From: Aurantiochytrium sp. KH105
Taxonomy: Eukaryota > Sar > Bigyra > Thraustochytrida > Thraustochytriidae
Direction: 5' to 3'
DNA length: 64,000 nt
Assembly: GCA_003116975.1 (NCBI GenBank)
Contig: BGKB01000002.1
Coordinates: 496,001-560,000 of the forward strand
The notes under the pieces were generated by a model. The model ran no database searches and was not told where the DNA came from. It was given only the letters and a program-made list of their open reading frames with translations. The position numbers and the translations under genes were made by a program. This document shows, piece by piece, positions 1-64,000 of the stretch (position 1 is the stretch's first letter; every line of letters begins with the position of its first letter).

Positions 1-555
1 GCTACAAGGGCCAGCGGGACGGAGGAAACAGTGTTCCAGAACTCGGCCACATACGGGTGGACCTCATAGTTGATTTCTGTGTCGCATGCGTGTGACGGAG
101 CGAAAGATCATGTTCATGGTTCGTTGCGCCAGTGCGTGAGTCGGTCTTGCGGACTTGAAATGCATTCGCTTTCCTTCCTTCCTTCCTCCCTCCTTCCCTC
201 CAACAGCCCAAGCAGCAAGCGCCACTCATCCTCGCGAGGATACGAGCGCCGAGCGCAGTGGCCAAACAAAGTCCGCTCTCTCTCTCTCTCTCTCCCCCCA
301 AGCAACAAACGTACCGCACCAGTCAATGGGGCTCGAGTCGTACGCCGCCAGGGCCTGCAGCTCCTTGTTCTTGAGCCCGACCACGAGCAGCGCCGCGGCC
401 GTGACGACCCAGCCCGCCGCGCTGGCCCTGGCCAGCGTCCTGGCCGCGGCGGCCTTCTCGGCGCCGGAGACCCCGCGCGGGGCGGCGCCGGAGACCCTGC
501 GCGCGAAGAGCGCCGAGCGCTTCTCCGCCTCGTCCGCCGGCCGCTGCACCGCCAT
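1..555 (-). CDS. alkaline ceramidase, 5' part, two exons, runs off the window
   Basis: Alkaline ceramidases hydrolyse ceramide to sphingosine and fatty acid in ER/Golgi membranes. Exon 1 spans 555 to 315 and exon 2 runs from 76 off the left edge. Joining the GT at 314-313 to the AG at 78-77 gives SPIDWCEINYEVHPYVAEF, then WNTVSSVPLAL. This is the family's N-terminal signature: DWCE and NY, then YxAEFWNTxS, where the Glu and Asn are conserved. Exon 1 also holds an extra hydrophobic segment (AGWVVTAAALLVVGL) ahead of the signature, which human and yeast members lack as far as I recall. The start is uncertain. The Met at 555 gives about 80 residues before DWC; an upstream in-frame Met at 663 would add a basic stretch. 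The spliced motif makes the family secure, but the active-site histidines lie outside the window. Confidence 0.85.
77..314 (-). other. intron of the alkaline ceramidase gene
   Basis: A 238-base GT-AG intron read on the minus strand. The donor is GTACGT and the acceptor follows ACACAG. It contains a CT/GA dinucleotide run (about 278-296 on the plus strand) and CCTT-rich repeats (about 170-200). Removing it restores the ceramidase N-terminal signature in one frame, which is the evidence for it. Confidence 0.85.
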
Positions 556-1892
556 GCCGGCGCCGCCCGCGCCCTGCTCCGCCTGCGCCTCCAGCTTCCC
601 GCGCGCTCCTCCGCGCCGTCGGCTCGACGCCGTTCGGGTTCTGCTGTTTCGCTTCTTCGTCATCGTCCATCATCATCATCATCATCATCATCTTCATCTT
701 CATCGTCGTCATCTTCGACATCATCAACACGAGTATCGTCTTCCATCGTCTTTCGTCACCACCGCCCGCCGCCATCGCCGCGCCCGACCTGCCACGCCCC
801 GCGCGAGTGCCGCCGCGAGGGGATCGGAGCCCAGCCCGGCCGGCTGCACGCGCGGCTGCGAGGCAAGCGAGGCAAGGCATGAACAGGGCGCGGAAAGCCA
901 CGCTGCGAGCTGGGCCGGGCGCGAGCGAGGTGGAGAAGAGGCCGCCGCGCAAGGCAGGGCTCGGGCGCGAGCACGGCGGCCTCGACCCGCACGCGCGGCG
1001 CGGCGAAGAGCAGCAGGGAGGAGCGAGGGCGCGGCGGCTGCCTCTCCTCTCGCGGTGGAGACGGCGCGGCTCGAGGGAGATCCGTCGTGATAATTGCTGG
1101 TCTCAGCGCTCTCGTTCGGCTCGGAAGAGACGCGAGGAATCTGAACCGTGAGGACGCAGGAGCAGGGAGCGGAGAGGACCGCGCAGTCGCGGCGGAGACC
1201 GCAAGGGTCAACAGCGGCAGGTCTCTGGCACCGGGGCGAGGCGGCGGGTGTTTAGCGCAGCACCGAAACGAAGCAGTTGTGGTCCACAACGACGTGGAGA
1301 ACGGCGCGACCGGGTAGTGAGTGCAGATGGCCGTGTTGCAGCTTGCCGCCCGCGACTGCGACTGCGACTGCCATTCTCTACTGCTCACAGAATGCTTTGA
1401 TTCGGGCGGTCCTTGCTGAGATTTCTGCTATCACGCGGCCGGCAGAGGCAGTGGGAACAATCTGACTGGTTGTTAGAATTTCACGTCAGCAATCGACGTC
1501 TGACTGATTGACTGACAGTGACCACTGATCGTGACGAGGAAACTGAATAAAAAGGCGTCGTGCCGAACACATCAACCGGAGCTCCTCTGCCGCATCGCTG
1601 TCGGCAATGACCACGCAAACAGAATGCATTCATAAAAGTAAGTGGAATGAAATGTAAAGGAAAGGAAAAGAAAAGAAAAGGAAAGAAAAGAAAGGAATGG
1701 AGAAATGTATAAGAAGGTAAAGAAAGGCAGCAGGAGCCTGCGCTTGGGCCGAGGGCGAGGCCTCGTGATGGAAACATGAACGTAAGAGTGGCAGTGAGAG
1801 GTATTATGTAGTTGCATAGTGTGCGAGCGTTGGTAGTGCAAAGGCGCATAAATGAAGGAGCCTTTTGAAAAACCAGCAGCTGACGGAGTTCA
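556..1892. other. intergenic: upstream of the ceramidase and downstream of pirin
   Basis: No gene is supported here. It holds a perfect CAT trinucleotide run at 668-692 that becomes imperfect to about 720, a GC-rich stretch to about 1250, a short GACT-type repeat near 1495-1525, and a purine-rich GAAAAG/GAAAGG tract at about 1655-1735. Several frames stay open across the GC-rich part, but their translations are Arg/Ala/Gly-rich with no recognisable domain. The ceramidase promoter should lie here. Confidence 0.6.
668..720. repeat. CAT/ATG trinucleotide microsatellite
   Basis: About eight perfect CAT units at 668-692, followed by imperfect CTT/CAT/CGT units to about 720. It lies just upstream of the most 5' possible start of the ceramidase gene. 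Confidence 0.9.
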
Positions 1893-2831
1893 TCATGCAA
1901 ATCGAGAAGACCCATCCTTCTTCATCTCGACCAGAAGAACGTGGGAGCCCGGGGCCTCGGCACGGACGGAGATGTGGAGGTCACCAAAGAGCTCGGATGC
2001 ATCATGTTGCGTGAGCTCGGCCGTCGTGAGCTCTTCGTCAGCGTCGATTCCCGAGACGGTCACCGTGCCCTCGATGCAGAGAAGGTAGGCCTGGCGATCG
2101 TCGCGCAGGTGAAAGTCGACCTCCTTGTTTTCGTCCAAAACGGTGACGTAAAGGTTGATGTCCTGACCGATCTTGACGGGCGTGCGAAAGGAGGAATCAT
2201 CGTCAGAGACGAGGTGTTGCCATTGGTTCTGCAGGGCACCAGGGTCTCCCTGCGTGGAGCCATACCTCGTGGGCATGTTCATCTTGCGCGGGTTGAACCA
2301 CATTTGGATGAACCTCACGGGCTCGTCCTCGGATGCGTTGAACTCGGAGTGCACAACGCCGCGGCCTGCGGACATGAACTGCGTGCAGTGGCGTCCAAGA
2401 CTCTCAGCGTTGCCTTGATCGTCCGAGTGGCTCAGCTTGCCGCGGACAACGTACGTGACGATCTCCATGTTGGCGTGCGGGTGCGCCCCAAAACCCCGCT
2501 TGGGCTGGACGAGATCATCGTTCATGACGCGCATCTTGCCAAAGTGCGAATTGCGTCTGTTGTGGTACTCGGCAAAGCTAAAGTGGAACCTGCTCTTGAG
2601 CCAGTTCTTGTTGGTCCATGTCGGATTGCTGGAGTCGTTGTTACGGTTACCAAACATGAATGGGTTGGGCTCTGACACGAAAAGCATGCTCTGATCGACC
2701 TTGCGGATGGCCTCCATCTTGTTGATCGCCGCACACGAGCTGGCAGATCTCTTTACGCCCGTCGATGTTGCTTCGCCGCCTGCGTTGACCGACAGCACCG
2801 CGCCTGCAGCAAGGGCGGGTGCTCTGCGCAA
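1893..2831 (-). CDS. pirin family protein (bicupin)
   Basis: A 312-residue single-exon protein of the pirin family. These are iron-binding bicupins that act as nuclear cofactors in animals and as quercetin dioxygenases in bacteria. The N-terminal cupin carries the metal-ligand pattern GFGAHPHANMEIVTYVV, giving two His in HPH, then VVHSEFN further on for the third His and the Glu-type position. The conserved FNP (MWFNPRKM) and the C-terminal pirin half with its cupin strands follow. Pirins are usually about 290-310 residues, so the gene looks complete. The first 30 residues are Ala-rich and variable; they could be a weak targeting sequence or simply an extension. Which activity it has (transcription cofactor or dioxygenase) cannot be decided from sequence. 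Confidence 0.93.
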   Translation of the reverse strand: MRRAPALAAGAVLSVNAGGEATSTGVKRSASSCAAINKMEAIRKVDQSMLFVSEPNPFMFGNRNNDSSNPTWTNKNWLKSRFHFSFAEYHNRRNSHFGKMRVMNDDLVQPKRGFGAHPHANMEIVTYVVRGKLSHSDDQGNAESLGRHCTQFMSAGRGVVHSEFNASEDEPVRFIQMWFNPRKMNMPTRYGSTQGDPGALQNQWQHLVSDDDSSFRTPVKIGQDINLYVTVLDENKEVDFHLRDDRQAYLLCIEGTVTVSGIDADEELTTAELTQHDASELFGDLHISVRAEAPGSHVLLVEMKKDGSSRFA

Positions 2832-4553
2832 GGCTGCTCCTATTTTCTAAAGCTTTTCCGACTCGTACGCACTACGACGTGCGACGCGCACGCACACGTA
2901 GATGCTGGCCGAACGTTTTACGTTCTTGGTTTGCTTGCTTGGGAGGCTTGATCAGCTTGACCGGTTCACACGCTCAATCTTTGTTCCAGTCTGCCAAATC
3001 TGCCGTCTTGGCACCCTGGGCAGGCGGCAGCAGAGCGACGACGACCGTCTTCGAGCGCGCGTTGCGTTGTCGTTCGATGGTGTGCTGCAGGTCTGCTGTC
3101 AAGCGTAGCGGCCGCCCCCTCCCGCGCCTAGACCTCGAGGACACCGGACCCTGGACCTGGACAAGTCGGATTCCGAGGCTGCTCGATCCGAAAGGGTGCT
3201 CGACGTGCTGAAAGATCTAAACGTTCTCAGTATACTAGATGATATAGATCTCTGGCGCTGTTTGGGGAGGGGGTATACTATAAGAAATTACTCGTCTGAG
3301 CTGGTAAACAGTCCGATAATACATACACATTAATTGTATTAATATGGGAAGAATTTCACCCCACGAAAAGCATCGCAGAGAGGAACGCGTAAAATGCTCC
3401 CATATAGAACGCCTCGAAGGCGGGCTTCCCGAGGCCCCCTGACACAAGAGACTCCCCGACTTGGGAAACGACAATCGCGAGGTCTGCGCACGCTTTGGGC
3501 GCCGACGAAAGCAATGAGGTGGAGGCGCATATGGTGACGCTCACCCTTAACAGCGACGCAGCCGATATCTGGTGCTGGAGGTGAACTTGGAATGGATTTT
3601 CAGGACGCCCTGTGACCCACAAAGAGCTGTGAGCTCTCCCCGCCAGACGCCTCCAACAACGACTTGTTTGTTCTTGGCTTGTTGGGCGATCGTTGGAGGC
3701 CCAGCTTGACCTCGACGTGGACTTGGCTGTCTAATTGAAGGGGCAGATCATCATGCGCTTGGTGCGTCTCGTTCCGAAAAGTGGTCTTGAGGCACTAAGC
3801 TGACAGGGCAACATGAGACCCTCTTCTGTAAAAAGAACGCTCTCGATTCGATCGACCGGAGCGCCTTGCAAATGTAGTGCGGGCTGATCGTCGCCGTTCA
3901 AAGCAGTGGTCACTGCAAGAACTTTTTACCGCTCGCCAGTCCAGCCCCCAGCCAGCCATGGCTCCGTCCTAGATTGCACGCAATCTGCGCTTGCGGCACG
4001 CTCGCTGGATTTGGCTGCCTTCGTGCACTTATCGTTGCGCGTACCCCCCCCCCCCCTCCTCTTATTTGCCAAAGGGAGAGGTGTGTTGGGGGTGTCCTCG
4101 CGCACACCTTTTGAGCACACATTCTCATCACGAGAACACGTGTCGACAATGTGGGCAAGCCCGCGTTGCCGGCACACTCGCCACCGCCACGCCGCGCAAT
4201 CTTTCTTTCGAGAAACCGGTAGAATGCGCCACGTTAGCTGCAGCTAGTTGTGAGCGCGAGCAATGCGGCACCGTTCGCGAAACCTGTCACGCTTGTGCCG
4301 CAAGTGCCAGTGACCTGGCGAGTTAGCGGACGAGAAGATCGCGAAAGATCGCTGGGTCCAGGAAAAGTCGCGAAAGTAGACCTCGGGGTTTCGGGACTCC
4401 AACGATCCGACAAGCCGATGATGTTGAGCATGGCATGGCCAGAATGCTCCGGCATGCAGAGGCGAGAGAGCAAGCAGACCCGAAACAATCACCACAAGAG
4501 CCACCAAACAAAGCAAGCAAAGACAGAGAGAAAGAACAAAAGAAAAAGCGACC
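2832..4553. other. intergenic between the divergent pirin and HSP20 genes
   Basis: 1.7 kb with no supported gene. On the minus strand an 88-codon frame at 3356-3622 ends in a hydrophobic segment (FEAFYMGAFYAFLSAMLFVG), and a 60-codon frame lies at 3731-3913. Neither shows a family motif or clear splice partners, so they may be decayed coding sequence or chance. A run of 13 or more C lies at about 4045-4060. The 3' half should hold the HSP20 promoter. Confidence 0.5.
4207..4224 (+). promoter_or_regulatory. putative heat-shock element upstream of HSP20
   Basis: TTCGAGAAACCGGTAGAA has three of four correctly phased 5-base units of the nTTCnnGAAnnTTCnnGAA heat-shock element: TTC at 4207, GAA at 4212 and GAA at 4222. 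The 4217 unit is CGG instead of TTC. It lies about 345 bases upstream of the HSP20 start. It was found by eye, so chance is possible, but the context (a heat-shock gene) favours it. Confidence 0.4.
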
Positions 4554-5114
4554 ATGATCTATCTTCGTGGCGGAGACCCCCTCACCATGGCGCTCAATGA
4601 GCTCGAGCGCGTCAACCGTGGCTCCTGCAAGCAGCGGCCCAATGCCGCTGGCTTCCCCATCGATGTGAGCGAGACCAAGGACAAGTACTTGGTCAGCTGC
4701 GATCTGCCCGGCGTAAGCAAGGACGACGTCAAGCTTGATCTCGAGCAGCGCACCTTGAGCATTTCGATCGCGCAACCCAAGAAGGCGGAGACCGAGGCCG
4801 TCAAGGACAAGAAGCAGGACGACACGCAGGACGGCAACGAAACGAGCGCCCCTTCTTCGCCTACGGACGAAGCCAAGCAGTCACATGACCACGCCGAGAC
4901 GAAAGAGGAGGCTGCGCCAGCCGAGCCGGCTCCGGCAAAGCGTCAGGCGACGGCCTTTCTGCTTCGTGAGCGCACGGCGCCGCGTGGCGGCCGCAAACTT
5001 GAGTTCGAATCGGAGCTCGACATCGAGCACATTTCGGCTACGTTCACCAACGGCGTTCTGCAGATCTCCGTCCCCAAGAAGCAGCCCGTCGTCCACAAGA
5101 TTGCCATTGCCTAG
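4554..5114 (+). CDS. small heat-shock protein (HSP20/alpha-crystallin) with a long acidic insert
   Basis: A 186-residue chaperone of the HSP20 family, which holds unfolding proteins for refolding by HSP70. The alpha-crystallin domain begins near residue 37 (FPIDVSETKDKYLVSCDLPG, VSKDDVKLDLEQRTLSISI). It resumes near residue 140 and ends with ISATFTNGVLQISVPKK, the GVL beta-strand typical of the family. The C-terminus IAIA supplies the I-x-I motif used for oligomer contacts. About 55 residues rich in Glu, Asp, Lys and Ala (about 75-130) interrupt the domain between the two halves, where most members have only the short dimerisation loop. The Met at 4554 is taken; a second Met at 4587 in a good context is an alternative. 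The upstream neighbour is a possible heat-shock element. Confidence 0.93.
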   Translation: MIYLRGGDPLTMALNELERVNRGSCKQRPNAAGFPIDVSETKDKYLVSCDLPGVSKDDVKLDLEQRTLSISIAQPKKAETEAVKDKKQDDTQDGNETSAPSSPTDEAKQSHDHAETKEEAAPAEPAPAKRQATAFLLRERTAPRGGRKLEFESELDIEHISATFTNGVLQISVPKKQPVVHKIAIA

Positions 5115-5502
5115 GCGACGAGTTCCTGTAGTATACATCTTCAAGCCAGGCTTCTCTCCAAAGGTGGCTCTACACAAGAAGCCTACAATTTCACCATGGT
5201 GTTGAATGATCATATCGATCACCGTTTCGCTGACAGTGAATGGCCTCTAGCGGCCCTTCCACTTTGACGCAGAGCACCCCTGCCATCCACTAAAAAGAAC
5301 AGAATCGTTCCGATTGTTTGGACTTTCAAGCTGTCCCTCCCCTCTCACTTCAAACTGGTTCCACCAGCCAGGCACTGTTTCGTTCCAGCTCGAACAGCCA
5401 GCCAGAGAGCGCTTCAAGATCAACTTGAACCAAAATTCGCAGCAGCCAGTCTGAGACAGCGACGGAGATCCTCGCCAGCTTCGCTTCGCAGGAGCGCCGA
5501 TC

Positions 5503-6300
5503 GACCCTGGGTCAGCTGGCCGTCCTCGCCAGCCACACCAGGTGCACGAGCCAGGCTCGGGGCTCCGTTCTCGTGAGCAACTGACTCCCTCCCTGTGCTG
5601 ACCCTGGTTGCGCGACTCGAAGAGCCTCGGTCGCTCCTTCCAGCCTGCTGGGCCCGGACACGACACGAGCCGAGCCTGGCTCGGCTCGTGTCGTGGTCCC
5701 ACGTGCACATCCCGGTCGACGCCGTGCGTCTCGCTCTCGCGATCTTATCAAAAACGATCGCTCGCGCGAACAGACGTGAGAGCATAAGAGCATAAGAGTG
5801 AGAGAGCGAGAGAGCGAGACGCGGCATCGCGGCCGAGGGCCGGCGACCCAGGGTCTGCAGCCCGGGTGCCGCTTCGATCGAGGCGCGCGAATCGTAGTAG
5901 GCCCGTCTGCCGCCTGGCCGCTCGCATCGCTTCGCATCGCTTCGCGTCGCTTCGCTGCTTCGTCTCGTGGATCTCGAGATTCTCTTCCGAACCGTGCGTC
6001 GTCTGGAGTCCAGCTTCTCCTCGTTCTGCGCGCACTCGTAAGCAAGCGCGAACAGTGGCGGGGACTTCGAGGCCGGCGCGCGTCTTTGGAGACGGATGGT
6101 GTCGAGGGTCTCGATGGTCTCGGCGCCGAGCGCGACTCGAAGGCGCTCGAGGTGGCCGCGACCTCCGAACTCGCGGAGAGCGGGGCAGGGAAGAAAAGAG
6201 CAGGGAAGAGCAGGGAGGAGCAGCGAGGTTAGAGCAGGGCAGCGGCCTTGGCGCCCGAGCGCAGCCGACCCAGGGTTGCCGTGGTTGCCGACCCTGGGTC
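5503..6300. repeat. four copies of the palindrome GACCCWGGGTC in 800 bases
   Basis: The copies are at 5503-5513 (GACCCTGGGTC), 5845-5855 (GACCCAGGGTC), 6267-6277 (GACCCAGGGTT) and 6290-6300 (GACCCTGGGTC). The last two can also pair with each other across a loop of about 14 bases. The motif is an 11-base interrupted palindrome, like a dimeric-factor site. Copy number was read by eye. Confidence 0.8.
5659..5695. repeat. 37-base inverted repeat (18-base arms, 1-base loop)
   Basis: CACGACACGAGCCGAGCC at 5659-5676 is followed by one T and then its exact reverse complement at 5678-5695. Flanking GGA...TCC extends the pairing with one unpaired base. This is the largest perfect hairpin I noticed in the window. 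It lies outside any supported gene, so it could be a transcript stem, a cruciform or a remnant of a small mobile element. Confidence 0.9.
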
Positions 6301-6515
6301 CAACCAAGCCCAGCCGCGGCTGCGGGAGGCAGCGGGGCCTCGCCGCGCCCACAGTCGCTGAGTCCCGCAAGAGCGACCCAGAGGCTCTCAAGGTTCTGTA
6401 TGTTCTAGAGACGCCAGAGGATCCACTCTTGATGGGAGTGACTTCTGGATGGATCGACCGATCGATCCATCGGCCGCGCGTCGGGCTGCCTCGGTCGTGC
6501 TGAGCGAGCAAAATG

Positions 6516-6559
6516 GTAGGCAGGCAGGCAGACAGGCAGGCAGGCAGGCAGGCAGGCAT
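6516..6559. repeat. GGCA tetranucleotide repeat
   Basis: About ten GGCA units with one AGAC interruption, upstream of the GST-like gene. Confidence 0.9.
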
Positions 6560-6888
6560 GGAGGCGATACGAAAAGAAACCAAGCAGCCAGGTGTGTGTG
6601 GGTCTCAAGCAGCCGCCACTCGGTCCTCGGTCGCACCATCCACCACACCAGCACACGTGCACACACACCTCTGGGTCCGCCCGCGCCCTCCTTGTACTAC
6701 TAGTAGTAGCGGTAGCTGTAGACAGCACGAGGGCGTAATATATGGCGCACCTGAACGCAAGGCATGCGCAGGTCCAGACGTGGACTCGGACACGCTCGGC
6801 GCAGGTACTGCGAGCAGGGAGGAGACGCGCCATTGCGCAGGCGGCGGTCGGGCACACGGAGCAGGAGACAAAAGGCGCGGTCGCGGAG

Positions 6889-7656
6889 ATGGAGACCTCG
6901 CGCGCCAAGCCGGTGCTTTGCACCATCACCGTGTCGCATTACGCCGAGTCGGCGCGCTGGGCGCTCGAGGCCGCCAAGGTGGACTTTGAAGAGCGCAGCG
7001 GCGTGCCGGGCCTGCACATGCTCCCCGGAGTCCTTCCCGCAAAGCCGGGCACGTCGCGGAAGCAGGTTCCATACCTGCTCGTTCCGGGCGGTAAGGACAG
7101 ACTCGACTCCTGGAGCATCCTGGAGTATGCTGCAGAATGCGCGCCGGAACTTGGGCCCGTTCCTTCTGCACGCTTACAGGAGCTTGTGGACGAGCTTGGA
7201 GTATGCTGTCGCTGCATCGCCTACTCGGAACTTCTCGGCGATTCGCAGACGATGGGCAAGCTCGCTTCGAAAGAATCCCGTGCGCAGCGGGCCATGTGGT
7301 ATCTCCTCGGCGGCGTCATCGGCCGTGGCATCTACAAACAATACGTGCGGAACGATGAATACGTGGCAAAGAAAATGGCCCGCGCCGATGAGCTCATTCC
7401 ACTCATTGAGCAAGAACTTGGCATGACCGACGGCAGCACGCACCCGACTGAGCTTACTCTTAGCAACATTGCTACGTCTGCCATTTCATACCCTCTTGTC
7501 GCGCCGCCAAACCTATTTAATGGTGCGCATTTTGCCCCAGAGTTTGACCAGGTTTCCGAAGCCGTTCGTACGAAAGTCGGAGAAAAATACCGAAAGACAG
7601 AACTTGGCAAATTTGTCGTGCGCATGTACGAAGCGCAGAGACTTCTTTCCAAGTAA
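6889..7656 (+). CDS. glutathione S-transferase-like protein
   Basis: A 255-residue protein when started at the Met at 6889. The N-terminal half reads as a thioredoxin-like GST domain: PVLCTITVSHYAESARWAL gives beta-1, then a Ser/Tyr region and helix 1. KQVPYLLVPGGKDRLDSWSI gives the cis-Pro (VP) followed by the glutathione-contacting D-S pair and helix 3. The all-helical C-terminal half (DELIPLIEQEL and later) fits the GST_C domain. The frame is open upstream to 6742, but that part is Arg-rich without domain character. The exact GST class is unclear. An enzyme of detoxification or a non-catalytic GST-fold protein are both possible. Confidence 0.75.
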   Translation: METSRAKPVLCTITVSHYAESARWALEAAKVDFEERSGVPGLHMLPGVLPAKPGTSRKQVPYLLVPGGKDRLDSWSILEYAAECAPELGPVPSARLQELVDELGVCCRCIAYSELLGDSQTMGKLASKESRAQRAMWYLLGGVIGRGIYKQYVRNDEYVAKKMARADELIPLIEQELGMTDGSTHPTELTLSNIATSAISYPLVAPPNLFNGAHFAPEFDQVSEAVRTKVGEKYRKTELGKFVVRMYEAQRLLSK

Positions 7657-8289
7657 GCCTTCATCAACGAGCAGACCTGTGCTCAAGGAAAAAACAGACG
7701 GACCGTTCGCTTCGTCCAAATTTTAGGATTTATAGAGTTCTTCCTCATTTCTCAATGCAAGATTCATTTTACATTTTCTCAAACGAACAGAAGAGAGTGG
7801 TTTCAAGCTTGATCATCCTCCACATGGACTTTTACATTTTCGAAGTTTTGTTTCTGCATTTCAACTTCGAAATTTAAGCAGCCTGTCGTGAAGTTCTAAT
7901 GTGCGATGCGACTGTGCTTTGGCAGCGTTTGCTTGCCCTTGATAGAGGAGCGCTGACAATATTCATTGGTCTGCTCTGCAAAGATAAAAGCGAGATTTTT
8001 ATCAGCTAGCCAGAGCATCACGCCGCGTCTTCCTCGCATGCAAGAGAATGCAAAGCACAACATACTGGAAGTTATTTACTTTAAAGATCTTGTGTGAAGG
8101 TTGGTAAGTAGGTGGCAGCGATGATGACAGTATTGCCTTGTTCGCGTCTTTCTGATGGTGACCACGTTAAAGAGAGAGAAAAAAATCTGCAGGCAACTTT
8201 TGTTGCAGAGGACGCATGCGATGTGATGAGATTGATGAGATGTGATGTGATGTGATGTGATGTAATGTAAAGCCAATGGCGCGTACATC
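7657..8289. other. intergenic between convergent GST-like and stathmin-repeat genes
   Basis: Two 3' ends meet here. It is AT-richer than its surroundings and has no frame worth reporting. A TGATG/TGATGTGA repeat lies at 8221-8270, just past the stathmin-repeat stop codon. Confidence 0.7.
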
Positions 8290-11200
8290 TTAGCGCCGCG
8301 CGCCGTTTGCCGGCGAGAGAATGCCCTTGGCATTGACGGGCGACAGAACGCCCTTGGGACGCGAGCCCTTGCTGGGACTCGTCTTTTGTGCAAGCAAAAA
8401 GCTGCGACGCTCCGTCGCCACCTCAAGCTTGGAGGAAATGGCCTGTCGCGTCCGCTCCGCATTCTCATTCTCGTTCTGCTGAACAGTCTTGACGACCTCG
8501 CGAGCGTGCGCAGCAACCATGGCAGACTTCTTCTGTGTGTCGCTAATGTGGTGAGAGCGACGCGTCTCGGCTTGGTTGAGCTTCGAGTCAATGCGCTCCG
8601 CCAATGCCTCGCGCTCGCCCTCCGAAGCACCTTGCTTGGCAGCGAGCGCGGCAGCGGCCTTTTCCACCACCTGAGAAGCCTTCGCCTTTTTCGATTCCAG
8701 CATCGCTTCACGAGAGACAGCCGCCTGCTCGAGACGGCCGTCCATGACGCGGCGGCGCTCGGAAGACTTGTGCGTCTGATCTCGCTTCAAGGCCTCCCCT
8801 GCCGCCTCGACACGCGCCGTGCGCGAGCTCGCCTTGGTCTGCTTCGAGTGCAGGACGCACCCGCGCGCCCCAGCAGCCGCGTCAAGACGACGATCCAGCT
8901 CGGCCCGACGCTCCTCCACCTCAGAAGCGCGAGCGTGCTCCGCGATCTTCACCTTTTCGTTTGTCAGCGCGGCCTTGGCCGCCACCTCGGAAAGCGCCGC
9001 CAGGCGTGCCTCGTTCGCTTGCTCCAGCTTGGCGTCCAGCACACGGCGTTTCGTCTCACTCAGATGCGCGTCGCGTTCGCGCACGGCAGCGCCTACGCCG
9101 GCCACACGCGAGGACTGCTGCGTGGCCTTTGCCTGCTTGAGCAGCAAAGCGGCTTCGCGGATCTCCGCAGCAACTTCGAGCTTTTGGTCCATCGTAATGC
9201 GCATCTCGCGCATTTTCATCTCCGTCTGGGCCTGCGCCTCGTCAACCTTGCGAATGTTGAGCGCCGCGCGGGAGGCAATCGACGCCAGCATCGACTCTCT
9301 CGCCCGCTCCGCCTGTCCGAGGCGTTGCGCCATCGCGGCGCGGCGCGCATCGGCCTCGGCGCGCTCGCGCTCGCGCGACAAGGCAGAAGCTGTTGCCACC
9401 TTGGAAACCTCCTGGTTCGCTTTCGCCCGCAGCCGTGCCACAGTTGACTCGCGCTTCTCTGCTGCATCCTGGAGCCGCTGCTCTAGCTCGCGACGCTTCT
9501 GGTCCTCGGCGGCGCCCAGCTGCCGCAGGCGGTCAGCAACGCGGCCCGTATCCTTGCCAGCGCGCTCCTTGAGATCCGTGAGCGCTGCGTCGCGCTTCTC
9601 GGCAGCATCGTTGAGCCGCTGCTCTAGCTGCTCGCGCGCCTTAGACGAGTCCATGCTCAGACGCTCACGCACGCCAACGTTGGCAGCTTCCACCTTGGCC
9701 GACTCGTCACTTGCCTTTGACTGCACAGCCGCGAGCTGGACCTGGCGCGCCGCATCAGCCTGCGCCAGCTTGCGATCCAGCTGTTCGCGCTTCACCTCTG
9801 CGGCCAGCTCAGACTGTCGGCGCACCTCATCGACGCGGTCGGCCTTGGCGGCTGCCTTGTCAGCGCGCTCCTTGAGCAAGCTTTCGCGCGACTCGGTCGC
9901 CTCCTCGAGCTTGCGGTCGATGCTCTCGCGCTGCTCTGCGGCGCGTTTTTCGCGCTCAGCAGCGCCCGACGCCACCTTGCGGGCTTCCTCTGCGGCACGT
10001 GCCGCTTTTTCCGAGAGAATCTCCTCGCGCGCTGCGCTGGCCCGCGCCTGCCGAGCCTCAATGCTCTTGCGACGTTCCTGAATCGCGTCTTGAGCGGACT
10101 CCTTGGCCCGCTCCACGCGGTTGCTCGTGCGTCGAGCCTTTCGCTTCTTGGCGTCGAGCGCCTCGGCCCGAGCCCGGGCTGCCTCGTCCAGCTTCGTCTG
10201 CACCTTTTCCAGCTGCTCTTTGGCGCGTTGCTCGCTCGTCTCCTGAACCTTGGCTGCGCGCTCTTGGGCCTTGGCTGCGCGCTTCACCTTCTCCTCCACC
10301 GAGAGCTCGCGCTGGTCCGCGGCGGCCCGCAGCTTCGAGTCGATACTTTCGCGACGCGCGGCGGCCTCGGCGGCTGCCGCTGCTGTGGCGCGCTCAACCT
10401 TGCGCGAGGCTTCTGCAGCCCGTGTCTTCTTCTCGGAAAGAGACTGCTCGCGGACCTCGTCGGCGCGCTCGAGTTTGTGCGAGATCTCCAGCTTGCGGGC
10501 GTTGGAGACCATCTCCTGCGTCTCAGTGGCGCGCGTAACCTTGTCATTGGCAGTCTGCGCGCGTGTGCGCGTGGCCGCAAGCTGGTCGGCGCGCCGCTGT
10601 TCTGCCTCGACGAGCTTGCATCCGAGCTTGGCGCGACGCAGATCTGTGTCGGCTTGGGCTGCGGCGTTGGCCATTTCCACGCGCTCGGACCGCCCCTGAG
10701 CACGGCCTCGAATCGAGCCCAGAGTTTCTTCACGGGATTCGGCAGCCTGTGCGAGCCGCTGCTCCAGCATGTCGCGACGGTCACGCGCGAGCTCCTGCTC
10801 GCGGTCGAGAGCGTCCGAGACCCTGCCGGTCGTGGTGGATGCACGTACCTGCACCTCATCCAAAAAGGACTCGCGCCGCTTGTTGGCTTGTTCGAGGCGG
10901 TCGTCGAGATTCTCTCGCTTTTCCTCCGAGTCGGCAGCCTGGGCCGCCAAGTTGCTCTGGTGGACCTCCTTGGCGTAGATCACGTTGGCGGCTGCGTTGG
11001 CCTGTTGCTGTTCGAGCAACTTGCTGCGCCGTCGGCTCGCCGAATTCAGCTTGTGCTCCAGCTGGTTCGCTTTTTCTGCGTTCTCGCGCTGCCTCGACGC
11101 CGAGTATCGCCTCTGTCTCTCCGAGCTCTGCCCGGCCTTTTCCTTGCGTGCGCTCAGGATCTCGCTGCGCTTTTCCTGCGCGCGTAGCAGCTTCTCCTCC

Positions 11201-11502
11201 ACGTCGACGCTCGTCACGCTGCCGCACTGGGAGCGCGTGGGACTTGTCAGTGCCGCGAGACGAGGGCTTCGCACCGCGCCAAAGGCCGAGGTCGCAGATG
11301 CTGACGACGACCGTCTTCCGCGCGTGGGCGTGAACATCGACACGTCCACCTCGATCACGCCTGGGCTTTGCGCGTCCACGTCCTGGCCCTCCTTCTTCGA
11401 CTTGCCAGCGCGGGGCGGCGTGCAAGGGACGGCCAGGGCCGCCGCCTCAGCCTCGCCTTCGCTGCTCGCCGCACCGTTCCGCGGCGACGCGGGCGCCTCC
11501 AT
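8290..11502 (-). CDS. giant protein of 20 tandem stathmin-like repeats
   Basis: 1070 residues, one exon. Residues 1-100 are disordered and rich in Ser-Pro/Thr-Pro sites (FTPTR, SPRL, TSPTR). From residue 101 to the end the chain is exactly tiled by 20 repeats: twelve of 47 residues, seven of 51 (repeats 2, 11, 13, 15, 17, 18, 19) and a 49-residue last unit ending in more Ser-Pro sites. Each starts with a form of LxxKLxxAxxxRxxxL (LDDRLEQANKRRESFL, IDSKLNQAETRRSHHI, ISSKLEVATERRSFLL). Animal stathmin has the same start (IQKKLEAAEERRKSHE) and, from memory, its second repeat begins 51 residues later. 47 and 51 residues are 13 and 14 alpha-helical turns, so all repeats keep one face. Stathmins bind tubulin dimers along a single long helix; I infer that role here. 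A plain coiled coil is the alternative. Two long frames on the opposite strand are shadows of the repeat. Confidence 0.85.
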   Translation of the reverse strand: MEAPASPRNGAASSEGEAEAAALAVPCTPPRAGKSKKEGQDVDAQSPGVIEVDVSMFTPTRGRRSSSASATSAFGAVRSPRLAALTSPTRSQCGSVTSVDVEEKLLRAQEKRSEILSARKEKAGQSSERQRRYSASRQRENAEKANQLEHKLNSASRRRSKLLEQQQANAAANVIYAKEVHQSNLAAQAADSEEKRENLDDRLEQANKRRESFLDEVQVRASTTTGRVSDALDREQELARDRRDMLEQRLAQAAESREETLGSIRGRAQGRSERVEMANAAAQADTDLRRAKLGCKLVEAEQRRADQLAATRTRAQTANDKVTRATETQEMVSNARKLEISHKLERADEVREQSLSEKKTRAAEASRKVERATAAAAAEAAARRESIDSKLRAAADQRELSVEEKVKRAAKAQERAAKVQETSEQRAKEQLEKVQTKLDEAARARAEALDAKKRKARRTSNRVERAKESAQDAIQERRKSIEARQARASAAREEILSEKAARAAEEARKVASGAAEREKRAAEQRESIDRKLEEATESRESLLKERADKAAAKADRVDEVRRQSELAAEVKREQLDRKLAQADAARQVQLAAVQSKASDESAKVEAANVGVRERLSMDSSKAREQLEQRLNDAAEKRDAALTDLKERAGKDTGRVADRLRQLGAAEDQKRRELEQRLQDAAEKRESTVARLRAKANQEVSKVATASALSRERERAEADARRAAMAQRLGQAERARESMLASIASRAALNIRKVDEAQAQTEMKMREMRITMDQKLEVAAEIREAALLLKQAKATQQSSRVAGVGAAVRERDAHLSETKRRVLDAKLEQANEARLAALSEVAAKAALTNEKVKIAEHARASEVEERRAELDRRLDAAAGARGCVLHSKQTKASSRTARVEAAGEALKRDQTHKSSERRRVMDGRLEQAAVSREAMLESKKAKASQVVEKAAAALAAKQGASEGEREALAERIDSKLNQAETRRSHHISDTQKKSAMVAAHAREVVKTVQQNENENAERTRQAISSKLEVATERRSFLLAQKTSPSKGSRPKGVLSPVNAKGILSPANGARR

Positions 11503-12794
11503 CTTCTCTCTCCGCCTGTCCGCTTCTCCCCCTGCTTTTCCTCCTCCTCAAAGGCGACCTCGTGCTTCTCGTGCTCCTCCAAGCCGCTGTGCTCGGGCTG
11601 CACGGCGTCCGGTCGAGTTTTGCGTCCCTTTCCTTCGATTTAAAACGGCCGATCACCGGCCCGCGACCGGCGACCGCGAGCGCCGGCCGGCCGGGCGGGC
11701 GGGCGGCGGGCGGGGTCGCGGCGGCTCGCTCGCGCGCTGCTCCCTTCGCGCGCCCCTCGCTCGCTCGCGCGCGCGCTGCTCTGCACTGCACTCGGCTCGC
11801 GCGGAGTTCGGGTCTGCGCTCGAGCTCGCTTCCCCGCGACGGTTGGGACGCTACGCCCCACGATTGTGCCACTTTGTGTGCCGCTTCGAGGTGGGGCCCC
11901 GGGGCCCGCTCAACGCGCGTCAACGGTCGATGGATGAGATGCGCTCTCTGCGTTGCGAGGCCCGACCCGGCTCGGCGCGGCTCTGCTCTGCGCTCGAGGC
12001 GACGCGCTGGACTCGCGTGCCCGTCGTGGCCATCCGGCGGGCGGAGAAGGGAATTCGAGAAGCTGGCGGTCTGGAGAAAGGGCCGCCTTGGGTTTATCGT
12101 GCCGACGCGGACGATCTAGCCGTGGGAGGGGGAGTCTTGATGATCGAAGAATTCCAAGAATTATCTGAAGATGCACGTAGCCAGGTGGGCGTGTCTCTTG
12201 CTCTTGCTCTTGCTCTTGGTCAAGTTGAACTGCTCGTGTCATGTGGACAATGTTCGGAAGCTCGACTGCAAAGTCTCGCGAAGATCGGCGGGGTTGGTCA
12301 CGAAGTGCTTTCGAGGGATAACCCTCACGTGCAAAAGAAAAGTCTGAAGCTTGCTTGGGAAAAAAAAAAAAAAAGTATGTAAAAGAAAATGAAAGAAATT
12401 GAAGACCTCGGTGCGTGGCCATGCTGGGTGAAAATGAGAGTGGTTTGTCACTTTATACAGGCCTATCCTCTTGATGATCTGTAACTTGATCTGCAAGAAT
12501 AATTTTCGTTCGAGGAAAAGTGCTTTTCAGACGCAACAAATGGGTAACAAAAGCGACAAGATCCCATGAGGCCACATCACGAAAAGCCTAACCATCATAC
12601 CAGAACAAATCTAGGATAGCATGTTCTCGTAGCAATCTCCTAGAATCTTACCGTAGTAGTAGGCTAGTCTCTCGTACGAGAAAAAACATCCAAGCAATCT
12701 TGTTATTTTGACCCCCAGGCAGGTAGGCAGGGCAGGCCAGTCGAGGGCAGCTTGATCAAGACCAAGCATAGCCAAACCAAGCCGACGACTACCC
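11503..12794. other. intergenic, divergent promoters of the stathmin-repeat and Rieske genes
   Basis: 1.3 kb between two divergent starts. The part next to the stathmin-repeat gene (about 11640-11800) is extremely GC-rich, with GGGC and CTCG runs. A (CTTGCT)n run at about 12195-12220 and a 16-A tract near 12360 follow. A 465-codon plus-strand frame crosses the stathmin-repeat 5' end and this region, but its composition changes without a domain. I see no supported gene. Confidence 0.6.
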
Positions 12795-14513
12795 ATGGCC
12801 AGCGAAGCGCAACGTGTCGGCGACGCCGCCAAGCTCGCCCGCGAGGGCGCGCGTTTGCATACAGTAAGTCTTCCAGCGCGCCACGGCGTTCGCCGACCGC
12901 GCATCGACGATGAAGAATGACCAGCTCACGACGACGACGTCGACGACGACGACGGCGGCGACAACCTTTGAAACGACGCTACGCAGCAAGTGGGAGGGAG
13001 GTTCGTAACTGTACTCCGGCACCGCGGGAAGCTCTTCTGCTTTGACAGCACGTGCTATCATGCAGGAGGCCCTCTGGGAAATGGTGACATTGAAGATGTG
13101 AATGGCGAGCCATGTGTCGTGTGCCCGTGGCACATGTATCAGGTGGCCCTTGCCGACGGTGCCAAATACTATCAGCCGCTCATCATGAAGGACGGCAAGA
13201 TGAAACCTGGCGGCTGGAAGAAAAAGGAAAATGCCCAGCGAACACATCACGTGCAAGAGCGCCAGGACGGCGTCTATGTCACTCTCAATCTCGATGGCAA
13301 ATACGATTCCGACGAGTACGGAGGCATGTCTACGTGCGGAGGAAACTCTAATGCATCCAACAAGCCTGTGCACTCCAAGAGAAACTTTGCGCTGCCACGT
13401 CGAAGTGGTCACGTTTTAAGTGGGGCAAGCCCTGCGGCGCCGGGCATGCCCATGCCAGCCCCCATTGCTGCACCAGGAAGCATGCCAAATCCTGGTCAAG
13501 TTTCAACATCGCTGGCCAATCTTTCGACCCTTGACGTCGAAGAGGAGGCCGATCTCGATGATGAAGAAGACCTAGGTCTCATTGGTGCACAAAATGCCCG
13601 TACCGAGGGCTCTGCACGTTCTCGCGAAGACGACTGGACGCAACTCATTGTTGCCAAAAAGGTGCGCGTGAGCGAAGCTTGTGTATCGCTGTACCTTGAC
13701 GCGACCACGCTAGAAGGCAACGACGAGGTACTGCGCAAACTATACAGCATCGATGCAGACTTTGGGGACGGAACGATTGTCGATGTTGATGATCTCTTTG
13801 ACACGCGGCACCTTGACGTAGGTCTCGTTCTCGATGCAGACAGCGCCGAGCTCACGCACCGGCCCTATACGCCAGTGCGTTCGGCGAAGCGTAGCTTGAA
13901 CGCCTCACGTAAAGAGCACCTCATTCATCTCGAAATTCGCGTCTACCCCGGTGGCAAGCTGGGCCCACGCCTCGCCGCGCTCGAGCCAGGCGACAAGGTT
14001 TTTGCGAGACCAGGCACCACGCCTGCCGCAGACTCGCTCCTGGAAAAGGCCTTTCCGCCTCTTGCAGCCCTCACCAAGGTTTTTCTCTTTGCAGGGGGTA
14101 GCGGCATCACCCCGATTCTGCAAGTGCTGCAGAACTGCCTCGATGCTCAAGTCAAGCTCCAAATTACCATTGTCTGCGCGAACAAGACTCTCTCGCGGAT
14201 GCTAGGTGCCGACGCTCTCGGCAGTCTGGTCAACGAGGCCGCAAATCGACCGGAGATTACGCTCCGTGTGTTTCATGTCTTGACCGACGCTCAAGTCGCC
14301 CTTCCCTCGGATGTTGAGCACATCAAGTTCGTTCAATCTACGCGTGTCAATGATCTCCCCTTTTTGCAAAACAAGGTCGCGGTTCCGGCTCAATCTAGTG
14401 GCACTTCTGTCTTTGCATGGTGCGGGCCGCAAGGCTTCATGTCAGCGTTGCGGTCTTCGCTTGTGGAGGGACTGGGTGCCACGCCGCATCGTTGCGTTGA
14501 GTATCTCGGATAG
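12795..14513 (+). CDS. Rieske [2Fe-2S] domain fused to a cytochrome-b5-reductase-type flavin domain
   Basis: Two exons: 12795-12863, a 123-base GT-AG intron, then 12987-14513, giving 531 residues. The join gives REGARLHTQVGGRFVTVLRH in one frame. The Rieske domain (about 20-125) has the cluster ligands in CYH...CPWH, with the intervening loop of NirD-type proteins. After a disordered acidic linker (about 150-220) comes an FAD/NAD reductase half. Its RPYTPVR is the FAD-binding RxYT motif. FAGGSGITPILQVL is the NAD(P)H-binding GGxGxxP motif, and WCGPQGFM is the conserved CGP near the C-terminus. The protein could pass electrons from NAD(P)H through flavin to its own Rieske cluster, like a one-piece reductase plus ferredoxin. 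No signal or membrane segment is visible. The partner oxygenase or acceptor is unknown. Confidence 0.9.
12864..12986 (+). other. intron of the Rieske-reductase gene
   Basis: GTAAGT donor and ACGCAG acceptor, 123 bases, phase 0. It includes a GACGAC/GACGTC repeat (about 12925-12960). Without it the Rieske frame has no ATG. Confidence 0.85.
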
Positions 14514-14712
14514 AAAAATTAATAGTATAGGTTACCTTTTCAAATGCCAGTGCGGCGGCGAACGCGCGAGCTTATTGGCGATCGACCAGTCAGTCAACCA
14601 ATCTCGTTTTTTTTCACATCAATTGCGCCACGATCAAATCTCCCAAAAGACCAGGGTTTTGGGGGCGTCGTCACGATGCCGCATTAGCAAACAGCACACG
14701 CGCGGGAAAGCT

Positions 14713-14946
14713 CTACTCGATCTGTGAGTTCGTCTCTACGGGAGCTTCATCGTCCAGCTGCGCATCGAGTTCGGGCCTCGCCTCGGCGTCGACTGCCGCC
14801 CCGAGAGCGGTCTTCCACCGCTGCATAACGGCTGCCGAGGCCTGCGCGATTCGAGTCATCTCCGCAAAACTATCTCGTGCCGACTCGAGCTGCGCCGCCA
14901 CTGCTGCAGATGATGCGCGTAGCGCCTCCACCTCCCGTGCGTCCAT
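14713..14946 (-). CDS. small helical protein, possible DASH complex subunit Dad2
   Basis: 77 residues starting MDAREVEALRASSAAVAAQL. The pattern is a heptad-like helix (LESARDSFAEMTRIAQASAA) followed by VMQRWKTALGAA and an acidic tail. Fungal Dad2 proteins show the same order: a helix with LRxLSxxLAxQLExLEEKL, then a segment like VLSNWQNVLRAI with a fixed Trp. Dad2 is part of the DASH/Dam1 ring that couples kinetochores to microtubules, and DASH subunits are reported outside fungi. The protein is short and simple in composition, so this is a suggestion from pattern, not an assignment. It stands alone between two plus-strand genes. Confidence 0.5.
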   Translation of the reverse strand: MDAREVEALRASSAAVAAQLESARDSFAEMTRIAQASAAVMQRWKTALGAAVDAEARPELDAQLDDEAPVETNSQIE

Positions 14947-15551
14947 GCCGCCTGCTCGTAGGTCGTTCGTCTCCTCGCCTCAAGAACCCGATGCCTGTTC
15001 TCGGTCTGGTGGGCTCGCAAGTTGAGATGAGACGTCGCTTGTGGTGAGACGAGACATACCTTCATACATTGTGGCTCTCAGAGTTCTCTTTTTTCTTTTC
15101 TTTTACTTCTTATCGAAGCTTGCTCTGCGTGCGAGGTTCACAGCTGAGTTAACTTGGTTCGAACGTACGTTGCTTTGTCGCAGGACAAATCGGGGCCTCG
15201 CGAGATCATCACGACCCAACTCAACTAGGTTTCTTTTTCGCAGCAGCAAAATGTTTGTCATCTTCGCCTTTGACCTCACCATCGACCATGGCGAGCGGTA
15301 TGAGGCAGCCTGCGCTCTTGCGGGCCACGTGCTGCTAACGCTCGCAGAAGATCTAGGCCTAGCAATGATGTAGCCTAAACAGTCGCCATCGCTGGATAAC
15401 ACCCGTGACCCTTATTTTAGGTGACCAAATAAGGGTCAACGGCTATACTCCAAATGTACATGACTTCTTCGAGTCCGTCATCTTGGATCAAAGCGCAAGA
15501 GAGACCGACCGACATGTCCGCAATCCGTGCCCACTCAAAGGCCGCGGAACG
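14947..15551. other. intergenic/5' region before the JHY-like gene
   Basis: A 40-codon frame with an ATG at 15251 and the part of the next gene's open frame that precedes its first ATG (15405-15551) lie here. Neither has visible homology. The short frame could be an upstream ORF or a first exon. Confidence 0.5.
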
Positions 15552-17234
15552 ATGAAGAGGTCGAGGGCCGGCCATCATGGTCACGGAGGTAGCGGTGGCG
15601 GCGGTGGCGCCCAGGTAGGCCGAGCTGGGGCCGGGACAAGCAGCTTCCAGGCCAAGTTTGGCCAGCGTATCCTGAAAACCTCGGGCGATGGCTCGTACGT
15701 GCGCCTGCACGCCCCAGCATCTCGAGAAGGACCTCTCGCTACAAAAACATCAAGGGAAGCACTTAAACAACAGCAGCGAGAGCGCCAATCAAGCGGGCAG
15801 CGGCCGGAACAAATGCGAAAAGACTTTGGCAAGGCCACGTTTGCAAACATGCCCGCTTCCTCAGCACACCGCTCGCCAGTTTTAAGCTCAAATTTGGTGA
15901 ACTCGCCGAGAGAACCCTCTGACCCATATAAGACAAGTCTTCCTGCTGTCCGCGCTTCCATGCCAATCACGCAAATTTCCAGCGAAGCTTCCGCAGCGTA
16001 TGACGTATCTTCGCGCGTCCAAATTCGGTCTCTTCCCGAAAGAAACTTCTCGCAGGTCTCAGGCCCTCCTGCTGCAAATGAAGCTGCCGGACTCCAGTGG
16101 AACGCCCAGACTTCCATGCATCAAAAGGATTTTTCTCGGCCAAGCCTCGCCGATTTGCGTCACGCTGTTCAAGGCGCAATGCCAAATCCGCCATCACCCA
16201 GTGTCAATCGTCAGCCATCGCAGTGGTCACCTTCCCGCCAGCCTTTGAAGGAGAGTCCTTCTAATGCCGCTGCAAAACCAGGAGGTTACATGCATGGATA
16301 TGCACACATGCATGCGCAGCCTTCGCGCGAATGGCAAGATCAATCTCAAAAACAGTATATCGACTCGTACTCTGAACTTCCTCAGCAGCGTCAAGGCTAT
16401 CAGTATCAGTATCAGCACGCGTCGATCGATGCATCTGCAGCTGCTTCTGCTCAGGGAGACGAGATGCGTCGGCCCCGACCAAGGAAACATGATCCAGATG
16501 TCTTTGCCGCCGAGGATGATGACAAGCAGGAAGAGCTCCCGCCAAAGGACGTTATCAATGAGCGTCTTGTGAAAAGCGAAAAAGACCGTCTTTTCTACAG
16601 TCGAAAACACCGGACCGTGTCATACAAACCGTGCACAACCAAAGAGTATCTGAAAAACAAGCCTGAAAAGTATTACGAGCTTGGTAAGCTCCAGGCCGAT
16701 CTCAACACAGAGGAGGTTGCCAAAAAGCGCGAAAAACTCGAACGCATGAAGTCATACGGTGCCAAACTCCGTGCGCTAAACAAACAGCCCCCGTCGCCAA
16801 TATCAACCGCAGCAGCCGCGACGCTCGCTGGGGGTTCGTCGCAAATGTACAGTCAGCCTTTGACTGGGGCGCGTGATGGTTCACAAGCATTCAATGGCAA
16901 TAATCAAGAGGAAGACGCTCTTGCGAATCAGGGACGAAGGGTTTACCAAGGCCAGCACCCAGCGGTAAGGGAGCAGGCGCTTCGGGAAAAGCGCAAGGCG
17001 CAGTCTGCGCGACAGCGAGCTCTGGAGTTTGCCAAGAGCGTACCGAAACCGCGGGTTCGCGTCACAAAGACGCCAACTGCAGAGTCGTGTAAAACATCTG
17101 GCTTTGCCTCGCCAGCCAGAGACAGGGTTTCTGGTCAGGAGATTACTGAGCTTGAGCGCCTGGAGCTCGAGCACGATCGCGCTCGGGAAGAAATTGAAGC
17201 CATTCGACGAGATTTTGGAAACTCACAGAGCTAG
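15552..17234 (+). CDS. JHY-like (C11orf63-type) protein, probably cilium-associated
   Basis: 560 residues from the first ATG. Most of it is disordered and rich in Ser, Gln and Pro. The ordered block is near residues 312-410: RLFYSRKHRTVSYKP, TTKEYLKNKPEKYYELGKL, DLNTEEVAKKREKLERMKSY, then GAKLRALNK. This order (YxP[CY]TxxxY, then LGxLxxDL, then KxxRMKxY and LRxxN) is what I remember of the C-terminal block of animal JHY, a protein needed for ependymal cilia. A second helix sits at the C-terminus (ERLELEHDRAREEIEAIRRD). The frame is open 5' of the ATG to 15405 but starts there with GTG. The family match is from memory and moderate. Other ciliary coiled-coil proteins are possible. Confidence 0.55.
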   Translation: MKRSRAGHHGHGGSGGGGGAQVGRAGAGTSSFQAKFGQRILKTSGDGSYVRLHAPASREGPLATKTSREALKQQQRERQSSGQRPEQMRKDFGKATFANMPASSAHRSPVLSSNLVNSPREPSDPYKTSLPAVRASMPITQISSEASAAYDVSSRVQIRSLPERNFSQVSGPPAANEAAGLQWNAQTSMHQKDFSRPSLADLRHAVQGAMPNPPSPSVNRQPSQWSPSRQPLKESPSNAAAKPGGYMHGYAHMHAQPSREWQDQSQKQYIDSYSELPQQRQGYQYQYQHASIDASAAASAQGDEMRRPRPRKHDPDVFAAEDDDKQEELPPKDVINERLVKSEKDRLFYSRKHRTVSYKPCTTKEYLKNKPEKYYELGKLQADLNTEEVAKKREKLERMKSYGAKLRALNKQPPSPISTAAAATLAGGSSQMYSQPLTGARDGSQAFNGNNQEEDALANQGRRVYQGQHPAVREQALREKRKAQSARQRALEFAKSVPKPRVRVTKTPTAESCKTSGFASPARDRVSGQEITELERLELEHDRAREEIEAIRRDFGNSQS

Positions 17235-17262
17235 GCTATAGCTTGCAAGACGAGTAAGAGAC

Positions 17263-17296
17263 TTTCTTTCTTTCTTTCTTTCTTTCTTTCTCTCTC
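17263..17296. repeat. CTTT tetranucleotide repeat
   Basis: About seven TTTC units just downstream of the JHY-like stop codon, probably in its 3' UTR. Confidence 0.9.
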
Positions 17297-17523
17297 CAAC
17301 TTTTGTTCTTCCTTACTTTTTTCTTTGTTGCCATAATAATTCGTTGGTCAAGAACTTCACAAGGGTTCTCCGGTTTTGCTGCAACAAGTAGTATGAGTAT
17401 AAATAAATAAAAAGGCTTTCGCGTGATTTGCCTATCGAGTGAGCGTCCCTAGATCTGCCGTGCTGCCAGCGAGTTCGCCAGCCTGCCACCTTGATATCAA
17501 GCTACTCTCTTGCTATTTTCGGA

Positions 17524-19776
17524 TCAAGAAAGCATTACCACTTCTACCGCGCTGCTAGCAACGTCTGACGCTACTTTTTCCTCTTCCTGTTCTGTAGAAT
17601 CTGCACTTGGGGCAGTCAATTTCCCAGCAGAGACTTTGTCGACGCCGCACTTGAGCGTATTGTTCTCTCTCTCGCCTGTTTCCCCCGGCAGTATCGGTGC
17701 TTGGTGAGGCGAGAAGTCGATAAGCTTGCCGAGTTCTTCGCCACAAAAGTCGATCAAATGTTTTACTTCCGGCACGCCAACAACGGGGACACGAAAACAG
17801 AGAAACCCGTGCACCATGCCCGGTACAACGACAAGACGAGCATGGCCCTCTGGAGTCAGACGCGAGAGACGTTCCGCAAAATCGACGGACTTATCGAAAA
17901 GCGGATCCCGCGCCGCTGCAACGACCGTAGTTGGCGGAAACTGCGCGAGAATTTCGTCCGAAGCGCAATTTGGCGACGCAAGGGGATCTTCGCAAACCTT
18001 GAGCATGCTCTCGGGATCTGTGGTGCCCAGGTACGCCGACAGACACGAGAGAAGAAACGTATATGGCAACAACTTGTCGTTGAGGCTCCATAGGATCGAG
18101 GGTGAAAAGGCGCGCCGAATGTCCACCGCGGGATATGCCAAGAGCGCCCCGTCAGGACCAGGGTATCCTTCCAAGATGCACTTGATAATCACTGCAGCGC
18201 CCAACGTTCCGCCGGCCGAATCTCCGGCCACGATAACTCGGTCCGTCCCATACACCTTGCCTGCGACCTCGCGGCACCATCGAAAGGCCTCAAAGGCCTC
18301 GTCGACGGCGGTGGGGAACTTGGCATCCGGAGACAGACTGTAGTCCACGGAAATGACCGGCACGCCGCACTGCTTCGTCCAGCGACGAGTATAATTCTCG
18401 TGTGCGGCTGCGCTCATGGAAACAAATCCACCCCCGTGAAAGTGCAAGACGAGCGCTCGTTGCGGTACGGCTTTGGATCGCGCGGACGGGACCCCAAACT
18501 TGGCAGGAAGCACGCCAACTTTTTTCGAGGAGATAAATCGCGCCTTGACCGTGTCGCTGATGGCAAAGGCGACGCTGTGCCGCACGTTCGATATGCCGGA
18601 GCGGTAGAAGTGGCGAATACCTCCTTTATCCGGTAGATTCCACACGTACTGAACGAACTTGAGATTCTGCTCGATGCTGGGCCCAAGGCCAGTAAAAGTG
18701 ACTTCGCCACGATGCTGCCCGCGATTGCGCTTGAAGACTCCGTAGTAGAGACTCCCGCGCACAAAGCTCACAAATCGAGAGAGGTGATGCGTCTCAAAGT
18801 AATATTCGTGCACTGCTGCATTGGTGATCATAAGGAGCTTGAAGAATTTGCGAAGGCTGCGCATCGCGCGCTCCTCGTCATAGAGACCTTGCACAACCTC
18901 ACAAAAGTCGCACTCCGCAACCGACGCCTCGCCAGACGCGACCCGCATAATGAAGCTGTCTGGTTCACTCGCACTTCGACGCAGAACCATATCAAGAACC
19001 TCATTCAATCCGTGCACGTGCGAGCGCAAGAGTCGCACATTTCCCTCCGTGTACCACATGATAAAAGTATCTTCCCGGAGCTCTTGCAGGAGCTGCGGCG
19101 CCGTCACGCCATCGTACTCGACGTGGTAGCGCTCGTTTCCGATCCGCGAGCGGCTTCTTAGGTCTGTGACTGGCGTGCCCATGACAGCCGCAATGTATTG
19201 CATCGCGATGGCAAGATGAAGAGCATACGCTGCGTTTCCATCCTCATGAAGCCACGTCCGCAAGTCTGTCAGTCTCGTCTCGAGGACTTCGAGCTCTTCG
19301 ATGAGCGCAGAGAACCGATCTTCGACGCCCGCAGCTCGTTTCTGCTGCTTTTTCCGCCCCACGCATGTCGGTGTCGGCCCGCTTTGCGCGGTGCTCACGC
19401 GCTGCACGATTTCAGACGCCAGGCCTCTCGCGTTCGCGAGAGCCTCACGAGTCCGCTTCGCGAGCGTCTCGAGATCCACCTGGAGGTCCGCGACCTGGCG
19501 GTGGCGCTCGGCCCCGCGCCCCTCCTCCGCGCGGGCTTCCTCGTCCCCTCCGGCGCCCCGCCGCTGGTGCAGGCCCTGCAGGCCCGCCGCCTCGCCGCCG
19601 CGAGGTCCCGCTGGCCGCCCGTCGTCGTCCATTTCGCGCGCGGCATGATCATCCTCCTCATCCTCCTGCGCCGGCGCGTCTCCGAGCGCGCGCGCGGGCC
19701 CGGGCGCCGCCTCGCGGCCGGCCTGCGCGTCGCCCTGCGCGGCGCCCTGCGCGGCGGCGGCCTGCGTCGCGCTCAT
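17524..19776 (-). CDS. hormone-sensitive lipase (LIPE-type) alpha/beta hydrolase
   Basis: 750 residues, one exon. The catalytic half shows the HSL-family signatures: LVLHFHGGGFVSM (oxyanion hole, about residue 446), VISVDYSLSPDAKFP, AGDSAGGT (nucleophile Ser about 519), ARDPLFD (Asp about 623) and GMVHGF (His about 655). PDGALLAYPAV and LLPYTFLLSCLSAYLG match the mammalian enzyme closely. The N-terminal half (about 120-430) has the helical HSL_N character (AAVHEYYFETHHLSRFVSF). So this is a true HSL and not a short bacterial-type esterase. HSL cleaves diacylglycerol, steryl esters and other neutral lipids from lipid droplets. The first 90 residues are Ala/Gly/Glu-rich and probably disordered. 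It suggests mobilisation of stored oil. Confidence 0.93.
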   Translation of the reverse strand: MSATQAAAAQGAAQGDAQAGREAAPGPARALGDAPAQEDEEDDHAAREMDDDGRPAGPRGGEAAGLQGLHQRRGAGGDEEARAEEGRGAERHRQVADLQVDLETLAKRTREALANARGLASEIVQRVSTAQSGPTPTCVGRKKQQKRAAGVEDRFSALIEELEVLETRLTDLRTWLHEDGNAAYALHLAIAMQYIAAVMGTPVTDLRSRSRIGNERYHVEYDGVTAPQLLQELREDTFIMWYTEGNVRLLRSHVHGLNEVLDMVLRRSASEPDSFIMRVASGEASVAECDFCEVVQGLYDEERAMRSLRKFFKLLMITNAAVHEYYFETHHLSRFVSFVRGSLYYGVFKRNRGQHRGEVTFTGLGPSIEQNLKFVQYVWNLPDKGGIRHFYRSGISNVRHSVAFAISDTVKARFISSKKVGVLPAKFGVPSARSKAVPQRALVLHFHGGGFVSMSAAAHENYTRRWTKQCGVPVISVDYSLSPDAKFPTAVDEAFEAFRWCREVAGKVYGTDRVIVAGDSAGGTLGAAVIIKCILEGYPGPDGALLAYPAVDIRRAFSPSILWSLNDKLLPYTFLLSCLSAYLGTTDPESMLKVCEDPLASPNCASDEILAQFPPTTVVAAARDPLFDKSVDFAERLSRLTPEGHARLVVVPGMVHGFLCFRVPVVGVPEVKHLIDFCGEELGKLIDFSPHQAPILPGETGERENNTLKCGVDKVSAGKLTAPSADSTEQEEEKVASDVASSAVEVVMLS

Positions 19777-19830
19777 CGCCGGGCTTGCGGTTCTGCATCA
19801 CCCCCCCGTTCGTTCATCCACGGTCCATCG

Positions 19831-19866
19831 TCCATTCCATCATCCATTCCATCATCCATTCCATCG
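19831..19866. repeat. CATCCATTC-type tandem repeat
   Basis: Three to four imperfect copies of a TCCATTCCATCA unit, 55 bases upstream of the HSL start codon. Confidence 0.85.
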
Positions 19867-20022
19867 CAGTTCATCCAACCGTCATCTAACCATCGCCCGT
19901 CCAGCGCGGCGTCTCGGCGAGGCCGCCCCCGCCGCCGCGCCCGCCGCCGCGCCCGCCGCGCCGCCGCTCCTCCGCGCGCTCCGCGGGGCCCGCGCGGCCG
20001 CGTGCGGCGGCGGAGCGCTCGT

Positions 20023-20070
20023 TTCTTGTTTCTGGGTTCTGGTTTCTGGTTTCTGGTTTCTGGATTCTGG
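20023..20070. repeat. TTTCTGG tandem repeat
   Basis: Six or so imperfect GTTTCTG units (GTTTCTGG, GGTTCTGG, GATTCTGG). Confidence 0.85.
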
Positions 20071-20820
20071 CCTGGGAAGGAAGGGTGTGCGCGCACGTCG
20101 CGCGCCGATATGGATATGGCCGGTGAACGGCATTATCGCCGCCGAGCTGGGCGCCGAGGAGATGGCGGCCGGCGACGGCGACGGGGCCGTCGCGGACGGA
20201 CGGTCGTTCGGGGAGGCGGGAAGAGCGAGATGCGGCGTGTGGGATGGGGGAATATCCGGGGGGAGGATCGCGACGGAGGGCGGTTGGATGGAAGGCGCGG
20301 CCGAGTCTCGGAGCGACCGCGCAGATGAAGGTGCGATGGACGAGAGGTTGAAGCGATGCTGGAAAGATTGGCTGCTGGCGGCAGCGGGCTGGCAGATGAA
20401 ATTCGCTGTCAGCGGCAGGCGCGGCCAGGAGCGAGCGGCCGCGGCTGCGGCAGGGAGCGAGCGCTCGCTTGCTTGCTTGTGTGTAATAGATGTGTCGGCC
20501 CTAGCCCCAACGCCTCTTGACTCTGCTAATGAGGTGCTTGTGGAATCGTAACTTCCGAACCAGAGCAAGAACGAACGGAAGCGGAATTCAGCCGGGCCGC
20601 CTGAGACCAGCATAAACGAACATGTCGATCGTTTCATCGAAAGATCGCTCATCTGCTACCGGCTCAATGAGCAGCTGGGGGATGTCAGTTCCGTGCTAAA
20701 GTAGAAAGTTTAGAAAAAAAAATTCGGTTTGTACGTCAGACGCAGTGCGGCGGCCCACCAGGACACCTCGGCCGGTGAACGGGCGAGTGAGTACCCGGAC
20801 ACCGCAGGTTATCGTGACCA

Positions 20821-20826
20821 TATAAA
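20821..20826 (+). promoter_or_regulatory. possible TATA box for membrane paralogue A
   Basis: TATAAA preceded by CCA, about 184 bases upstream of the ATG. Whether this lineage uses TATA boxes at this distance is unknown, so it is weak. Confidence 0.25.
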
Positions 20827-21004
20827 GACGCAACGGACACCTGCACTCATTCTTGGTGACTGATAGGAGTCTTTATTGGGTTGCAATGTGACTAAAATTC
20901 CCGTCAAAGCCTTTTGCGAGACATAAAATGCAGATGCAATTGCAAGCGCAAGTGCAAGTGCAAGTGCAAGTGCAAATCTCGTTCGCTGCTGCAGCGAGTC
21001 AAAG

Positions 21005-22798
21005 ATGCTGGTGGAACCGGACGTTGTGCTCGCTGGCGCCAATGAAAGCACGGCCTCTGGCTCTGTCTCTGCCTCCACCGCTGCGGCCGGCGAGAGGCCG
21101 TGTGAAAACGGCAGCAACGATGCGGCCACCGGCAACAACGACTTTGCCTTCGGCACGAGCAGCATCATGGGGCGAAGAGCATCTAGTAGCTTCGTGGCGC
21201 AACGCCGCGTTTCACAGGCCGAGCTGAGTCAACTCGCAGAAACAATGCTCCAAGAACTTCAAGAGCAGGCTTCAGAAAAGTCATGGACACGTCGCCTGTG
21301 TCGAGCCGCCTGGCTCACGAGCAAGATTGCAGTCAACAGCGTCGTCGGCCTTCTTGTGGTTGGCGTCTTTTGGGTGCCGCGTCGGTTTTCGAGTTTCTCC
21401 TCGGAATGGCGCGTTGACACGGAGGCCAAGGAACCCTTCATATTCCGCGAACACTCGCGACTCGACAACATGGGCTTAAATCTTCTCCTGGACCTATCGT
21501 TTTGTTTCTTCCTTCCTGTCACATTTGCGCTCTACATAAACGCCACAAAACGTCAAGTCCTGGTGATCCTCGCAGGAACAAGTGTTATTATGCTGGTTTT
21601 CCGGGCCGTTCTTTATCCAATGCTGGGTCTCTTATCTGGCTTCGTTCCTGTTTTTGCTCCTGCTCTCTTGTACCGTCTACTTTTGGGACCAGGCACCGGC
21701 ATCCCGGGATCGATTGTTCGGGCTGGTATTGTCTTCGTGATTGGAATGGGCATGCTTGCCTTCCTGAGCGCATTTAACGCAAGCAGCGATTCTTTGAGGC
21801 TCCTCGTCGTGGCTTGTTTGCTCCCTGTAGGCAAGGAGCTCGCGTATGCGGCAACCCGTGCCCTGGCATCGCACATGGCCTTTTCACCTGGTATCAAGGT
21901 GAAAAACCAAGTTTTGTTCAGAGAACTTGCACAAGTAATGCACCTCTGGGTACAAATCGTCGCTGCCTTGGTCGTCAGACTTTTTGTGGCCCGCTTCGAA
22001 ACTAGCTCAGGTCTTGCCCTGGCTATCACCTTCCAGTCAGCGGGCGAACTTATATCTCGCATCACCATGAGTAGACGCGACCGAGCAATAGGCCACATCT
22101 TCACCAAAATGTTTTCTCGGCAAGCCCAAGCCGTGGTCATGCCAAAGACCTTACGACACTCGCTTCGTGACCTCAGCATTGAAGAGAACTCGCGCAGGTC
22201 TAGCGGGAACGCTAGCCATCAGGTTTCATCGGGACTACTCAAGGTGAGAAACGAGTCAGCATACGATGACTCGTCCAATTCGAGCCAAGTCATTCGCGAG
22301 TGCTGCAAAAGACACTTCCACGCTTCCGTCGCAGCCAGCGAGATGATCAGCGAGTACCTTGCCATTTTTATTACTCCAATCGTGCTGATTCTCTTCGAGA
22401 ACGCCCAGCTACAGCTTCCGTTTGATCAATTTGCGCAGCACGGAGTTTTTCGTGTTGCTCCTCTCGACCACAATGCTCTCGTTTTGAGCACGTTCCTGCA
22501 GTTTGCTGCAGAGTTTGCGGTCGACGTTGTCTGCGTGTGCTATGAGGAGATATCTGGGTACGACATTGCTCGGGCTTGGCGCCTCCGCCCCCCTTTTTTT
22601 AATGTGCTCTTCGTTTGGGCCGCTTGGTACGCGAGCGTGCTCTGCTTTATGATGGCGGACAATCGAGATAGCTTTTCCAACTGCAAACCTGGGAATCTTT
22701 GTGCCTGCGCAAATGGAAATGGCCTGCACCCATCCGGCGTCCGCCAGCTCTATTGTTTGTACATTTACAACGAGACCCAGGGTCTTCCTCCCTATTGA
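21005..22798 (+). CDS. multi-spanning membrane protein, tandem family copy A
   Basis: 597 residues, not recognised as a known family. After a Ser/Ala-rich N-terminus (1-75) come about ten hydrophobic segments, for example VVGLLVVGVFWVPRRF, LDLSFCFFLPVTFALYI, LVILAGTSVIMLVFRAVL, VFVIGMGMLAFLSAF and VMHLWVQIVAALVVRLFVA. A cytosolic-looking Ser-rich loop (about 385-430) separates the last three spans. The C-terminus has four spaced cysteines: NCKPGNLCACANGNGLH, then GVRQLYCLYIYN. The next two genes on the same strand share all these landmarks. This copy is the most divergent of the three. No transporter, channel or enzyme motif is evident, so no function is proposed. It may be a lineage-specific sensor or transporter of the surface membrane. 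Confidence 0.85.
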   Translation: MLVEPDVVLAGANESTASGSVSASTAAAGERPCENGSNDAATGNNDFAFGTSSIMGRRASSSFVAQRRVSQAELSQLAETMLQELQEQASEKSWTRRLCRAAWLTSKIAVNSVVGLLVVGVFWVPRRFSSFSSEWRVDTEAKEPFIFREHSRLDNMGLNLLLDLSFCFFLPVTFALYINATKRQVLVILAGTSVIMLVFRAVLYPMLGLLSGFVPVFAPALLYRLLLGPGTGIPGSIVRAGIVFVIGMGMLAFLSAFNASSDSLRLLVVACLLPVGKELAYAATRALASHMAFSPGIKVKNQVLFRELAQVMHLWVQIVAALVVRLFVARFETSSGLALAITFQSAGELISRITMSRRDRAIGHIFTKMFSRQAQAVVMPKTLRHSLRDLSIEENSRRSSGNASHQVSSGLLKVRNESAYDDSSNSSQVIRECCKRHFHASVAASEMISEYLAIFITPIVLILFENAQLQLPFDQFAQHGVFRVAPLDHNALVLSTFLQFAAEFAVDVVCVCYEEISGYDIARAWRLRPPFFNVLFVWAAWYASVLCFMMADNRDSFSNCKPGNLCACANGNGLHPSGVRQLYCLYIYNETQGLPPY

Positions 22799-23706
22799 CA
22801 TGTGACATATAATCGATATTGATTCTTTTCCCGATTTCTACAGACTGCAGAACTGGCGAAGCTCGTATACGTGCGCAATTTTATTGTCAATGCATTTGAT
22901 CGATACACAAGCAGTGTTGCTTGTCCGTTTTGCATCACCCAACAACGGACTTCAATGATTTTGTTGTTCTGCATTGTAGTGTTTAAGTGATCATCTTGCG
23001 CATCCACGATGTGAATTCGAAATGACTCTCTTGAAAAAGGACTTCCAGCTCCTGACACGTGACACCTCGACACATAATTCAGATCGTTTTCTTTTCTTTT
23101 CTTTTCTTTTCTTTTCTTTTCTTTTCTTTTCTTTTCTTTTCTTTTCGCAATTGAGCCGTTACGGACAAAATGTTCCGGAGTCCGAGTCCGAGACGGAATC
23201 TTAGGCCTAGGGCCACCCGAGTGGCCAGGGCCGTCAGAGTGCGCACAAACGCCTCGCAGCCGCGGCCATACAGTGTGGCAGGCTGGCACCCCGGCCCAAC
23301 GCGTGTTTTTAGGTATGGAAAGACCCTCAACCCACATATTTTCCCCCAGTTTTATTCTGCGCAACGCAAGTCACTTTGATTCAGCTTTCGAGTTCAAAAC
23401 CCTAATTACAGAAGTATCCAAGCGCATACAGGCACGTGGAGGTCTTAGATCATAATGATTCAGCGCTTGGAACCTTGTCTCCACTAAGCTTCTCCTTCAT
23501 TTCGTGGACCTCCTTCACTTCCAACTTATACCTTGGTGGTATACAGTTTCAATAAGAGACTCGAAGAGGTTTAAGCAGTGTTCAACGGCTAGCAAGAAGA
23601 ACTAGCTTCTCCCTCTTTTGATGATTCAAACATGTACCAAATGCAAAACTAACAAAGCTGTCGCACGCGTGGCGGCACGTGGCATGGGTGCCTCGCCGTC
23701 GACCTT
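22799..23706. other. intergenic between membrane paralogues A and B
   Basis: 0.9 kb, with a long TTTTC run at 23087-23146. No supported gene. The first exon of paralogue B may lie at the 3' end. Confidence 0.6.
23087..23146. repeat. TTTTC pentanucleotide microsatellite, 12 copies
   Basis: Twelve perfect TTTTC units over 60 bases, the longest perfect microsatellite noticed in the window. Confidence 0.95.
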
Positions 23707-25482
23707 TTGTGGCCTGCTTTTGCAACATATTCTGTGAAAATCACGACGAACGAAGCGGACGAAGTCCAAACGCCAGGTCAAGATGTAGCGCCGACACGAC
23801 CCGCGCTTGATGGCCAAGATACAGCGCGACATGTTTCTATTGCAGGTCTCCCCGATACCGACCTCGGGGCTCTGGCGCAGGCAATGCTCGAGCGAGACAA
23901 AGCACAAGCCAAGGCATCGTCGACTATATTCGGCATCCGACAATCCTTTCTGCTCTCCGTCAGGCTCGCTGTGTATTCTGTCGTCGGTCTCGGCGTACTC
24001 GCGGTCTTTTGGATGCCCAGATCGTTCCTGCCAATTGAGGCAAGGTGGCACGCCAATCTCAAAGAAAAGGAACCTGTGATTCTCGACCTGATGAACCAAG
24101 ACACCTTATCCGAGGTCGCCACTTTTCTCAACTTTGACATTTCCTCGTTTTTTTTCTTCCCCCTGAACTTTATCCTGTACGTGGATGCGTCAAGAAGGGA
24201 AATTGCAGGAATTCTATCGATAACCTTTGTCGCCTTAATCCTCTTTCGAGCTTTCGCTTTCAAGCACCTCGGAATGATCGCGGCCACAATTCCCGTCCTC
24301 CTACCAGTTTTCACTCTTCGCCTTGTTCTCGGCCCGGGCACGATGGTTCCCATGGCTTGTCTACGAGCTGCTATTAACCTTGGCGTGGTCTTTGTGCTTT
24401 ACACTGTACTGTCGTTCTTTCCAGCGAACACTGACGGCCAGAGACTGGTCATGGTCGCCGTTGTGATACCTTTCTTCAAGGAAGCCACGTACGCCGGAGC
24501 TCGTGGACTGGCAGAATATATGGCTTTTTCGCCTCAAATTCATGTTGCGGAAAGACGACTTCGACGCGAGCTCTCCTGGGTCATTCATCTGTGGGTCCAG
24601 GTCATGATGGGTCTCGTTGTCCGACTCTTCGTGAGTCGCTTCGAGTCAACGCTGTCTTTGACCGCCGCTGTTGCAGCCCAGTCTGTTGGCGAAATATTTT
24701 CACGGGTGACCATGAACTGGCGTGATCGTCAAACGAGTCGAATTCTCAAAATTCTCTTTCGAAGGAAAGACAGCGCTGTGGTTCTTCCGTCTAACCTGGA
24801 GCGATCACTCCGATATGTCGCGCCTTTGAAGGCGCCGTCAACTTCAACATTTTCGCGGGCAAGTGTTGACGACTTTGACGGCAGAACCTCGGGACGCGAT
24901 CTGATGAAGGAGCTGTTCCAGACCGAGTCACCCGCAAGGGTCAGAGCTGTACACGAATTCTGCTCGAGGCACTTTCATTCCAATGTGGTTGCGGGTGAGA
25001 TGCTCAGCGAATACCTGGCAATATTGCTTGCTCCTCTTGTGCTCATTTGTTTCGAACACAGACAGCTCCAGCTCCCCTTTGACATGTATGCACAGCATGG
25101 AGAATTCCTCGTCCACCCATTGAATTACAAGAGCCTTTTCATTGGCACGTTGCTGCAGCTTGTTGCGGAGTTGGCCGTCGATACACTGTGTCTTTATCAT
25201 GAGCAAGCCTCTGGATTTGATGTAATTCGGGCCTGGCGTCTCCGTCCTCCGTATTTTGCCTGGCTTCTCATTTGGGCAACGTGGTATGCCAGCGTGGCCT
25301 GCTACACGATCGTCGCGAATCGTGACAACCTGGACGATTGCATTACTGGCGACATGTGTAACTGCGCCTTTGGACACGGTCTCCATTCTCAGGGGGTACG
25401 CGAGCTTTATTGCGAATACATTTACAATGTTTCGTCGCGAGAAGAATTGGAAGTCATTCTTCGAGACAACATCGTATCCTAA
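23707..25482 (+). CDS. multi-spanning membrane protein, tandem family copy B
   Basis: Up to 591 residues; second of three tandem paralogues of unknown function. It is closer to copy C than to A: both have LxALAQxxLERDxAQxK before the first span, HLWVQxMMGLxVRLFVSRFE, VTMNWRDRQxSR and AEMLSEYLAILL-type blocks (here AGEMLSEYLAILLAPLVLIC). The C-terminus carries the family cysteine pattern DCITGDMCNCAFGHGLH, then GVRELYCEYIYN. The 5' end is unsettled. The open frame starts with TTG at 23707, and there is no in-frame ATG between the upstream stop and the conserved part. A pyrimidine-rich AG (TTTCTATTGCAG, ending about 23846) looks like a good acceptor, so a short upstream exon is likely. About ten membrane spans are visible. 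Confidence 0.8.
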   Translation: MWPAFATYSVKITTNEADEVQTPGQDVAPTRPALDGQDTARHVSIAGLPDTDLGALAQAMLERDKAQAKASSTIFGIRQSFLLSVRLAVYSVVGLGVLAVFWMPRSFLPIEARWHANLKEKEPVILDLMNQDTLSEVATFLNFDISSFFFFPLNFILYVDASRREIAGILSITFVALILFRAFAFKHLGMIAATIPVLLPVFTLRLVLGPGTMVPMACLRAAINLGVVFVLYTVLSFFPANTDGQRLVMVAVVIPFFKEATYAGARGLAEYMAFSPQIHVAERRLRRELSWVIHLWVQVMMGLVVRLFVSRFESTLSLTAAVAAQSVGEIFSRVTMNWRDRQTSRILKILFRRKDSAVVLPSNLERSLRYVAPLKAPSTSTFSRASVDDFDGRTSGRDLMKELFQTESPARVRAVHEFCSRHFHSNVVAGEMLSEYLAILLAPLVLICFEHRQLQLPFDMYAQHGEFLVHPLNYKSLFIGTLLQLVAELAVDTLCLYHEQASGFDVIRAWRLRPPYFAWLLIWATWYASVACYTIVANRDNLDDCITGDMCNCAFGHGLHSQGVRELYCEYIYNVSSREELEVILRDNIVS

Positions 25483-26132
25483 CAATCAATGAAACGTTCT
25501 TGATGCCAGACCTACTCTATTCTTCCGGCGGGGGGGGGGGGGGGAGCAAAGGCATGAAGAAAGAAGAAAACCAGGTATGTAAGACAAGATAAGGATCAAA
25601 ATTTAGAAACACACAACGCAACCTAGAGCATAGGCCATAGTATAGGCCATAGTTAAGGCCCTAGACCTTTTGTTCTTCCGATTCGATCACAGCCGGGGAT
25701 AAAGCCATTCTAGAGCAGACGCATCACTCTGACAAAAGTCACGGTCTCGTTCAGCCTGCCTGCCTATCCGTAATCCGAGCCCGGACCCGGGGCGGCCTGC
25801 TGTCGCCCAGCCAAAGCGTAACGGCCACCTTCCAATCCGGATCACCAGCTGTGGGTTTTTGACAATAGGACGGAGCCTCCGTGCCACCGATCGATGCATG
25901 TCTCTCTGGTAGATCTACTCTGACAGTGAGTCCGAGTCATCACCAGGCCCAACGGCTCAAGCAAATCGACAGAAATTGCGCTTGAATCAACAGTACTGCC
26001 AGATCACATAGATCGTCCAGTCGGGCCGTGTAGTATACATCTTTTGCGGCAGCGGTGGCGAGGGGAGCGGCAAGATGTGCTCAGACAAATCCTCAAAGGG
26101 AGATAAGTAGAGAAAAGGGACCAAAGTGAACC
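25483..26132. other. intergenic between membrane paralogues B and C
   Basis: 0.65 kb. It has a run of about 18 G at 25530-25548 and short direct repeats ATAGGCCATA near 25630-25650. No gene is supported. Confidence 0.65.
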
Positions 26133-27815
26133 ATGACGCAAAGTTCAATGCCGGAGCCAAGAGCTACGCTCGCTGGCCTCTCCGATAGTGAACTTGAGGC
26201 ACTAGCGCAAACTATTCTTGAGCGCGACGAGGCCCAAACCAAGTCTGTTCCGGTCACTAGAAGCATGTTTAATGCGCTCCGGCTGTCAATGGAGCTTGCA
26301 CTCTTTTCTATCCTCGGCCTTGGCGTCATTGTCGTATTCTGGGCACCAAGAGTGTTTTTGCCCATGGAGCTAAGATGGCATGTTAACGTTGAAAGAAAGG
26401 AGCCCGTGCTTTTTGATTTGCCCAACAGAAAACCGCTCGACGAGATTCTTTGCTTTTTCAATCTTGACGTGTCTACATTCCTTTTCTTTCCATTGAGCTT
26501 CGTGCTGTATATAAAAGCCACGACAAAAGAAGCTGTAATGATCGTACTACTGACCACCCTGAGCTGGCTGGTCTGTCGAGGTTATGGATACAAGCACTTT
26601 GGAATGGCTTCAGCCTCAATTCCCGTATTGACGCCAGCTCTGACCTTGCGGGTTGTCCTTGGTCGGGGCACGATGGTCCCCATGGCCTACATGCAAGCCG
26701 TAGTCAGCGTTGCGATCGGGTTTTTGCTTTATGCAGTGCTCTACCTCTTTCCCGCTGACACCAACGGCCGGAAATTGTTCCTCTTCGCAGCGGTCATTCC
26801 CTTTTTCAAGGAGGCTGCATACGCAGGAGCGCGTAGCCTGGCAAAATACATGGCTTTCTCGCCCAAGATCTGCATTCCGGGTCGTAGGCTCCGTCGCGAG
26901 CTTTCGTGGGTGATTCACCTTTGGGTTCAGATCATGATGGGACTCGCTGTGCGCCTCTTCGTAAGTCGCTTCGAGACGACAACAACACTTACAGCTGCGG
27001 TTGCGACGCAGTCAGCTTTCGAGATCTTCTCTCGGGTCACCATGAATTGGCGGGACCGTCAAATGAGTCGCTTTTTCAAGATCGTTTTCCATCAGAAAGA
27101 CGCTGCTGCTGTTGTTGTGCCATCGAACCTGCAGCGCTCGCTCCGACACGTACTTGATTCGAAGGAAAACCCCAACTCGGCATCAAGTCCCGTTGCTGCA
27201 AGTTTGGCGCGTCTCGATACAAAGGCCTCTGAGCGTGAAATCATGAGAGAACTTTTTCAAGCTGAGACGTCTGCTAGAGTCAGGGCTGTGCACGAATTGT
27301 GTTCAAAGCATTTCCATTCAACGGTTATTGCTGGGGAAATGCTCAGCGAGTACCTAGCGATCTTGCTCACGCCTATTATACTTCTTTGCTACGAACACAG
27401 GCAGTTACAGCTTCCATTTGACATGTACGCCCAGCATGAGAAGTTCTTGGCTCATCCACTAAACCGCAGGACACTGCTTAGTGGCATGGCGTTGCAGCTT
27501 GCGGCAGAGCTAGCTGTTGATACGATCTGTCTGCACTATGAACATGCCGCGGGTTTTGACGTCATGAGTGCGTGGCGATTGCGGCCTCCATACTTGGTAT
27601 GGCTTCTGATCTGGGCGGCATGGTACGCAAGCATGGCGTGTTACTCTATCGTGTCTGACCTCGACCATTTCGACCGGTGCCAGGTAGGCAATATGTGTAA
27701 GTGCGCCTTTGGTCATGGTCTCCATCCACAGGGCGTGCGACAGCTGTATTGCGAGTACATTTATAACGTCTCATCATGGGACGAACTCGTGGTGAATTTG
27801 CCTTTAAACGACTGA
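26133..27815 (+). CDS. multi-spanning membrane protein, tandem family copy C
   Basis: 560 residues from a clear ATG; third copy of the tandem family. It shows the most regular layout. A short acidic N-terminus (LSDSELEALAQTILERDEAQ) precedes the first span (LALFSILGLGVIVVFW-like, about 50-70). Spans follow near 115-135, 140-160, 165-185, 195-215, 225-240 and 275-300. A Ser/Ala-rich loop (about 350-400) follows the conserved MNWRDRQMSR. Three last spans include YLAILLTPIILLCYEHRQLQ. The C-terminus is RCQVGNMCKCAFGHGLH, then GVRQLYCEYIYN. The final part is followed by NVS, which fits an N-glycosylation site if the tail is extracellular. Function is unknown. Copy C gives the best start for the family and helps place the missing 5' end of copy B. 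Confidence 0.87.
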   Translation: MTQSSMPEPRATLAGLSDSELEALAQTILERDEAQTKSVPVTRSMFNALRLSMELALFSILGLGVIVVFWAPRVFLPMELRWHVNVERKEPVLFDLPNRKPLDEILCFFNLDVSTFLFFPLSFVLYIKATTKEAVMIVLLTTLSWLVCRGYGYKHFGMASASIPVLTPALTLRVVLGRGTMVPMAYMQAVVSVAIGFLLYAVLYLFPADTNGRKLFLFAAVIPFFKEAAYAGARSLAKYMAFSPKICIPGRRLRRELSWVIHLWVQIMMGLAVRLFVSRFETTTTLTAAVATQSAFEIFSRVTMNWRDRQMSRFFKIVFHQKDAAAVVVPSNLQRSLRHVLDSKENPNSASSPVAASLARLDTKASEREIMRELFQAETSARVRAVHELCSKHFHSTVIAGEMLSEYLAILLTPIILLCYEHRQLQLPFDMYAQHEKFLAHPLNRRTLLSGMALQLAAELAVDTICLHYEHAAGFDVMSAWRLRPPYLVWLLIWAAWYASMACYSIVSDLDHFDRCQVGNMCKCAFGHGLHPQGVRQLYCEYIYNVSSWDELVVNLPLND

Positions 27816-29539
27816 TGAAAGAGTAAGGCTGAGCATCACACATTCTCAACTAGGCCTACGCGCACACAAATAAAAAAGGGCACCATTACCGGACATGCGG
27901 GTCCTTGGTTTGCTCGCGCGAGGTTTTCCTACTATGTAATTTTTTTTCTCGTGCAACTCGATTCATTCCCATGAAGCACTATTCCTTTCCCCCCCCAAAA
28001 TGACCCGCAACATGCATTTCATATATCTTCCTTCGCCAAGAAAGAAAGGTTCCTGAGGGCTGGGCGATGTGAAGAAATGCAGGCAGCAAAGGTCTCTGGC
28101 CTCGACACATGCCCTGTTGCCTTCCTCTCTTCCAGCCAGCAATCGGTAGACGATGTCGTTGCACACTTGCAGACGCAATCAAGCTCATGATGGAGCTAGT
28201 GGACCAGAGCAGCAAGCGGAATGGTCCGGCCTCGACAGAGATCAACTTGCGTGATGATGCCCTCGAAGATGAGAGCAAGCGTGCGAGAAGGAAGATTGGC
28301 TTCGAAAGCCAGACGTGAACCGCGATGATAGTCGATGGGCGAGTCATTTGACCAAAAAAGTTGGGGATCTGTGAAGCTCGACATCATGTCCGCAGAGCAA
28401 AACGAGCGATTGGCTACGGCAAGATGGAGAGATCGATACTTGTCGATACTTGAGCAAAGGTCCCTCCGTGGTTGTCTGACAGTGAGTAACAACTTGCAGA
28501 TACAAAAACGGCAAGCTTCACCAAGAGTCCCACCCGGAGCGTACGCCAAATCTCAATCCAGCCCGGCGCAGAACGATCGGCCAGGAATGCGAAGCCATCC
28601 CGCGACTGCTGCTGTTGCTGCCCTCCCTCGCCCCTCCATGTCAGGACCCGGTGATCGAGTACCCACGAACGACCTGTGCCACGACGAGGTCCGGCCCAGC
28701 GCCTCCTCGCCGCAGCGGAATATCGTTCTCTGCTCTGCCCTGCGCGCGCTCCCGCGCCGCCGCCGCGATTCATGAACGCGGCTCCTGTCGCATCGGTCGC
28801 TGTCTCGCACTCGCTTTGGCGCTCCACCCGAGATTGAGATTTTCTGTGATGTAGTCGATTGCGTCACCCACTGTGCCGCCCGGTCGCTTCTGAGGCTGGT
28901 CAGCCGCGCCTAACGGTTCAGCCTTCCAGTATAGTGTTGTGAGACTGGGTAATCAATCTTCTTCTTGCAAGTCAGGCCAGCCTAGCTAGTTCACTGCCAG
29001 GGCTTGCCATCAAAATTCGATGGCTGGAGACTGCGGCTGACCTCGAGTCAGATGCACACGGCCGTTGTCCAGCCGGACGCCGGGGCTGCGGACCGCGCTC
29101 GCCGGCGAGGAGAAGACACTGGACGAAGAAGCGCAGGATAGAGACCGGCACAATCGATGAAAAACACAAAACCCTCACGGTCAGTAGGCCTAGGCCGACA
29201 CTAGCTAGAACACAAACCAAGTATACTGTAGCAAGAATGCTGATGTAGGGTCGCGGCAGACGAAGAAAGGGCTCGTGCAGCGAAACGGAGGGGGAGACGG
29301 GCGGAGGAAGGCTGTTCGTGCGGCGAGACGTTGAGACAAAGAGGGGCAGCGAGCGGTCGACAGCAGGCGAGCAGCCCTCGTTGTGGGTCTGCGACCTTGC
29401 CGCACGCAGATCCTACGAACAACCCGACACCACAACGCTTCTATTGCCTTGCGTGGCGCGGGAAAATTCAAAGCGTTTTCCTGCAAGCCACCTCATTGGG
29501 TGAGGACAGTAGAGCCTCGGTAGCTACACGCGTACATTT
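27816..29539. other. 1.7-kb region without a supported gene
   Basis: Several short frames exist (for example 28109-28318, 28335-28775 and 28414-28827), but none shows a domain, and they overlap on both strands. Short homopolymers (C at about 27990, T at about 27940) are present. It may contain a fast-evolving small gene or only the long 5' region of the glycosyltransferase. Confidence 0.5.
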
Positions 29540-30706
29540 ATGACTGCATCGCAACACTTCGTGCTGACAATCAAGCATCGCGGACATCAAATGCGGAAAT
29601 GGACGAGTTCTCTGCGACTAGTCGTGGTCGTCCTTTTGCTTGTCAATGTCGAGCCCAAGACGCTACAATTCCAAACTCTTCCGTCTCTTCAACTTTGCAC
29701 AGAGGCCCAGCAATGCGCCACTGCTTCGAATGCTCATCATCGTTCTACGCCGACACTTGCAACAACGCTTCCTGGCCTTCGAGGCATGATGCCATTGAGT
29801 GATCAAATGTGTAGCTCGATCCCAGAAGATAGACTGTGCATGAGCGGAGTGCGCTGGGCCCCGTCCTGGTGGATGGCGTCGAGTCAGGGCCAGCCATTCA
29901 TTTGTGAAATCTTTGAGCACTTTTATTGCGCGCTGCGTGGGTGTCGACAGTGGAACTATTTCCAATTGCACTACGTTTTGGATTCGCTAATCAAGCACAA
30001 TCCAGTCTATCGTAGGACTGTGGACGCGCTGCTAGACCTCTCAGCCAATGAGTTCCAGCCTGGTCCACACCTTTTCCACGTTGATTACGATGCACCAGCA
30101 TACATGTACAAACGACCAAGCATGAACGAGACGCGATACATGGAATACGTGGATGATTTAGCTTTCCAAGCAAAGAAATCAGGTCGTCACAACAAACTTG
30201 AGGCGCTGCCATTTCCACGAACGATTTACTACATGTGGCTGCAAGGCGAGGAACATCTTCGCACAGCTCACAGTTACAATCATGTCGCTTTCAAAGCGTG
30301 GAAAAAGCTAAATCCGCACTGGAACTTTGCCTTTATTACGTTTGATAACATTGCGGAGTTAGCTCCCTTGAGCCACGCCTTGTGGACGGGAGATCGCAAT
30401 GCAAACGGACGTCAGTTCTCGCATTTATCTGACCTGGCACGTGTTGAGCTCCTGTGTAAGAATGGCGGTGTGTGGGCAGATGCCTCACTCATGCCAATGG
30501 TGCCTCTCGACGACTTCATTGCAAAGGAGCTTGAGAAACCTGGTCGGGATTTTCTCATGTACCGATTTACAAACCCACATCCGTAGGTGAGCTTTCTTTC
30601 TTTTGTCCACGAAAAGATGGCTGTCGATCTGTTTTTTCTTGGCTTCTTTTTCTCGCTCGGGCACAGCGTCTTGTGCAGTGCACGCCAGCCCGAAAATGAT
30701 GTATAA
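29540..30706 (+). CDS. DXD-type glycosyltransferase, short or truncated
   Basis: The protein looks type II: a cytosolic N-terminus, then the signal anchor LRLVVVVLLLVNV (about residues 26-38). The catalytic block holds FPRTIYYMWLQG, FKAWKKLNPHWNFAFITFD and HLSDLARVELLCKNGGVWAD, then ASLMPMVPLDDF. This is the capsule-synthesis/alpha-1,4-type fold in which SDxxRxxxLxxxGGxWxD binds the sugar nucleotide; here the acid motif reads WADAS. Unspliced, the frame stops at 30586 (348 residues). A GTAGGT donor at 30583 and a TTGTGCAG acceptor at 30678 would add the short exon 30679-30706 (ending ARQPENDV), giving 356 residues. Either way the family's usual C-terminal 80-100 residues are missing. It probably acts in the Golgi on surface polysaccharide if functional. 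Confidence 0.75.
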
Positions 30707-31249
30707 CTCTACACCATAATGATGTAAAAACTTGATAAATTCTTCTCTTCTTTATCAGTCATTGATCCATCGACAGCAAGTGGTGCTTGACATAGACTAG
30801 TAGGTGTGCCTCCCTCAATGATAAAATCCGACGGATCTGCCTGTCTGTGTATCCGTCTGTCTGTCTTGCTTGCTTTGCTCTCCTTTCCTCTTCTCCTAAG
30901 CTGCACACAAACTTTGGTACCGTAACACGGTACCACTAGATGCCCCTAAAGAAAGTAAAAACAAAACCAAAAACATTTGCAAAACTCACTCGCTCGGTCG
31001 CGCGCGCGCAGACTGACTGCGAGTCGCCGCTGCGATCTCGCTCGCTCGCTCGCCCGCCCCCGGCGCCCACTGCTTCGCCCGCCCACCCGCCCGCCCGCTT
31101 GCCCGCCCGCGCCAGGGTCGCGCATCGACCGAGGGGTCGCGCGGCGACGCGGCACGCGCCGTGTCCAGGTTCGAGCGGGCCGAGGCCTCCGAGCAGGCGC
31201 GCGCGAAGCAGAGCCCTAGCCTGAGCACGAAGCCCGGGCCCGCGAGACG
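30707..31249. other. intergenic, 5' region of the following gene
   Basis: Contains a GGTACCGTAACACGGTACC inverted repeat near 30916-30934 and a GC-rich CGCCCGC run (31040-31120). Arg-rich frames cross this on both strands without domains. Confidence 0.55.
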
Positions 31250-32093
31250 ATGGCGACCGACAGCAAGGCGCAGCGCCTCCGCACGAGCCGGCTCGTGCCG
31301 CAGATTCCCTTTGTGCTGTCGTGGCTTCGGCACGTAGACACCAACGCCGCCGACCTGCTGGTCTACGCGCCCAAGAACGTCTCGGAGAGAGAAGGTAAGT
31401 GATGCGGAGTGTCTGGAGGACTTCGGTCGAAGAGTTCCGGGCCAAAGGCTGACGAGTTTGATGATGTTTTCTGCTGCTTTTTGTCGTCTTGTGTGAACAG
31501 CGTCCAAGGCATGGGACCAGATTCTTTCATCCCTCGACACCTACGGCGACCTTTCCACGGAGCAGCTGCGGAGAATCTGTGCGAACCAGGAGCCCATCGT
31601 GTGGGCCAAGGCAATTCTTCAGCTCTTCGAGACGGCAACTCCGCAAATCGTCACGGACAAGGCTTTCCTGATGCTGCTTGGCGCGAGCAATAAAATCAAG
31701 AACGAAGACGATGGTGCGCAGGTGGCCTCAAAGCTCGTGCCAGAGCTCGACCAGATTCGTATATCTTGTCTCGAGGCCCTCGGCGAGGTCTCCGCTCTCA
31801 TTCGGGACACCGCTTCTGACCCGGAAGATGCCGCCATGAAGCTGGGTCCATCTTTTTTGCTCGAGTCCGTCGTGCCGGGCCCCGAGGTTGACGCTGCGAG
31901 CCGAATCATGAGGTTGCTGGTCGTCCATGCCGATTCCGTATTTGGCAAGCCGGGCGCAGTGTCCACTTTCGACGCTCTTGGCGCCCGGCCACGATCCGCT
32001 GAGGAAGTCTTCGACGGCCAGAGCCAACTCAGCAGTCGCAGTGCTCGTGAACAAAAGGTCGCCAATGCGCTGGCAGACGCAGGATTCATGTGA
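31250..32093 (+). CDS. two-exon helical protein, weakly RhoGAP-like
   Basis: Exon 1 is 31250-31394 (from MATDSKAQRLRTSRLVPQIP). A 106-base intron follows (GTAAGT donor, TGTGAACAG acceptor), and exon 2 is 31501-32093, giving 245 residues. The join gives SEREASKAWDQIL in one frame. The body is all-helical. LSTEQLRRICANQEPIVWAK, then ILQLFETATPQIV, resembles the RhoGAP segment where helices surround the PEP[LI] loop. MKLGPSFLLES resembles the family's N-LA-xxxGPxLL segment. No arginine finger can be pointed to, so GAP activity should not be assumed. It may also be an unrelated helical protein. Vertebrate FAM13/ARHGAP-type relatives are one possibility. Confidence 0.5.
31395..31500 (+). other. 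intron of the weakly RhoGAP-like gene
   Basis: GTAAGT donor, T-rich tract, AACAG acceptor, 106 bases, phase 1. It supplies the ATG-bearing first exon that the downstream frame lacks. Confidence 0.8.
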
Positions 32094-32402
32094 GAGGCCC
32101 AGCAAGTCATGACAACCTCACTTGCCTCGTCCATATTTTTCCTTCTCTTCTTCTTTCGTTTCGCATTCATCCTCGCCTTTTCACTCACGCACACTCACAC
32201 ACACTCATATGTCTCTTTAGACTCATGCATGGAAAGTCTCTTCTGTATCCGAATTCTACAATCTTATGTTGCGCTTCTGTTTTGCTCGCTTTCATTCCCT
32301 CTCTCTCTCTTTCTCGCAAAGCTAAATAAGATAAAATTTAGAATGTAAGCCAGCGTAGCCTCTCTTTTCAAGCTCCGATTGCATCAAAATTCTACTCTTT
32401 TA
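32094..32402. other. convergent 3' regions
   Basis: T/C-rich 309 bases between two stop codons, with CACTCACA and CTCTCT runs; nothing else seen. Confidence 0.7.
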
Positions 32403-35400
32403 CTAAGCCCAAGCCTTGACGATGCCGTCCCTGGAAGCCGAGAGCAAAAGACCAGTCGACGCACGCTGCGTCAAAGTCCCTCCGAGTCGCGATGGCGCGG
32501 CAAGAAAGGCGAGATCCAGGATCGCGTCTTCATGATTCGTCGAAGGATGGGGGAGACCTCGGCCTTCGGCAGAAAATTGAGATTGCTGGCGCTGCGCCGG
32601 CTGCGCTTGTCCAATGGCTTGGTGACCAGCAATGTCTTCCCGGCAAACTACGACCTTGCCAAGTCGATCCCAGTGCTGGTTCACGGACCTGCCAAATTCC
32701 TGGTCAAACACCGAGTAGCACAGATTGTGATCTTGATTCCAATAACGAATGCGTCTGTCAGTACCCGCGGTTATGACTGTCGTCGGAATGTGCGCCATGT
32801 GCTTGCGCACATCCGACATGTCAAATGGACAAACAATCGCCCGAACAGAAGGCTCCATGCGAGCCGTCGACGCGTCGAGCTCGTCCACCGCAAGCTGACT
32901 CCACATGGGTTCAGGGATCGACGGATTCACCTCGAGAGCACGCACGTCAATTTCCTCAAGTGGGGCATCCGCAGTGGCATCTTTGCCCTTGACAGAGGTA
33001 GGAACTGTCCGATAGGAATGCACCATGGCCCCGTCCGACACATTGTACAGTGACGTGGAGTTAACCCCGGCAGCAACATATACAAAGGGATCGCTGCACG
33101 TGGCGCGCGATAAGTAAAGTCGATGAATTCGAGAGTGGCTTGGGTGGCGCCACGCCTTGAGCAAAATGGAGAATCGTAAATCGTAGAGGAGAATGACACC
33201 ACGCGAAGTCCCTGCCACGAGCCAAATTGGGTCCCCCTCAGGAGGCACCGCCAGCGCAGTAATCACACCAGCCTGCGGCCCAACGCGTAGCACCCACGAG
33301 CGCTTTCGGGCACGCAGGTCCCACCCATGGACTGCGCCAGACTCGCTCGCGCACACCAAAACGGACTCGCTCACGGCAGGATAGTGACAAATCGCTCGAA
33401 CAGGACCATCGCGCGCCAGGTTCAGCTCCAGCACAGTGCTGGCGCCCAAGCTCCGTTGTTGCGAGGAACCCCGCTGGGTTCCGTGCGAGAAGGACTGCGA
33501 GCTCGAAGAGCTCGAGTTCGCGCCCACCCCCGGCACAGTGCTCCCACTCGCACCGGCGCCAGGACCAGCATTGCTGCCCATACCGCTGACAGTGGTTCCA
33601 ATACTCGTGTTCCCGTTACCATGAGCCCCGCCGCCTGCCAAGCCTGCGGAAAGAGAGCCACGAGCATTGCGTTCTTCGCGCATTGCGGCGTCTGCGGCCG
33701 ATCGCGCGTGGGCGTGACGCGCTTCCGCCTTGTCAAGGAGAAGATCCTCAGACGTACCATCCCCAGAATTGATTACCACAGAGCTCGATGGGCCCCCCAT
33801 CATGTCATTGGGGTCGACGGCAGCTCGAGTTACATCGAGAGCGTGCTCCACTTTGAACACATGGACGCTCCCACTGGTCGACGCTGCGGCAACCGCATGC
33901 GTATTTTCCACAATGCACAAGTCCGCAATGCATCCACCTTGACTGGCGTACGTTAGCTTTGGGCGGATCCCGTAACCATCCTCGAGCCCAGCCGTCATCC
34001 AAAGACGCACCGTGCCATCATCGGATCCGGTTGCGAAGAAGAGATTGTCTTGAGAGGCAACCACGCGATTGACCGCGTTGTCGTGGCCGTACAGATTTGC
34101 GGCCAGAACCCCACGCGGCCTCCAAGGCCGATCGTTTGGGGTAGAAGCCGCATCACGCGTCGAACTTGCATCCGCTGGCTCAAGTAGGCTTCCAACCTCA
34201 CTTGAAGGCCGGCGCACGGTCGCCACGTACGGCGTGCCATCGAGCTTGCGCAGCGTCGCCATATCTGGCGGGAGCGGTGGGACTTCGAGCGCGCGAATGC
34301 GCTGCGTAAGGCGTTGTTGTCCACCGGAGAGCGCCTCCGAGGTGTCTGCGGCCCCTGCTCCGTGCCGACGAGAGAGCGCTACGATTCCGTAACGATTCAC
34401 GATGCGCTTAAAGTCCGGATGTTGGTGCTGCAAGAGCAAACCTGGCCCCGCTGTAGAAGCGGATTGGTCGAGAAAATCGGCATAACGACTGTGGATCGCG
34501 AGCGTCACATATGTCTGCTCTGGAACGAGGATCGCGTGTAAAGCCGCGTCGTCGGGCCCGCTGCGTAGACTCCGCACAACTGTCTCAGGAATTTCCTTTT
34601 CCAGCTCCATGAGTCGTCCCCGTGTACCTCGAGCAAGACTTGCTGAGGCCTTGAAGAAACCTTCGAGAGCTTTCAAGCCCTGCGCGTGGTGTGGTGGAAG
34701 TTTTTGCGCGGCCATAGCGCCTGCGTTCTCGTCGCCGGCATTTGCAGATGAAGAATCCGATTTCTTCGGCGTTCGATGGGACAGCTTTAGCCAGGTAGAC
34801 CCAGTCCCGGAACTAGAGCTTCCCGCGACGGCGCTGGCATCTCCAGGAGCGGCCGACCTTGACCTACTCGACGCGGACTTCGACGAGGTTTGACCCGCAA
34901 TACTTGTGGTAGTCGAGCTGGACGACGCCGACGCCGAAATTGATGGTGAAGACGACGTCGGAAAAGAAGGTGTGCCAGGTGGCAGTTTGCTTGGTGTCTC
35001 CTTCGCTGAGCGACTTCTTCCTGCCTCGCTCGATTTGGAGGATGCCTGTGGGAAAGCTTTCTTTTCAACACGTTCTGCGGCAGCCTCGTAAACATCGCGA
35101 GGCAGACGGTCCACAAGCATTTCGCGAAGCAAGGCTTCATTCTCTTCAACATTCTTGGAACAGCCCAACAGTAGGGCATTTCGCGCCTCGGATTTCTTGA
35201 GATACGGCTCGATTAGACGCACAATGGTGACTTGCGTCTCGACAAGGCCCATCCGTTTTGAAGCCACAAGGGCAGCGAGAACTCGAACCACCGCATTCCG
35301 AATCCAAACGCTTGGATGGTACACGAGCGGCCCCACCTTAGCAGCGAGCTCAGACATCATTGTGACATCGAGAAGACCCAGCTGCGTGAGGCTGTACACG

Positions 35401-38318
35401 CAGGTCAGCGTACGCTCCACGACCAGCTCTTCAAATTCGTAAAGGCTCTGCACAATGCATGGAAGGAGGAACTGCTGAAGCGCAAGCGGGCCGACAAGCG
35501 CACTCACGCCTGGAATGTGCTCGAAAAAGGTGGCTCGAAGCTGCCAATCGTTACGCTCGCTGAGGCATGTAATGAGAATTGGCAACACGTGGCTGCTTGT
35601 GCGCTCGCGACCGAAAAAGAGACAGAGCCGCGTAATGTCGCAAAGGAGGGTGCGTCGCACCACCGCGGGCTGTTCAATCATATTGCTCACAAAATCCTGC
35701 ACAATGTCGTGCAGCTCGTTGAGCTGAGCGTCAAAAGTAACAGGCTTGGCAAGAGCATCGTCACCACTCTTGCCCTTGCCCCGAATTGAACTGCTCGACT
35801 CTCTGCCGGTGTGACAATCCGCCGCGTCGCTGTTGCTCAGATCCGCGTGCAGCCGCGCGAGATCAAGAAATCGCCCGCTCGCCTCGGCAAGACGGGGCAA
35901 ACACTCCGCAAAGGTTAGTCGCGCATTGAGCGAGGGATCCATTTTGAAGCGAGCGAGCGCAGGGAAAATGTACTCGGGGAAAATCCGACGGTCCGAGGCG
36001 GGCAGACGTTTGATCTTGCGCACGAGATCTGTAAGAGCGCGCAGGGCCGTGCAACGGACCAGGGACGAAAACTCGCGAGACGAGGACTCGCAGAGCTCGT
36101 GCACAACGTATGGAAGGACTCGCTGGAGGCGCGTTTCGTCGTTGCTGAAGCGAGAAAGTCGTAGCAGCGCACACAGAGCAGCAACCTTGGTGCTTGGGAA
36201 GCGAACAAAGCGTATTGTGGCCGCAAGCATATGAATCACAATGAGGACCCCGTTTTCTCCCGCCGGAATGTTCAGTGCAGACGGACTTGCAGCGTAGCTG
36301 TCACTCGTGGCCTCAACTCCACGAGCGCCCGGACCACCCACAAGGAAAAAATCCTCTCCACCTCCGGAGAGACTCCCTGTAAAATCTAGAGGAGGTGGTG
36401 GCGGGGCAGCGCTGTACTGCTTTGAAAGAGCATCATATTGCAAGCTCACGTTCTCGCTGGCGCTCGTCACCGCCGCTCGCATTTTGTCAGAAACATTCAA
36501 ATCTGCGAGCTGGGCCATGATTTTTTGCGTACGCGCGAGTAAGTCGCGGACAGCCTCGTTGTCCCCGCGTGAGGCTCGTGTGCTTTCCTCCCCACCCCCG
36601 CCCGTGGACCCGCGCGAACGTTCTGATCCCGCGCCGCCGTCGCCGTCCAAGTCGTCTTGCACCGACCGCATGGGCGAGTCCTTGAGACTGACGTCGAGAG
36701 CGGCATGGCGCGCAGCCCACGCTGCGCTCTGCTGCGCAAAGTAAGCAGCACCGCGCTTGTCGTGGATATTACATAGAGCAGAGACAAGCTCCTCGTATCT
36801 CCTGCAAACGGCCCATATGCGCTCGTCCGGCGAGTCATATTCCTCCTGAAGAAGCTCACGAAAGAATGGGTGGAGAACATCAGCAAAGTAGCTTGGAAAT
36901 GCCTTGTTGGGACCGGTGAATTCCTGCAAATACACATCTGCAGATTTCCGTTGCGAAGGATCAGCCTGTAGCATGCTCTCAACCAGTGGGCGTATCAGGG
37001 GATCGGTCACTTTGTCCAATTTGGACTGAAGAAGCGTCGCTCGAGCATCTGCGCCCAAATCTGGATTAGCGTAGCGCAGAACTTCTGACAGATTAAAGCA
37101 CGCTGCACCGTCCATGTAAAGCTCCGCGATGACGCATCCAAGCGAGAAAATATCCATTGAGGGTCTCAGTCTCGTTGAACGACTCTGCGTGTCAAAACTG
37201 TAGCTCCTTTGACGGCGGACGAGACCCTTGGGAGCATTTCCTCTCCCCGGAGGCGACGCAGTTGCAGCTCGTCCCTGACTCGACGAGGAAACAGCGGAAG
37301 AGCCAGCAGACCTCTCTGGAATTGACGGAGTGGCTGTGTTGCCAGAGGATGATCCCGACATTCCTGCCGCCAAACGAGCGCCGGCGCCACCTGCGCTCGC
37401 CGTGGACGTACCAAGACTCTTGGGACCGCTGTTGCCGCTTTTGCGGAGAACTTTGCTCCCGCCACCACCCATGCTGGCCTCGCGAGAAGCGCCTGCACTT
37501 CCACTGTCGCCACCCTCCGCAAGGCCATCTCTTTTGGCTGCTGCAGCCCGATCTTCAGCCTCGAGCGAAGCAGACGCTTCTGCAAGCTCGAATTCTGCAT
37601 CAACGTCGGGGACGCCAGGGTCCATCATGACACTGAGAACAGAGGCGCATTGCGGTGGAGCCGAGTCGAGGAGTGAAATGTCAATGATCGACGTTGGTGA
37701 ACGGAAGCGCTCAGGCGCGACACAGCAGCAGTCGCGCTTGTTACTCGAGTCGAAAAAGTAATTGTATGGTGCAGTGTCATCGAGAGGAAGGAAAGTTGGC
37801 TTGTATGGAGCAAAGTCGGCAAGTAAGACCCACGTGTGCGAGGTAACGAGAAAGTTCTCCGCTTTAATATCCCCGTGTACAATGCCGGACCCGTGACACT
37901 GTGACAAAGCTTTGAGCATTTGATATACGATCCATCGCTTCTCCATGGGGGCCAAGAAGGGGCGTGTGTTTTGCCTGTCGTGCAAGTTGCTCGATGTGAA
38001 CTGCCGCATCACATACGCGACGCGACTCGTTTCGCCCCATCGTGTGTACGCGAGGACATTAGGATGGGTGGCTGGACGCACCTGCTCGCGAAGGTCCTCG
38101 AGTTGTTTGCGAAGTTTTCGGAGAAGCTGCGGGTCGGTTGCAGGTATCTTTTCATACACCTTGACCACGAGAACGTTGCCGCTCGACTGACACCGCGCGG
38201 ACTTGAGGAATTTTCCATTCCAAAGCTCGTCCTGGAAGAGAAGACGAGAGTCGTCGATGGACGCAACGAGTTGTTGTGGTTCCTCGCCCGCGCGTCCCGT
38301 AGGAACCACGTTGCCCAT
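32403..38318 (-). CDS. PIK3R4: VPS15/PIK3R4, regulatory kinase subunit of the class III PI3-kinase complex
   Basis: 1971 residues from the Met at 38318. It starts MGNVV, giving the Gly2 myristoylation site of VPS15; an in-frame Met at 38342 would bury it. The kinase domain has VKVYEKI (Lys), MRQFTSSNLHDRQNTRPFLA (typical VPS15 text), HGDIKAENFLVTSHTWVLLA and DFAPYKPTFLP. The family normally has HGD and DFA in place of HRD and DFG. An unusual Ser/Gly/Ala-rich insert of about 165 residues (about 215-380) separates APERF from DIFSLGCVIAELY. Helical HEAT repeats cover about 700-1050, a Ser-rich linker about 1060-1200, and WD40 repeats from about 1400 to the end (LYGHDNAVNRVV, FATGSDDGTVRLW). VPS15 scaffolds VPS34 and Beclin to make PI3P on endosomes and autophagosomes. 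Human VPS15 is 1358 residues; the extra length is linkers and inserts. Confidence 0.96.
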   Translation of the reverse strand: MGNVVPTGRAGEEPQQLVASIDDSRLLFQDELWNGKFLKSARCQSSGNVLVVKVYEKIPATDPQLLRKLRKQLEDLREQVRPATHPNVLAYTRWGETSRVAYVMRQFTSSNLHDRQNTRPFLAPMEKRWIVYQMLKALSQCHGSGIVHGDIKAENFLVTSHTWVLLADFAPYKPTFLPLDDTAPYNYFFDSSNKRDCCCVAPERFRSPTSIIDISLLDSAPPQCASVLSVMMDPGVPDVDAEFELAEASASLEAEDRAAAAKRDGLAEGGDSGSAGASREASMGGGGSKVLRKSGNSGPKSLGTSTASAGGAGARLAAGMSGSSSGNTATPSIPERSAGSSAVSSSSQGRAATASPPGRGNAPKGLVRRQRSYSFDTQSRSTRLRPSMDIFSLGCVIAELYMDGAACFNLSEVLRYANPDLGADARATLLQSKLDKVTDPLIRPLVESMLQADPSQRKSADVYLQEFTGPNKAFPSYFADVLHPFFRELLQEEYDSPDERIWAVCRRYEELVSALCNIHDKRGAAYFAQQSAAWAARHAALDVSLKDSPMRSVQDDLDGDGGAGSERSRGSTGGGGEESTRASRGDNEAVRDLLARTQKIMAQLADLNVSDKMRAAVTSASENVSLQYDALSKQYSAAPPPPPLDFTGSLSGGGEDFFLVGGPGARGVEATSDSYAASPSALNIPAGENGVLIVIHMLAATIRFVRFPSTKVAALCALLRLSRFSNDETRLQRVLPYVVHELCESSSREFSSLVRCTALRALTDLVRKIKRLPASDRRIFPEYIFPALARFKMDPSLNARLTFAECLPRLAEASGRFLDLARLHADLSNSDAADCHTGRESSSSIRGKGKSGDDALAKPVTFDAQLNELHDIVQDFVSNMIEQPAVVRRTLLCDITRLCLFFGRERTSSHVLPILITCLSERNDWQLRATFFEHIPGVSALVGPLALQQFLLPCIVQSLYEFEELVVERTLTCVYSLTQLGLLDVTMMSELAAKVGPLVYHPSVWIRNAVVRVLAALVASKRMGLVETQVTIVRLIEPYLKKSEARNALLLGCSKNVEENEALLREMLVDRLPRDVYEAAAERVEKKAFPQASSKSSEAGRSRSAKETPSKLPPGTPSFPTSSSPSISASASSSSTTTSIAGQTSSKSASSRSRSAAPGDASAVAGSSSSGTGSTWLKLSHRTPKKSDSSSANAGDENAGAMAAQKLPPHHAQGLKALEGFFKASASLARGTRGRLMELEKEIPETVVRSLRSGPDDAALHAILVPEQTYVTLAIHSRYADFLDQSASTAGPGLLLQHQHPDFKRIVNRYGIVALSRRHGAGAADTSEALSGGQQRLTQRIRALEVPPLPPDMATLRKLDGTPYVATVRRPSSEVGSLLEPADASSTRDAASTPNDRPWRPRGVLAANLYGHDNAVNRVVASQDNLFFATGSDDGTVRLWMTAGLEDGYGIRPKLTYASQGGCIADLCIVENTHAVAAASTSGSVHVFKVEHALDVTRAAVDPNDMMGGPSSSVVINSGDGTSEDLLLDKAEARHAHARSAADAAMREERNARGSLSAGLAGGGAHGNGNTSIGTTVSGMGSNAGPGAGASGSTVPGVGANSSSSSSQSFSHGTQRGSSQQRSLGASTVLELNLARDGPVRAICHYPAVSESVLVCASESGAVHGWDLRARKRSWVLRVGPQAGVITALAVPPEGDPIWLVAGTSRGVILLYDLRFSILLKAWRHPSHSRIHRLYLSRATCSDPFVYVAAGVNSTSLYNVSDGAMVHSYRTVPTSVKGKDATADAPLEEIDVRALEVNPSIPEPMWSQLAVDELDASTARMEPSVRAIVCPFDMSDVRKHMAHIPTTVITAGTDRRIRYWNQDHNLCYSVFDQEFGRSVNQHWDRLGKVVVCREDIAGHQAIGQAQPAQRQQSQFSAEGRGLPHPSTNHEDAILDLAFLAAPSRLGGTLTQRASTGLLLSASRDGIVKAWA

Positions 38319-39301
38319 GGTCGTCCTCGCGCGACTCTCCAAGACCCTATTGTTTTGTCTAAAAGGGCTCTGCTACAACGCGCTGCAGTTGCCGTCTCCC
38401 AGCCCGAACTCCGAAAGCTCTCCAGCTGGGGCCGCGGTACCGGTCGGGGATGGGGTGACTAGAGCTCGGAACGGCCTTCGCCTGTGGCCTGCCGGCCGTT
38501 CTCGCGCGCCCTGGTTGCTCGGCCGCGCCGCACGGCCGCGTCGACACCGAGTCTGTGAAGCGGCTTTGGTTTCTCCTCCTTCGGGTCTCGCTTGCAAAGA
38601 TTTTCCGTAACGAGCGAAACCGCGCGGTGAAGAAACGTCTTTTTAGACCTTTTTAATAGGTCGTTTTCCCCCTTGTCGCGTGAAGTCTTTGCTTCAAGGC
38701 TTGCGTGTAGAACGTCATATCAAATGCACGCGCGGTTGCTGCTTACGGCGCGCGCTGTAGGCACGTCTTCCATTCTCTTGCTTGAGGCACCCTTTCTGCA
38801 ATGCCATCTCTCTAGACAGACTCATTTTGCTACCGAGGCACGATCTCGGCCTTGCGAGATCGGTATAGGCCTTCGCATATGCACGAGTGAATGTGGAAAA
38901 GGATCAAGGAGGCAGACCTTGGCTCAATCTGTCTCCAAACCAATGTAAATCAGGCCTGACTGTCTATGAACTCCACAGCCACATTCCCAGGCTAGCCTTT
39001 ACTGTTAGTATATGGAGGTTCACCGAAACGGTGTGTACTCCAAGCGCGGTTGAGGCTCGGAAACTAAATAACCAAAAAGTGGACACCGCGCGGCGCGGTG
39101 CGGCGCGGGGTGGGGCGGGGAGCCGCGCCCCGCTGCACGTTGCAGGCATTTCCCAGAGCGCTCTGCAGTGTACGGGTGAGCGCGACCCAGTTGTGCGCTC
39201 GCGTGAGAGAGCGCTATATACCGCACTGGTGTGCAGCGCAAGGCGGTACAGTGCAGAAAAGGTTGGCGCTCTCAGATTTCACTGCAAGCAAAATCAAAAG
39301 A
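38319..39301. other. divergent promoter region of VPS15 and the giant scaffold gene
   Basis: About 1 kb. GC-rich on both sides, with GGGGCGGGG-type runs near 39095-39125. GCGCTATATACC at 39211-39222 is a possible TATA box about 85 bases before the scaffold ATG. The scaffold's frame is open back to 39098, but that stretch begins with GTG and is Arg/Ala-rich, so it is treated as untranslated. Confidence 0.55.
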
Positions 39302-42300
39302 ATGCAGCGACGAAGACGGACGCAACGCGCAAAGGCAGCCGTCGTCTCGCCGAGCCTTGGGTCTCCCTCGCCGGGCGCGCCAGAAAGCGATGGGAATGGC
39401 TTCTCTGCGACAGCAAGCGTCTTGCAGCAAGGTATTCCCGAGTACGACGCCGTGAGCGATGCATATTGCACTTATACCGACTCCAAGTCTTTTCGCGCGT
39501 CTCCGTACTTTAAGCTCACGGTAGCGCCGCAGCAAAGCAGAGCAGCTCAGGAGGCCGACCTTGTCGAGGAGGTGCTCCGTCGACGAGAGGTCAACCAATA
39601 TAATGCAGTGCGTGACGATGCGAGGCGGCCTGCAAAAGGACAACAAGCAAGTATTTCAGGCTGTGTCGGCTCATTAAAGCGCCCTCGCCCAGACGCGATC
39701 GAAACGCGCTCCCCAGGAATGCCACCACCCGGCGTGCATGCATTTTCACCCTTGGGACCTGACAAGCCAGGCACAAAGGGATCAGCAGCAGGGTCGCGAG
39801 AGCTCTACCTCATGAAGCTTGCTTTTTTGCGCGAAGGACTCGTCGAAGACATCAAGCGCAAGTTTAATCGCCTAAGGGCTATCATTGAACGAGGTGTCGC
39901 CTCAGAGCGCTGGACCGCAGCGGCAGTTGAAGCACATGTGAATGCGGCCGCCTTGGCGATGCGTCCGGCTCTCGAGCTCGTGCAAAAGCGAAGCGTTCAG
40001 GTCACAGAAGCCGTGCAAGCCTGGCGCGCAGAGCTCGGAGATCGATTTGCTCGCTTCACGTGGCGAGATTACAATTATCTTCTTAAGATGGCTGCGGATC
40101 TCGACTTTCTGGGGCAAACATTGCCAGGTGGGCGCGCAAATATACTCGACGGACTTGGTCTCGCTGCAGAGCGCAATCCGCTTCTCACAACTGTCGATCT
40201 CGACGCTCTGGCCGACCAACAACATGCCGCTCAGTCGCCAAACTGCATGCAGTTCCATGCGATTGTGGATGCGGAGACGGCCGAGCAGGACGCCGCACTC
40301 GATGCCAAGGAGCTCGAGGGTCTCGGCGAGGCGCTCGAAGGCTGCGTGTCACCGTTAAAACCTGTACCACCCGGAGAGGGCGAGCCTATTTCTCGAGCGC
40401 GACTCGAACTTGCTGCCGTGGTTCTATTGCAAGAAGAAAGAAGGTTTGGACGATTCGCCGAAGTGCCATCGCATGGGTCCGGGGGACGTGAGGGCTTCGC
40501 GTGTTCTAGCCAGTTTCTTCCTCAGTTTCGTACCCACGGGCCGGCTTCGGCTCGGGAGGACACCCTTCATGAGTCTCTTGAGGATTTGAGTCCTGGCATT
40601 GGCCAAGCTGGAATCCTCACGTTGGCCCAAGACAGCCCCTCGCGTCCACCAAGGGAACGGTCTGAGAAGGCGCTTGACAAGTGGGCATTGCCCGTTCAGC
40701 GTGAGAAAAAGATCAAACCGAGGCGTGAGCTTCGTCGCGCTCTCGAGGTCGAAGGCCTCACTGAGCTGAGTCTTCGAGAGCTTGCGAGACAACCCTCAGA
40801 GCTGGCCCAGGGCGTTCTTGGTGCGGTGCGGGTTCTCCTGCTCAACCCGCGCGAGCCCCTACCCCCACGCAGTGAGTTCAAATGGAATCGTCTCGTAGGA
40901 GAGCTTTTGCAAAACCCTACGCGGCTTTTGAGACGGCTCTCTCTATTTCAGGGGCAAAGGGACATTTCCGTGTCTCGCGCCAAGTTTCTTCGTCCCATTT
41001 TCCAGGACGAACGCTTTGATCCCGCGCGCGTTCGTCATGTTAGCCCAGCTGCTGCCCAACTGTGCATTTGGTGTCTCTCAAAAGCGAGCAAATTTGTTTT
41101 CTCCGTTGAGCACTGCTTTGACTTTACAGCGCATCTGGAAAACACGGCGGACCGTTCGTCTGCACTGATCTCGGGCTTGAAACAGGAAATTCGAGACATG
41201 AAACAGCACATTCTTGGAGAAAAAGCCACGCGCGACCTCGCAGCTGCTAAAGTACTCACTGTGCAAAAACCTCCGCGTGCTAGGCTCCAGATTAAGCACT
41301 TCATCGTCGAGCAACCGCGCGAAGAGCCGGAAAATGTCATTGTGTGGCAAAGAACCCAAAATACTAGCAAGGCCTGCAAAGCAGGTGCAGAAGAAGAAGA
41401 AGACATGACACCACCCGCGGGGGCAATGCGGGTTACAGCGGCTTGCGTCCAGCGCGCGACGCAAACGCACGTGTACGAAGCTGCTTTCAACGCGGCAGAT
41501 CGCGTTCATGGAAGCAAACCAAGCGCTTCTGCCGACATTGTCAAGAGTGAAGACATTGACGCCAGCAGCGAGAATGGCGCCAGGGACGCGGCTGATGAGG
41601 AAAACATTCGCATAGCCGGCAAGCCCAAAGCACAAAGGGTCGCGTTGACGGAGAAAATCGTATATCTGGCCGGATCCGTGGTGGCTGACGAGGGCGAGTT
41701 CATCTGGCGCGGAGGCGTTCATCATCTCGGTTTCGGGTGCCTTTTGGCCACTGTGCACCGCATGCAAGATCCCGAGCGCGAATTCAGAATTTCGACTCTT
41801 CACGTAAAGACCGGGAAAAAGGAGACTGTTCATTTGCCAGGAACCTTTGTGCGAACGCTGTTGGCGTTGCATTCGGGAAATGGCGATGGCGCACAGAAAT
41901 TTTTACTGGGTCTGATCGATTGCCGAATGACTGCGACCATGTGTCGTGCGCTTGTTCGCATGCGTCACTCCTGCACAGTGATCATCCCGCACCCTCGCTT
42001 TGGGCTGGAAATTTCTGGTGTGCGCCTCAACATGCAGCTCAAGGTGGGCCGAAACGGTGACGTCCTCATTGAAGCCCAAGAACTCACCGGGGACGATTTG
42101 CCCGGCGGCGACATGCGACCTGGTTTTCCGCTATTGACGACGACAATTCCTTACGAGGAACTGAAAGTTCTCGGCATGCCGAATGTGGCGAGTCTTGTCG
42201 ATCGGCTTGAGATTCACGCGTCAGGAAACACAGACGCGCGCACGCTAGAAATGAGTCCTGTATTATTCCGCGAGCAGGACATCTATGTGAGTGGTTTCCA

Positions 42301-45300
42301 TGTCGACACGCTGACCGTATCTATGCGAGAGCGTGGTGCTACGATTCGCATCGAGGCTCGCGTGCATAAAGTTGGTGTATTGAAGAAAGAGGCCACCTTG
42401 CAGAGCTTCAAAGACGAGCTTGATCACGCGTTCTTGACCCTACAAGAGCTGACCAATGGCGATGATCGAAGCGCCAAGGCTCTTATGGGTCTCGACAAAT
42501 ACCCAAACCGTGTTGCCGCAGAGACCATCCTGGATCGTTTGATTATCCTTCCATGGCCCGAGAATCGCACAGGCCAGCGACTCGAATTCGCCTCGTGGCA
42601 GGAATGTGGTCTACGCATGCAGGTACGCTTGCACAAGATTGAAATATGCCAGATTCTTGTGGGTCCGCGCAGCACACTCTTCGACGCGAGGCGACAAATC
42701 GAGCAAGTGGCCAGCATCAAGTCGCAGCAGCTCCAAAGACCCGAGACGGAGCGTATCCCGAGCAAATTTCTCTTTGTGCAATGCCCTCACAAACATGAAG
42801 AAGTCGTGTCTTCCGCATTCGACTTTTTTCCGACGCTCGAGATTCACGCTGTCGAAGAATACAGCGAAGACGAGAACAGTGATGACGGAGAAGACGGCGA
42901 TGACGCAGATTCCTTTTTTGCGCTGCCCAAACCGGAAGGAGATACTCGCAAGAAGCGCAAGAAGCGTCGGCGTCGGCGTCGCAAGAAGCGCGTTGACTTC
43001 TTGGCTCACCTCATGGAGCGTCTGGGGCGAAAGTCCCCAGAGGAGCTCGAGGCCGAAGAAGAAGCACGCCGTCTCGCAGAGGAGAAGGCTCGCAAGGCAG
43101 CCGCTCTCGAGGCCAAACGCAAGGCCGAGGCCGAGCGTCGAAGGCGAGAAGTCTTTTTTGAGGAACTTGTTCAGCTTCCCGGAACTGTGAGCGTGCGACG
43201 AGGTGCCAAGTACTTTACTCCGAGTGTTGACCTGGTGGATATTCTTGAGCGCGGAGATCGAATTGAAATCGAAGGGATCCGTGCCATGGTCTCGAAAAAC
43301 AAAAAGACACAATTCGACCCGTGCACGGTCCCTTTGGCAAAGCCTTTCGACGTTCAGCCACCGGCAAAGACGGCTCTCACTGAAGGCTTTGACGACGATA
43401 CGCTCGAGCTTGCGCACACGCAAGATAGCAGCGAGGGTGGCGAGGACAGGAATGCGCAAGATGCACTCGAGAGCAAAGAATCAGCAGACGCGCGTATTGG
43501 CAGCGCGGCTAGCAAGTCATCACGCGGGGGAATTATCGAAGAGGATCTAGACATGGGTGATCAGGCCAAGGAGTATGTTGATGTCGAGGCCTTTCGCGTT
43601 GTCCGCTCGCCTGGGAAAGCCATCGAGATCAAGAACGGGTTTGTGAGCATCGAAGAAGGCTCTCAGCGGCTTGTCACTCATGCAGATCTCCGGTACAACC
43701 TGCATGTGGGTGACTTTATCCGTCTGGACGACCGCGTACTCTTGGAGCTTTCCGACGACCCGGAGGATCCCTTTGAGCCCGACTATTTGACGCTGAAGGA
43801 GCCGTTTGCGAAACCGAGCATGGAGCATGTCCGTATTCAGCGCGTGGTGGTGATGGAGCTTAGCGAGAAAGAAAAGGAGAAGTCACTGCTGCAAAAGCAA
43901 AAGCAGGAGCAGGCTGAAAAGTTGCGCAAGGCTCGATTGGAGGAGGAAATGCGCAAAACCGAGACATTTTTCAAGTTCACAATGTCGTGGCGCGAGCTTG
44001 TTCCAATGCTTGGCACGGGACCTCTGCATCCGCGACAGCAGGATTTCTGGGACCAAGTCTCGCTGGAATTTTCAATTCGGGCCGTCTTCAAGATGCTCTG
44101 TACGCAATGGTACCCTCCGTCAGAAGGTCTTGACAACGGCAAGTTTGTCAAATTTCTTCGGGAACTCCCTGGGGTCATCAACGACAGGTTGACGCCAACT
44201 GAGGTCGATCTTATTTTCGCTCGCGCCAAGGGTCCGGCCGAACGCAAGCTCTCGATGAGGTCCTTTCTCGATAGTGCTCTTCCCGAGGTGGCCCTCGTTC
44301 ATTTTCCGTGGCTGGACGAACGCCCTGCAGTACGCAAGTTCATTGAGACCTTTATCTTAGACTGGAAGGAGTGCAAGCGCCTCAAATGGGCAGAGGCAAA
44401 GCGCCTTGCTGTGGTGTTTGAGGCAAAGCGACAATGTGCGGCCAAGGCGATTCAAAAGATCGTCCGGGGGCGCATATCGCTAAAGGCGTACAAGATCAAG
44501 CGGGTCGCTACGATCCGTCTACAAGCGCAATTTAAGTCGTTTGCTTTTCGAGGAACATTTCTGAAAAAAGTGGCTCATGTCAGGCGTGCTCGAAACATCA
44601 GAAAAGAAGAAGCAAAGTCGATCCGCGAGGCACGGACCAAGTCGCGTATCTATGCGCGCGCGCATTTGATTTCCGGGACGTGCAACATTATTACGATTTC
44701 CAAGCATATCAAGGGATCCATCATGATTCACTGTTATCGGCCTACGGACTGCGAGACGAATTCTTTCACGCTGACCCTTGACGAGCTTCGCACGACAGTT
44801 GAGGACGCCACGAACATTAGCAACTACACGGACGAAGATCTTTACAAGAGCGATTGTCTTCGCTTCGCGCTGCAGCGTCTGCAATACCGCAAGAGAGGCG
44901 ATGAATACGCTCTCGTGCTTGGTCGCAAGGCTTCCAAAGAAACGGGGTCCAAGCTCCTACGGCAAGGCGTCTACGTGGTGGCCACGGACCGCACCAAAGT
45001 ATTGCACATCGTCACGATTACAGAGGAACGTGGGGAATATTCTTTTCATGCATACAACCCGGTCTCAGGAGAGATCAAGTCTGTGCTGCTGAGTCGCAAA
45101 AATTTGCACCAATGGTTCAACTACAATGAAGACGCCGATGCCATCACTCCGCCTCTTTTGCGTCCGGAGCGACTACCTGACCTCTTGCAGTATCTTGTGA
45201 AGCGCCTCATTTTGTGTCGCGCCTGTGGACTCGAGACGCACCGAGCAATGCACAAGCGCGGCGACGATGTCCTCATGCTTGAGTGCGATGTCCAGGAGCA

Positions 45301-46522
45301 GCGCGAGCATCTCATGGCGTGCCGCATCCAGGGACTCTTTCGCCAGCGCCGCGCGTATAATATCATTGTGCGCATGATCCATCGCGCTTTTCGTAAGCAA
45401 TGGGATCGCGATTCGTCCAGATGGTACTACGTTCGTTTCGACACGGGTGAGGTTTCCTGGACACGTCCGCGTCTGCTCGGCACGCTCGACCTCCCAGATC
45501 CTCCAGATGTCTGGGAGACTTGCCAAGCCGAGGATGGGTCAGCGTATTACTACCATCCCTTGACAGGTCGCACAGCTTGGTTGTCAGAGCACGAGGCTGC
45601 CACAAGGGTACAACGTCTCTTTCGCAAGACTCAGGGCGTGGAATTTCGCATGGACTTTGCAAGTGTCGTGCAGGCGCTTACCTTTCAGCGGCGAACAGAA
45701 GTCCAGTACGAGACTGCTCCGGATCGTCTTTCAAGCATCGCCAACTATGCGTTGCTCATGCACACGCGTAACCATGACTATGCTCGCGCAAAGCAACTGT
45801 ATACGGAGGCGCTGTCCAAGGCACCGCACAGTCCTCTCTTGCTCTACGCCTTTTCCATCTTTGAGCTGGTTGCGAATGGGTATCCACGCAAGGACACCTT
45901 TTCTCGAGCGATGCGACGAATTGACGAGGCGCGACGCATCGACCCCAAGAATGAAAAATTTCTCTCTGCAAAGTCGGCGTTCTTCTTTTGGGCGGTCGTC
46001 TCACAGCCACAGAGCTCAGATGCTTGGCTCAACTTTGCAATCGTCAAACAGTCCATTGATCACGACTACGAGCGCGCTGAGAAGTTCTTTCGCAAAGCGC
46101 TCGACCTCGATCCAACCAATCAGAGCGCCATCGACAACTACAATGACTTTTTACTCAACAGACTGCCTGGTGGACGATTCGAGGGCGGCGGGCCCGGCGA
46201 TATTGCCCGCAAGAGGAGCTCCGCGCTTTCACAAGATGGCGAATGGTACGAAATGTATGATCCAGAGGCCTCGCAACCCGAGTTCTCCCGATTCTGGTTC
46301 AATGACATCACTCAGCAATCGCAATGGAAAGAGCCAAATTGGGATCTGGAATGGATTCAGCGCCGCAAGCGCGCCAAAATTATCAATGAGCACGATGGTT
46401 GGTCCCAATTTAGTGATTCTGTCACGGGAAGCTGTTTTTACTATCGTCTCGACACAGGTGTGGCGCAGTGGGACTGTCCGCCGTACCTTGCAAACTTTTT
46501 CGGGGTTCCTCTTGCTCACTGA
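39302..46522 (+). CDS. 2406-residue scaffold: beta-rich repeats, p25-alpha-like, IQ, WW and TPR domains
   Basis: A single exon. Residues 1-150 are low-complexity, followed by a helical region to about 700 and beta-rich sequence to about 1190. Near 1185-1290 lie an acidic stretch, a basic run of 15 Lys/Arg and a charged helix. Two similar beta blocks follow, VSVRRGAKYF...VPLAKPF and VSIEEGSQRL...LTLKEPF. At about 1593-1670, LRELPGVINDRLTPTEVDLI, then FARAKGPAERKLSMRSFLDS, matches the p25-alpha (TPPP) microtubule-binding fold. IQ motifs (AIQKIVRGRISLKAY) lie near 1715 and at about 2000. WW domains are near 2035, 2066, 2310 and 2365 (for example SRWYYVRFDTGEVSWTRP). TPR repeats (RAKQLYTEALSKAP, RAEKFFRKALDLDP) are near 2150-2290. 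It looks like a calmodulin-regulated microtubule or ciliary scaffold, which is inference. I know no family with this order. Confidence 0.85.
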   Translation: MQRRRRTQRAKAAVVSPSLGSPSPGAPESDGNGFSATASVLQQGIPEYDAVSDAYCTYTDSKSFRASPYFKLTVAPQQSRAAQEADLVEEVLRRREVNQYNAVRDDARRPAKGQQASISGCVGSLKRPRPDAIETRSPGMPPPGVHAFSPLGPDKPGTKGSAAGSRELYLMKLAFLREGLVEDIKRKFNRLRAIIERGVASERWTAAAVEAHVNAAALAMRPALELVQKRSVQVTEAVQAWRAELGDRFARFTWRDYNYLLKMAADLDFLGQTLPGGRANILDGLGLAAERNPLLTTVDLDALADQQHAAQSPNCMQFHAIVDAETAEQDAALDAKELEGLGEALEGCVSPLKPVPPGEGEPISRARLELAAVVLLQEERRFGRFAEVPSHGSGGREGFACSSQFLPQFRTHGPASAREDTLHESLEDLSPGIGQAGILTLAQDSPSRPPRERSEKALDKWALPVQREKKIKPRRELRRALEVEGLTELSLRELARQPSELAQGVLGAVRVLLLNPREPLPPRSEFKWNRLVGELLQNPTRLLRRLSLFQGQRDISVSRAKFLRPIFQDERFDPARVRHVSPAAAQLCIWCLSKASKFVFSVEHCFDFTAHLENTADRSSALISGLKQEIRDMKQHILGEKATRDLAAAKVLTVQKPPRARLQIKHFIVEQPREEPENVIVWQRTQNTSKACKAGAEEEEDMTPPAGAMRVTAACVQRATQTHVYEAAFNAADRVHGSKPSASADIVKSEDIDASSENGARDAADEENIRIAGKPKAQRVALTEKIVYLAGSVVADEGEFIWRGGVHHLGFGCLLATVHRMQDPEREFRISTLHVKTGKKETVHLPGTFVRTLLALHSGNGDGAQKFLLGLIDCRMTATMCRALVRMRHSCTVIIPHPRFGLEISGVRLNMQLKVGRNGDVLIEAQELTGDDLPGGDMRPGFPLLTTTIPYEELKVLGMPNVASLVDRLEIHASGNTDARTLEMSPVLFREQDIYVSGFHVDTLTVSMRERGATIRIEARVHKVGVLKKEATLQSFKDELDHAFLTLQELTNGDDRSAKALMGLDKYPNRVAAETILDRLIILPWPENRTGQRLEFASWQECGLRMQVRLHKIEICQILVGPRSTLFDARRQIEQVASIKSQQLQRPETERIPSKFLFVQCPHKHEEVVSSAFDFFPTLEIHAVEEYSEDENSDDGEDGDDADSFFALPKPEGDTRKKRKKRRRRRRKKRVDFLAHLMERLGRKSPEELEAEEEARRLAEEKARKAAALEAKRKAEAERRRREVFFEELVQLPGTVSVRRGAKYFTPSVDLVDILERGDRIEIEGIRAMVSKNKKTQFDPCTVPLAKPFDVQPPAKTALTEGFDDDTLELAHTQDSSEGGEDRNAQDALESKESADARIGSAASKSSRGGIIEEDLDMGDQAKEYVDVEAFRVVRSPGKAIEIKNGFVSIEEGSQRLVTHADLRYNLHVGDFIRLDDRVLLELSDDPEDPFEPDYLTLKEPFAKPSMEHVRIQRVVVMELSEKEKEKSLLQKQKQEQAEKLRKARLEEEMRKTETFFKFTMSWRELVPMLGTGPLHPRQQDFWDQVSLEFSIRAVFKMLCTQWYPPSEGLDNGKFVKFLRELPGVINDRLTPTEVDLIFARAKGPAERKLSMRSFLDSALPEVALVHFPWLDERPAVRKFIETFILDWKECKRLKWAEAKRLAVVFEAKRQCAAKAIQKIVRGRISLKAYKIKRVATIRLQAQFKSFAFRGTFLKKVAHVRRARNIRKEEAKSIREARTKSRIYARAHLISGTCNIITISKHIKGSIMIHCYRPTDCETNSFTLTLDELRTTVEDATNISNYTDEDLYKSDCLRFALQRLQYRKRGDEYALVLGRKASKETGSKLLRQGVYVVATDRTKVLHIVTITEERGEYSFHAYNPVSGEIKSVLLSRKNLHQWFNYNEDADAITPPLLRPERLPDLLQYLVKRLILCRACGLETHRAMHKRGDDVLMLECDVQEQREHLMACRIQGLFRQRRAYNIIVRMIHRAFRKQWDRDSSRWYYVRFDTGEVSWTRPRLLGTLDLPDPPDVWETCQAEDGSAYYYHPLTGRTAWLSEHEAATRVQRLFRKTQGVEFRMDFASVVQALTFQRRTEVQYETAPDRLSSIANYALLMHTRNHDYARAKQLYTEALSKAPHSPLLLYAFSIFELVANGYPRKDTFSRAMRRIDEARRIDPKNEKFLSAKSAFFFWAVVSQPQSSDAWLNFAIVKQSIDHDYERAEKFFRKALDLDPTNQSAIDNYNDFLLNRLPGGRFEGGGPGDIARKRSSALSQDGEWYEMYDPEASQPEFSRFWFNDITQQSQWKEPNWDLEWIQRRKRAKIINEHDGWSQFSDSVTGSCFYYRLDTGVAQWDCPPYLANFFGVPLAH

Positions 46523-46640
46523 TGTAAAATTGATAAGAATTGAAGCAAGGAGTTTCTCGGTTTTTTTGCGTTGCTGGTTTTTTTCTCTGTACGCGTGATC
46601 ACTCACCGGGATGCGTGCCGAGAGAGGACAGAAAAACAGA

Positions 46641-46681
<41 letters not shown>

Positions 46682-46985
46682 AAAGAGCACCTCGCATTTT
46701 CGTATTTAAGTGAAAGTGTTGGACACAGAAGTGGTTCTAATGTTGTTTTTCAGAACATTGTACAAGAAAAGCTGGAAGTGTTCTGTTCGAAAAATACGAT
46801 TTCATACGGGTGATTGCACACTCGCACAAAACAATGTGCTTGAATGACACGTCCGTCTCTTTTCGCGCAGAACGATTACGAATGTAGTTCTTTCTATGGT
46901 GAATTTCTTGCAATTTGTACGCAGAGGTACGTTAAGGGAAACGTACAGGAAAGGCACACGACTAATAGGGCTAATAGGATACATG
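46523..46985. other. convergent 3' regions with a GA microsatellite
   Basis: 0.46 kb between the scaffold and TrmH stop codons. It contains the GA run and no supported frame. Confidence 0.7.
46644..46675. repeat. GA dinucleotide microsatellite
   Basis: About 15 GA units in the 3' region of the scaffold gene. Confidence 0.95.
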
Positions 46986-47807
46986 TTACTGCAAAACGGA
47001 AGGATCTTTGTCGCTTGCACGGGCGTGAAAAGCGCGGGACCAAGCTGCGTCAGGGATAACATCGCCATCTTCGTCAAGCTTGGGGTAGTCGATGCCCTTG
47101 GCATCGCAAAGGGCTGCCACCTCTGGCTGAAAGAAACGAACAAGCAAGCGTCCCTGTTCCTCTGCGCTGAGCGCACTGTTGGCTTCCTCGTACATGCCAG
47201 CTGCCTCGCGCTGGCGTTGCGCCTCGTAAAGTACGATGGCCGTCGCTGCCGATACATTGAGACTTTGCACCATTCCTACCATGGGGATTGTAACAATATG
47301 GTCGGCAAATGCACGCCCCGCATCACTGACGCCTTCGGCCTCAGCGCCCACGAGTACGCAGGTGGGACGCGTATAATCAATTTGACGAAAATCGACTGCC
47401 TCGGGCGCGAGATCGGCAGTGATGATTTGCATTCCCTGCTCGCGCACGCACTGCACGGCCTTTTCCAGTTGCTCGTGGACACGGACCTGTACCCATCGAT
47501 CTGCGCCCTTGGACGTGGACAGAAGCTCCTTGTTTCGCGGTCGCCGGAGCCCCGCTCCCTTGGGGTCCTGCGAACCCTGGGCCCAGGCCTTGGCACTGCG
47601 TTTATGAACCCCATTCTTCAGCACGTGCTTGCTGTCATCCTGGTTCACGACGGCGTGCACCTCGAGGCAGCCCGCTGCCTCTGCCGTGCGTGTCACGGCG
47701 CCCAAGTTGAGGCTTTTGCGCACGCCGTCCATGAGCACCGTCAGGTCCGGCTGCCTCTGCGCCAAGACGCGCCGCAACCTCTGCAGCCTCGTGGCGCCCG
47801 GCGCCAT
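46986..47807 (-). CDS. TrmH-type (SpoU) RNA 2'-O-methyltransferase
   Basis: 273 residues with all three SPOUT/TrmH motifs. Motif 1 is DGVRKSLNLGAVTRTAEAAG (Asn and Arg of the active site). Motif 2 is CVLVGAEAEGVSD (Glu). Motif 3 is IPMVGMVQSLNVSAATAIVL (the knot's SLNVSxA). The N-terminus, RLQRLRRVLAQRQPDLTVL, is what bacterial TrmH tRNA(Gm18) methyltransferases look like, closer to them than to the eukaryotic Trm3. The C-terminal extension (AEEQGRLLVRFFQPEVAALC) also fits bacterial TrmH. It uses S-adenosylmethionine to methylate a guanosine ribose, probably position 18 of tRNA. No clear mitochondrial presequence is present. A bacterial origin by transfer or from an organelle is likely but not shown here. 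Confidence 0.93.
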   Translation of the reverse strand: MAPGATRLQRLRRVLAQRQPDLTVLMDGVRKSLNLGAVTRTAEAAGCLEVHAVVNQDDSKHVLKNGVHKRSAKAWAQGSQDPKGAGLRRPRNKELLSTSKGADRWVQVRVHEQLEKAVQCVREQGMQIITADLAPEAVDFRQIDYTRPTCVLVGAEAEGVSDAGRAFADHIVTIPMVGMVQSLNVSAATAIVLYEAQRQREAAGMYEEANSALSAEEQGRLLVRFFQPEVAALCDAKGIDYPKLDEDGDVIPDAAWSRAFHARASDKDPSVLQ

Positions 47808-48304
47808 CTTGCTTGCGGAGTCGCGCGCCCCACGCCGCCGCCTGCCCTCCGCTCCGCTCGGCTCCGCCCGACGCGCGCGAGACCGGGGCGCTCCGTATCG
47901 TTTTGCAAATGCCGCGATGTGATGTCACCCGCGCGCTCAACGGAGTCCACCGATTTGGCAAAGGGCGAAAAAAGCAGGAAACCGGAACAGCCGATCTCGC
48001 CAGCTGACGCACGCAAGACCATCTCACTCGCCACGCCTTCACGCCCGGGAATGAATGCCAGGCCGCCGACCTGGAGGTCGTGGAGATCATCGGCGTTATG
48101 TATGGCGTATACGTACAAGGGGGCCGTCGAGAGTCCCTCGAAAACTGTTGATCGACGATCCCTCGCCCGCCAGGATTTCCGTGTTCGCGGTGTATTTGTA
48201 TTCGCGGTGAAGACGAGTGAAGAGATTGGGAAGCAAGCAAACGAGCAAACAAGCAAGCAAGCAGGGACCAGCAGATCTCGAGCTCGCCTGCGTGCACGCG
48301 GCCC
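47808..48304. other. divergent promoter region of TrmH and the following gene
   Basis: 0.5 kb. It contains AAGCAAGCAAAC-type short repeats near 48230-48265. Long frames on the minus strand cross into the next gene but have no domains. Confidence 0.6.
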
Positions 48305-49525
48305 ATGGCGGCAGAAGGCTTGACGGCGGTGCTGCGGTGGCTGACGGAGAACAAGCTCGACGCCATCGACCTGCTCAACCCTCTGATCACAGCGGGACTG
48401 ACCAGCGTCGCCAAGATCGAAGCAGCGACCGCTGCGGATCTCAAGACGCTCACGCCCCAGCAACGCAAGCGTGTGCTTGCGGCTGTGGCAAAGATCAAGG
48501 GCAAGGGGGGAAAGCGCAAGTCAGCCTCCGGTGCCATCGTGCGCGACCAAGGCCCTGCAAAACGCGGACGCGCGGAGGAGGTCATGGGTGTCGACGATCT
48601 GGCCGAGAGGATCCAGGTCGATGAGGCCCTGAAGGCGCAGCTGGACGCAGGAACTGTCAGCGCTGATGCACGAAGAATCCTTGTCAATCGCTCGCCCGTC
48701 ATGATCCTATGGGGAGCCTGCGTGGCCCAGATTCTTGGTTACGACTGGAGCTCGGCTCTCTCGTTGGGAAGCGCCATGGCCGGTCTGAACGCCCGCTCGC
48801 ACGGCGAGCGTCTTGGAATCTACCAGAATCGCCCAGATGGCGGCGGCGGCAGCAGCAGGAGCGATACACACGAGTCGTTGCAAGAGGAGGCACAAGTGGC
48901 TCTGCTCGGCCGTGCATTCTCTGCCAGAGTATTTCCAGCGCAAGAGGCTGGAAAGCCACCGCCGCTTCGCGGTTTGAGTCATGATGGGCGCATCGCTCGT
49001 CCACGGTCCGTTTTGTCATCTCTGCAACGAAGCTTTGGGCGGTCTCTTGAGCTCGTGTATGAAGTCATGATGCGTGTCGTGCGTTTGATGGATCCGGAAC
49101 TGCTACGCAAGAACAGCAATCGCATCGCATACGAAATGTATGCACGTTTTCGCCCAGCGGTACCCAATGGCCGCGCAGGTTGGGGCGCAAAGGGGCCCCT
49201 TTTGCTTGATCAAGTCGAAGGAATCGTACAAGATGATCGATTTCCCTTTAAACCTGATGCGGTGAAGATCGAAAATGACAGTTCGACAGGGGTAAAAGAT
49301 GGCCCCAAAGACGTTCCCTCGATTGTGAAACAGGAAGCAGAAACTTCCATTGGGGCGGAGAATGTATCCGTACCGGCGCAGAACCAGCTGCTTTGCAAAA
49401 TAGCAAACGCGGGCGCTGAGGGAATCCAGATTTCAGCCCTTAGTGCCACTGAAAAGGGCCTTCTCGAGGGTCTCCAGCTCGATGGCCTTGTGTTCCTTAA
49501 AAATGGAGCCTATGTTGCCAGCTAA
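48305..49525 (+). CDS. conserved-looking protein with SAM-like and winged-helix-like ends
   Basis: 406 residues, one exon; I cannot name the family. Residues 1-70 form small helices (LDAIDLLNPLITAGLTSVAK, IEAATAADLKTLTPQQRKRV), like a SAM or helix-hairpin-helix fold, followed by a basic stretch GKRKSA. The centre has RSPVMILWGACVAQILGYDW and LSLGSAMAGLNARSHGERLG. This looks like an old conserved core; I remember similar text in fungal proteins of unknown function. The C-terminus (LLCKIANAGAEGIQISALS, then LQLDGLVFLKNGAYVAS) reads like a winged helix. The basic linker and these folds suggest a nucleic-acid-binding or chromatin role, but that is a guess. Confidence 0.8.
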   Translation: MAAEGLTAVLRWLTENKLDAIDLLNPLITAGLTSVAKIEAATAADLKTLTPQQRKRVLAAVAKIKGKGGKRKSASGAIVRDQGPAKRGRAEEVMGVDDLAERIQVDEALKAQLDAGTVSADARRILVNRSPVMILWGACVAQILGYDWSSALSLGSAMAGLNARSHGERLGIYQNRPDGGGGSSRSDTHESLQEEAQVALLGRAFSARVFPAQEAGKPPPLRGLSHDGRIARPRSVLSSLQRSFGRSLELVYEVMMRVVRLMDPELLRKNSNRIAYEMYARFRPAVPNGRAGWGAKGPLLLDQVEGIVQDDRFPFKPDAVKIENDSSTGVKDGPKDVPSIVKQEAETSIGAENVSVPAQNQLLCKIANAGAEGIQISALSATEKGLLEGLQLDGLVFLKNGAYVAS

Positions 49526-50189
49526 GTTGTCAATGCGAATGTTTCTTTGTCTACTACACAAATCCAAGTTCCATTTCTCTCCGCCTCGCGCCTTTCCGTC
49601 CTCTTACGTACGTACAGTCTGCCTCACCTGCGCGGCGGGAATGGGCCACTGTGCAGTCCAATGGACTGTAGATTTCTGTCCAACCTTTGGCCGACTAGCG
49701 AGTCCATCTTCTCCGCACGTTCTGCGCGTCAGCCAAGCCCCCTCGGGATGGACTGCGTACGGCCCAAGCGTATAATCTTGCAAGTACTTGTCCTGGGACT
49801 CGCCGCCGCAGCAGTTCGCAATCACGAACTCGTACGCGTCGCCACACGGCCGCGCTATTAGTTGTAGCTGAGCTGAGCTGAGTCGGCCTGAAAGTGAGTA
49901 CATCTCAGGTCACGACCGGCGGCAAATCCACGTAACGGACAAATCCACTTCAGTTCCACCGCGTGAAGCCCCTACTACTACTAGGCCTATACCGAGGCTA
50001 CGCATACGTAAAAAAGTCCAAGACTTAGCTAGGCCTGGACCCTAGGCCCAGCCAGACCTTTCCTTGGCTGCCAGGACACGCTCGTCCAAAGCCCTTCCGC
50101 TCGCGCGCGCTCGAGGAGCAAAGCGACGCGCACATCGTCTGGCCACGCGCGGTTGAGCTTGGGCTTTGTACCCTGGCTGCTCGACACCG
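49526..50189. other. intergenic before the CaMKK-like kinase
   Basis: 0.66 kb. GAGCTGAGCTGAGCTGAG-type direct repeats lie near 49865-49885. No gene is supported. A TTG-initiated extension of the kinase frame (50166) is not used because an ATG follows at 50190. Confidence 0.6.
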
Positions 50190-52510
50190 ATGCAAACAGA
50201 GGAGTTCCCGGCGCTTGGCCAGAGGCGGCGGTCCTCGTCCTTTGACCGGGCCGGCGGCCTTGACCAGGTCGAGGAGAGCGAAGACGAAGAGGTTGACGCG
50301 GAAACCGAGGATGACGACGCGGGCGAAGGCGAAGAAAGCAATCTCAAAGGTCTTGGCGAGAATGATGGAGACCTTGGACGAAAATACAATGACGCTCGAG
50401 GCCTCGCAAATCGTCTCTCTTCAACTTGCAAAGGCGACGGCTTAGAAGCGGTTCTGAGCCTGCAAGCAAGCAAGCTTAGCTTCGGGACGGGCGCGTCCAT
50501 CAATGCCAGCAAATCGTTCTCGGTGTACTCGACCGGGAAAAATGGACGCATCTCCGAGGAAGGCGAAGAAGATGAAGACGAGGCCGACGAAAGCACCGAA
50601 CACGCAGAGCAGAGAGTGCAAGCTTATGGTCTGGGCCTGAGCGGCGAGGAGACGAACGAGGACGAAGAGGACGGGGAAGAAGAGGAAAGTAAGCTCGGCC
50701 ACCTGCCCCCTTTCGAGGGAAGACGGAGCGCGCTCCAAGAGACGATTATGGCCGGCAGCTTGGGCGTCCCTCGGGGCACCGACTTGACACTCATCAGCCT
50801 CAATCAGTACATCTTGCAGCAGGAACTGGGGCGTGGGTCGCAGGCCATTGTGTACCGGGCCAAGGACCGTCATACAAATCAAGAGGTTGCCTTTCGAATT
50901 GTGCAAGGTGTACGACTGCGCGACGTTGTTCAAGCGGAATCCGAAGAACTTTCCCGTGGTTTGCGCATGAACGGAAGTGTGGCGACGATGACCAAGGCCA
51001 TCAAAACTGAGCTTGCTATTCTGCAAAGGATTGAGCATCCCAATCTCGTCAGCTTCATCGAAGTGCTCGATTTGGAAACTTTTGACGACACTGTTCGCGG
51101 CGTTGCGATCGCCATGGAACTTGCAAGCGGACGCGAACTTGTGTCTGACGAGAAGCTCGAAGCCTTGGACGCTGACTTTTGGGACATGCACACAACCGCG
51201 TCTGCACAGCCGCTCTTTTCAGAAAGAGAATGTTGTCGGGTGTTTTCGCAAATCCTCGCTGGTCTGGAATACATGCACTATCATGGCATTTTCCACGGAG
51301 ACGTGAAGCCATCCAATGTAATTTACAATGAGACGACCGGCCACGTCAAGCTTGTCGATTTCGGCGTTAGCCGCGCTGCTACCTTTGAGCAAACCGCAAT
51401 TGATCTCGGACCCACCATCTTTCGAAGTCATGGCGGCTTTGGAAGAGGCACGCTCTTGGTACGTTTCTTCTTGACTGCGCTTGCACTTCGTTTCTTTCTT
51501 TTTTCTTCATCTCTTTTTCGTTTGGTAGAGAACGTCACTGACACTGTTCACTTTTTGCAATCGCACAGTTTTTTAGCCCTGAGGCATTTAACCTTGCACC
51601 AGGGGCCACCTTCGATGCAGCTGATGCGGATGTGTGGGCCGCAAGCATGACGCTCTATGTACTTCTCTTCGGCCACCTCCCCCTACGTGGCATCACAGAG
51701 CGCGGCGACTTGATGCATCTTATGCAAACGGCAAAAGCACTTCCGTTGTGGGAGCCTGAGATGCTTGGCATTGTCTCAACAACCACGTCACGAGGAGGCG
51801 CGGCTGTTTGTCATGAATGCCTTCGTATCGACCGCTTCGCAAGGGTGAAGCAAATCTCCAAAATTATGCAGCACCCATGGATGCGTCCCGCGCAAGAGAC
51901 CTTTCGCGCATCCAATGGCGCTCTCCGCGCAAATTCGCCGCTCGGCAAACAGCTTTCGGATGACGATCTGGACTCGGTCGGCGCACCAGTCACAGAGGTC
52001 ACGGGCTGGGCCTCGTTCAAGCGGCGGTTCGTGCAGATTGAATCGAGTTTCAAGACATTTACGTGCTCGGCCATTGCGCGACTCTCAGACCTCGGCGAGA
52101 ACCTTGCACGAGAATCACGTTTGTCTGACTTGCACGACGAAGGTTGTCAGCAAGTGAAAAGAGTCCAGGCAAAGCTTGAGCGCGCGGCGATACGAATTCA
52201 AACCATGTTCAGAATGCACGCTGCTCGCTGTCTCGCGCGTCGTCTTCGGCTGCAGAAGAGTCTCAATTTTGCCGCAACCAAAATTCAGACCGTCTTTCGC
52301 TCGCGCCAAGCGCGTCAGCAGGCAGAGGCTATGCGCAAGTCGAAAGCGCAAGCTGCGAGCATGGCAAGTACCATCAATTCTGAACTTCACTCCGCCGCGC
52401 GGTCTATTCAGGGAATGTATCGCCGACGCTTGCGACGACAGTTTACAAATTCTGGTGATGCGCAGAGGTCACTAGTGCAGGCGCGCAAGCCGTCTTCCTC
52501 TTCTTCGTAG
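50190..52510 (+). CDS. CaMKK-like protein kinase with degenerate motifs and C-terminal IQ motifs
   Basis: Exon 1 is 50190-51458, a 110-base intron follows (GTACGT...CGCACAG), and exon 2 is 51569-52510, giving 736 residues. An acidic, disordered N-terminus (1-195) precedes the kinase: LGRGSQAIVYRAKD, ELAILQRIEHPNLVSFIEVL, HGDVKPSNVIYN and VDFGVS, then across the intron FFSPEAFNLA (in place of APE) and DVWAASMTLYVLLFGHLPL. Text and order match the CaMKK family, which phosphorylate CaMK and AMPK. Two catalytic positions differ. The beta-3 Lys is Arg (EVAFRIVQG, about residue 234), and HRD is HGD, but the catalytic Asp, Asn and DFG remain. So activity may be low or absent. Three IQ motifs (AIRIQTMFRMHAARCLARRL, about 628; ATKIQTVFRSRQARQ; ARSIQGMYRRRLRR) should bind calmodulin. 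Confidence 0.88.
51459..51568 (+). other. intron of the CaMKK-like gene
   Basis: Phase 0, T/C-rich, GTACGT to CGCACAG. It splits the kinase activation segment; reading through it would end the frame before the P+1 region. Confidence 0.9.
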
Positions 52511-53029
52511 CGGTTCTCAAAGCATCTGCTGCTTCTACCTTGTTCCCACACCCCGGTTCATGATCAGATGACATGGAGGTTACTTTTAAAATGCTCCCCT
52601 CCCTTTTTCACCCTTGTTTTTCGTATCTAATCCAATGTAAAGTATACTTGGGGCGCTCCTCTCTCTCTCTTGTTTTGGACAAATGAGTGCTGATGGCATC
52701 AACATCACATTGCAATCAGCTGGGACGTTGCGAAGAAAATAATTGGTTCTTTTCTGGTTACATCGACTAGCAAAAATGAAGCCGTGTGAAAGCTCTCTAT
52801 ACTACAAACTAAGAAGTGAATCGTGGATTCGCAAAAAGCACATGCAAAACCCCTCCTTGATTCACCGACAAGAGAGCATTCACCGACATTATAGCATTCG
52901 CCGGCATGAGACTTCTTCGGGAAAATAGACACAGCGGGCACGCGCAGTTGATGCTGACGTTATTCAATTTCTTTGCAAAAGGCCGAAAAGTGGTCTGGCA
53001 TCCGGTCGAGACCCATACACTTTACTTGT
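52511..53029. other. convergent 3' regions of the kinase and ERCC8 genes
   Basis: 0.52 kb, AT-richer than its neighbours. It has short repeats of ATTCACCGACA near 52860-52900. Nothing else is seen. Confidence 0.65.
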
Positions 53030-54481
53030 CTAGAACTCGCCAATTCTGTTTCGCAACTCTTCAATATCGGACGTCCATTCGTCCTCGTCATCGAGCTCAG
53101 CATCGGCGCCAAAGGGAACTGGAGCATGCACGGTGGGTGCGACGGCGGCAGATGAGTGGTTGCCTGGAACGCTTTCACTCATGACATTCGTAAAGGAATG
53201 ACCATGCTCTGGACGCGCACTTTTCCGAGCGCGGCGTTGCGGTACCCATCGTAAGAGCAGGCCATCAATGCCCACAGAAAAGAGCTCCTGTGTTGATTCA
53301 CGCAACGCGAGACCGGTAATGCGCATAAAGTGACCACTCCATCGAGGAGCAAAATTGGCTGGGTGACCCGTGTGCACGTCAAAACAGCCAATGGACTGAC
53401 CGCGCGCGCCAACCGCGTGGTACACTGTGAATCCCTCGACTGTACTGACGTTGCGCGACGCGACAAAGACACCTGAATTGGCGAGTGGTTCCCCGAGCGA
53501 CGAGGAATAATTGACAAAGGTATTCTCATAAATATGTTCATGCATGTGCAGATCGTTGCGATCTAGGGCGCGCGGGATCGCCTTTGTGGTCCAAAGCCTC
53601 ATTTTACAGTCAGCCCCAGAAGATAGGAGCAAGGACCCACTTGCAGCAAATTGAAGGCCCGTGACGGCACCATCGTGGGCAGTGTGCTGTGGATCAATAA
53701 GGGCACGACGCTGTTCGAGTGGCGTTCTGTGCTGATCGAGTGTAGCAAAGCAGGCCTTGTCTCCCGAGCGACGTAGGTCCCATAGACGTATGCTACGGTC
53801 AAAGCTCCCCGTGGCGAGCACGTATTCCGATGCTGGCGACCACGCGGCACTAGAGACGGCAGCGCGATGGCCCTTGAGCATTTGCGTGTGTGCCCCGGAT
53901 GACATGTCGCAGAGACGAACCAACGGCGCACCTGACGCACAAGCGACAAGCTTCGACGTGACCGCGCCCGGGATTGGCGTGAGGGCCGCAGCATGTATGA
54001 CCTGCCTCAGGGGAAACTCAGATACTGGGACAAAGGCATTCGTATCCCAAACAATGACACGGGCGTCTCGTCCCCCTGATACAAAGAGACCCAGGTCCGC
54101 TGCGAACCACGACAATGAGCTTACTGCCTTTGTGTGCCCGGTGGCTGCTCTAGCGGATGGCGTGGAGGCCGCCCCGGCCTCGACTGCGTCGCCCCGGCCC
54201 GTATGGCGCCCCGCTGTGGAGCTCACGAGCCCGCTCTGTGAAGGTCGATCCACGTCTCGGAGCAGGATTTGGCCGGTACCTCTACCGACCAAAAGGAATC
54301 GCTCGCTGCGGTTCTCAAGCGCGGCCGCCGCCAGGCCGCCGCCGCTGCACTGCGGAGGGACTGGGTCTTCGAGGTCGACTTCGAGCGCGCGGAGCCTCGA
54401 GGTTGCGATCTCGTGCTCCATGCGTCTTCGCGCTGCCGTGCGGGGTTCCAGCTCGCGGCCGAGCACTGCCGCGGCCCACAT
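53030..54481 (-). CDS. ERCC8: ERCC8/CSA, WD40 subunit of the transcription-coupled repair ubiquitin ligase
   Basis: 483 residues. CSA is the seven-bladed WD40 substrate receptor of a CUL4-DDB1 ligase that acts at RNA polymerase II stalled on DNA damage. Diagnostic text: GLFVSGGRDARVIVWDTNAF, VACASGAPLVRLCDMSSGAH, MLKGHRAAVSSAAWSPASEY, LATGSFDRSIRLWDLRR, FATLDQH and TAHDGAVTGLQFAASGSLLL, all in the order of human CSA (human: LDQH, TAHNGKVNGL). The C-terminus ends in a short acidic tail, as in human CSA. It is about 85 residues longer than the human protein because of loops near residues 85-110 and 300-345. The start at 54481 keeps an N-terminal block (RELEPRT, then MEHEI) that parallels the human N-terminus. 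It is divergently paired with the sirtuin gene, 272 bases away. Confidence 0.93.
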   Translation of the reverse strand: MWAAAVLGRELEPRTAARRRMEHEIATSRLRALEVDLEDPVPPQCSGGGLAAAALENRSERFLLVGRGTGQILLRDVDRPSQSGLVSSTAGRHTGRGDAVEAGAASTPSARAATGHTKAVSSLSWFAADLGLFVSGGRDARVIVWDTNAFVPVSEFPLRQVIHAAALTPIPGAVTSKLVACASGAPLVRLCDMSSGAHTQMLKGHRAAVSSAAWSPASEYVLATGSFDRSIRLWDLRRSGDKACFATLDQHRTPLEQRRALIDPQHTAHDGAVTGLQFAASGSLLLSSGADCKMRLWTTKAIPRALDRNDLHMHEHIYENTFVNYSSSLGEPLANSGVFVASRNVSTVEGFTVYHAVGARGQSIGCFDVHTGHPANFAPRWSGHFMRITGLALRESTQELFSVGIDGLLLRWVPQRRARKSARPEHGHSFTNVMSESVPGNHSSAAVAPTVHAPVPFGADAELDDEDEWTSDIEELRNRIGEF

Positions 54482-54753
54482 GGGGCCGTCTGCGCTGCGG
54501 CCTCGTCGCCTGCCTGTCCCGGCGTCCCGGCGCGAGCTTTGCTTTGCTTTGCATCCTGGTTTGGTTGATCGAGAGAGTTGCTAGGCTATACAAAGCTCAC
54601 TGTCAGTCGCTGTCAATCGTAGTTATTGGTCGTAGTAGACCACCCAATACGATACCGAAGAAGATCTATCACCTTGCCTTTTCCAGGAAAGGACAAATCT
54701 CAATCTTTGACGCCGGCTGCTGCGATCTCAGACTCGGTCCATCGACCGCGGCG
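54482..54753. promoter_or_regulatory. shared divergent promoter region of ERCC8 and the sirtuin
   Basis: 272 bases between two divergent start codons. Contains CTTTGCTTTGCAT and short repeats TGTCAGTCGCTGTCAATCG near 54600. No clear TATA box. The short spacing implies a common control region, though no site can be identified. Confidence 0.5.
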
Positions 54754-55698
54754 ATGGCGGCAGCCACGGAGCGCGCGGCGGCGGCGCTGCAGACCAGCCA
54801 GCGCGTGGCGGTGCTGCTAGGCGCCGGGATCTCGGTCGGCAGTGGCATTCCGGACTTTCGGTCGCCCGGGGGCATGTACGACACCCTGCGACCGGACCTT
54901 CTCACAGCCACTCCGGCACAACGCGCGCTCATGGCAAGAGACCCGACGGCTGTTGTGAGCTGGACTATTTTCCGCGAGAATCAGCTCCCTTACCTGGAAC
55001 TTCGGCGGCCGTTCATTCTCGGCATCAATGAAGGACGCTGGAAGCCCTCGCTTGCGCACTACTTTTTGCAAGAATTGCAGGACCGTGGCAAGCTGCACCG
55101 ATGCTATTCGCAGAACATCGATGGTCTCGAACTCATGACCGGCCTTGATAGATCTCGCGTCGTCACTTGCCACGGCAGTCTTGGGGCGATCTCATGCGAG
55201 TTCTGCGGCAAGCCGGCCGATCGAGACTGGTTCACCTCGGCGCTGCGCTCCTCCATCCGCGATATTTACGGCACAGATGATTCAGCCCCCAAGACATCAA
55301 CGCCGATTTCGTGTCCTGCATGCGGTCGCCCGGGGCTCAAGCCATCCACGGTGCTTTATGGGCGGTCTCTCCCAGGTGACTTTTTCGAGGCCATGGAGGC
55401 AGACTTTCCAAGCACGATTGACCTCGTCATCGTTGTAGGAACGAGCCTCACCGTTTCCCCGGCAAACCAGATCCCGTGTCTTGCCGCGCGGGACACTCCG
55501 CGCATTGTCGTCAATATGGAACCAGTGGGCGAAGACCTTGGGCTGGACTTTGCATCGAAACGAGACATTTTCTTGGGAGGAGCCTGCGATGACTCCTTTG
55601 CAAATCTTTTGCGCGAGCTTGGCTGGACCTCGACGTTTGCTTCTAAGTTCCGCGACCAGATGCCTGCGGCCTCTGCAGCTTTGCTCGAGACAGCTTGA
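54754..55698 (+). CDS. sirtuin (Sir2-family NAD-dependent deacylase)
   Basis: 314 residues from the ATG at 54754; the frame is open further 5' but that is antisense to ERCC8. NAD-binding text is VLLGAGISVGSGIPDFRSPG (about residues 22-41), SQNIDGLELMTG and the catalytic HGSLG (His about 140). The zinc site is CEFCGKP and CPACGRP, two CxxC pairs about 37 residues apart. VVGTSLTVSPANQIP and VVNMEPVG complete the fold. The sequence order resembles class I sirtuins of the SIRT2 group. It removes acetyl or other acyl groups from lysines while cleaving NAD. No localisation signal is evident. A link with the neighbouring repair gene is possible but only suggested by gene arrangement. Confidence 0.95.
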   Translation: MAAATERAAAALQTSQRVAVLLGAGISVGSGIPDFRSPGGMYDTLRPDLLTATPAQRALMARDPTAVVSWTIFRENQLPYLELRRPFILGINEGRWKPSLAHYFLQELQDRGKLHRCYSQNIDGLELMTGLDRSRVVTCHGSLGAISCEFCGKPADRDWFTSALRSSIRDIYGTDDSAPKTSTPISCPACGRPGLKPSTVLYGRSLPGDFFEAMEADFPSTIDLVIVVGTSLTVSPANQIPCLAARDTPRIVVNMEPVGEDLGLDFASKRDIFLGGACDDSFANLLRELGWTSTFASKFRDQMPAASAALLETA

Positions 55699-56390
55699 CC
55701 AAATAATCACATCTTTTGAACTTGGACCATGTCTCCTTCTTCTCCTTCTTCTCCTTCCTCTTATTTTTTTCTGCATCATTTGGTGACAATTCCTCTCACG
55801 CCAATACTCCACATGTGTCTATCTCTTCTGGCCGCATGCTTAAAGAATCCAAAAAGAGGAGGCCACAACCTGCCTGAACATGTCCAGACGAGCTCCCCTC
55901 GATGTAATTTCGCCTCCTCCCACCTGCGCCGTTCGCTCCACCTCTGCCTCCTTCTCCATCGTCAGTCTCCACCTCCATCCCCTCCTCCGCCCCCAACTTA
56001 CTCCGTCTCCCCACCTCCGCCGCCGCTCCTCGTCCTCCTTGCCGGCGTCTTCCCTCCCGTCTCTTCTCCTGGTCCTCCTAGAGCAGCCCAGACCCGCAAA
56101 CCGTCGTCCCAGCCAGCCCGCGCTCCCTCGCCCGCCGACCCTCGCCCTGTCCAGCCGCGCCCGCCAGACCCCTCCGCGCCGCGCGAGCCCGCGCGCCCTT
56201 CTTCTCCCCGCCGTCGGAGCCGCCGTCGGCGTCGCCGTCGGAGTCGCGGTAGGCGAGCTCGAGCGGGTCGAGCAGGTCGAGGCGCCATCTCGAGCGCGCG
56301 AACCGCGCGCGACCGCGACGGCGACGAGCAGAGCGCGATCGATGTGGACGACGCCCGCTGGGCCCGGGAGCGGAGCGGCGGCGCAGGGCG
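55699..56390. other. GC-rich region 5' of the assembly gap; coding strand unresolved
   Basis: 0.7 kb with CTTCTTCTCC repeats (55730-55765) and C-rich sequence. Towards the gap, long frames exist on both strands. A minus-strand frame reads RWRLDLLDPLELAYRDSDGD and has GC in almost every third codon position. A plus-strand frame reads DEQSAIDVDDARWARERSGG. Either could be part of the gene that continues after the gap. The gap prevents a decision. Confidence 0.4.
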
Positions 56391-56519
56391 NNNNNNNNNN
56401 NNNNNNNNNNNNNNNNNNNNNNNNNNNNNNNNNNNNNNNNNNNNNNNNNNNNNNNNNNNNNNNNNNNNNNNNNNNNNNNNNNNNNNNNNNNNNNNNNNNN
56501 NNNNNNNNNNNNNNNNNNN
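56391..56519. other. assembly gap (129 N)
   Basis: A run of 129 N inside very GC-rich sequence, so length may be nominal. It interrupts a gene whose 3' end is at 56807. Confidence 1.
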
Positions 56520-56537
56520 AGCGCGCGAGGCGGCGGC

Positions 56538-56807
56538 GTGCTCTCCGCGCGCCCGCACAGGCCGGCCGGCGAGAGACGCCAGCAGCACCAGCAGCACCAG
56601 CAGCACCAGCAGCACCAGCAGAACGCGGAGCAGGAGGTGGCCATCGAGGCGCTGCTGGTCAAAATCAAGGACCAGGCGCGGTCCAAGGAGCTCGGTCTCG
56701 GCGCGCGCAGGGTGCTCCTCTCGGACATGCTCGATAGCCTGCGGCATTTGGAGCACGAGATTGACGCGGACCAGTGGCTGTACGAGGAGCAGCCTCTCCT
56801 GAACTAG
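56538..56807 (+). CDS. C-terminal part of an unrecognised helical protein, 5' part lost in the gap
   Basis: The visible frame ends at 56807. After a Gln-rich run coded by the CAGCAC repeat it reads EQEVAIEALLVKIKDQARSK, LGLGARRVLLSDMLDSLRHL and EHEIDADQWLYEE. Two well-formed helices and third-position GC make it look coding, unlike the other frames here. I do not recognise the family. The first ATG (56538) is probably internal; the true start should lie before or inside the gap. It ends only 47 bases before the GatB ATG. Confidence 0.5.
   Translation: MLSARPHRPAGERRQQHQQHQQHQQHQQNAEQEVAIEALLVKIKDQARSKELGLGARRVLLSDMLDSLRHLEHEIDADQWLYEEQPLLN
56580..56621. repeat. CAGCAC hexanucleotide repeat
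   Basis: About six CAGCAC units, encoding a Gln-His run in the frame of the partial gene. Confidence 0.9.
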
Positions 56808-56854
56808 CTAAGAGCAGAGCAAGTGCGAAAGCTAGCCGGACATCAAAGCGAAAG

Positions 56855-58621
56855 ATGGCGTCAGCCGCTGTGGCCAAGGCCGCACAGGCCGCCCAAGCCA
56901 CAGCGACGACTTGCTGGCGCGTCAAGGTAGGAATTGAGATCCACGCACGCGTGTTGGCGCGCAGCAAGCTGTTCTCTGGCGCCTCCACCAGCTTTGCGCA
57001 CGATCTGGCCAATCCAAATGAACAGGTCGCGCTCTTCGACGCTGGGCTCCCCGGGACGCTCCCACGCGTCAATGCAGCGTGCGTGGACCAGGCCATCCGC
57101 ACCGGTATCGCGCTCAGGGGCACGGTTCACCCGACCTCGATCTTCGAGCGCAAGCACTACTTTTATGGAGACTCTCCCCTCGGCTTTCAGATCACGCAAC
57201 AAAGACATCCCATCGTCTCGGGTGGCGCCCTGCACGTCGTTCTCAAGGACAACTCCAAAGAGGAGGAGGCTGCGCGTGCGAACAAGCGCAAGATGGAAGA
57301 GAAGCAGCGAAAAAAGAATGAAAAGAAGGCGAAGAAGAAAAAGAATGCCAAGGCTGCACAGCAAGCGGAGAAGGAGGACGTCGCAGCCACGCAGGCTTCG
57401 GTCGATGCCGACGATGGCAATGCGGCCGACAACACCTCTGCGAGCATTGAATACAGGTCTCTTCCTCAGTGTACAGTGCGAATCACCCGTATTCAGCTCG
57501 AACAGGACACAGGTCGAATGCTACCTACGTTGGACGGCCAAAAGCAGCTTTTGGATCTCAATCGCGCGGGAACCGGCGTCATGGAAATCGTCACCGAACC
57601 GGACATGGAGTCGCCCCAGGAGGCCGCAGAGTTCGTGCAAACCATGCAGACGCTCTTGCGCACGGTAGGAACGTGCGACGGAAACATGGAAGACGGCTCA
57701 CTCCGTGCCGATGTCAATGTCTCGGTGCACGCTCCTGGCATCAATTCGCATCGCGTCGAGGTGAAGAACCTGAACTCGATCCGCGCTGTGTCTCGTGCTG
57801 TCGAAGTGGAGGCTCTCCGTCTCGTGACAGAGTATCGAGACGTCGAACCTGATGATCTTCCGACCATGGCGCGACCTGCGGAAACACGGGCTTTCGACGC
57901 CTTGGAAGGCGTCTCTCGCGTCCTGCGGTCCAAAGAGGGCGCTGCGGACTACAGATTCTTCCCAGATCCAGACCTCCCGCCACTCGTCATTGCGGAGGAA
58001 CGCATCTCAAACCTTGCCTTGACGATGCCCCCCCTCCCTGAAGAGATCCTCGCCCGTTTGCAGGGCCCCGAGTTGGCGTTGTCGCAAGATGACGCCCTTG
58101 TTCTCTTTCACGAGCCCGGTGGCGTCGCATACTTTGACCAGGTGTGCGTGGAACTGAACAAAATTCCAGAGGTCTCCAAGGACGGGCCAAGTCAGGCGGC
58201 CAATTGGATCTGCAGCGTCTTGCTCGGTCTCGGCGAAATGTCTCTTCGTGAAACGCTTCATCCTGCCTTCGTCGCGGGTGTTGTGGATATGGTTGCCAAG
58301 GAGGAGATATCGCGACTCACGGCCAAAAAACTCCTCAGCGAGTCTGTTGGCGATCTTGCGGCAGTTGACCCACGGCCCATCGTCGAAGCCAATGCATGGT
58401 TTCAGATCAATGACGACGCCGTGCTTCGCGAACTTGCAGCGTCGGTCCTGGGGCAACTTGCTGCTACGCCCAAGGGTCGCAAGCTCATTAGCGATTTCCA
58501 CGGGGGCAAGGATGCGCTCAAAGGAAGCTTCATTGGCCAGGTTATGCGCGCGAGTGGTCAGCGCGCCAATCCACGCCTCCTCGAGCCCATTGTCCTCGAC
58601 GAATTACGTCGATTCCAATGA
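56855..58621 (+). CDS. GATB: GatB, subunit B of the glutamyl-tRNA(Gln) amidotransferase
   Basis: 588 residues. GatB with GatA and GatC turns Glu-tRNA(Gln) into Gln-tRNA(Gln), in eukaryotes in mitochondria or plastids. Signatures are KVGIEIHARV at the start of the domain, RKHYFYGDSPLGFQITQQ, LLDLNRAGTGVMEIVTEPDM, MEDGSLRADVNVSVH, EVKNLNSIRAVSRAVE and ADYRFFPDPDLPPLVI. The helical YqeY-like tail follows (VVDMVAKEEISRLTAKKLL). A lysine-rich insert of about 65 residues (about 133-200, with KKKKNAK) splits the N-terminal domain and is not normal for GatB. The first 20 residues are Ala-rich with few basic residues, a weak presequence. The ATG at 56855 is the first in frame after 56774, where the frame opens with GTG. 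Confidence 0.95.
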   Translation: MASAAVAKAAQAAQATATTCWRVKVGIEIHARVLARSKLFSGASTSFAHDLANPNEQVALFDAGLPGTLPRVNAACVDQAIRTGIALRGTVHPTSIFERKHYFYGDSPLGFQITQQRHPIVSGGALHVVLKDNSKEEEAARANKRKMEEKQRKKNEKKAKKKKNAKAAQQAEKEDVAATQASVDADDGNAADNTSASIEYRSLPQCTVRITRIQLEQDTGRMLPTLDGQKQLLDLNRAGTGVMEIVTEPDMESPQEAAEFVQTMQTLLRTVGTCDGNMEDGSLRADVNVSVHAPGINSHRVEVKNLNSIRAVSRAVEVEALRLVTEYRDVEPDDLPTMARPAETRAFDALEGVSRVLRSKEGAADYRFFPDPDLPPLVIAEERISNLALTMPPLPEEILARLQGPELALSQDDALVLFHEPGGVAYFDQVCVELNKIPEVSKDGPSQAANWICSVLLGLGEMSLRETLHPAFVAGVVDMVAKEEISRLTAKKLLSESVGDLAAVDPRPIVEANAWFQINDDAVLRELAASVLGQLAATPKGRKLISDFHGGKDALKGSFIGQVMRASGQRANPRLLEPIVLDELRRFQ

Positions 58622-58834
58622 TGACAAAAGATCCGTTTTGTTTTTTCACCAGTGGTTCGAATTTTTTTTATAAAAAATTTCTTGCCTCTTTTCTTTCGTT
58701 TCGAGTCTTTCGCCCAACAGAAAAAAAAATAAAATGGAAGGGACCAAGGCCTTTTATTTGACATCATCCCAGCATCTATTGTGCTTGATATTTGTGCTGT
58801 GCAGCACCGCTGCAATGACGCTACACATATCATA

Positions 58835-60097
58835 ATGGCTAACATTGCCGAAAACGCGGAGACGGGCGACGCGGAAGACACGATGGAGAAGGGGGAGGAG
58901 GACCTCGAGACAGTTGACGGCCAAGCAGATGTGGATGGCACGCTTGCTTCGAAAGCAAGCGAAATCCAAGATGAAGGCGAGCTTGCAAATGAAGACGCGA
59001 ACAACCAGTCTTCCGCTCCGCAAGAACCTTCTCTTGATGTCACAGAAGAAGCAGCGCAATCAGATCAAGAAAGTGCTCTCAATAACGAGGAGACGTCAAA
59101 TGATGCTGTTGAAAGCAAGAATTTGACGCAGGCCCTGCAAGAAGCTAATGAAGAAAACGGTATGGCAACGAACAATGAAGAAGGAAAAGAAGAAATGCCT
59201 TCCACGCCGGTAGACACTGCGATCGAGGCTCCAGCCGTAGCTCACGACGAACCCGAGAGCGACCAGGACTCAAAGTCATCGTCAAATCTGCACGTCGCGA
59301 CGTCACCTGCCATTCCAACTCCAAATGCAAGGTCTCCACGAAAACTCAAGCTGAAAAAGCCTGCAAGCTACGAGACGCCGCCGCCGCCAACGGAACTCGC
59401 CTCTCCAATGTCGCCATCTGCTCATGCCAAAGTCCGCAGCGTCTCATGCGAGATGCTGGCCTCTGCTTCATTTGCAAAGACGGTATTCCAAAAGTACTTG
59501 TGGGTTTATCATGGTGTAGGCCGGACCGCAGGGCTACCATCACGGGTCCTCCTTGTCACCGGACAGCGCAAGGACCCTATCGAGCGTCAGAGCATCGCAT
59601 CTGCCGTTCTACATACAGCCTTGCACTCAGGCGCAATTGTTGTCGAGAATGGCGGTGAGGCGTCTCTTTTCCATGGAATCACCGGTCTCCCGAAAACGTT
59701 ACCAGACATGATCGGTCTGCTGTGCGCTGGTGCCGCTGAGGCAGCCTTGCGGCCAGCCCTTGCATGCGCGGCACACCGTGCAACGTTTTGCATTGAGTCA
59801 TGTGCGTCGGTCGACGAGGAAGACTTTGCACAAGCTCAATGCAATTTTGCTCACCAACTCGCCGGTGGGAACAAGATTGTTGTTTTGGACGTTGGCACAG
59901 ACTTGTCACACGGCGCGGCATCTACAGCAAAGGCTGCACATCGACAAGGTTGGCCAATCGTTGCGCTTGCGGACGGGTGCCATCCTGGCGAAAGAACACG
60001 CGGAGTCAAGTGGGCATCTTTCGCGCACAACGCGTACTGCCACGAAGCCGAACTTTCTTCGTTTATTCATCTTCATCTCACCGTGGATCTATTCTGA
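58835..60097 (+). CDS. acidic protein with a C-terminal Rossmann-like domain, unknown
   Basis: 420 residues. The first 200 are disordered and acidic (Glu/Asp/Ser/Asn), with a short basic-proline stretch (RSPRKLKLKKPASYETPPPP). From about 215 the chain is ordered: KYLWVYHGVGRTAG, SRVLLVTGQRKDPIERQSIA, AIVVENGGEASLFHGITGL, KIVVLDVGTDLSHGAAST, WPIVALADGCH. Alternating strands and helices with Gly-rich turns suggest a Rossmann or SLOG-like nucleotide-binding domain, with GG in the place where SLOG proteins bind nucleotide. That is a guess from pattern. I do not recognise a named family. ATG at 58835 was chosen because the frame opens 5' at a non-ATG codon. Confidence 0.75.
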   Translation: MANIAENAETGDAEDTMEKGEEDLETVDGQADVDGTLASKASEIQDEGELANEDANNQSSAPQEPSLDVTEEAAQSDQESALNNEETSNDAVESKNLTQALQEANEENGMATNNEEGKEEMPSTPVDTAIEAPAVAHDEPESDQDSKSSSNLHVATSPAIPTPNARSPRKLKLKKPASYETPPPPTELASPMSPSAHAKVRSVSCEMLASASFAKTVFQKYLWVYHGVGRTAGLPSRVLLVTGQRKDPIERQSIASAVLHTALHSGAIVVENGGEASLFHGITGLPKTLPDMIGLLCAGAAEAALRPALACAAHRATFCIESCASVDEEDFAQAQCNFAHQLAGGNKIVVLDVGTDLSHGAASTAKAAHRQGWPIVALADGCHPGERTRGVKWASFAHNAYCHEAELSSFIHLHLTVDLF

Positions 60098-60840
60098 GCT
60101 TTTATCTTCTCGTGATCGACAATTTCGGGTGAGGCCGTCTCAGAGCTCCTTGCAAATGGCGCTTGTTCTTGTCGAAATGGCTTTCATCATTGTAATAGCG
60201 AGAAATGGAGAGGGAAAAGTCTTCATAATAGGCTGGTACAAGTGCGAGGCCCGCAAGCTGCATCGCCCTGAGTGTAAAATATGATCAAGCTCAACATTGC
60301 ACTCTTTCTCGTCTTTTATAAAAAGTTGATGATGTTCTCAAACTTCGAGCTACGGATCTATCGCAAGATGTGCGTCGTGAGCCGAACGTTGTTGTTCTGG
60401 ACACTCTCGCCTGTTGCAAGAATGAAGATGGGCAGGATAGCTTTTTGCCTGAATAATAGTCTTCCTGCAGGCTCGCACAAGCGAGAAAAGAGTGGACCTT
60501 CAACAGAGTGAGATTCTTAGCGACGACGTGAAAATGCAGGGACGGCAAATATCCAAGAAAAAAATGTATTACGGGAAAAGAAAAGCAGCGCTTCATGGTC
60601 GTCTAGGTAGCGCACTTGAGTTGCTCTTGCGCAAGGTCAAATTGATTGATCCTGGTCAGATTTCTGATTACTTATTACACGCCAATGGTTTCCAAAGTCT
60701 TTCGAAGAAGAAGAAGATAGGTGCTCGGACGAGCTTTTAGCGGCGCAGAAAATTCTCTAAAGAGTAGCAGACCAACCAAGGCGGAGGGAGGGTCACGTCA
60801 TCAGTCCTTTGCGCTTCTTGTTTGTGTTTTCTGTTCCAGT
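60098..60840. other. intergenic between convergent genes
   Basis: 0.74 kb, AT-richer. Short frames only (for example 60281-60511). No gene supported. Confidence 0.6.
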
Positions 60841-61695
60841 TCACTCCTCGAGGCCGAGCTTGGCCTTGAGTGCCATTGTCCGCTGCTCCCGCATCTCCTT
60901 TTCGAACTGCATACGCTTTTGCCGCCGAAATTCTTGCTGCATGTGCTTGCGCTGCTTTTCGGCACGCATTGCTGCCATGAGGTCTTGTTTGCGATTCAGG
61001 TTGGTCTTTTCAACCTCGATAAGAGCCTTGAGTCGGCGCTCTTCCTCCATGATGAGACGCTTTTCCGCGCGCAAGGCGTCAAGATCAGACGCCTCTTGCA
61101 ATGCTTTGATGATGATGTCGTTCTTGATCTTGGCCCTTCGTCTATCGGCTCGCGCATCCCGCCGCGCAGCCTCTTGCAGTCTAGCGCGATTTTCTTCTTC
61201 AATTCGCTCGTTCTCGGCCATGAGATTGACGAGAAATGGAGATTTTTCAAGCTTGGCCTTCCAGGTGACCTCTTTCTTGATACGCTGACGCTGCAGCTTT
61301 GCCCTCTGGTTCGCGCGGGTCTCGAGCAGCTCTCGCTTCACGGCCTCGCGTTCCAGAAACCTTTGCTCCATAAGGCGCTGTGATCGGGAAAGCAATCTGC
61401 GCCGCGTCTCGGCGTCGGGATCATACTCTTCGTCTTCATGTGCATCTTGGTCTTGAAGCACGCCTTGCAGCTCGCCATCGAGAGCGTCAAGGGCACCCTG
61501 GTCGTGCCTTGAGCCTGTTGCCGCACCCCGCTTCTTCTTCTTCTTTCGTCTGACATTGCGCTTCTTCTTCGTCTTGCCGTCCTGAGCACTCATTTCGCTT
61601 TTTTCTTCATCGCCAGCATCGCTGTACTTGGACTCTTCCACGACGTCCTCATTAGCCTCGAAATCTGCTTGCGAGAACTCATCGGTGTCCACCAT
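60841..61695 (-). CDS. charged coiled-coil protein, unknown
   Basis: 284 residues: an acidic N-terminus, a Lys/Arg run (KKKRNVRRKKKKKRG) near 43-58 that could be a nuclear or RNA/microtubule contact, then one long charged helix from about 92 to the end (RRRLLSRSQRLMEQRFLERE, AEKQRKHMQQEFRRQKRMQF). No domain can be named. It is divergent from the CFAP73-like gene, with 512 bases between starts, so a ciliary role is possible by context only. Confidence 0.8.
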   Translation of the reverse strand: MVDTDEFSQADFEANEDVVEESKYSDAGDEEKSEMSAQDGKTKKKRNVRRKKKKKRGAATGSRHDQGALDALDGELQGVLQDQDAHEDEEYDPDAETRRRLLSRSQRLMEQRFLEREAVKRELLETRANQRAKLQRQRIKKEVTWKAKLEKSPFLVNLMAENERIEEENRARLQEAARRDARADRRRAKIKNDIIIKALQEASDLDALRAEKRLIMEEERRLKALIEVEKTNLNRKQDLMAAMRAEKQRKHMQQEFRRQKRMQFEKEMREQRTMALKAKLGLEE

Positions 61696-62207
61696 CTCGG
61701 GAGGCCTTCAAAGGCTCTTGCTTTGGTTCTGTGCGCACCGCGCCCCACCTACGACGTTCCGGCCTCTAGCCGTGCGTCGATGTCGGCCTCGGAGCTTACT
61801 CGCGCCACCCTCGCACGCCGGTGCGTGCGCGGGATTTCGTCTGTCGTGAGATTTGCGCTGCGCGGCTTCCGCGCACACGCCATGACGAATCCTACTAAGT
61901 GTAGACACTGTCTTCTTCCCCACCGCCCGCCAGTCCTCATTGAGGCGATGGACAGAGACGTTCTCATGAGAACGCTCAACGGATCGATCAACGTGAAGGA
62001 GCAAGAGGGCAAAGCAAGACAGCAGCGAGAAAGAAACTCGAAGCGGCGGAGCAGGTCGAAGGCGCGTGCGTCGCGAGCAAAGCGAGTGCTGGGGCGCCGC
62101 GCCGCGAGCGTGGCTAGCAGCCACTCCCGTTCCCCGGGTCATCTTTCGCGGGCAAGGTCGTCACGGATCAAAGAAAGAAGGGGGAGAGGGCGCGCCATCG
62201 CGGGACC
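61696..62207. promoter_or_regulatory. divergent promoter region of the coiled-coil and CFAP73-like genes
   Basis: 512 bases between two divergent starts. Frames cross it on both strands but begin outside good start contexts and lack domains. No X-box-like site was identified with confidence. Confidence 0.45.
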
Positions 62208-63308
62208 ATGCGCAAGCACGACGAGGCCGCCGCAGCAGCGGCAACTACAGCACAGATGAAGGCGACGGCTCAAGTGCCGCAGGCCTTGGTACTCGAGCAC
62301 GTGTCGCCCGCAACGCGACTGCTGGAGAAGCGGCGCCAAATGTTTGAGGTGCAAGAGGCCCTCGATGCCCAAAAGGAGGAATTTGCGCGACGGGAGGAGG
62401 CCTTCCACCGACGCGAAGAGGGTCTTCGTAAAAAGGATCTCGAGCTCCAGGAAAGCTTGATTAAGTTCAACAAGTTTTTACAAGAGAATGAGTCAAAGCG
62501 GAACCGCGCGGACAAGCGAACACAGGAAGAGACCAAGCAACGCAAGAGCAAAGAGGGCGACATTCGCAAGCTTGAGAAGCAGCTCGACGCGATGCGCAAA
62601 GAGTGCGCAGAGCTGGATAAGGTCGTCGACCGGAACATCAAGTATCAGCGATATCTGGAAACCGTGCAGGAGACAATGCCCGAGGACTATCCGGAAGTTG
62701 GCGACTTGCTCAATCGCTACCAGACACTGAAAGACGCAAATGGTGATCTCAAGGAGCGTCTTCAGACATACGAGGATTCGAACGAAGTCAAGCGGGCGGA
62801 ATACGTGCACTATACCAAAGAGCAGACGAACGAGATTCTCAATTTCAACAACGAGATTGCGAGCATGCAGAAACAGCTTGAGCAGTCCGAGTCTGAAGCA
62901 ATGCGCATGCAAAACGAGGTGGATGGGCAGATTCGCAGCATTTCCGATCGAACACTTGAGATTGGTCAGGCGCTCATGGTTGTTGAAAACCTACTTCAGC
63001 GGTGTACCTCGAAACCGCATGGTAACTTTCTCAAGCACTTTCAGGCATCTGAAGAGCACCAGCAGAGCCAGCAGTCAAGCCAACAGCAAAGCCAGCAGTC
63101 GCCAAGCGAAAGCAGCGACTTGATGCGAGACGGTGAATCCAAGGAGGACAGCCTGCACGAGGGTTCGAGCGCGTCCAGAACACGCGGGCGTGGGCCCGAT
63201 GAGCTTACGCGCAAGGGTCTTGCAGCCATGAGTCAGCTCGACGTCATTGCTGCCTATATTGTCGACTTTGAGAGTATTGTGGCCGAAGCTCCATCACATG
63301 TAAACTAA
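62208..63308 (+). CDS. CFAP73/CCDC42-type flagellar inner-arm coiled-coil protein
   Basis: 366 residues. The start of the coiled coil shows the family block: TRLLEKRRQMFEVQEALDAQ, then EEFARREEAFHRREEGLRKK and LQESLIKFNKFLQENESKRN, the DUF4200 motif with its RREE and FNKFLxEN. CFAP73 (MIA2 in Chlamydomonas) with CFAP100 forms the modifier-of-inner-arms complex that controls dynein activity in motile flagella. CCDC42 is the animal testis relative. A second helical part (about 200-270) and a Gln/Ser-rich tail (about 285-320) follow. A gene of this type implies a motile flagellum in this organism. CFAP73 and CCDC42 are hard to separate by eye. Confidence 0.85.
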   Translation: MRKHDEAAAAAATTAQMKATAQVPQALVLEHVSPATRLLEKRRQMFEVQEALDAQKEEFARREEAFHRREEGLRKKDLELQESLIKFNKFLQENESKRNRADKRTQEETKQRKSKEGDIRKLEKQLDAMRKECAELDKVVDRNIKYQRYLETVQETMPEDYPEVGDLLNRYQTLKDANGDLKERLQTYEDSNEVKRAEYVHYTKEQTNEILNFNNEIASMQKQLEQSESEAMRMQNEVDGQIRSISDRTLEIGQALMVVENLLQRCTSKPHGNFLKHFQASEEHQQSQQSSQQQSQQSPSESSDLMRDGESKEDSLHEGSSASRTRGRGPDELTRKGLAAMSQLDVIAAYIVDFESIVAEAPSHVN

Positions 63309-63975
63309 GTTACAAGCAGCAAAGTATGAATTATCTTTGCTTTCATTCACGTCAGACTGACTTGCTTCATCTCTTTCTCTTTCTTTTTTGGGGGGGAGAG
63401 GGGGGGCGATGAGCGAATGAATGCCTGAGCGCGGCATCTCGCCGCACGACGCTGAGCGATATTCTAGGGAACGATTACATTGTTCTTTTCTCTTCTTCTA
63501 AACATGTGTTTACAAACTACGAAAAGACGTCCGCTCGGCTGCAAAAGAATGGATGTCACAGTGTGCACAATCTTAGTCTCATTGCTACAATCGTGCTCCA
63601 TTTGATTTGTCGCTGACGGCCAAATTGTTCATGCAACTGTCTGACTTGCGGGAGAAAGATTCCATCACGTTCTAGATTGCGATGATCCTTCATCGAGAAC
63701 AGAGGAGTGCAACTGTAGTGCTGCTGGCCTGTTTGTCTGACTGTTTTTGTCTGTCTCACTGCCTGCCTGCTAGTGTCTTCATGACCAAGGCGAGTCCAGG
63801 AAATGATGGCGTGGATAACGAGGTCTCGCTGGCGTTTGCCGCAATTGACGGCCGAGGCAAGACTCGACACTCGAGACAATAGCTGCCGCTCTCTCCCCCA
63901 CCGGAGTGCTCCACTGCAAAGGCGTCTCAGGGCTAGTGGGTCGTCGGTGGCTCGCTCCGAGCTGCGGTGGCGAAA
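63309..63975. other. 3' region and intergenic up to the window end
   Basis: G runs at about 63390-63410 and CTGCCTGCCTG-type repeats near 63760. Short frames on both strands, none supported. Confidence 0.55.
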
Positions 63976-64000
63976 ATGGCGATTGTGGCGAAGTGGCTGA
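63976..64000 (+). CDS. possible start of a gene cut by the window end
   Basis: ATG with context AAAATGGC, followed by codons for AIVAKWL, at the edge. Only eight codons are visible, so it is a mere possibility. Confidence 0.15.

Follow-up and report, generated by a model that had tools for sequence, protein, structure and literature searches.

Gene, repeats and flanking regions

The 64,000-nucleotide window of Aurantiochytrium sp. KH105 (contig BGKB01000002.1) carries on its minus strand an uninterrupted open reading frame for a 1070-residue protein (8290..11502, stop included), as the initial annotation had correctly placed it. The gene was found in two contigs, C2 and C8. The allelic copy on C8 (L002) differs from the window copy at 50 bases, with approximately 40 synonymous and 10 non-synonymous changes (dN/dS = 0.083). 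Since both contigs carry the gene and the differences are mostly synonymous, the gene is real. Searches with the protein returned no NCBIfam match and no match to the Tcp11 domain (PF05794) up to E 10. Pattern searches for relatives gave 80 matches in prokaryote genomes and 52 in IMG/VR, none of which was confirmed as a relative by tblastn.

Most of the protein is a repeat array (residues 101-1041; 8380..11202, minus strand) of 20 helical units, the last one partial, with no proline in 941 residues. The anchor pattern [LIMV]xx[KR][LQ]xxAxxxR occurs 20 times, with starts at residues 101, 148, 199 and so on to 1022, and the 19 spacings are either 47 (12/19) or 51 residues (7/19), with no other value. 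Anchor positions 8 and 12 are Ala and Arg in all 20 units, position 4 is always Lys or Arg, and position 5 is Leu in 19 of the 20. Units 3-10 (9781..10908, minus strand) form a run of eight 47-residue units. Identity autocorrelation peaked at lags 47 (0.213) and 98 (0.200), compared with a maximum of 0.150 in 200 residue shuffles over lags 20-159. Together, anchors and autocorrelation bear out the earlier description of 20 repeats spaced by 47 or 51 residues, each starting with LxxKLxxAxxxR. The 49-residue last unit was mistaken for a full repeat, as just its first 20 residues or so (1022-1041) extend the helix, the remainder being a Ser-Pro-rich tail. Each unit comprises about 33 conserved residues and a variable linker of 14 or 18, and positions 38-48 are poorly conserved. 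Because identity among units at third codon positions (0.354) barely differs from that expected from composition (0.327), the repeats are old and maintained by selection at the protein level, and are not a recent DNA satellite.

The array is flanked by two regions without secondary structure in the model. The Ser/Pro-rich N-terminus (residues 1-100; 11203..11502, minus strand) contains six SP/TP sites, at residues 6, 28, 46, 58, 79 and 87, and the C-terminal tail (residues 1042-1070; 8293..8379, minus strand) three SP sites, at residues 1042, 1054 and 1063. No strand of a stathmin-type N-terminal beta-hairpin was predicted in residues 1-100 of this low-confidence model.

Helix geometry

AlphaFold2 modelled units 17-20 as a single continuous helix. 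A full-length model built without an alignment placed helices from residue 102 to 1039, with gaps and at low confidence (mean pLDDT 57.5). A helical hairpin solenoid or bundle was also considered, and the unbroken helix modelled for units 17-20 speaks against it. The array is rich in Ala, Arg, Glu and Lys. Acid-to-base i+4 pairs are in excess (48 vs 36.5 in shuffles), yet base-to-acid pairs are deficient (29 vs 36.9). In 18-residue windows both the mean hydrophobic moment (0.20) and the hydrophobicity (-0.05) are low. Apolar residues follow a stripe with a period of 3.62 residues (power 20.6, against 10.2 in the best of 300 shuffles), while the power at the heptad period of 3.5 was only 2.7, so the stripe of a canonical heptad coiled coil was not found. 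The corresponding maxima for fragments of stathmin and RB3 lie at 3.62 and 3.625 residues per turn.

Resemblance to stathmin

In a search of the whole protein against Pfam, stathmin (PF00836) was the sole family matched, at 18.9 bits, below the Pfam cut-off of 24.7. The 19 overlapping two-unit doublets were then compared with all 24,736 families: ten of them matched stathmin, which was the top family for five of these ten, and every other family was matched by at most two doublets. Judging from end points, nine of the ten set unit position 1 at profile position 47 and/or the next unit at 98; the tenth (doublet 9) is in register at its C-terminal end only. The best doublet, units 19-20 (residues 971-1042, spacing 51; 8377..8592, minus strand), scored 24.5 bits (E 3e-5) and, within the longer stretch 8293-8616, 25.5 bits (E 1.4e-5), the sole doublet of the 19 to exceed 24.7. 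Units 11-12 (residues 575-672, spacing 51; 9487..9780, minus strand) came second, with 23.3 bits and E 6.9e-5 for 9487-9804. These values are to be read against a background of chance matches at around E 1e-3 for proteins of such composition: doublet 3 matched Phasin at a chance-level E of 0.0013, and a permuted control matched Apolipoprotein at E 0.0006. In a genome-wide search with PF00836, the two copies of the repeat gene ranked first (best 21.3 bits) and the two copies of a TCP11 gene second, all other genes scoring 12.6 bits or less; a genome search at E 0.001 gave no match.

A profile built from ten non-overlapping doublets of mixed spacing (A5) was searched against 177,635 PDB sequences. 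All 19 matches at E<=10 were stathmins, each spanning 88 residues in register, at E values of only 0.46-1.1 that are not significant alone; 18 of these carry the name Stathmin-4 (RB3) and are therefore not independent. PDB searches with the whole protein, a 19-unit alignment (A1) and a seven-doublet alignment (A2) found no stathmin, and the five matches of A2 were all unrelated sequences; 4/7 members of A2 matched the Pfam stathmin family. In two controls for A5 the polar columns were permuted and the apolar pattern was retained. These gave zero and five PDB matches, the five being unrelated and stathmin absent, and none of their members matched Pfam stathmin (0/10 and 0/10, vs 6/10 in the real set).

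With a doublet HMM, the bias-corrected scores of stathmin and RB3 were each reached by 0/4000 pattern-keeping shuffles. The uncorrected full score of RB3 was reached by 4/4000 such shuffles, and free shuffles reached the uncorrected full score of stathmin in 8/4000 cases and its corrected best-domain score in 4/4000. RB3 and stathmin ranked second and third of the 699 sequences listed for the doublet profile, behind one of 1000 shuffles of a TCP11 fragment; a single-unit profile gave stathmin no significant score (17th and 69th among the 467 sequences listed), and hhalign against a single stathmin sequence gave a probability of 2.3% over 18 columns.

Two outcomes had been named beforehand as speaking against a relationship with stathmin, namely scores no higher than those of shuffles and a canonical coiled coil; both were looked for and neither was obtained. 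The proposed stathmin-like identity is partly supported: by the doublets, profile A5, the loss of the match on permutation and the 3.62-residue stripe, but not by the whole-protein score, A1, A2 or hhalign. At the level of sequence, the resemblance to stathmin is specific and in register, though weak.

A TCP11 N-terminal region as a closer relative

The initial annotation overlooked a closer relative in the same genome, namely the helical N-terminus of a TCP11 protein (contigs C61/C129), whose PF05794 domain lies downstream of that region. A 74-residue fragment of this region scored 21.3 bits (corrected) with the doublet HMM, ungapped and with a 51-residue offset, and a 170-residue fragment 19.3 bits; both corrected scores were reached by 0/4000 shuffles, and the uncorrected full score of the 74-residue fragment by 1/4000 free shuffles. 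The alignment by hhalign to the TCP11 N-terminus, for which no shuffle control was made, had a probability of 46.9% (E 2e-4, 50 columns, a three-residue gap). This N-terminus has the same kind of unit as the repeat protein (IEGKLRAAEERRMRILNDIRERAR, with R22-A23), a further unit copy 51 residues before it, and likewise helices that adjoin Ser-Pro-rich stretches. Unlike the repeat protein, the TCP11 protein has two clear units, a third weak one that on its own scored at shuffle level (reached by 695/3000), and a C-terminal Tcp11 domain.

The uncut 1037-residue TCP11 frame was absent from the doublet-model matches listed. In Pfam, the 74-residue fragment alone did not match stathmin, and the 170-residue fragment matched it weakly (18.1 bits). 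A plant TCP11-like N-terminal fragment, whose sequence is unverified, scored 32.4 bits (0/3000 shuffles) with the same 51-residue offset. The other TCP11 gene of this genome (C6/C15) lacks the unit motif in its 822-residue frame.

Possible function and alternative explanations

The reading that we favour, at somewhat less than an even chance, is that the protein is a cytoskeletal scaffold carrying 20 stathmin/TCP11-type modules on one long amphipathic alpha-helix with a putative tubulin-docking role. The similarities suggest common ancestry with stathmin and the TCP11 N-terminus, and by analogy with stathmin this natural array of modules probably binds tubulin. A single tubulin heterodimer would probably sit on each module along the stripe L1-K4-L5-A8-R12-L16-(K22-A23)-(K29-V30)-A33. 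The whole protein could thereby collect many dimers, acting as a tubulin store, as a sequestering factor or as a scaffold for delivery, and Ser/Thr-Pro phosphorylation flanking the helix might regulate this gathering. The 47-residue spacing (70.5 A) is short for a tubulin dimer, and a row of dimers would fit only with unfolding of the linkers or a stronger curvature of the row. The organism probably makes flagella, as a radial-spoke gene is present; a search of the genome for Tektin gave no match, and introns can hide such a gene.

A somewhat unlikely alternative is a structural array of the TCP11-N-type helix with a non-tubulin partner (for example axonemal, basal-body or membrane-trafficking), in which the stathmin likeness would reflect remote homology or convergence and no shared function. 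The TCP11 fragment outscores the stathmin side (21.3 bits vs 12.6 and 13.4), as it does in hhalign; the K/R22-A23 pair is common to the repeats and TCP11, and a 47-residue spacing is foreign to stathmin. Against this, the stathmin match is specific among the Pfam families and PDB sequences searched and is lost on permutation, and the 51-residue offset common to stathmin and the TCP11 fragment is, in our judgement, hard to obtain by chance. A generic long rod, either a self-associating coiled coil, which may be a straight one of the hendecad type, or a stable single alpha-helix acting as a spacer or ruler, would account for the all-helical prediction, the 941 proline-free residues rich in A, R, E and K, the continuous helix of units 17-20 and the excess of acid-to-base pairs, though not the deficit of the reverse pairs. 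It is distinctly unlikely given the weak heptad periodicity, the rotation of a heptad stripe by 154 or 206 degrees per repeat of 47 or 51 residues, and the invariant A8 and R12 recurring at these spacings, which speak for a docked partner.

In an oil-storing protist with PUFA-synthase-like genes, an amphipathic helix with perilipin-4-like repeats could also coat lipid droplets or membranes, and in Pfam Phasin and Apolipoprotein were each weakly matched by two doublets. This is nevertheless very improbable: the low hydrophobic moment and hydrophobicity argue against it, the apolar face is broken by the invariant R12 and the poorly conserved positions 38-48, and Apolipoprotein matched the permuted control better than the real repeats (best E 0.0036).

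A broader proposal, which we consider rather unlikely, extends the tubulin-scaffold reading: stathmin, TCP11 N-termini and the 20-module protein would represent one ancient module of about 51 residues, near the length of a tubulin dimer, the 20-module protein being an extreme form that could gather about twenty dimers, and such TCP11 proteins would be unrecognised tubulin binders in several eukaryote groups. We know of no TCP11 N-terminus that binds tubulin, and the titles and abstract openings among the literature matches listed described no tubulin binding by TCP11. If true, the link would give a poorly understood family a testable function, tubulin binding, and would suggest that the stathmin module is far older than animals.

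Comparison with stathmins and engineered arrays

Stathmin and RB3 share with the repeat protein two helical repeats 51 residues apart, the K4-L/M5 ... R12 motif and the 3.62-residue stripe. They differ in number (two repeats in stathmin, 20 here), in position 23 (Leu in stathmin, Ala here), in the Q-L and R-L of the stathmin sequence used where the repeats and TCP11 have K/R22-A23, and in spacing (51 residues, a helix of 76.5 A, against 47 residues in 12/19 spacings). To our knowledge, known stathmins hold two tubulin dimers and rarely more; no natural multi-repeat stathmin was described in the titles and abstract openings among the matches listed. If the 20-module protein binds tubulin, it would be a natural store of tubulin, or a scaffold for it, on a new scale. 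Ser-Pro sites also lie ahead of the helix in both (for the phosphosites of stathmin, PMC8945549).

Another known counterpart is the 'Stathmin-like domain R4' of PDB 4f61, listed with 240 residues, which was not among the 19 PDB sequences found by A5. We take R4 to be an engineered four-repeat construct built from RB3 repeats. In both proteins the same kind of module is multiplied in tandem within one chain, but R4 is man-made, whereas the repeat protein arose naturally, has diverged and is several times as long.

Repeat array of the 20-repeat protein

The open reading frame at window positions 8290-11502 (minus strand) encodes 1070 residues without interruption, and its product is a real and old helical protein, under constraint and built of 20 modules of the stathmin/TCP11-N type. 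The anchor [LIMV]xx[KR][LQ]xxAxxxR occurs in 20 copies, the first at residue 101 and the last at residue 1022, with spacings of 47 residues (12/19) or 51 residues (7/19) and no other value, as the initial annotation had described. Its tiling of residues 101-1070 holds for the anchors but not to the end, since unit 20 is partial, with helix to about residue 1041 and a Ser-Pro-rich tail after it. For the unit alignment a four-residue gap was placed after position 33, and counts out of 20 take in the tail of unit 20. Positions 1 (L/I/M/V), 4 (K/R), 8 (A) and 12 (R) are conserved in 20/20 units, followed by position 5 (L, 19/20), positions 22 (K/R), 23 (A) and 29 (K/R) with 18/20 each, 16 (L, 17/20, the others V or I), 49 (R, 16/20) and 30 (V, 14/20). 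Over the 19 full units, information averaged 1.48 bits per position at 1-33 versus 0.80 at 38-51. Identity autocorrelation peaked at 47 and 98 residues, exceeding the best of 200 shuffles; silent positions compared between units were near the composition level (0.354 versus 0.327).

The 76-Mb assembly has a near-identical second copy of the gene on contig C8, which is most simply explained as the other haplotype; the assembly seems to keep both haplotypes on separate contigs. Of 3213 bases, 50 differ between the copies; 40 of these changes were counted as synonymous and 10 as non-synonymous (dN/dS 0.083), a pattern indicating a protein-coding gene under constraint. Seven of the 10 amino-acid changes are inside repeats, none of them at unit positions 1, 4, 5, 8, 12, 16, 22, 23, 29, 30, 33 or 49, and T895S falls in the weaker column 27.

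Helix shape and periodicity

Residues 101-1041 contain no proline. Given an alignment of five windows of this kind, all taken from the protein itself, the model of units 17-20 is a single continuous helix with a mean pLDDT of 94.7. The full-length model, made without an alignment, was of low confidence (57.5), with helices between residues 102 and 1039 interrupted by several gaps, and unstructured termini. The gaps in this low-confidence model are at 190-191, 221-239, 598-619 (with a short helix at 602-605), 788-803, 880-894 and 955-960; five of the six lie inside 51-residue units (2, 11, 15, 17 and 18), which make up only 7 of the 19 full units.

A canonical coiled coil was the alternative that the initial annotation had set against its stathmin reading. 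Hydrophobicity over 941 residues showed one sharp period of about 3.62 (power 20.6, the best of 300 shuffles over 3.4-3.9 being 10.2) and little power at 3.5 (2.7); the corresponding maxima for fragments of stathmin and RB3 (Stathmin-4) are 3.62 and 3.625. With 3.62 residues to the turn, a 47-residue unit makes about 13 turns and a 51-residue unit about 14, so the helix face is roughly preserved in either case; a heptad stripe would rotate by 154 degrees over the shorter repeat and by 206 over the longer. This periodicity speaks against a canonical coiled coil.

Comparison with stathmin and TCP11

Searched as a whole, the protein matched only one Pfam family, stathmin (PF00836), at 18.9 bits (E 0.0016), under the cut-off of 24.7. 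Ten of the 19 overlapping doublets (pairs of adjacent units) matched it, with top scores of 25.5 and 23.3 bits. In five of these ten stathmin was the top family, and every other family appeared in at most two doublets. Judged by its end points, the match in nine of the ten aligns the first position of the unit with profile position 47, the following unit with 98, or both; 47 and 98 mark the two stathmin repeats, 51 apart. Doublet 9 agrees in register at its C-terminal end only, and the net gap is exactly four in doublets 3, 5 and 10, which have 47 spacing. A profile of ten non-overlapping doublets of mixed spacing gave 19 matches at E up to 10 among 177,635 distinct PDB sequences, all of them stathmins (best E 0.46; 88-residue span each), although 18 are named Stathmin-4 and one Stathmin, so the matches are not independent. 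The three alignments listed are ungapped. A stathmin query run on the same set picks out 22 stathmin-type sequences, of which the profile recovered 19.

Chance matches near E 1e-3 do occur with such composition (Phasin, 0.0013; Apolipoprotein, 0.0006 in a permuted control). When polar columns were permuted and the apolar pattern kept, one control found nothing in the PDB and the other five unrelated sequences, and Pfam stathmin appeared in 0/10 and 0/10 members, versus 6/10 real doublets. Scores no higher than those of shuffles, one of the outcomes by which the initial annotation would have judged its reading refuted, were not observed: for stathmin and RB3, 0/4000 pattern-keeping shuffles each attained the corrected score, and uncorrected and free-shuffle scores were attained by 0 to 8 of 4000. 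Stathmin was not detected with a single-unit profile, nor in the PDB with the 19-unit and seven-doublet alignments, the latter giving five unrelated sequences; hhalign against one stathmin sequence gave 2.3% over 18 columns, in register (controls, 0.2%). The stathmin-like description is partly supported, by the doublets and the mixed-spacing profile; the sub-cut-off whole-protein score and these other alignments speak against it. At the sequence level, the resemblance to both stathmin and TCP11-N was specific when tested; the protein is not established as a member of the stathmin family.

The PF00836 search of the genome had no match at E 0.001. At E 10 the two copies of the 20-repeat gene came first (21.3 bits), followed by both copies of a TCP11 gene (18.2) and the next gene at 12.6 bits. 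None of seven first-look candidates scored over the cut-off (0/7), and no further stathmin-like gene was found in this profile search, which can miss intron-split genes. The TCP11 gene (PF05794, 3.2e-12) is located on contig C61 at about 380413-383523, plus strand (2914-6024 of the extracted locus L017), with its second copy on C129. In its N-terminal region, IEGKLRAAEERRMRILNDIRERAR fits unit positions 1-24, including R22-A23; position 23 is Ala here and in the 20-repeat unit, versus Leu in stathmin. A second unit copy is found upstream, its A8, R12 and L16 51 residues earlier, and a third, weaker one downstream, past a Ser-Pro-rich stretch. The doublet model scored 21.3 and 19.3 bits on 74- and 170-residue fragments cut once the motif had been noticed (0/4000 shuffles at the corrected score), and the uncut 1037-residue frame was absent among the matches listed. 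With hhalign, the units matched this region at 46.9% (E 2e-4). The motif is absent from the frame of the other TCP11 gene. A putative plant TCP11-like N-terminal fragment scored 32.4 bits (0/3000 shuffles), again with a 51-residue offset, and is a lead more than a test. These comparisons suggest that the TCP11 N-terminal region is nearer to the 20-repeat units than stathmin is.

Genomic context

A radial-spoke gene (157 bits) suggests that the organism probably makes flagella. Within the window, the ORF at 15405-17234 (plus) has a domain of the cilia-related Jhy family (E 5.1e-13), and a 2474-aa ORF at 39098-46522 (plus) has a WW match, together with TPR, p25-alpha and dynein-stalk matches that are borderline or below the cut-off. 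Other neighbours are a VPS15-like kinase of 1979 aa with helical and WD40 regions (32403-38342, minus) and a single ORF with Rieske-type ferredoxin and NAD-binding oxidoreductase domains (12990-14513, plus). Elsewhere, PfaA-like PUFA-synthase pieces on contigs C72/C155 and C61/C290 reach 930 bits, none above the 1010-bit cut-off; they suggest a thraustochytrid-type organism, in keeping with a labyrinthulomycete.

Possible tubulin docking

In stathmin-tubulin complexes, the closest analogue of known structure, one helix holds two tubulin dimers, with repeats 51 residues apart. The module period here is stathmin's 51 or about one helical turn less, the stripe is alike and the K-L-x-x-A-x-x-x-R site is present; by analogy with the two-dimer helix, each module would most likely dock one tubulin dimer, and the chain would then serve to store or sequester tubulin or as a scaffold. 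That the protein binds tubulin is a good hypothesis, and its weak point is the spacing: 47 and 51 residues rise 70.5 and 76.5 Å, versus about 82 Å between dimers in a straight protofilament, so a row of 20 dimers placed end to end would not fit a rigid helix, short of unfolding of the poorly conserved linkers or strong curvature of the row. This mismatch argues against the protofilament ruler initially proposed and makes a flexible necklace more likely. The nine Ser/Thr-Pro sites all lie beyond the modelled helix, six before and three after it, and could switch the protein, in the way that phosphorylation regulates stathmin (PMC8945549).
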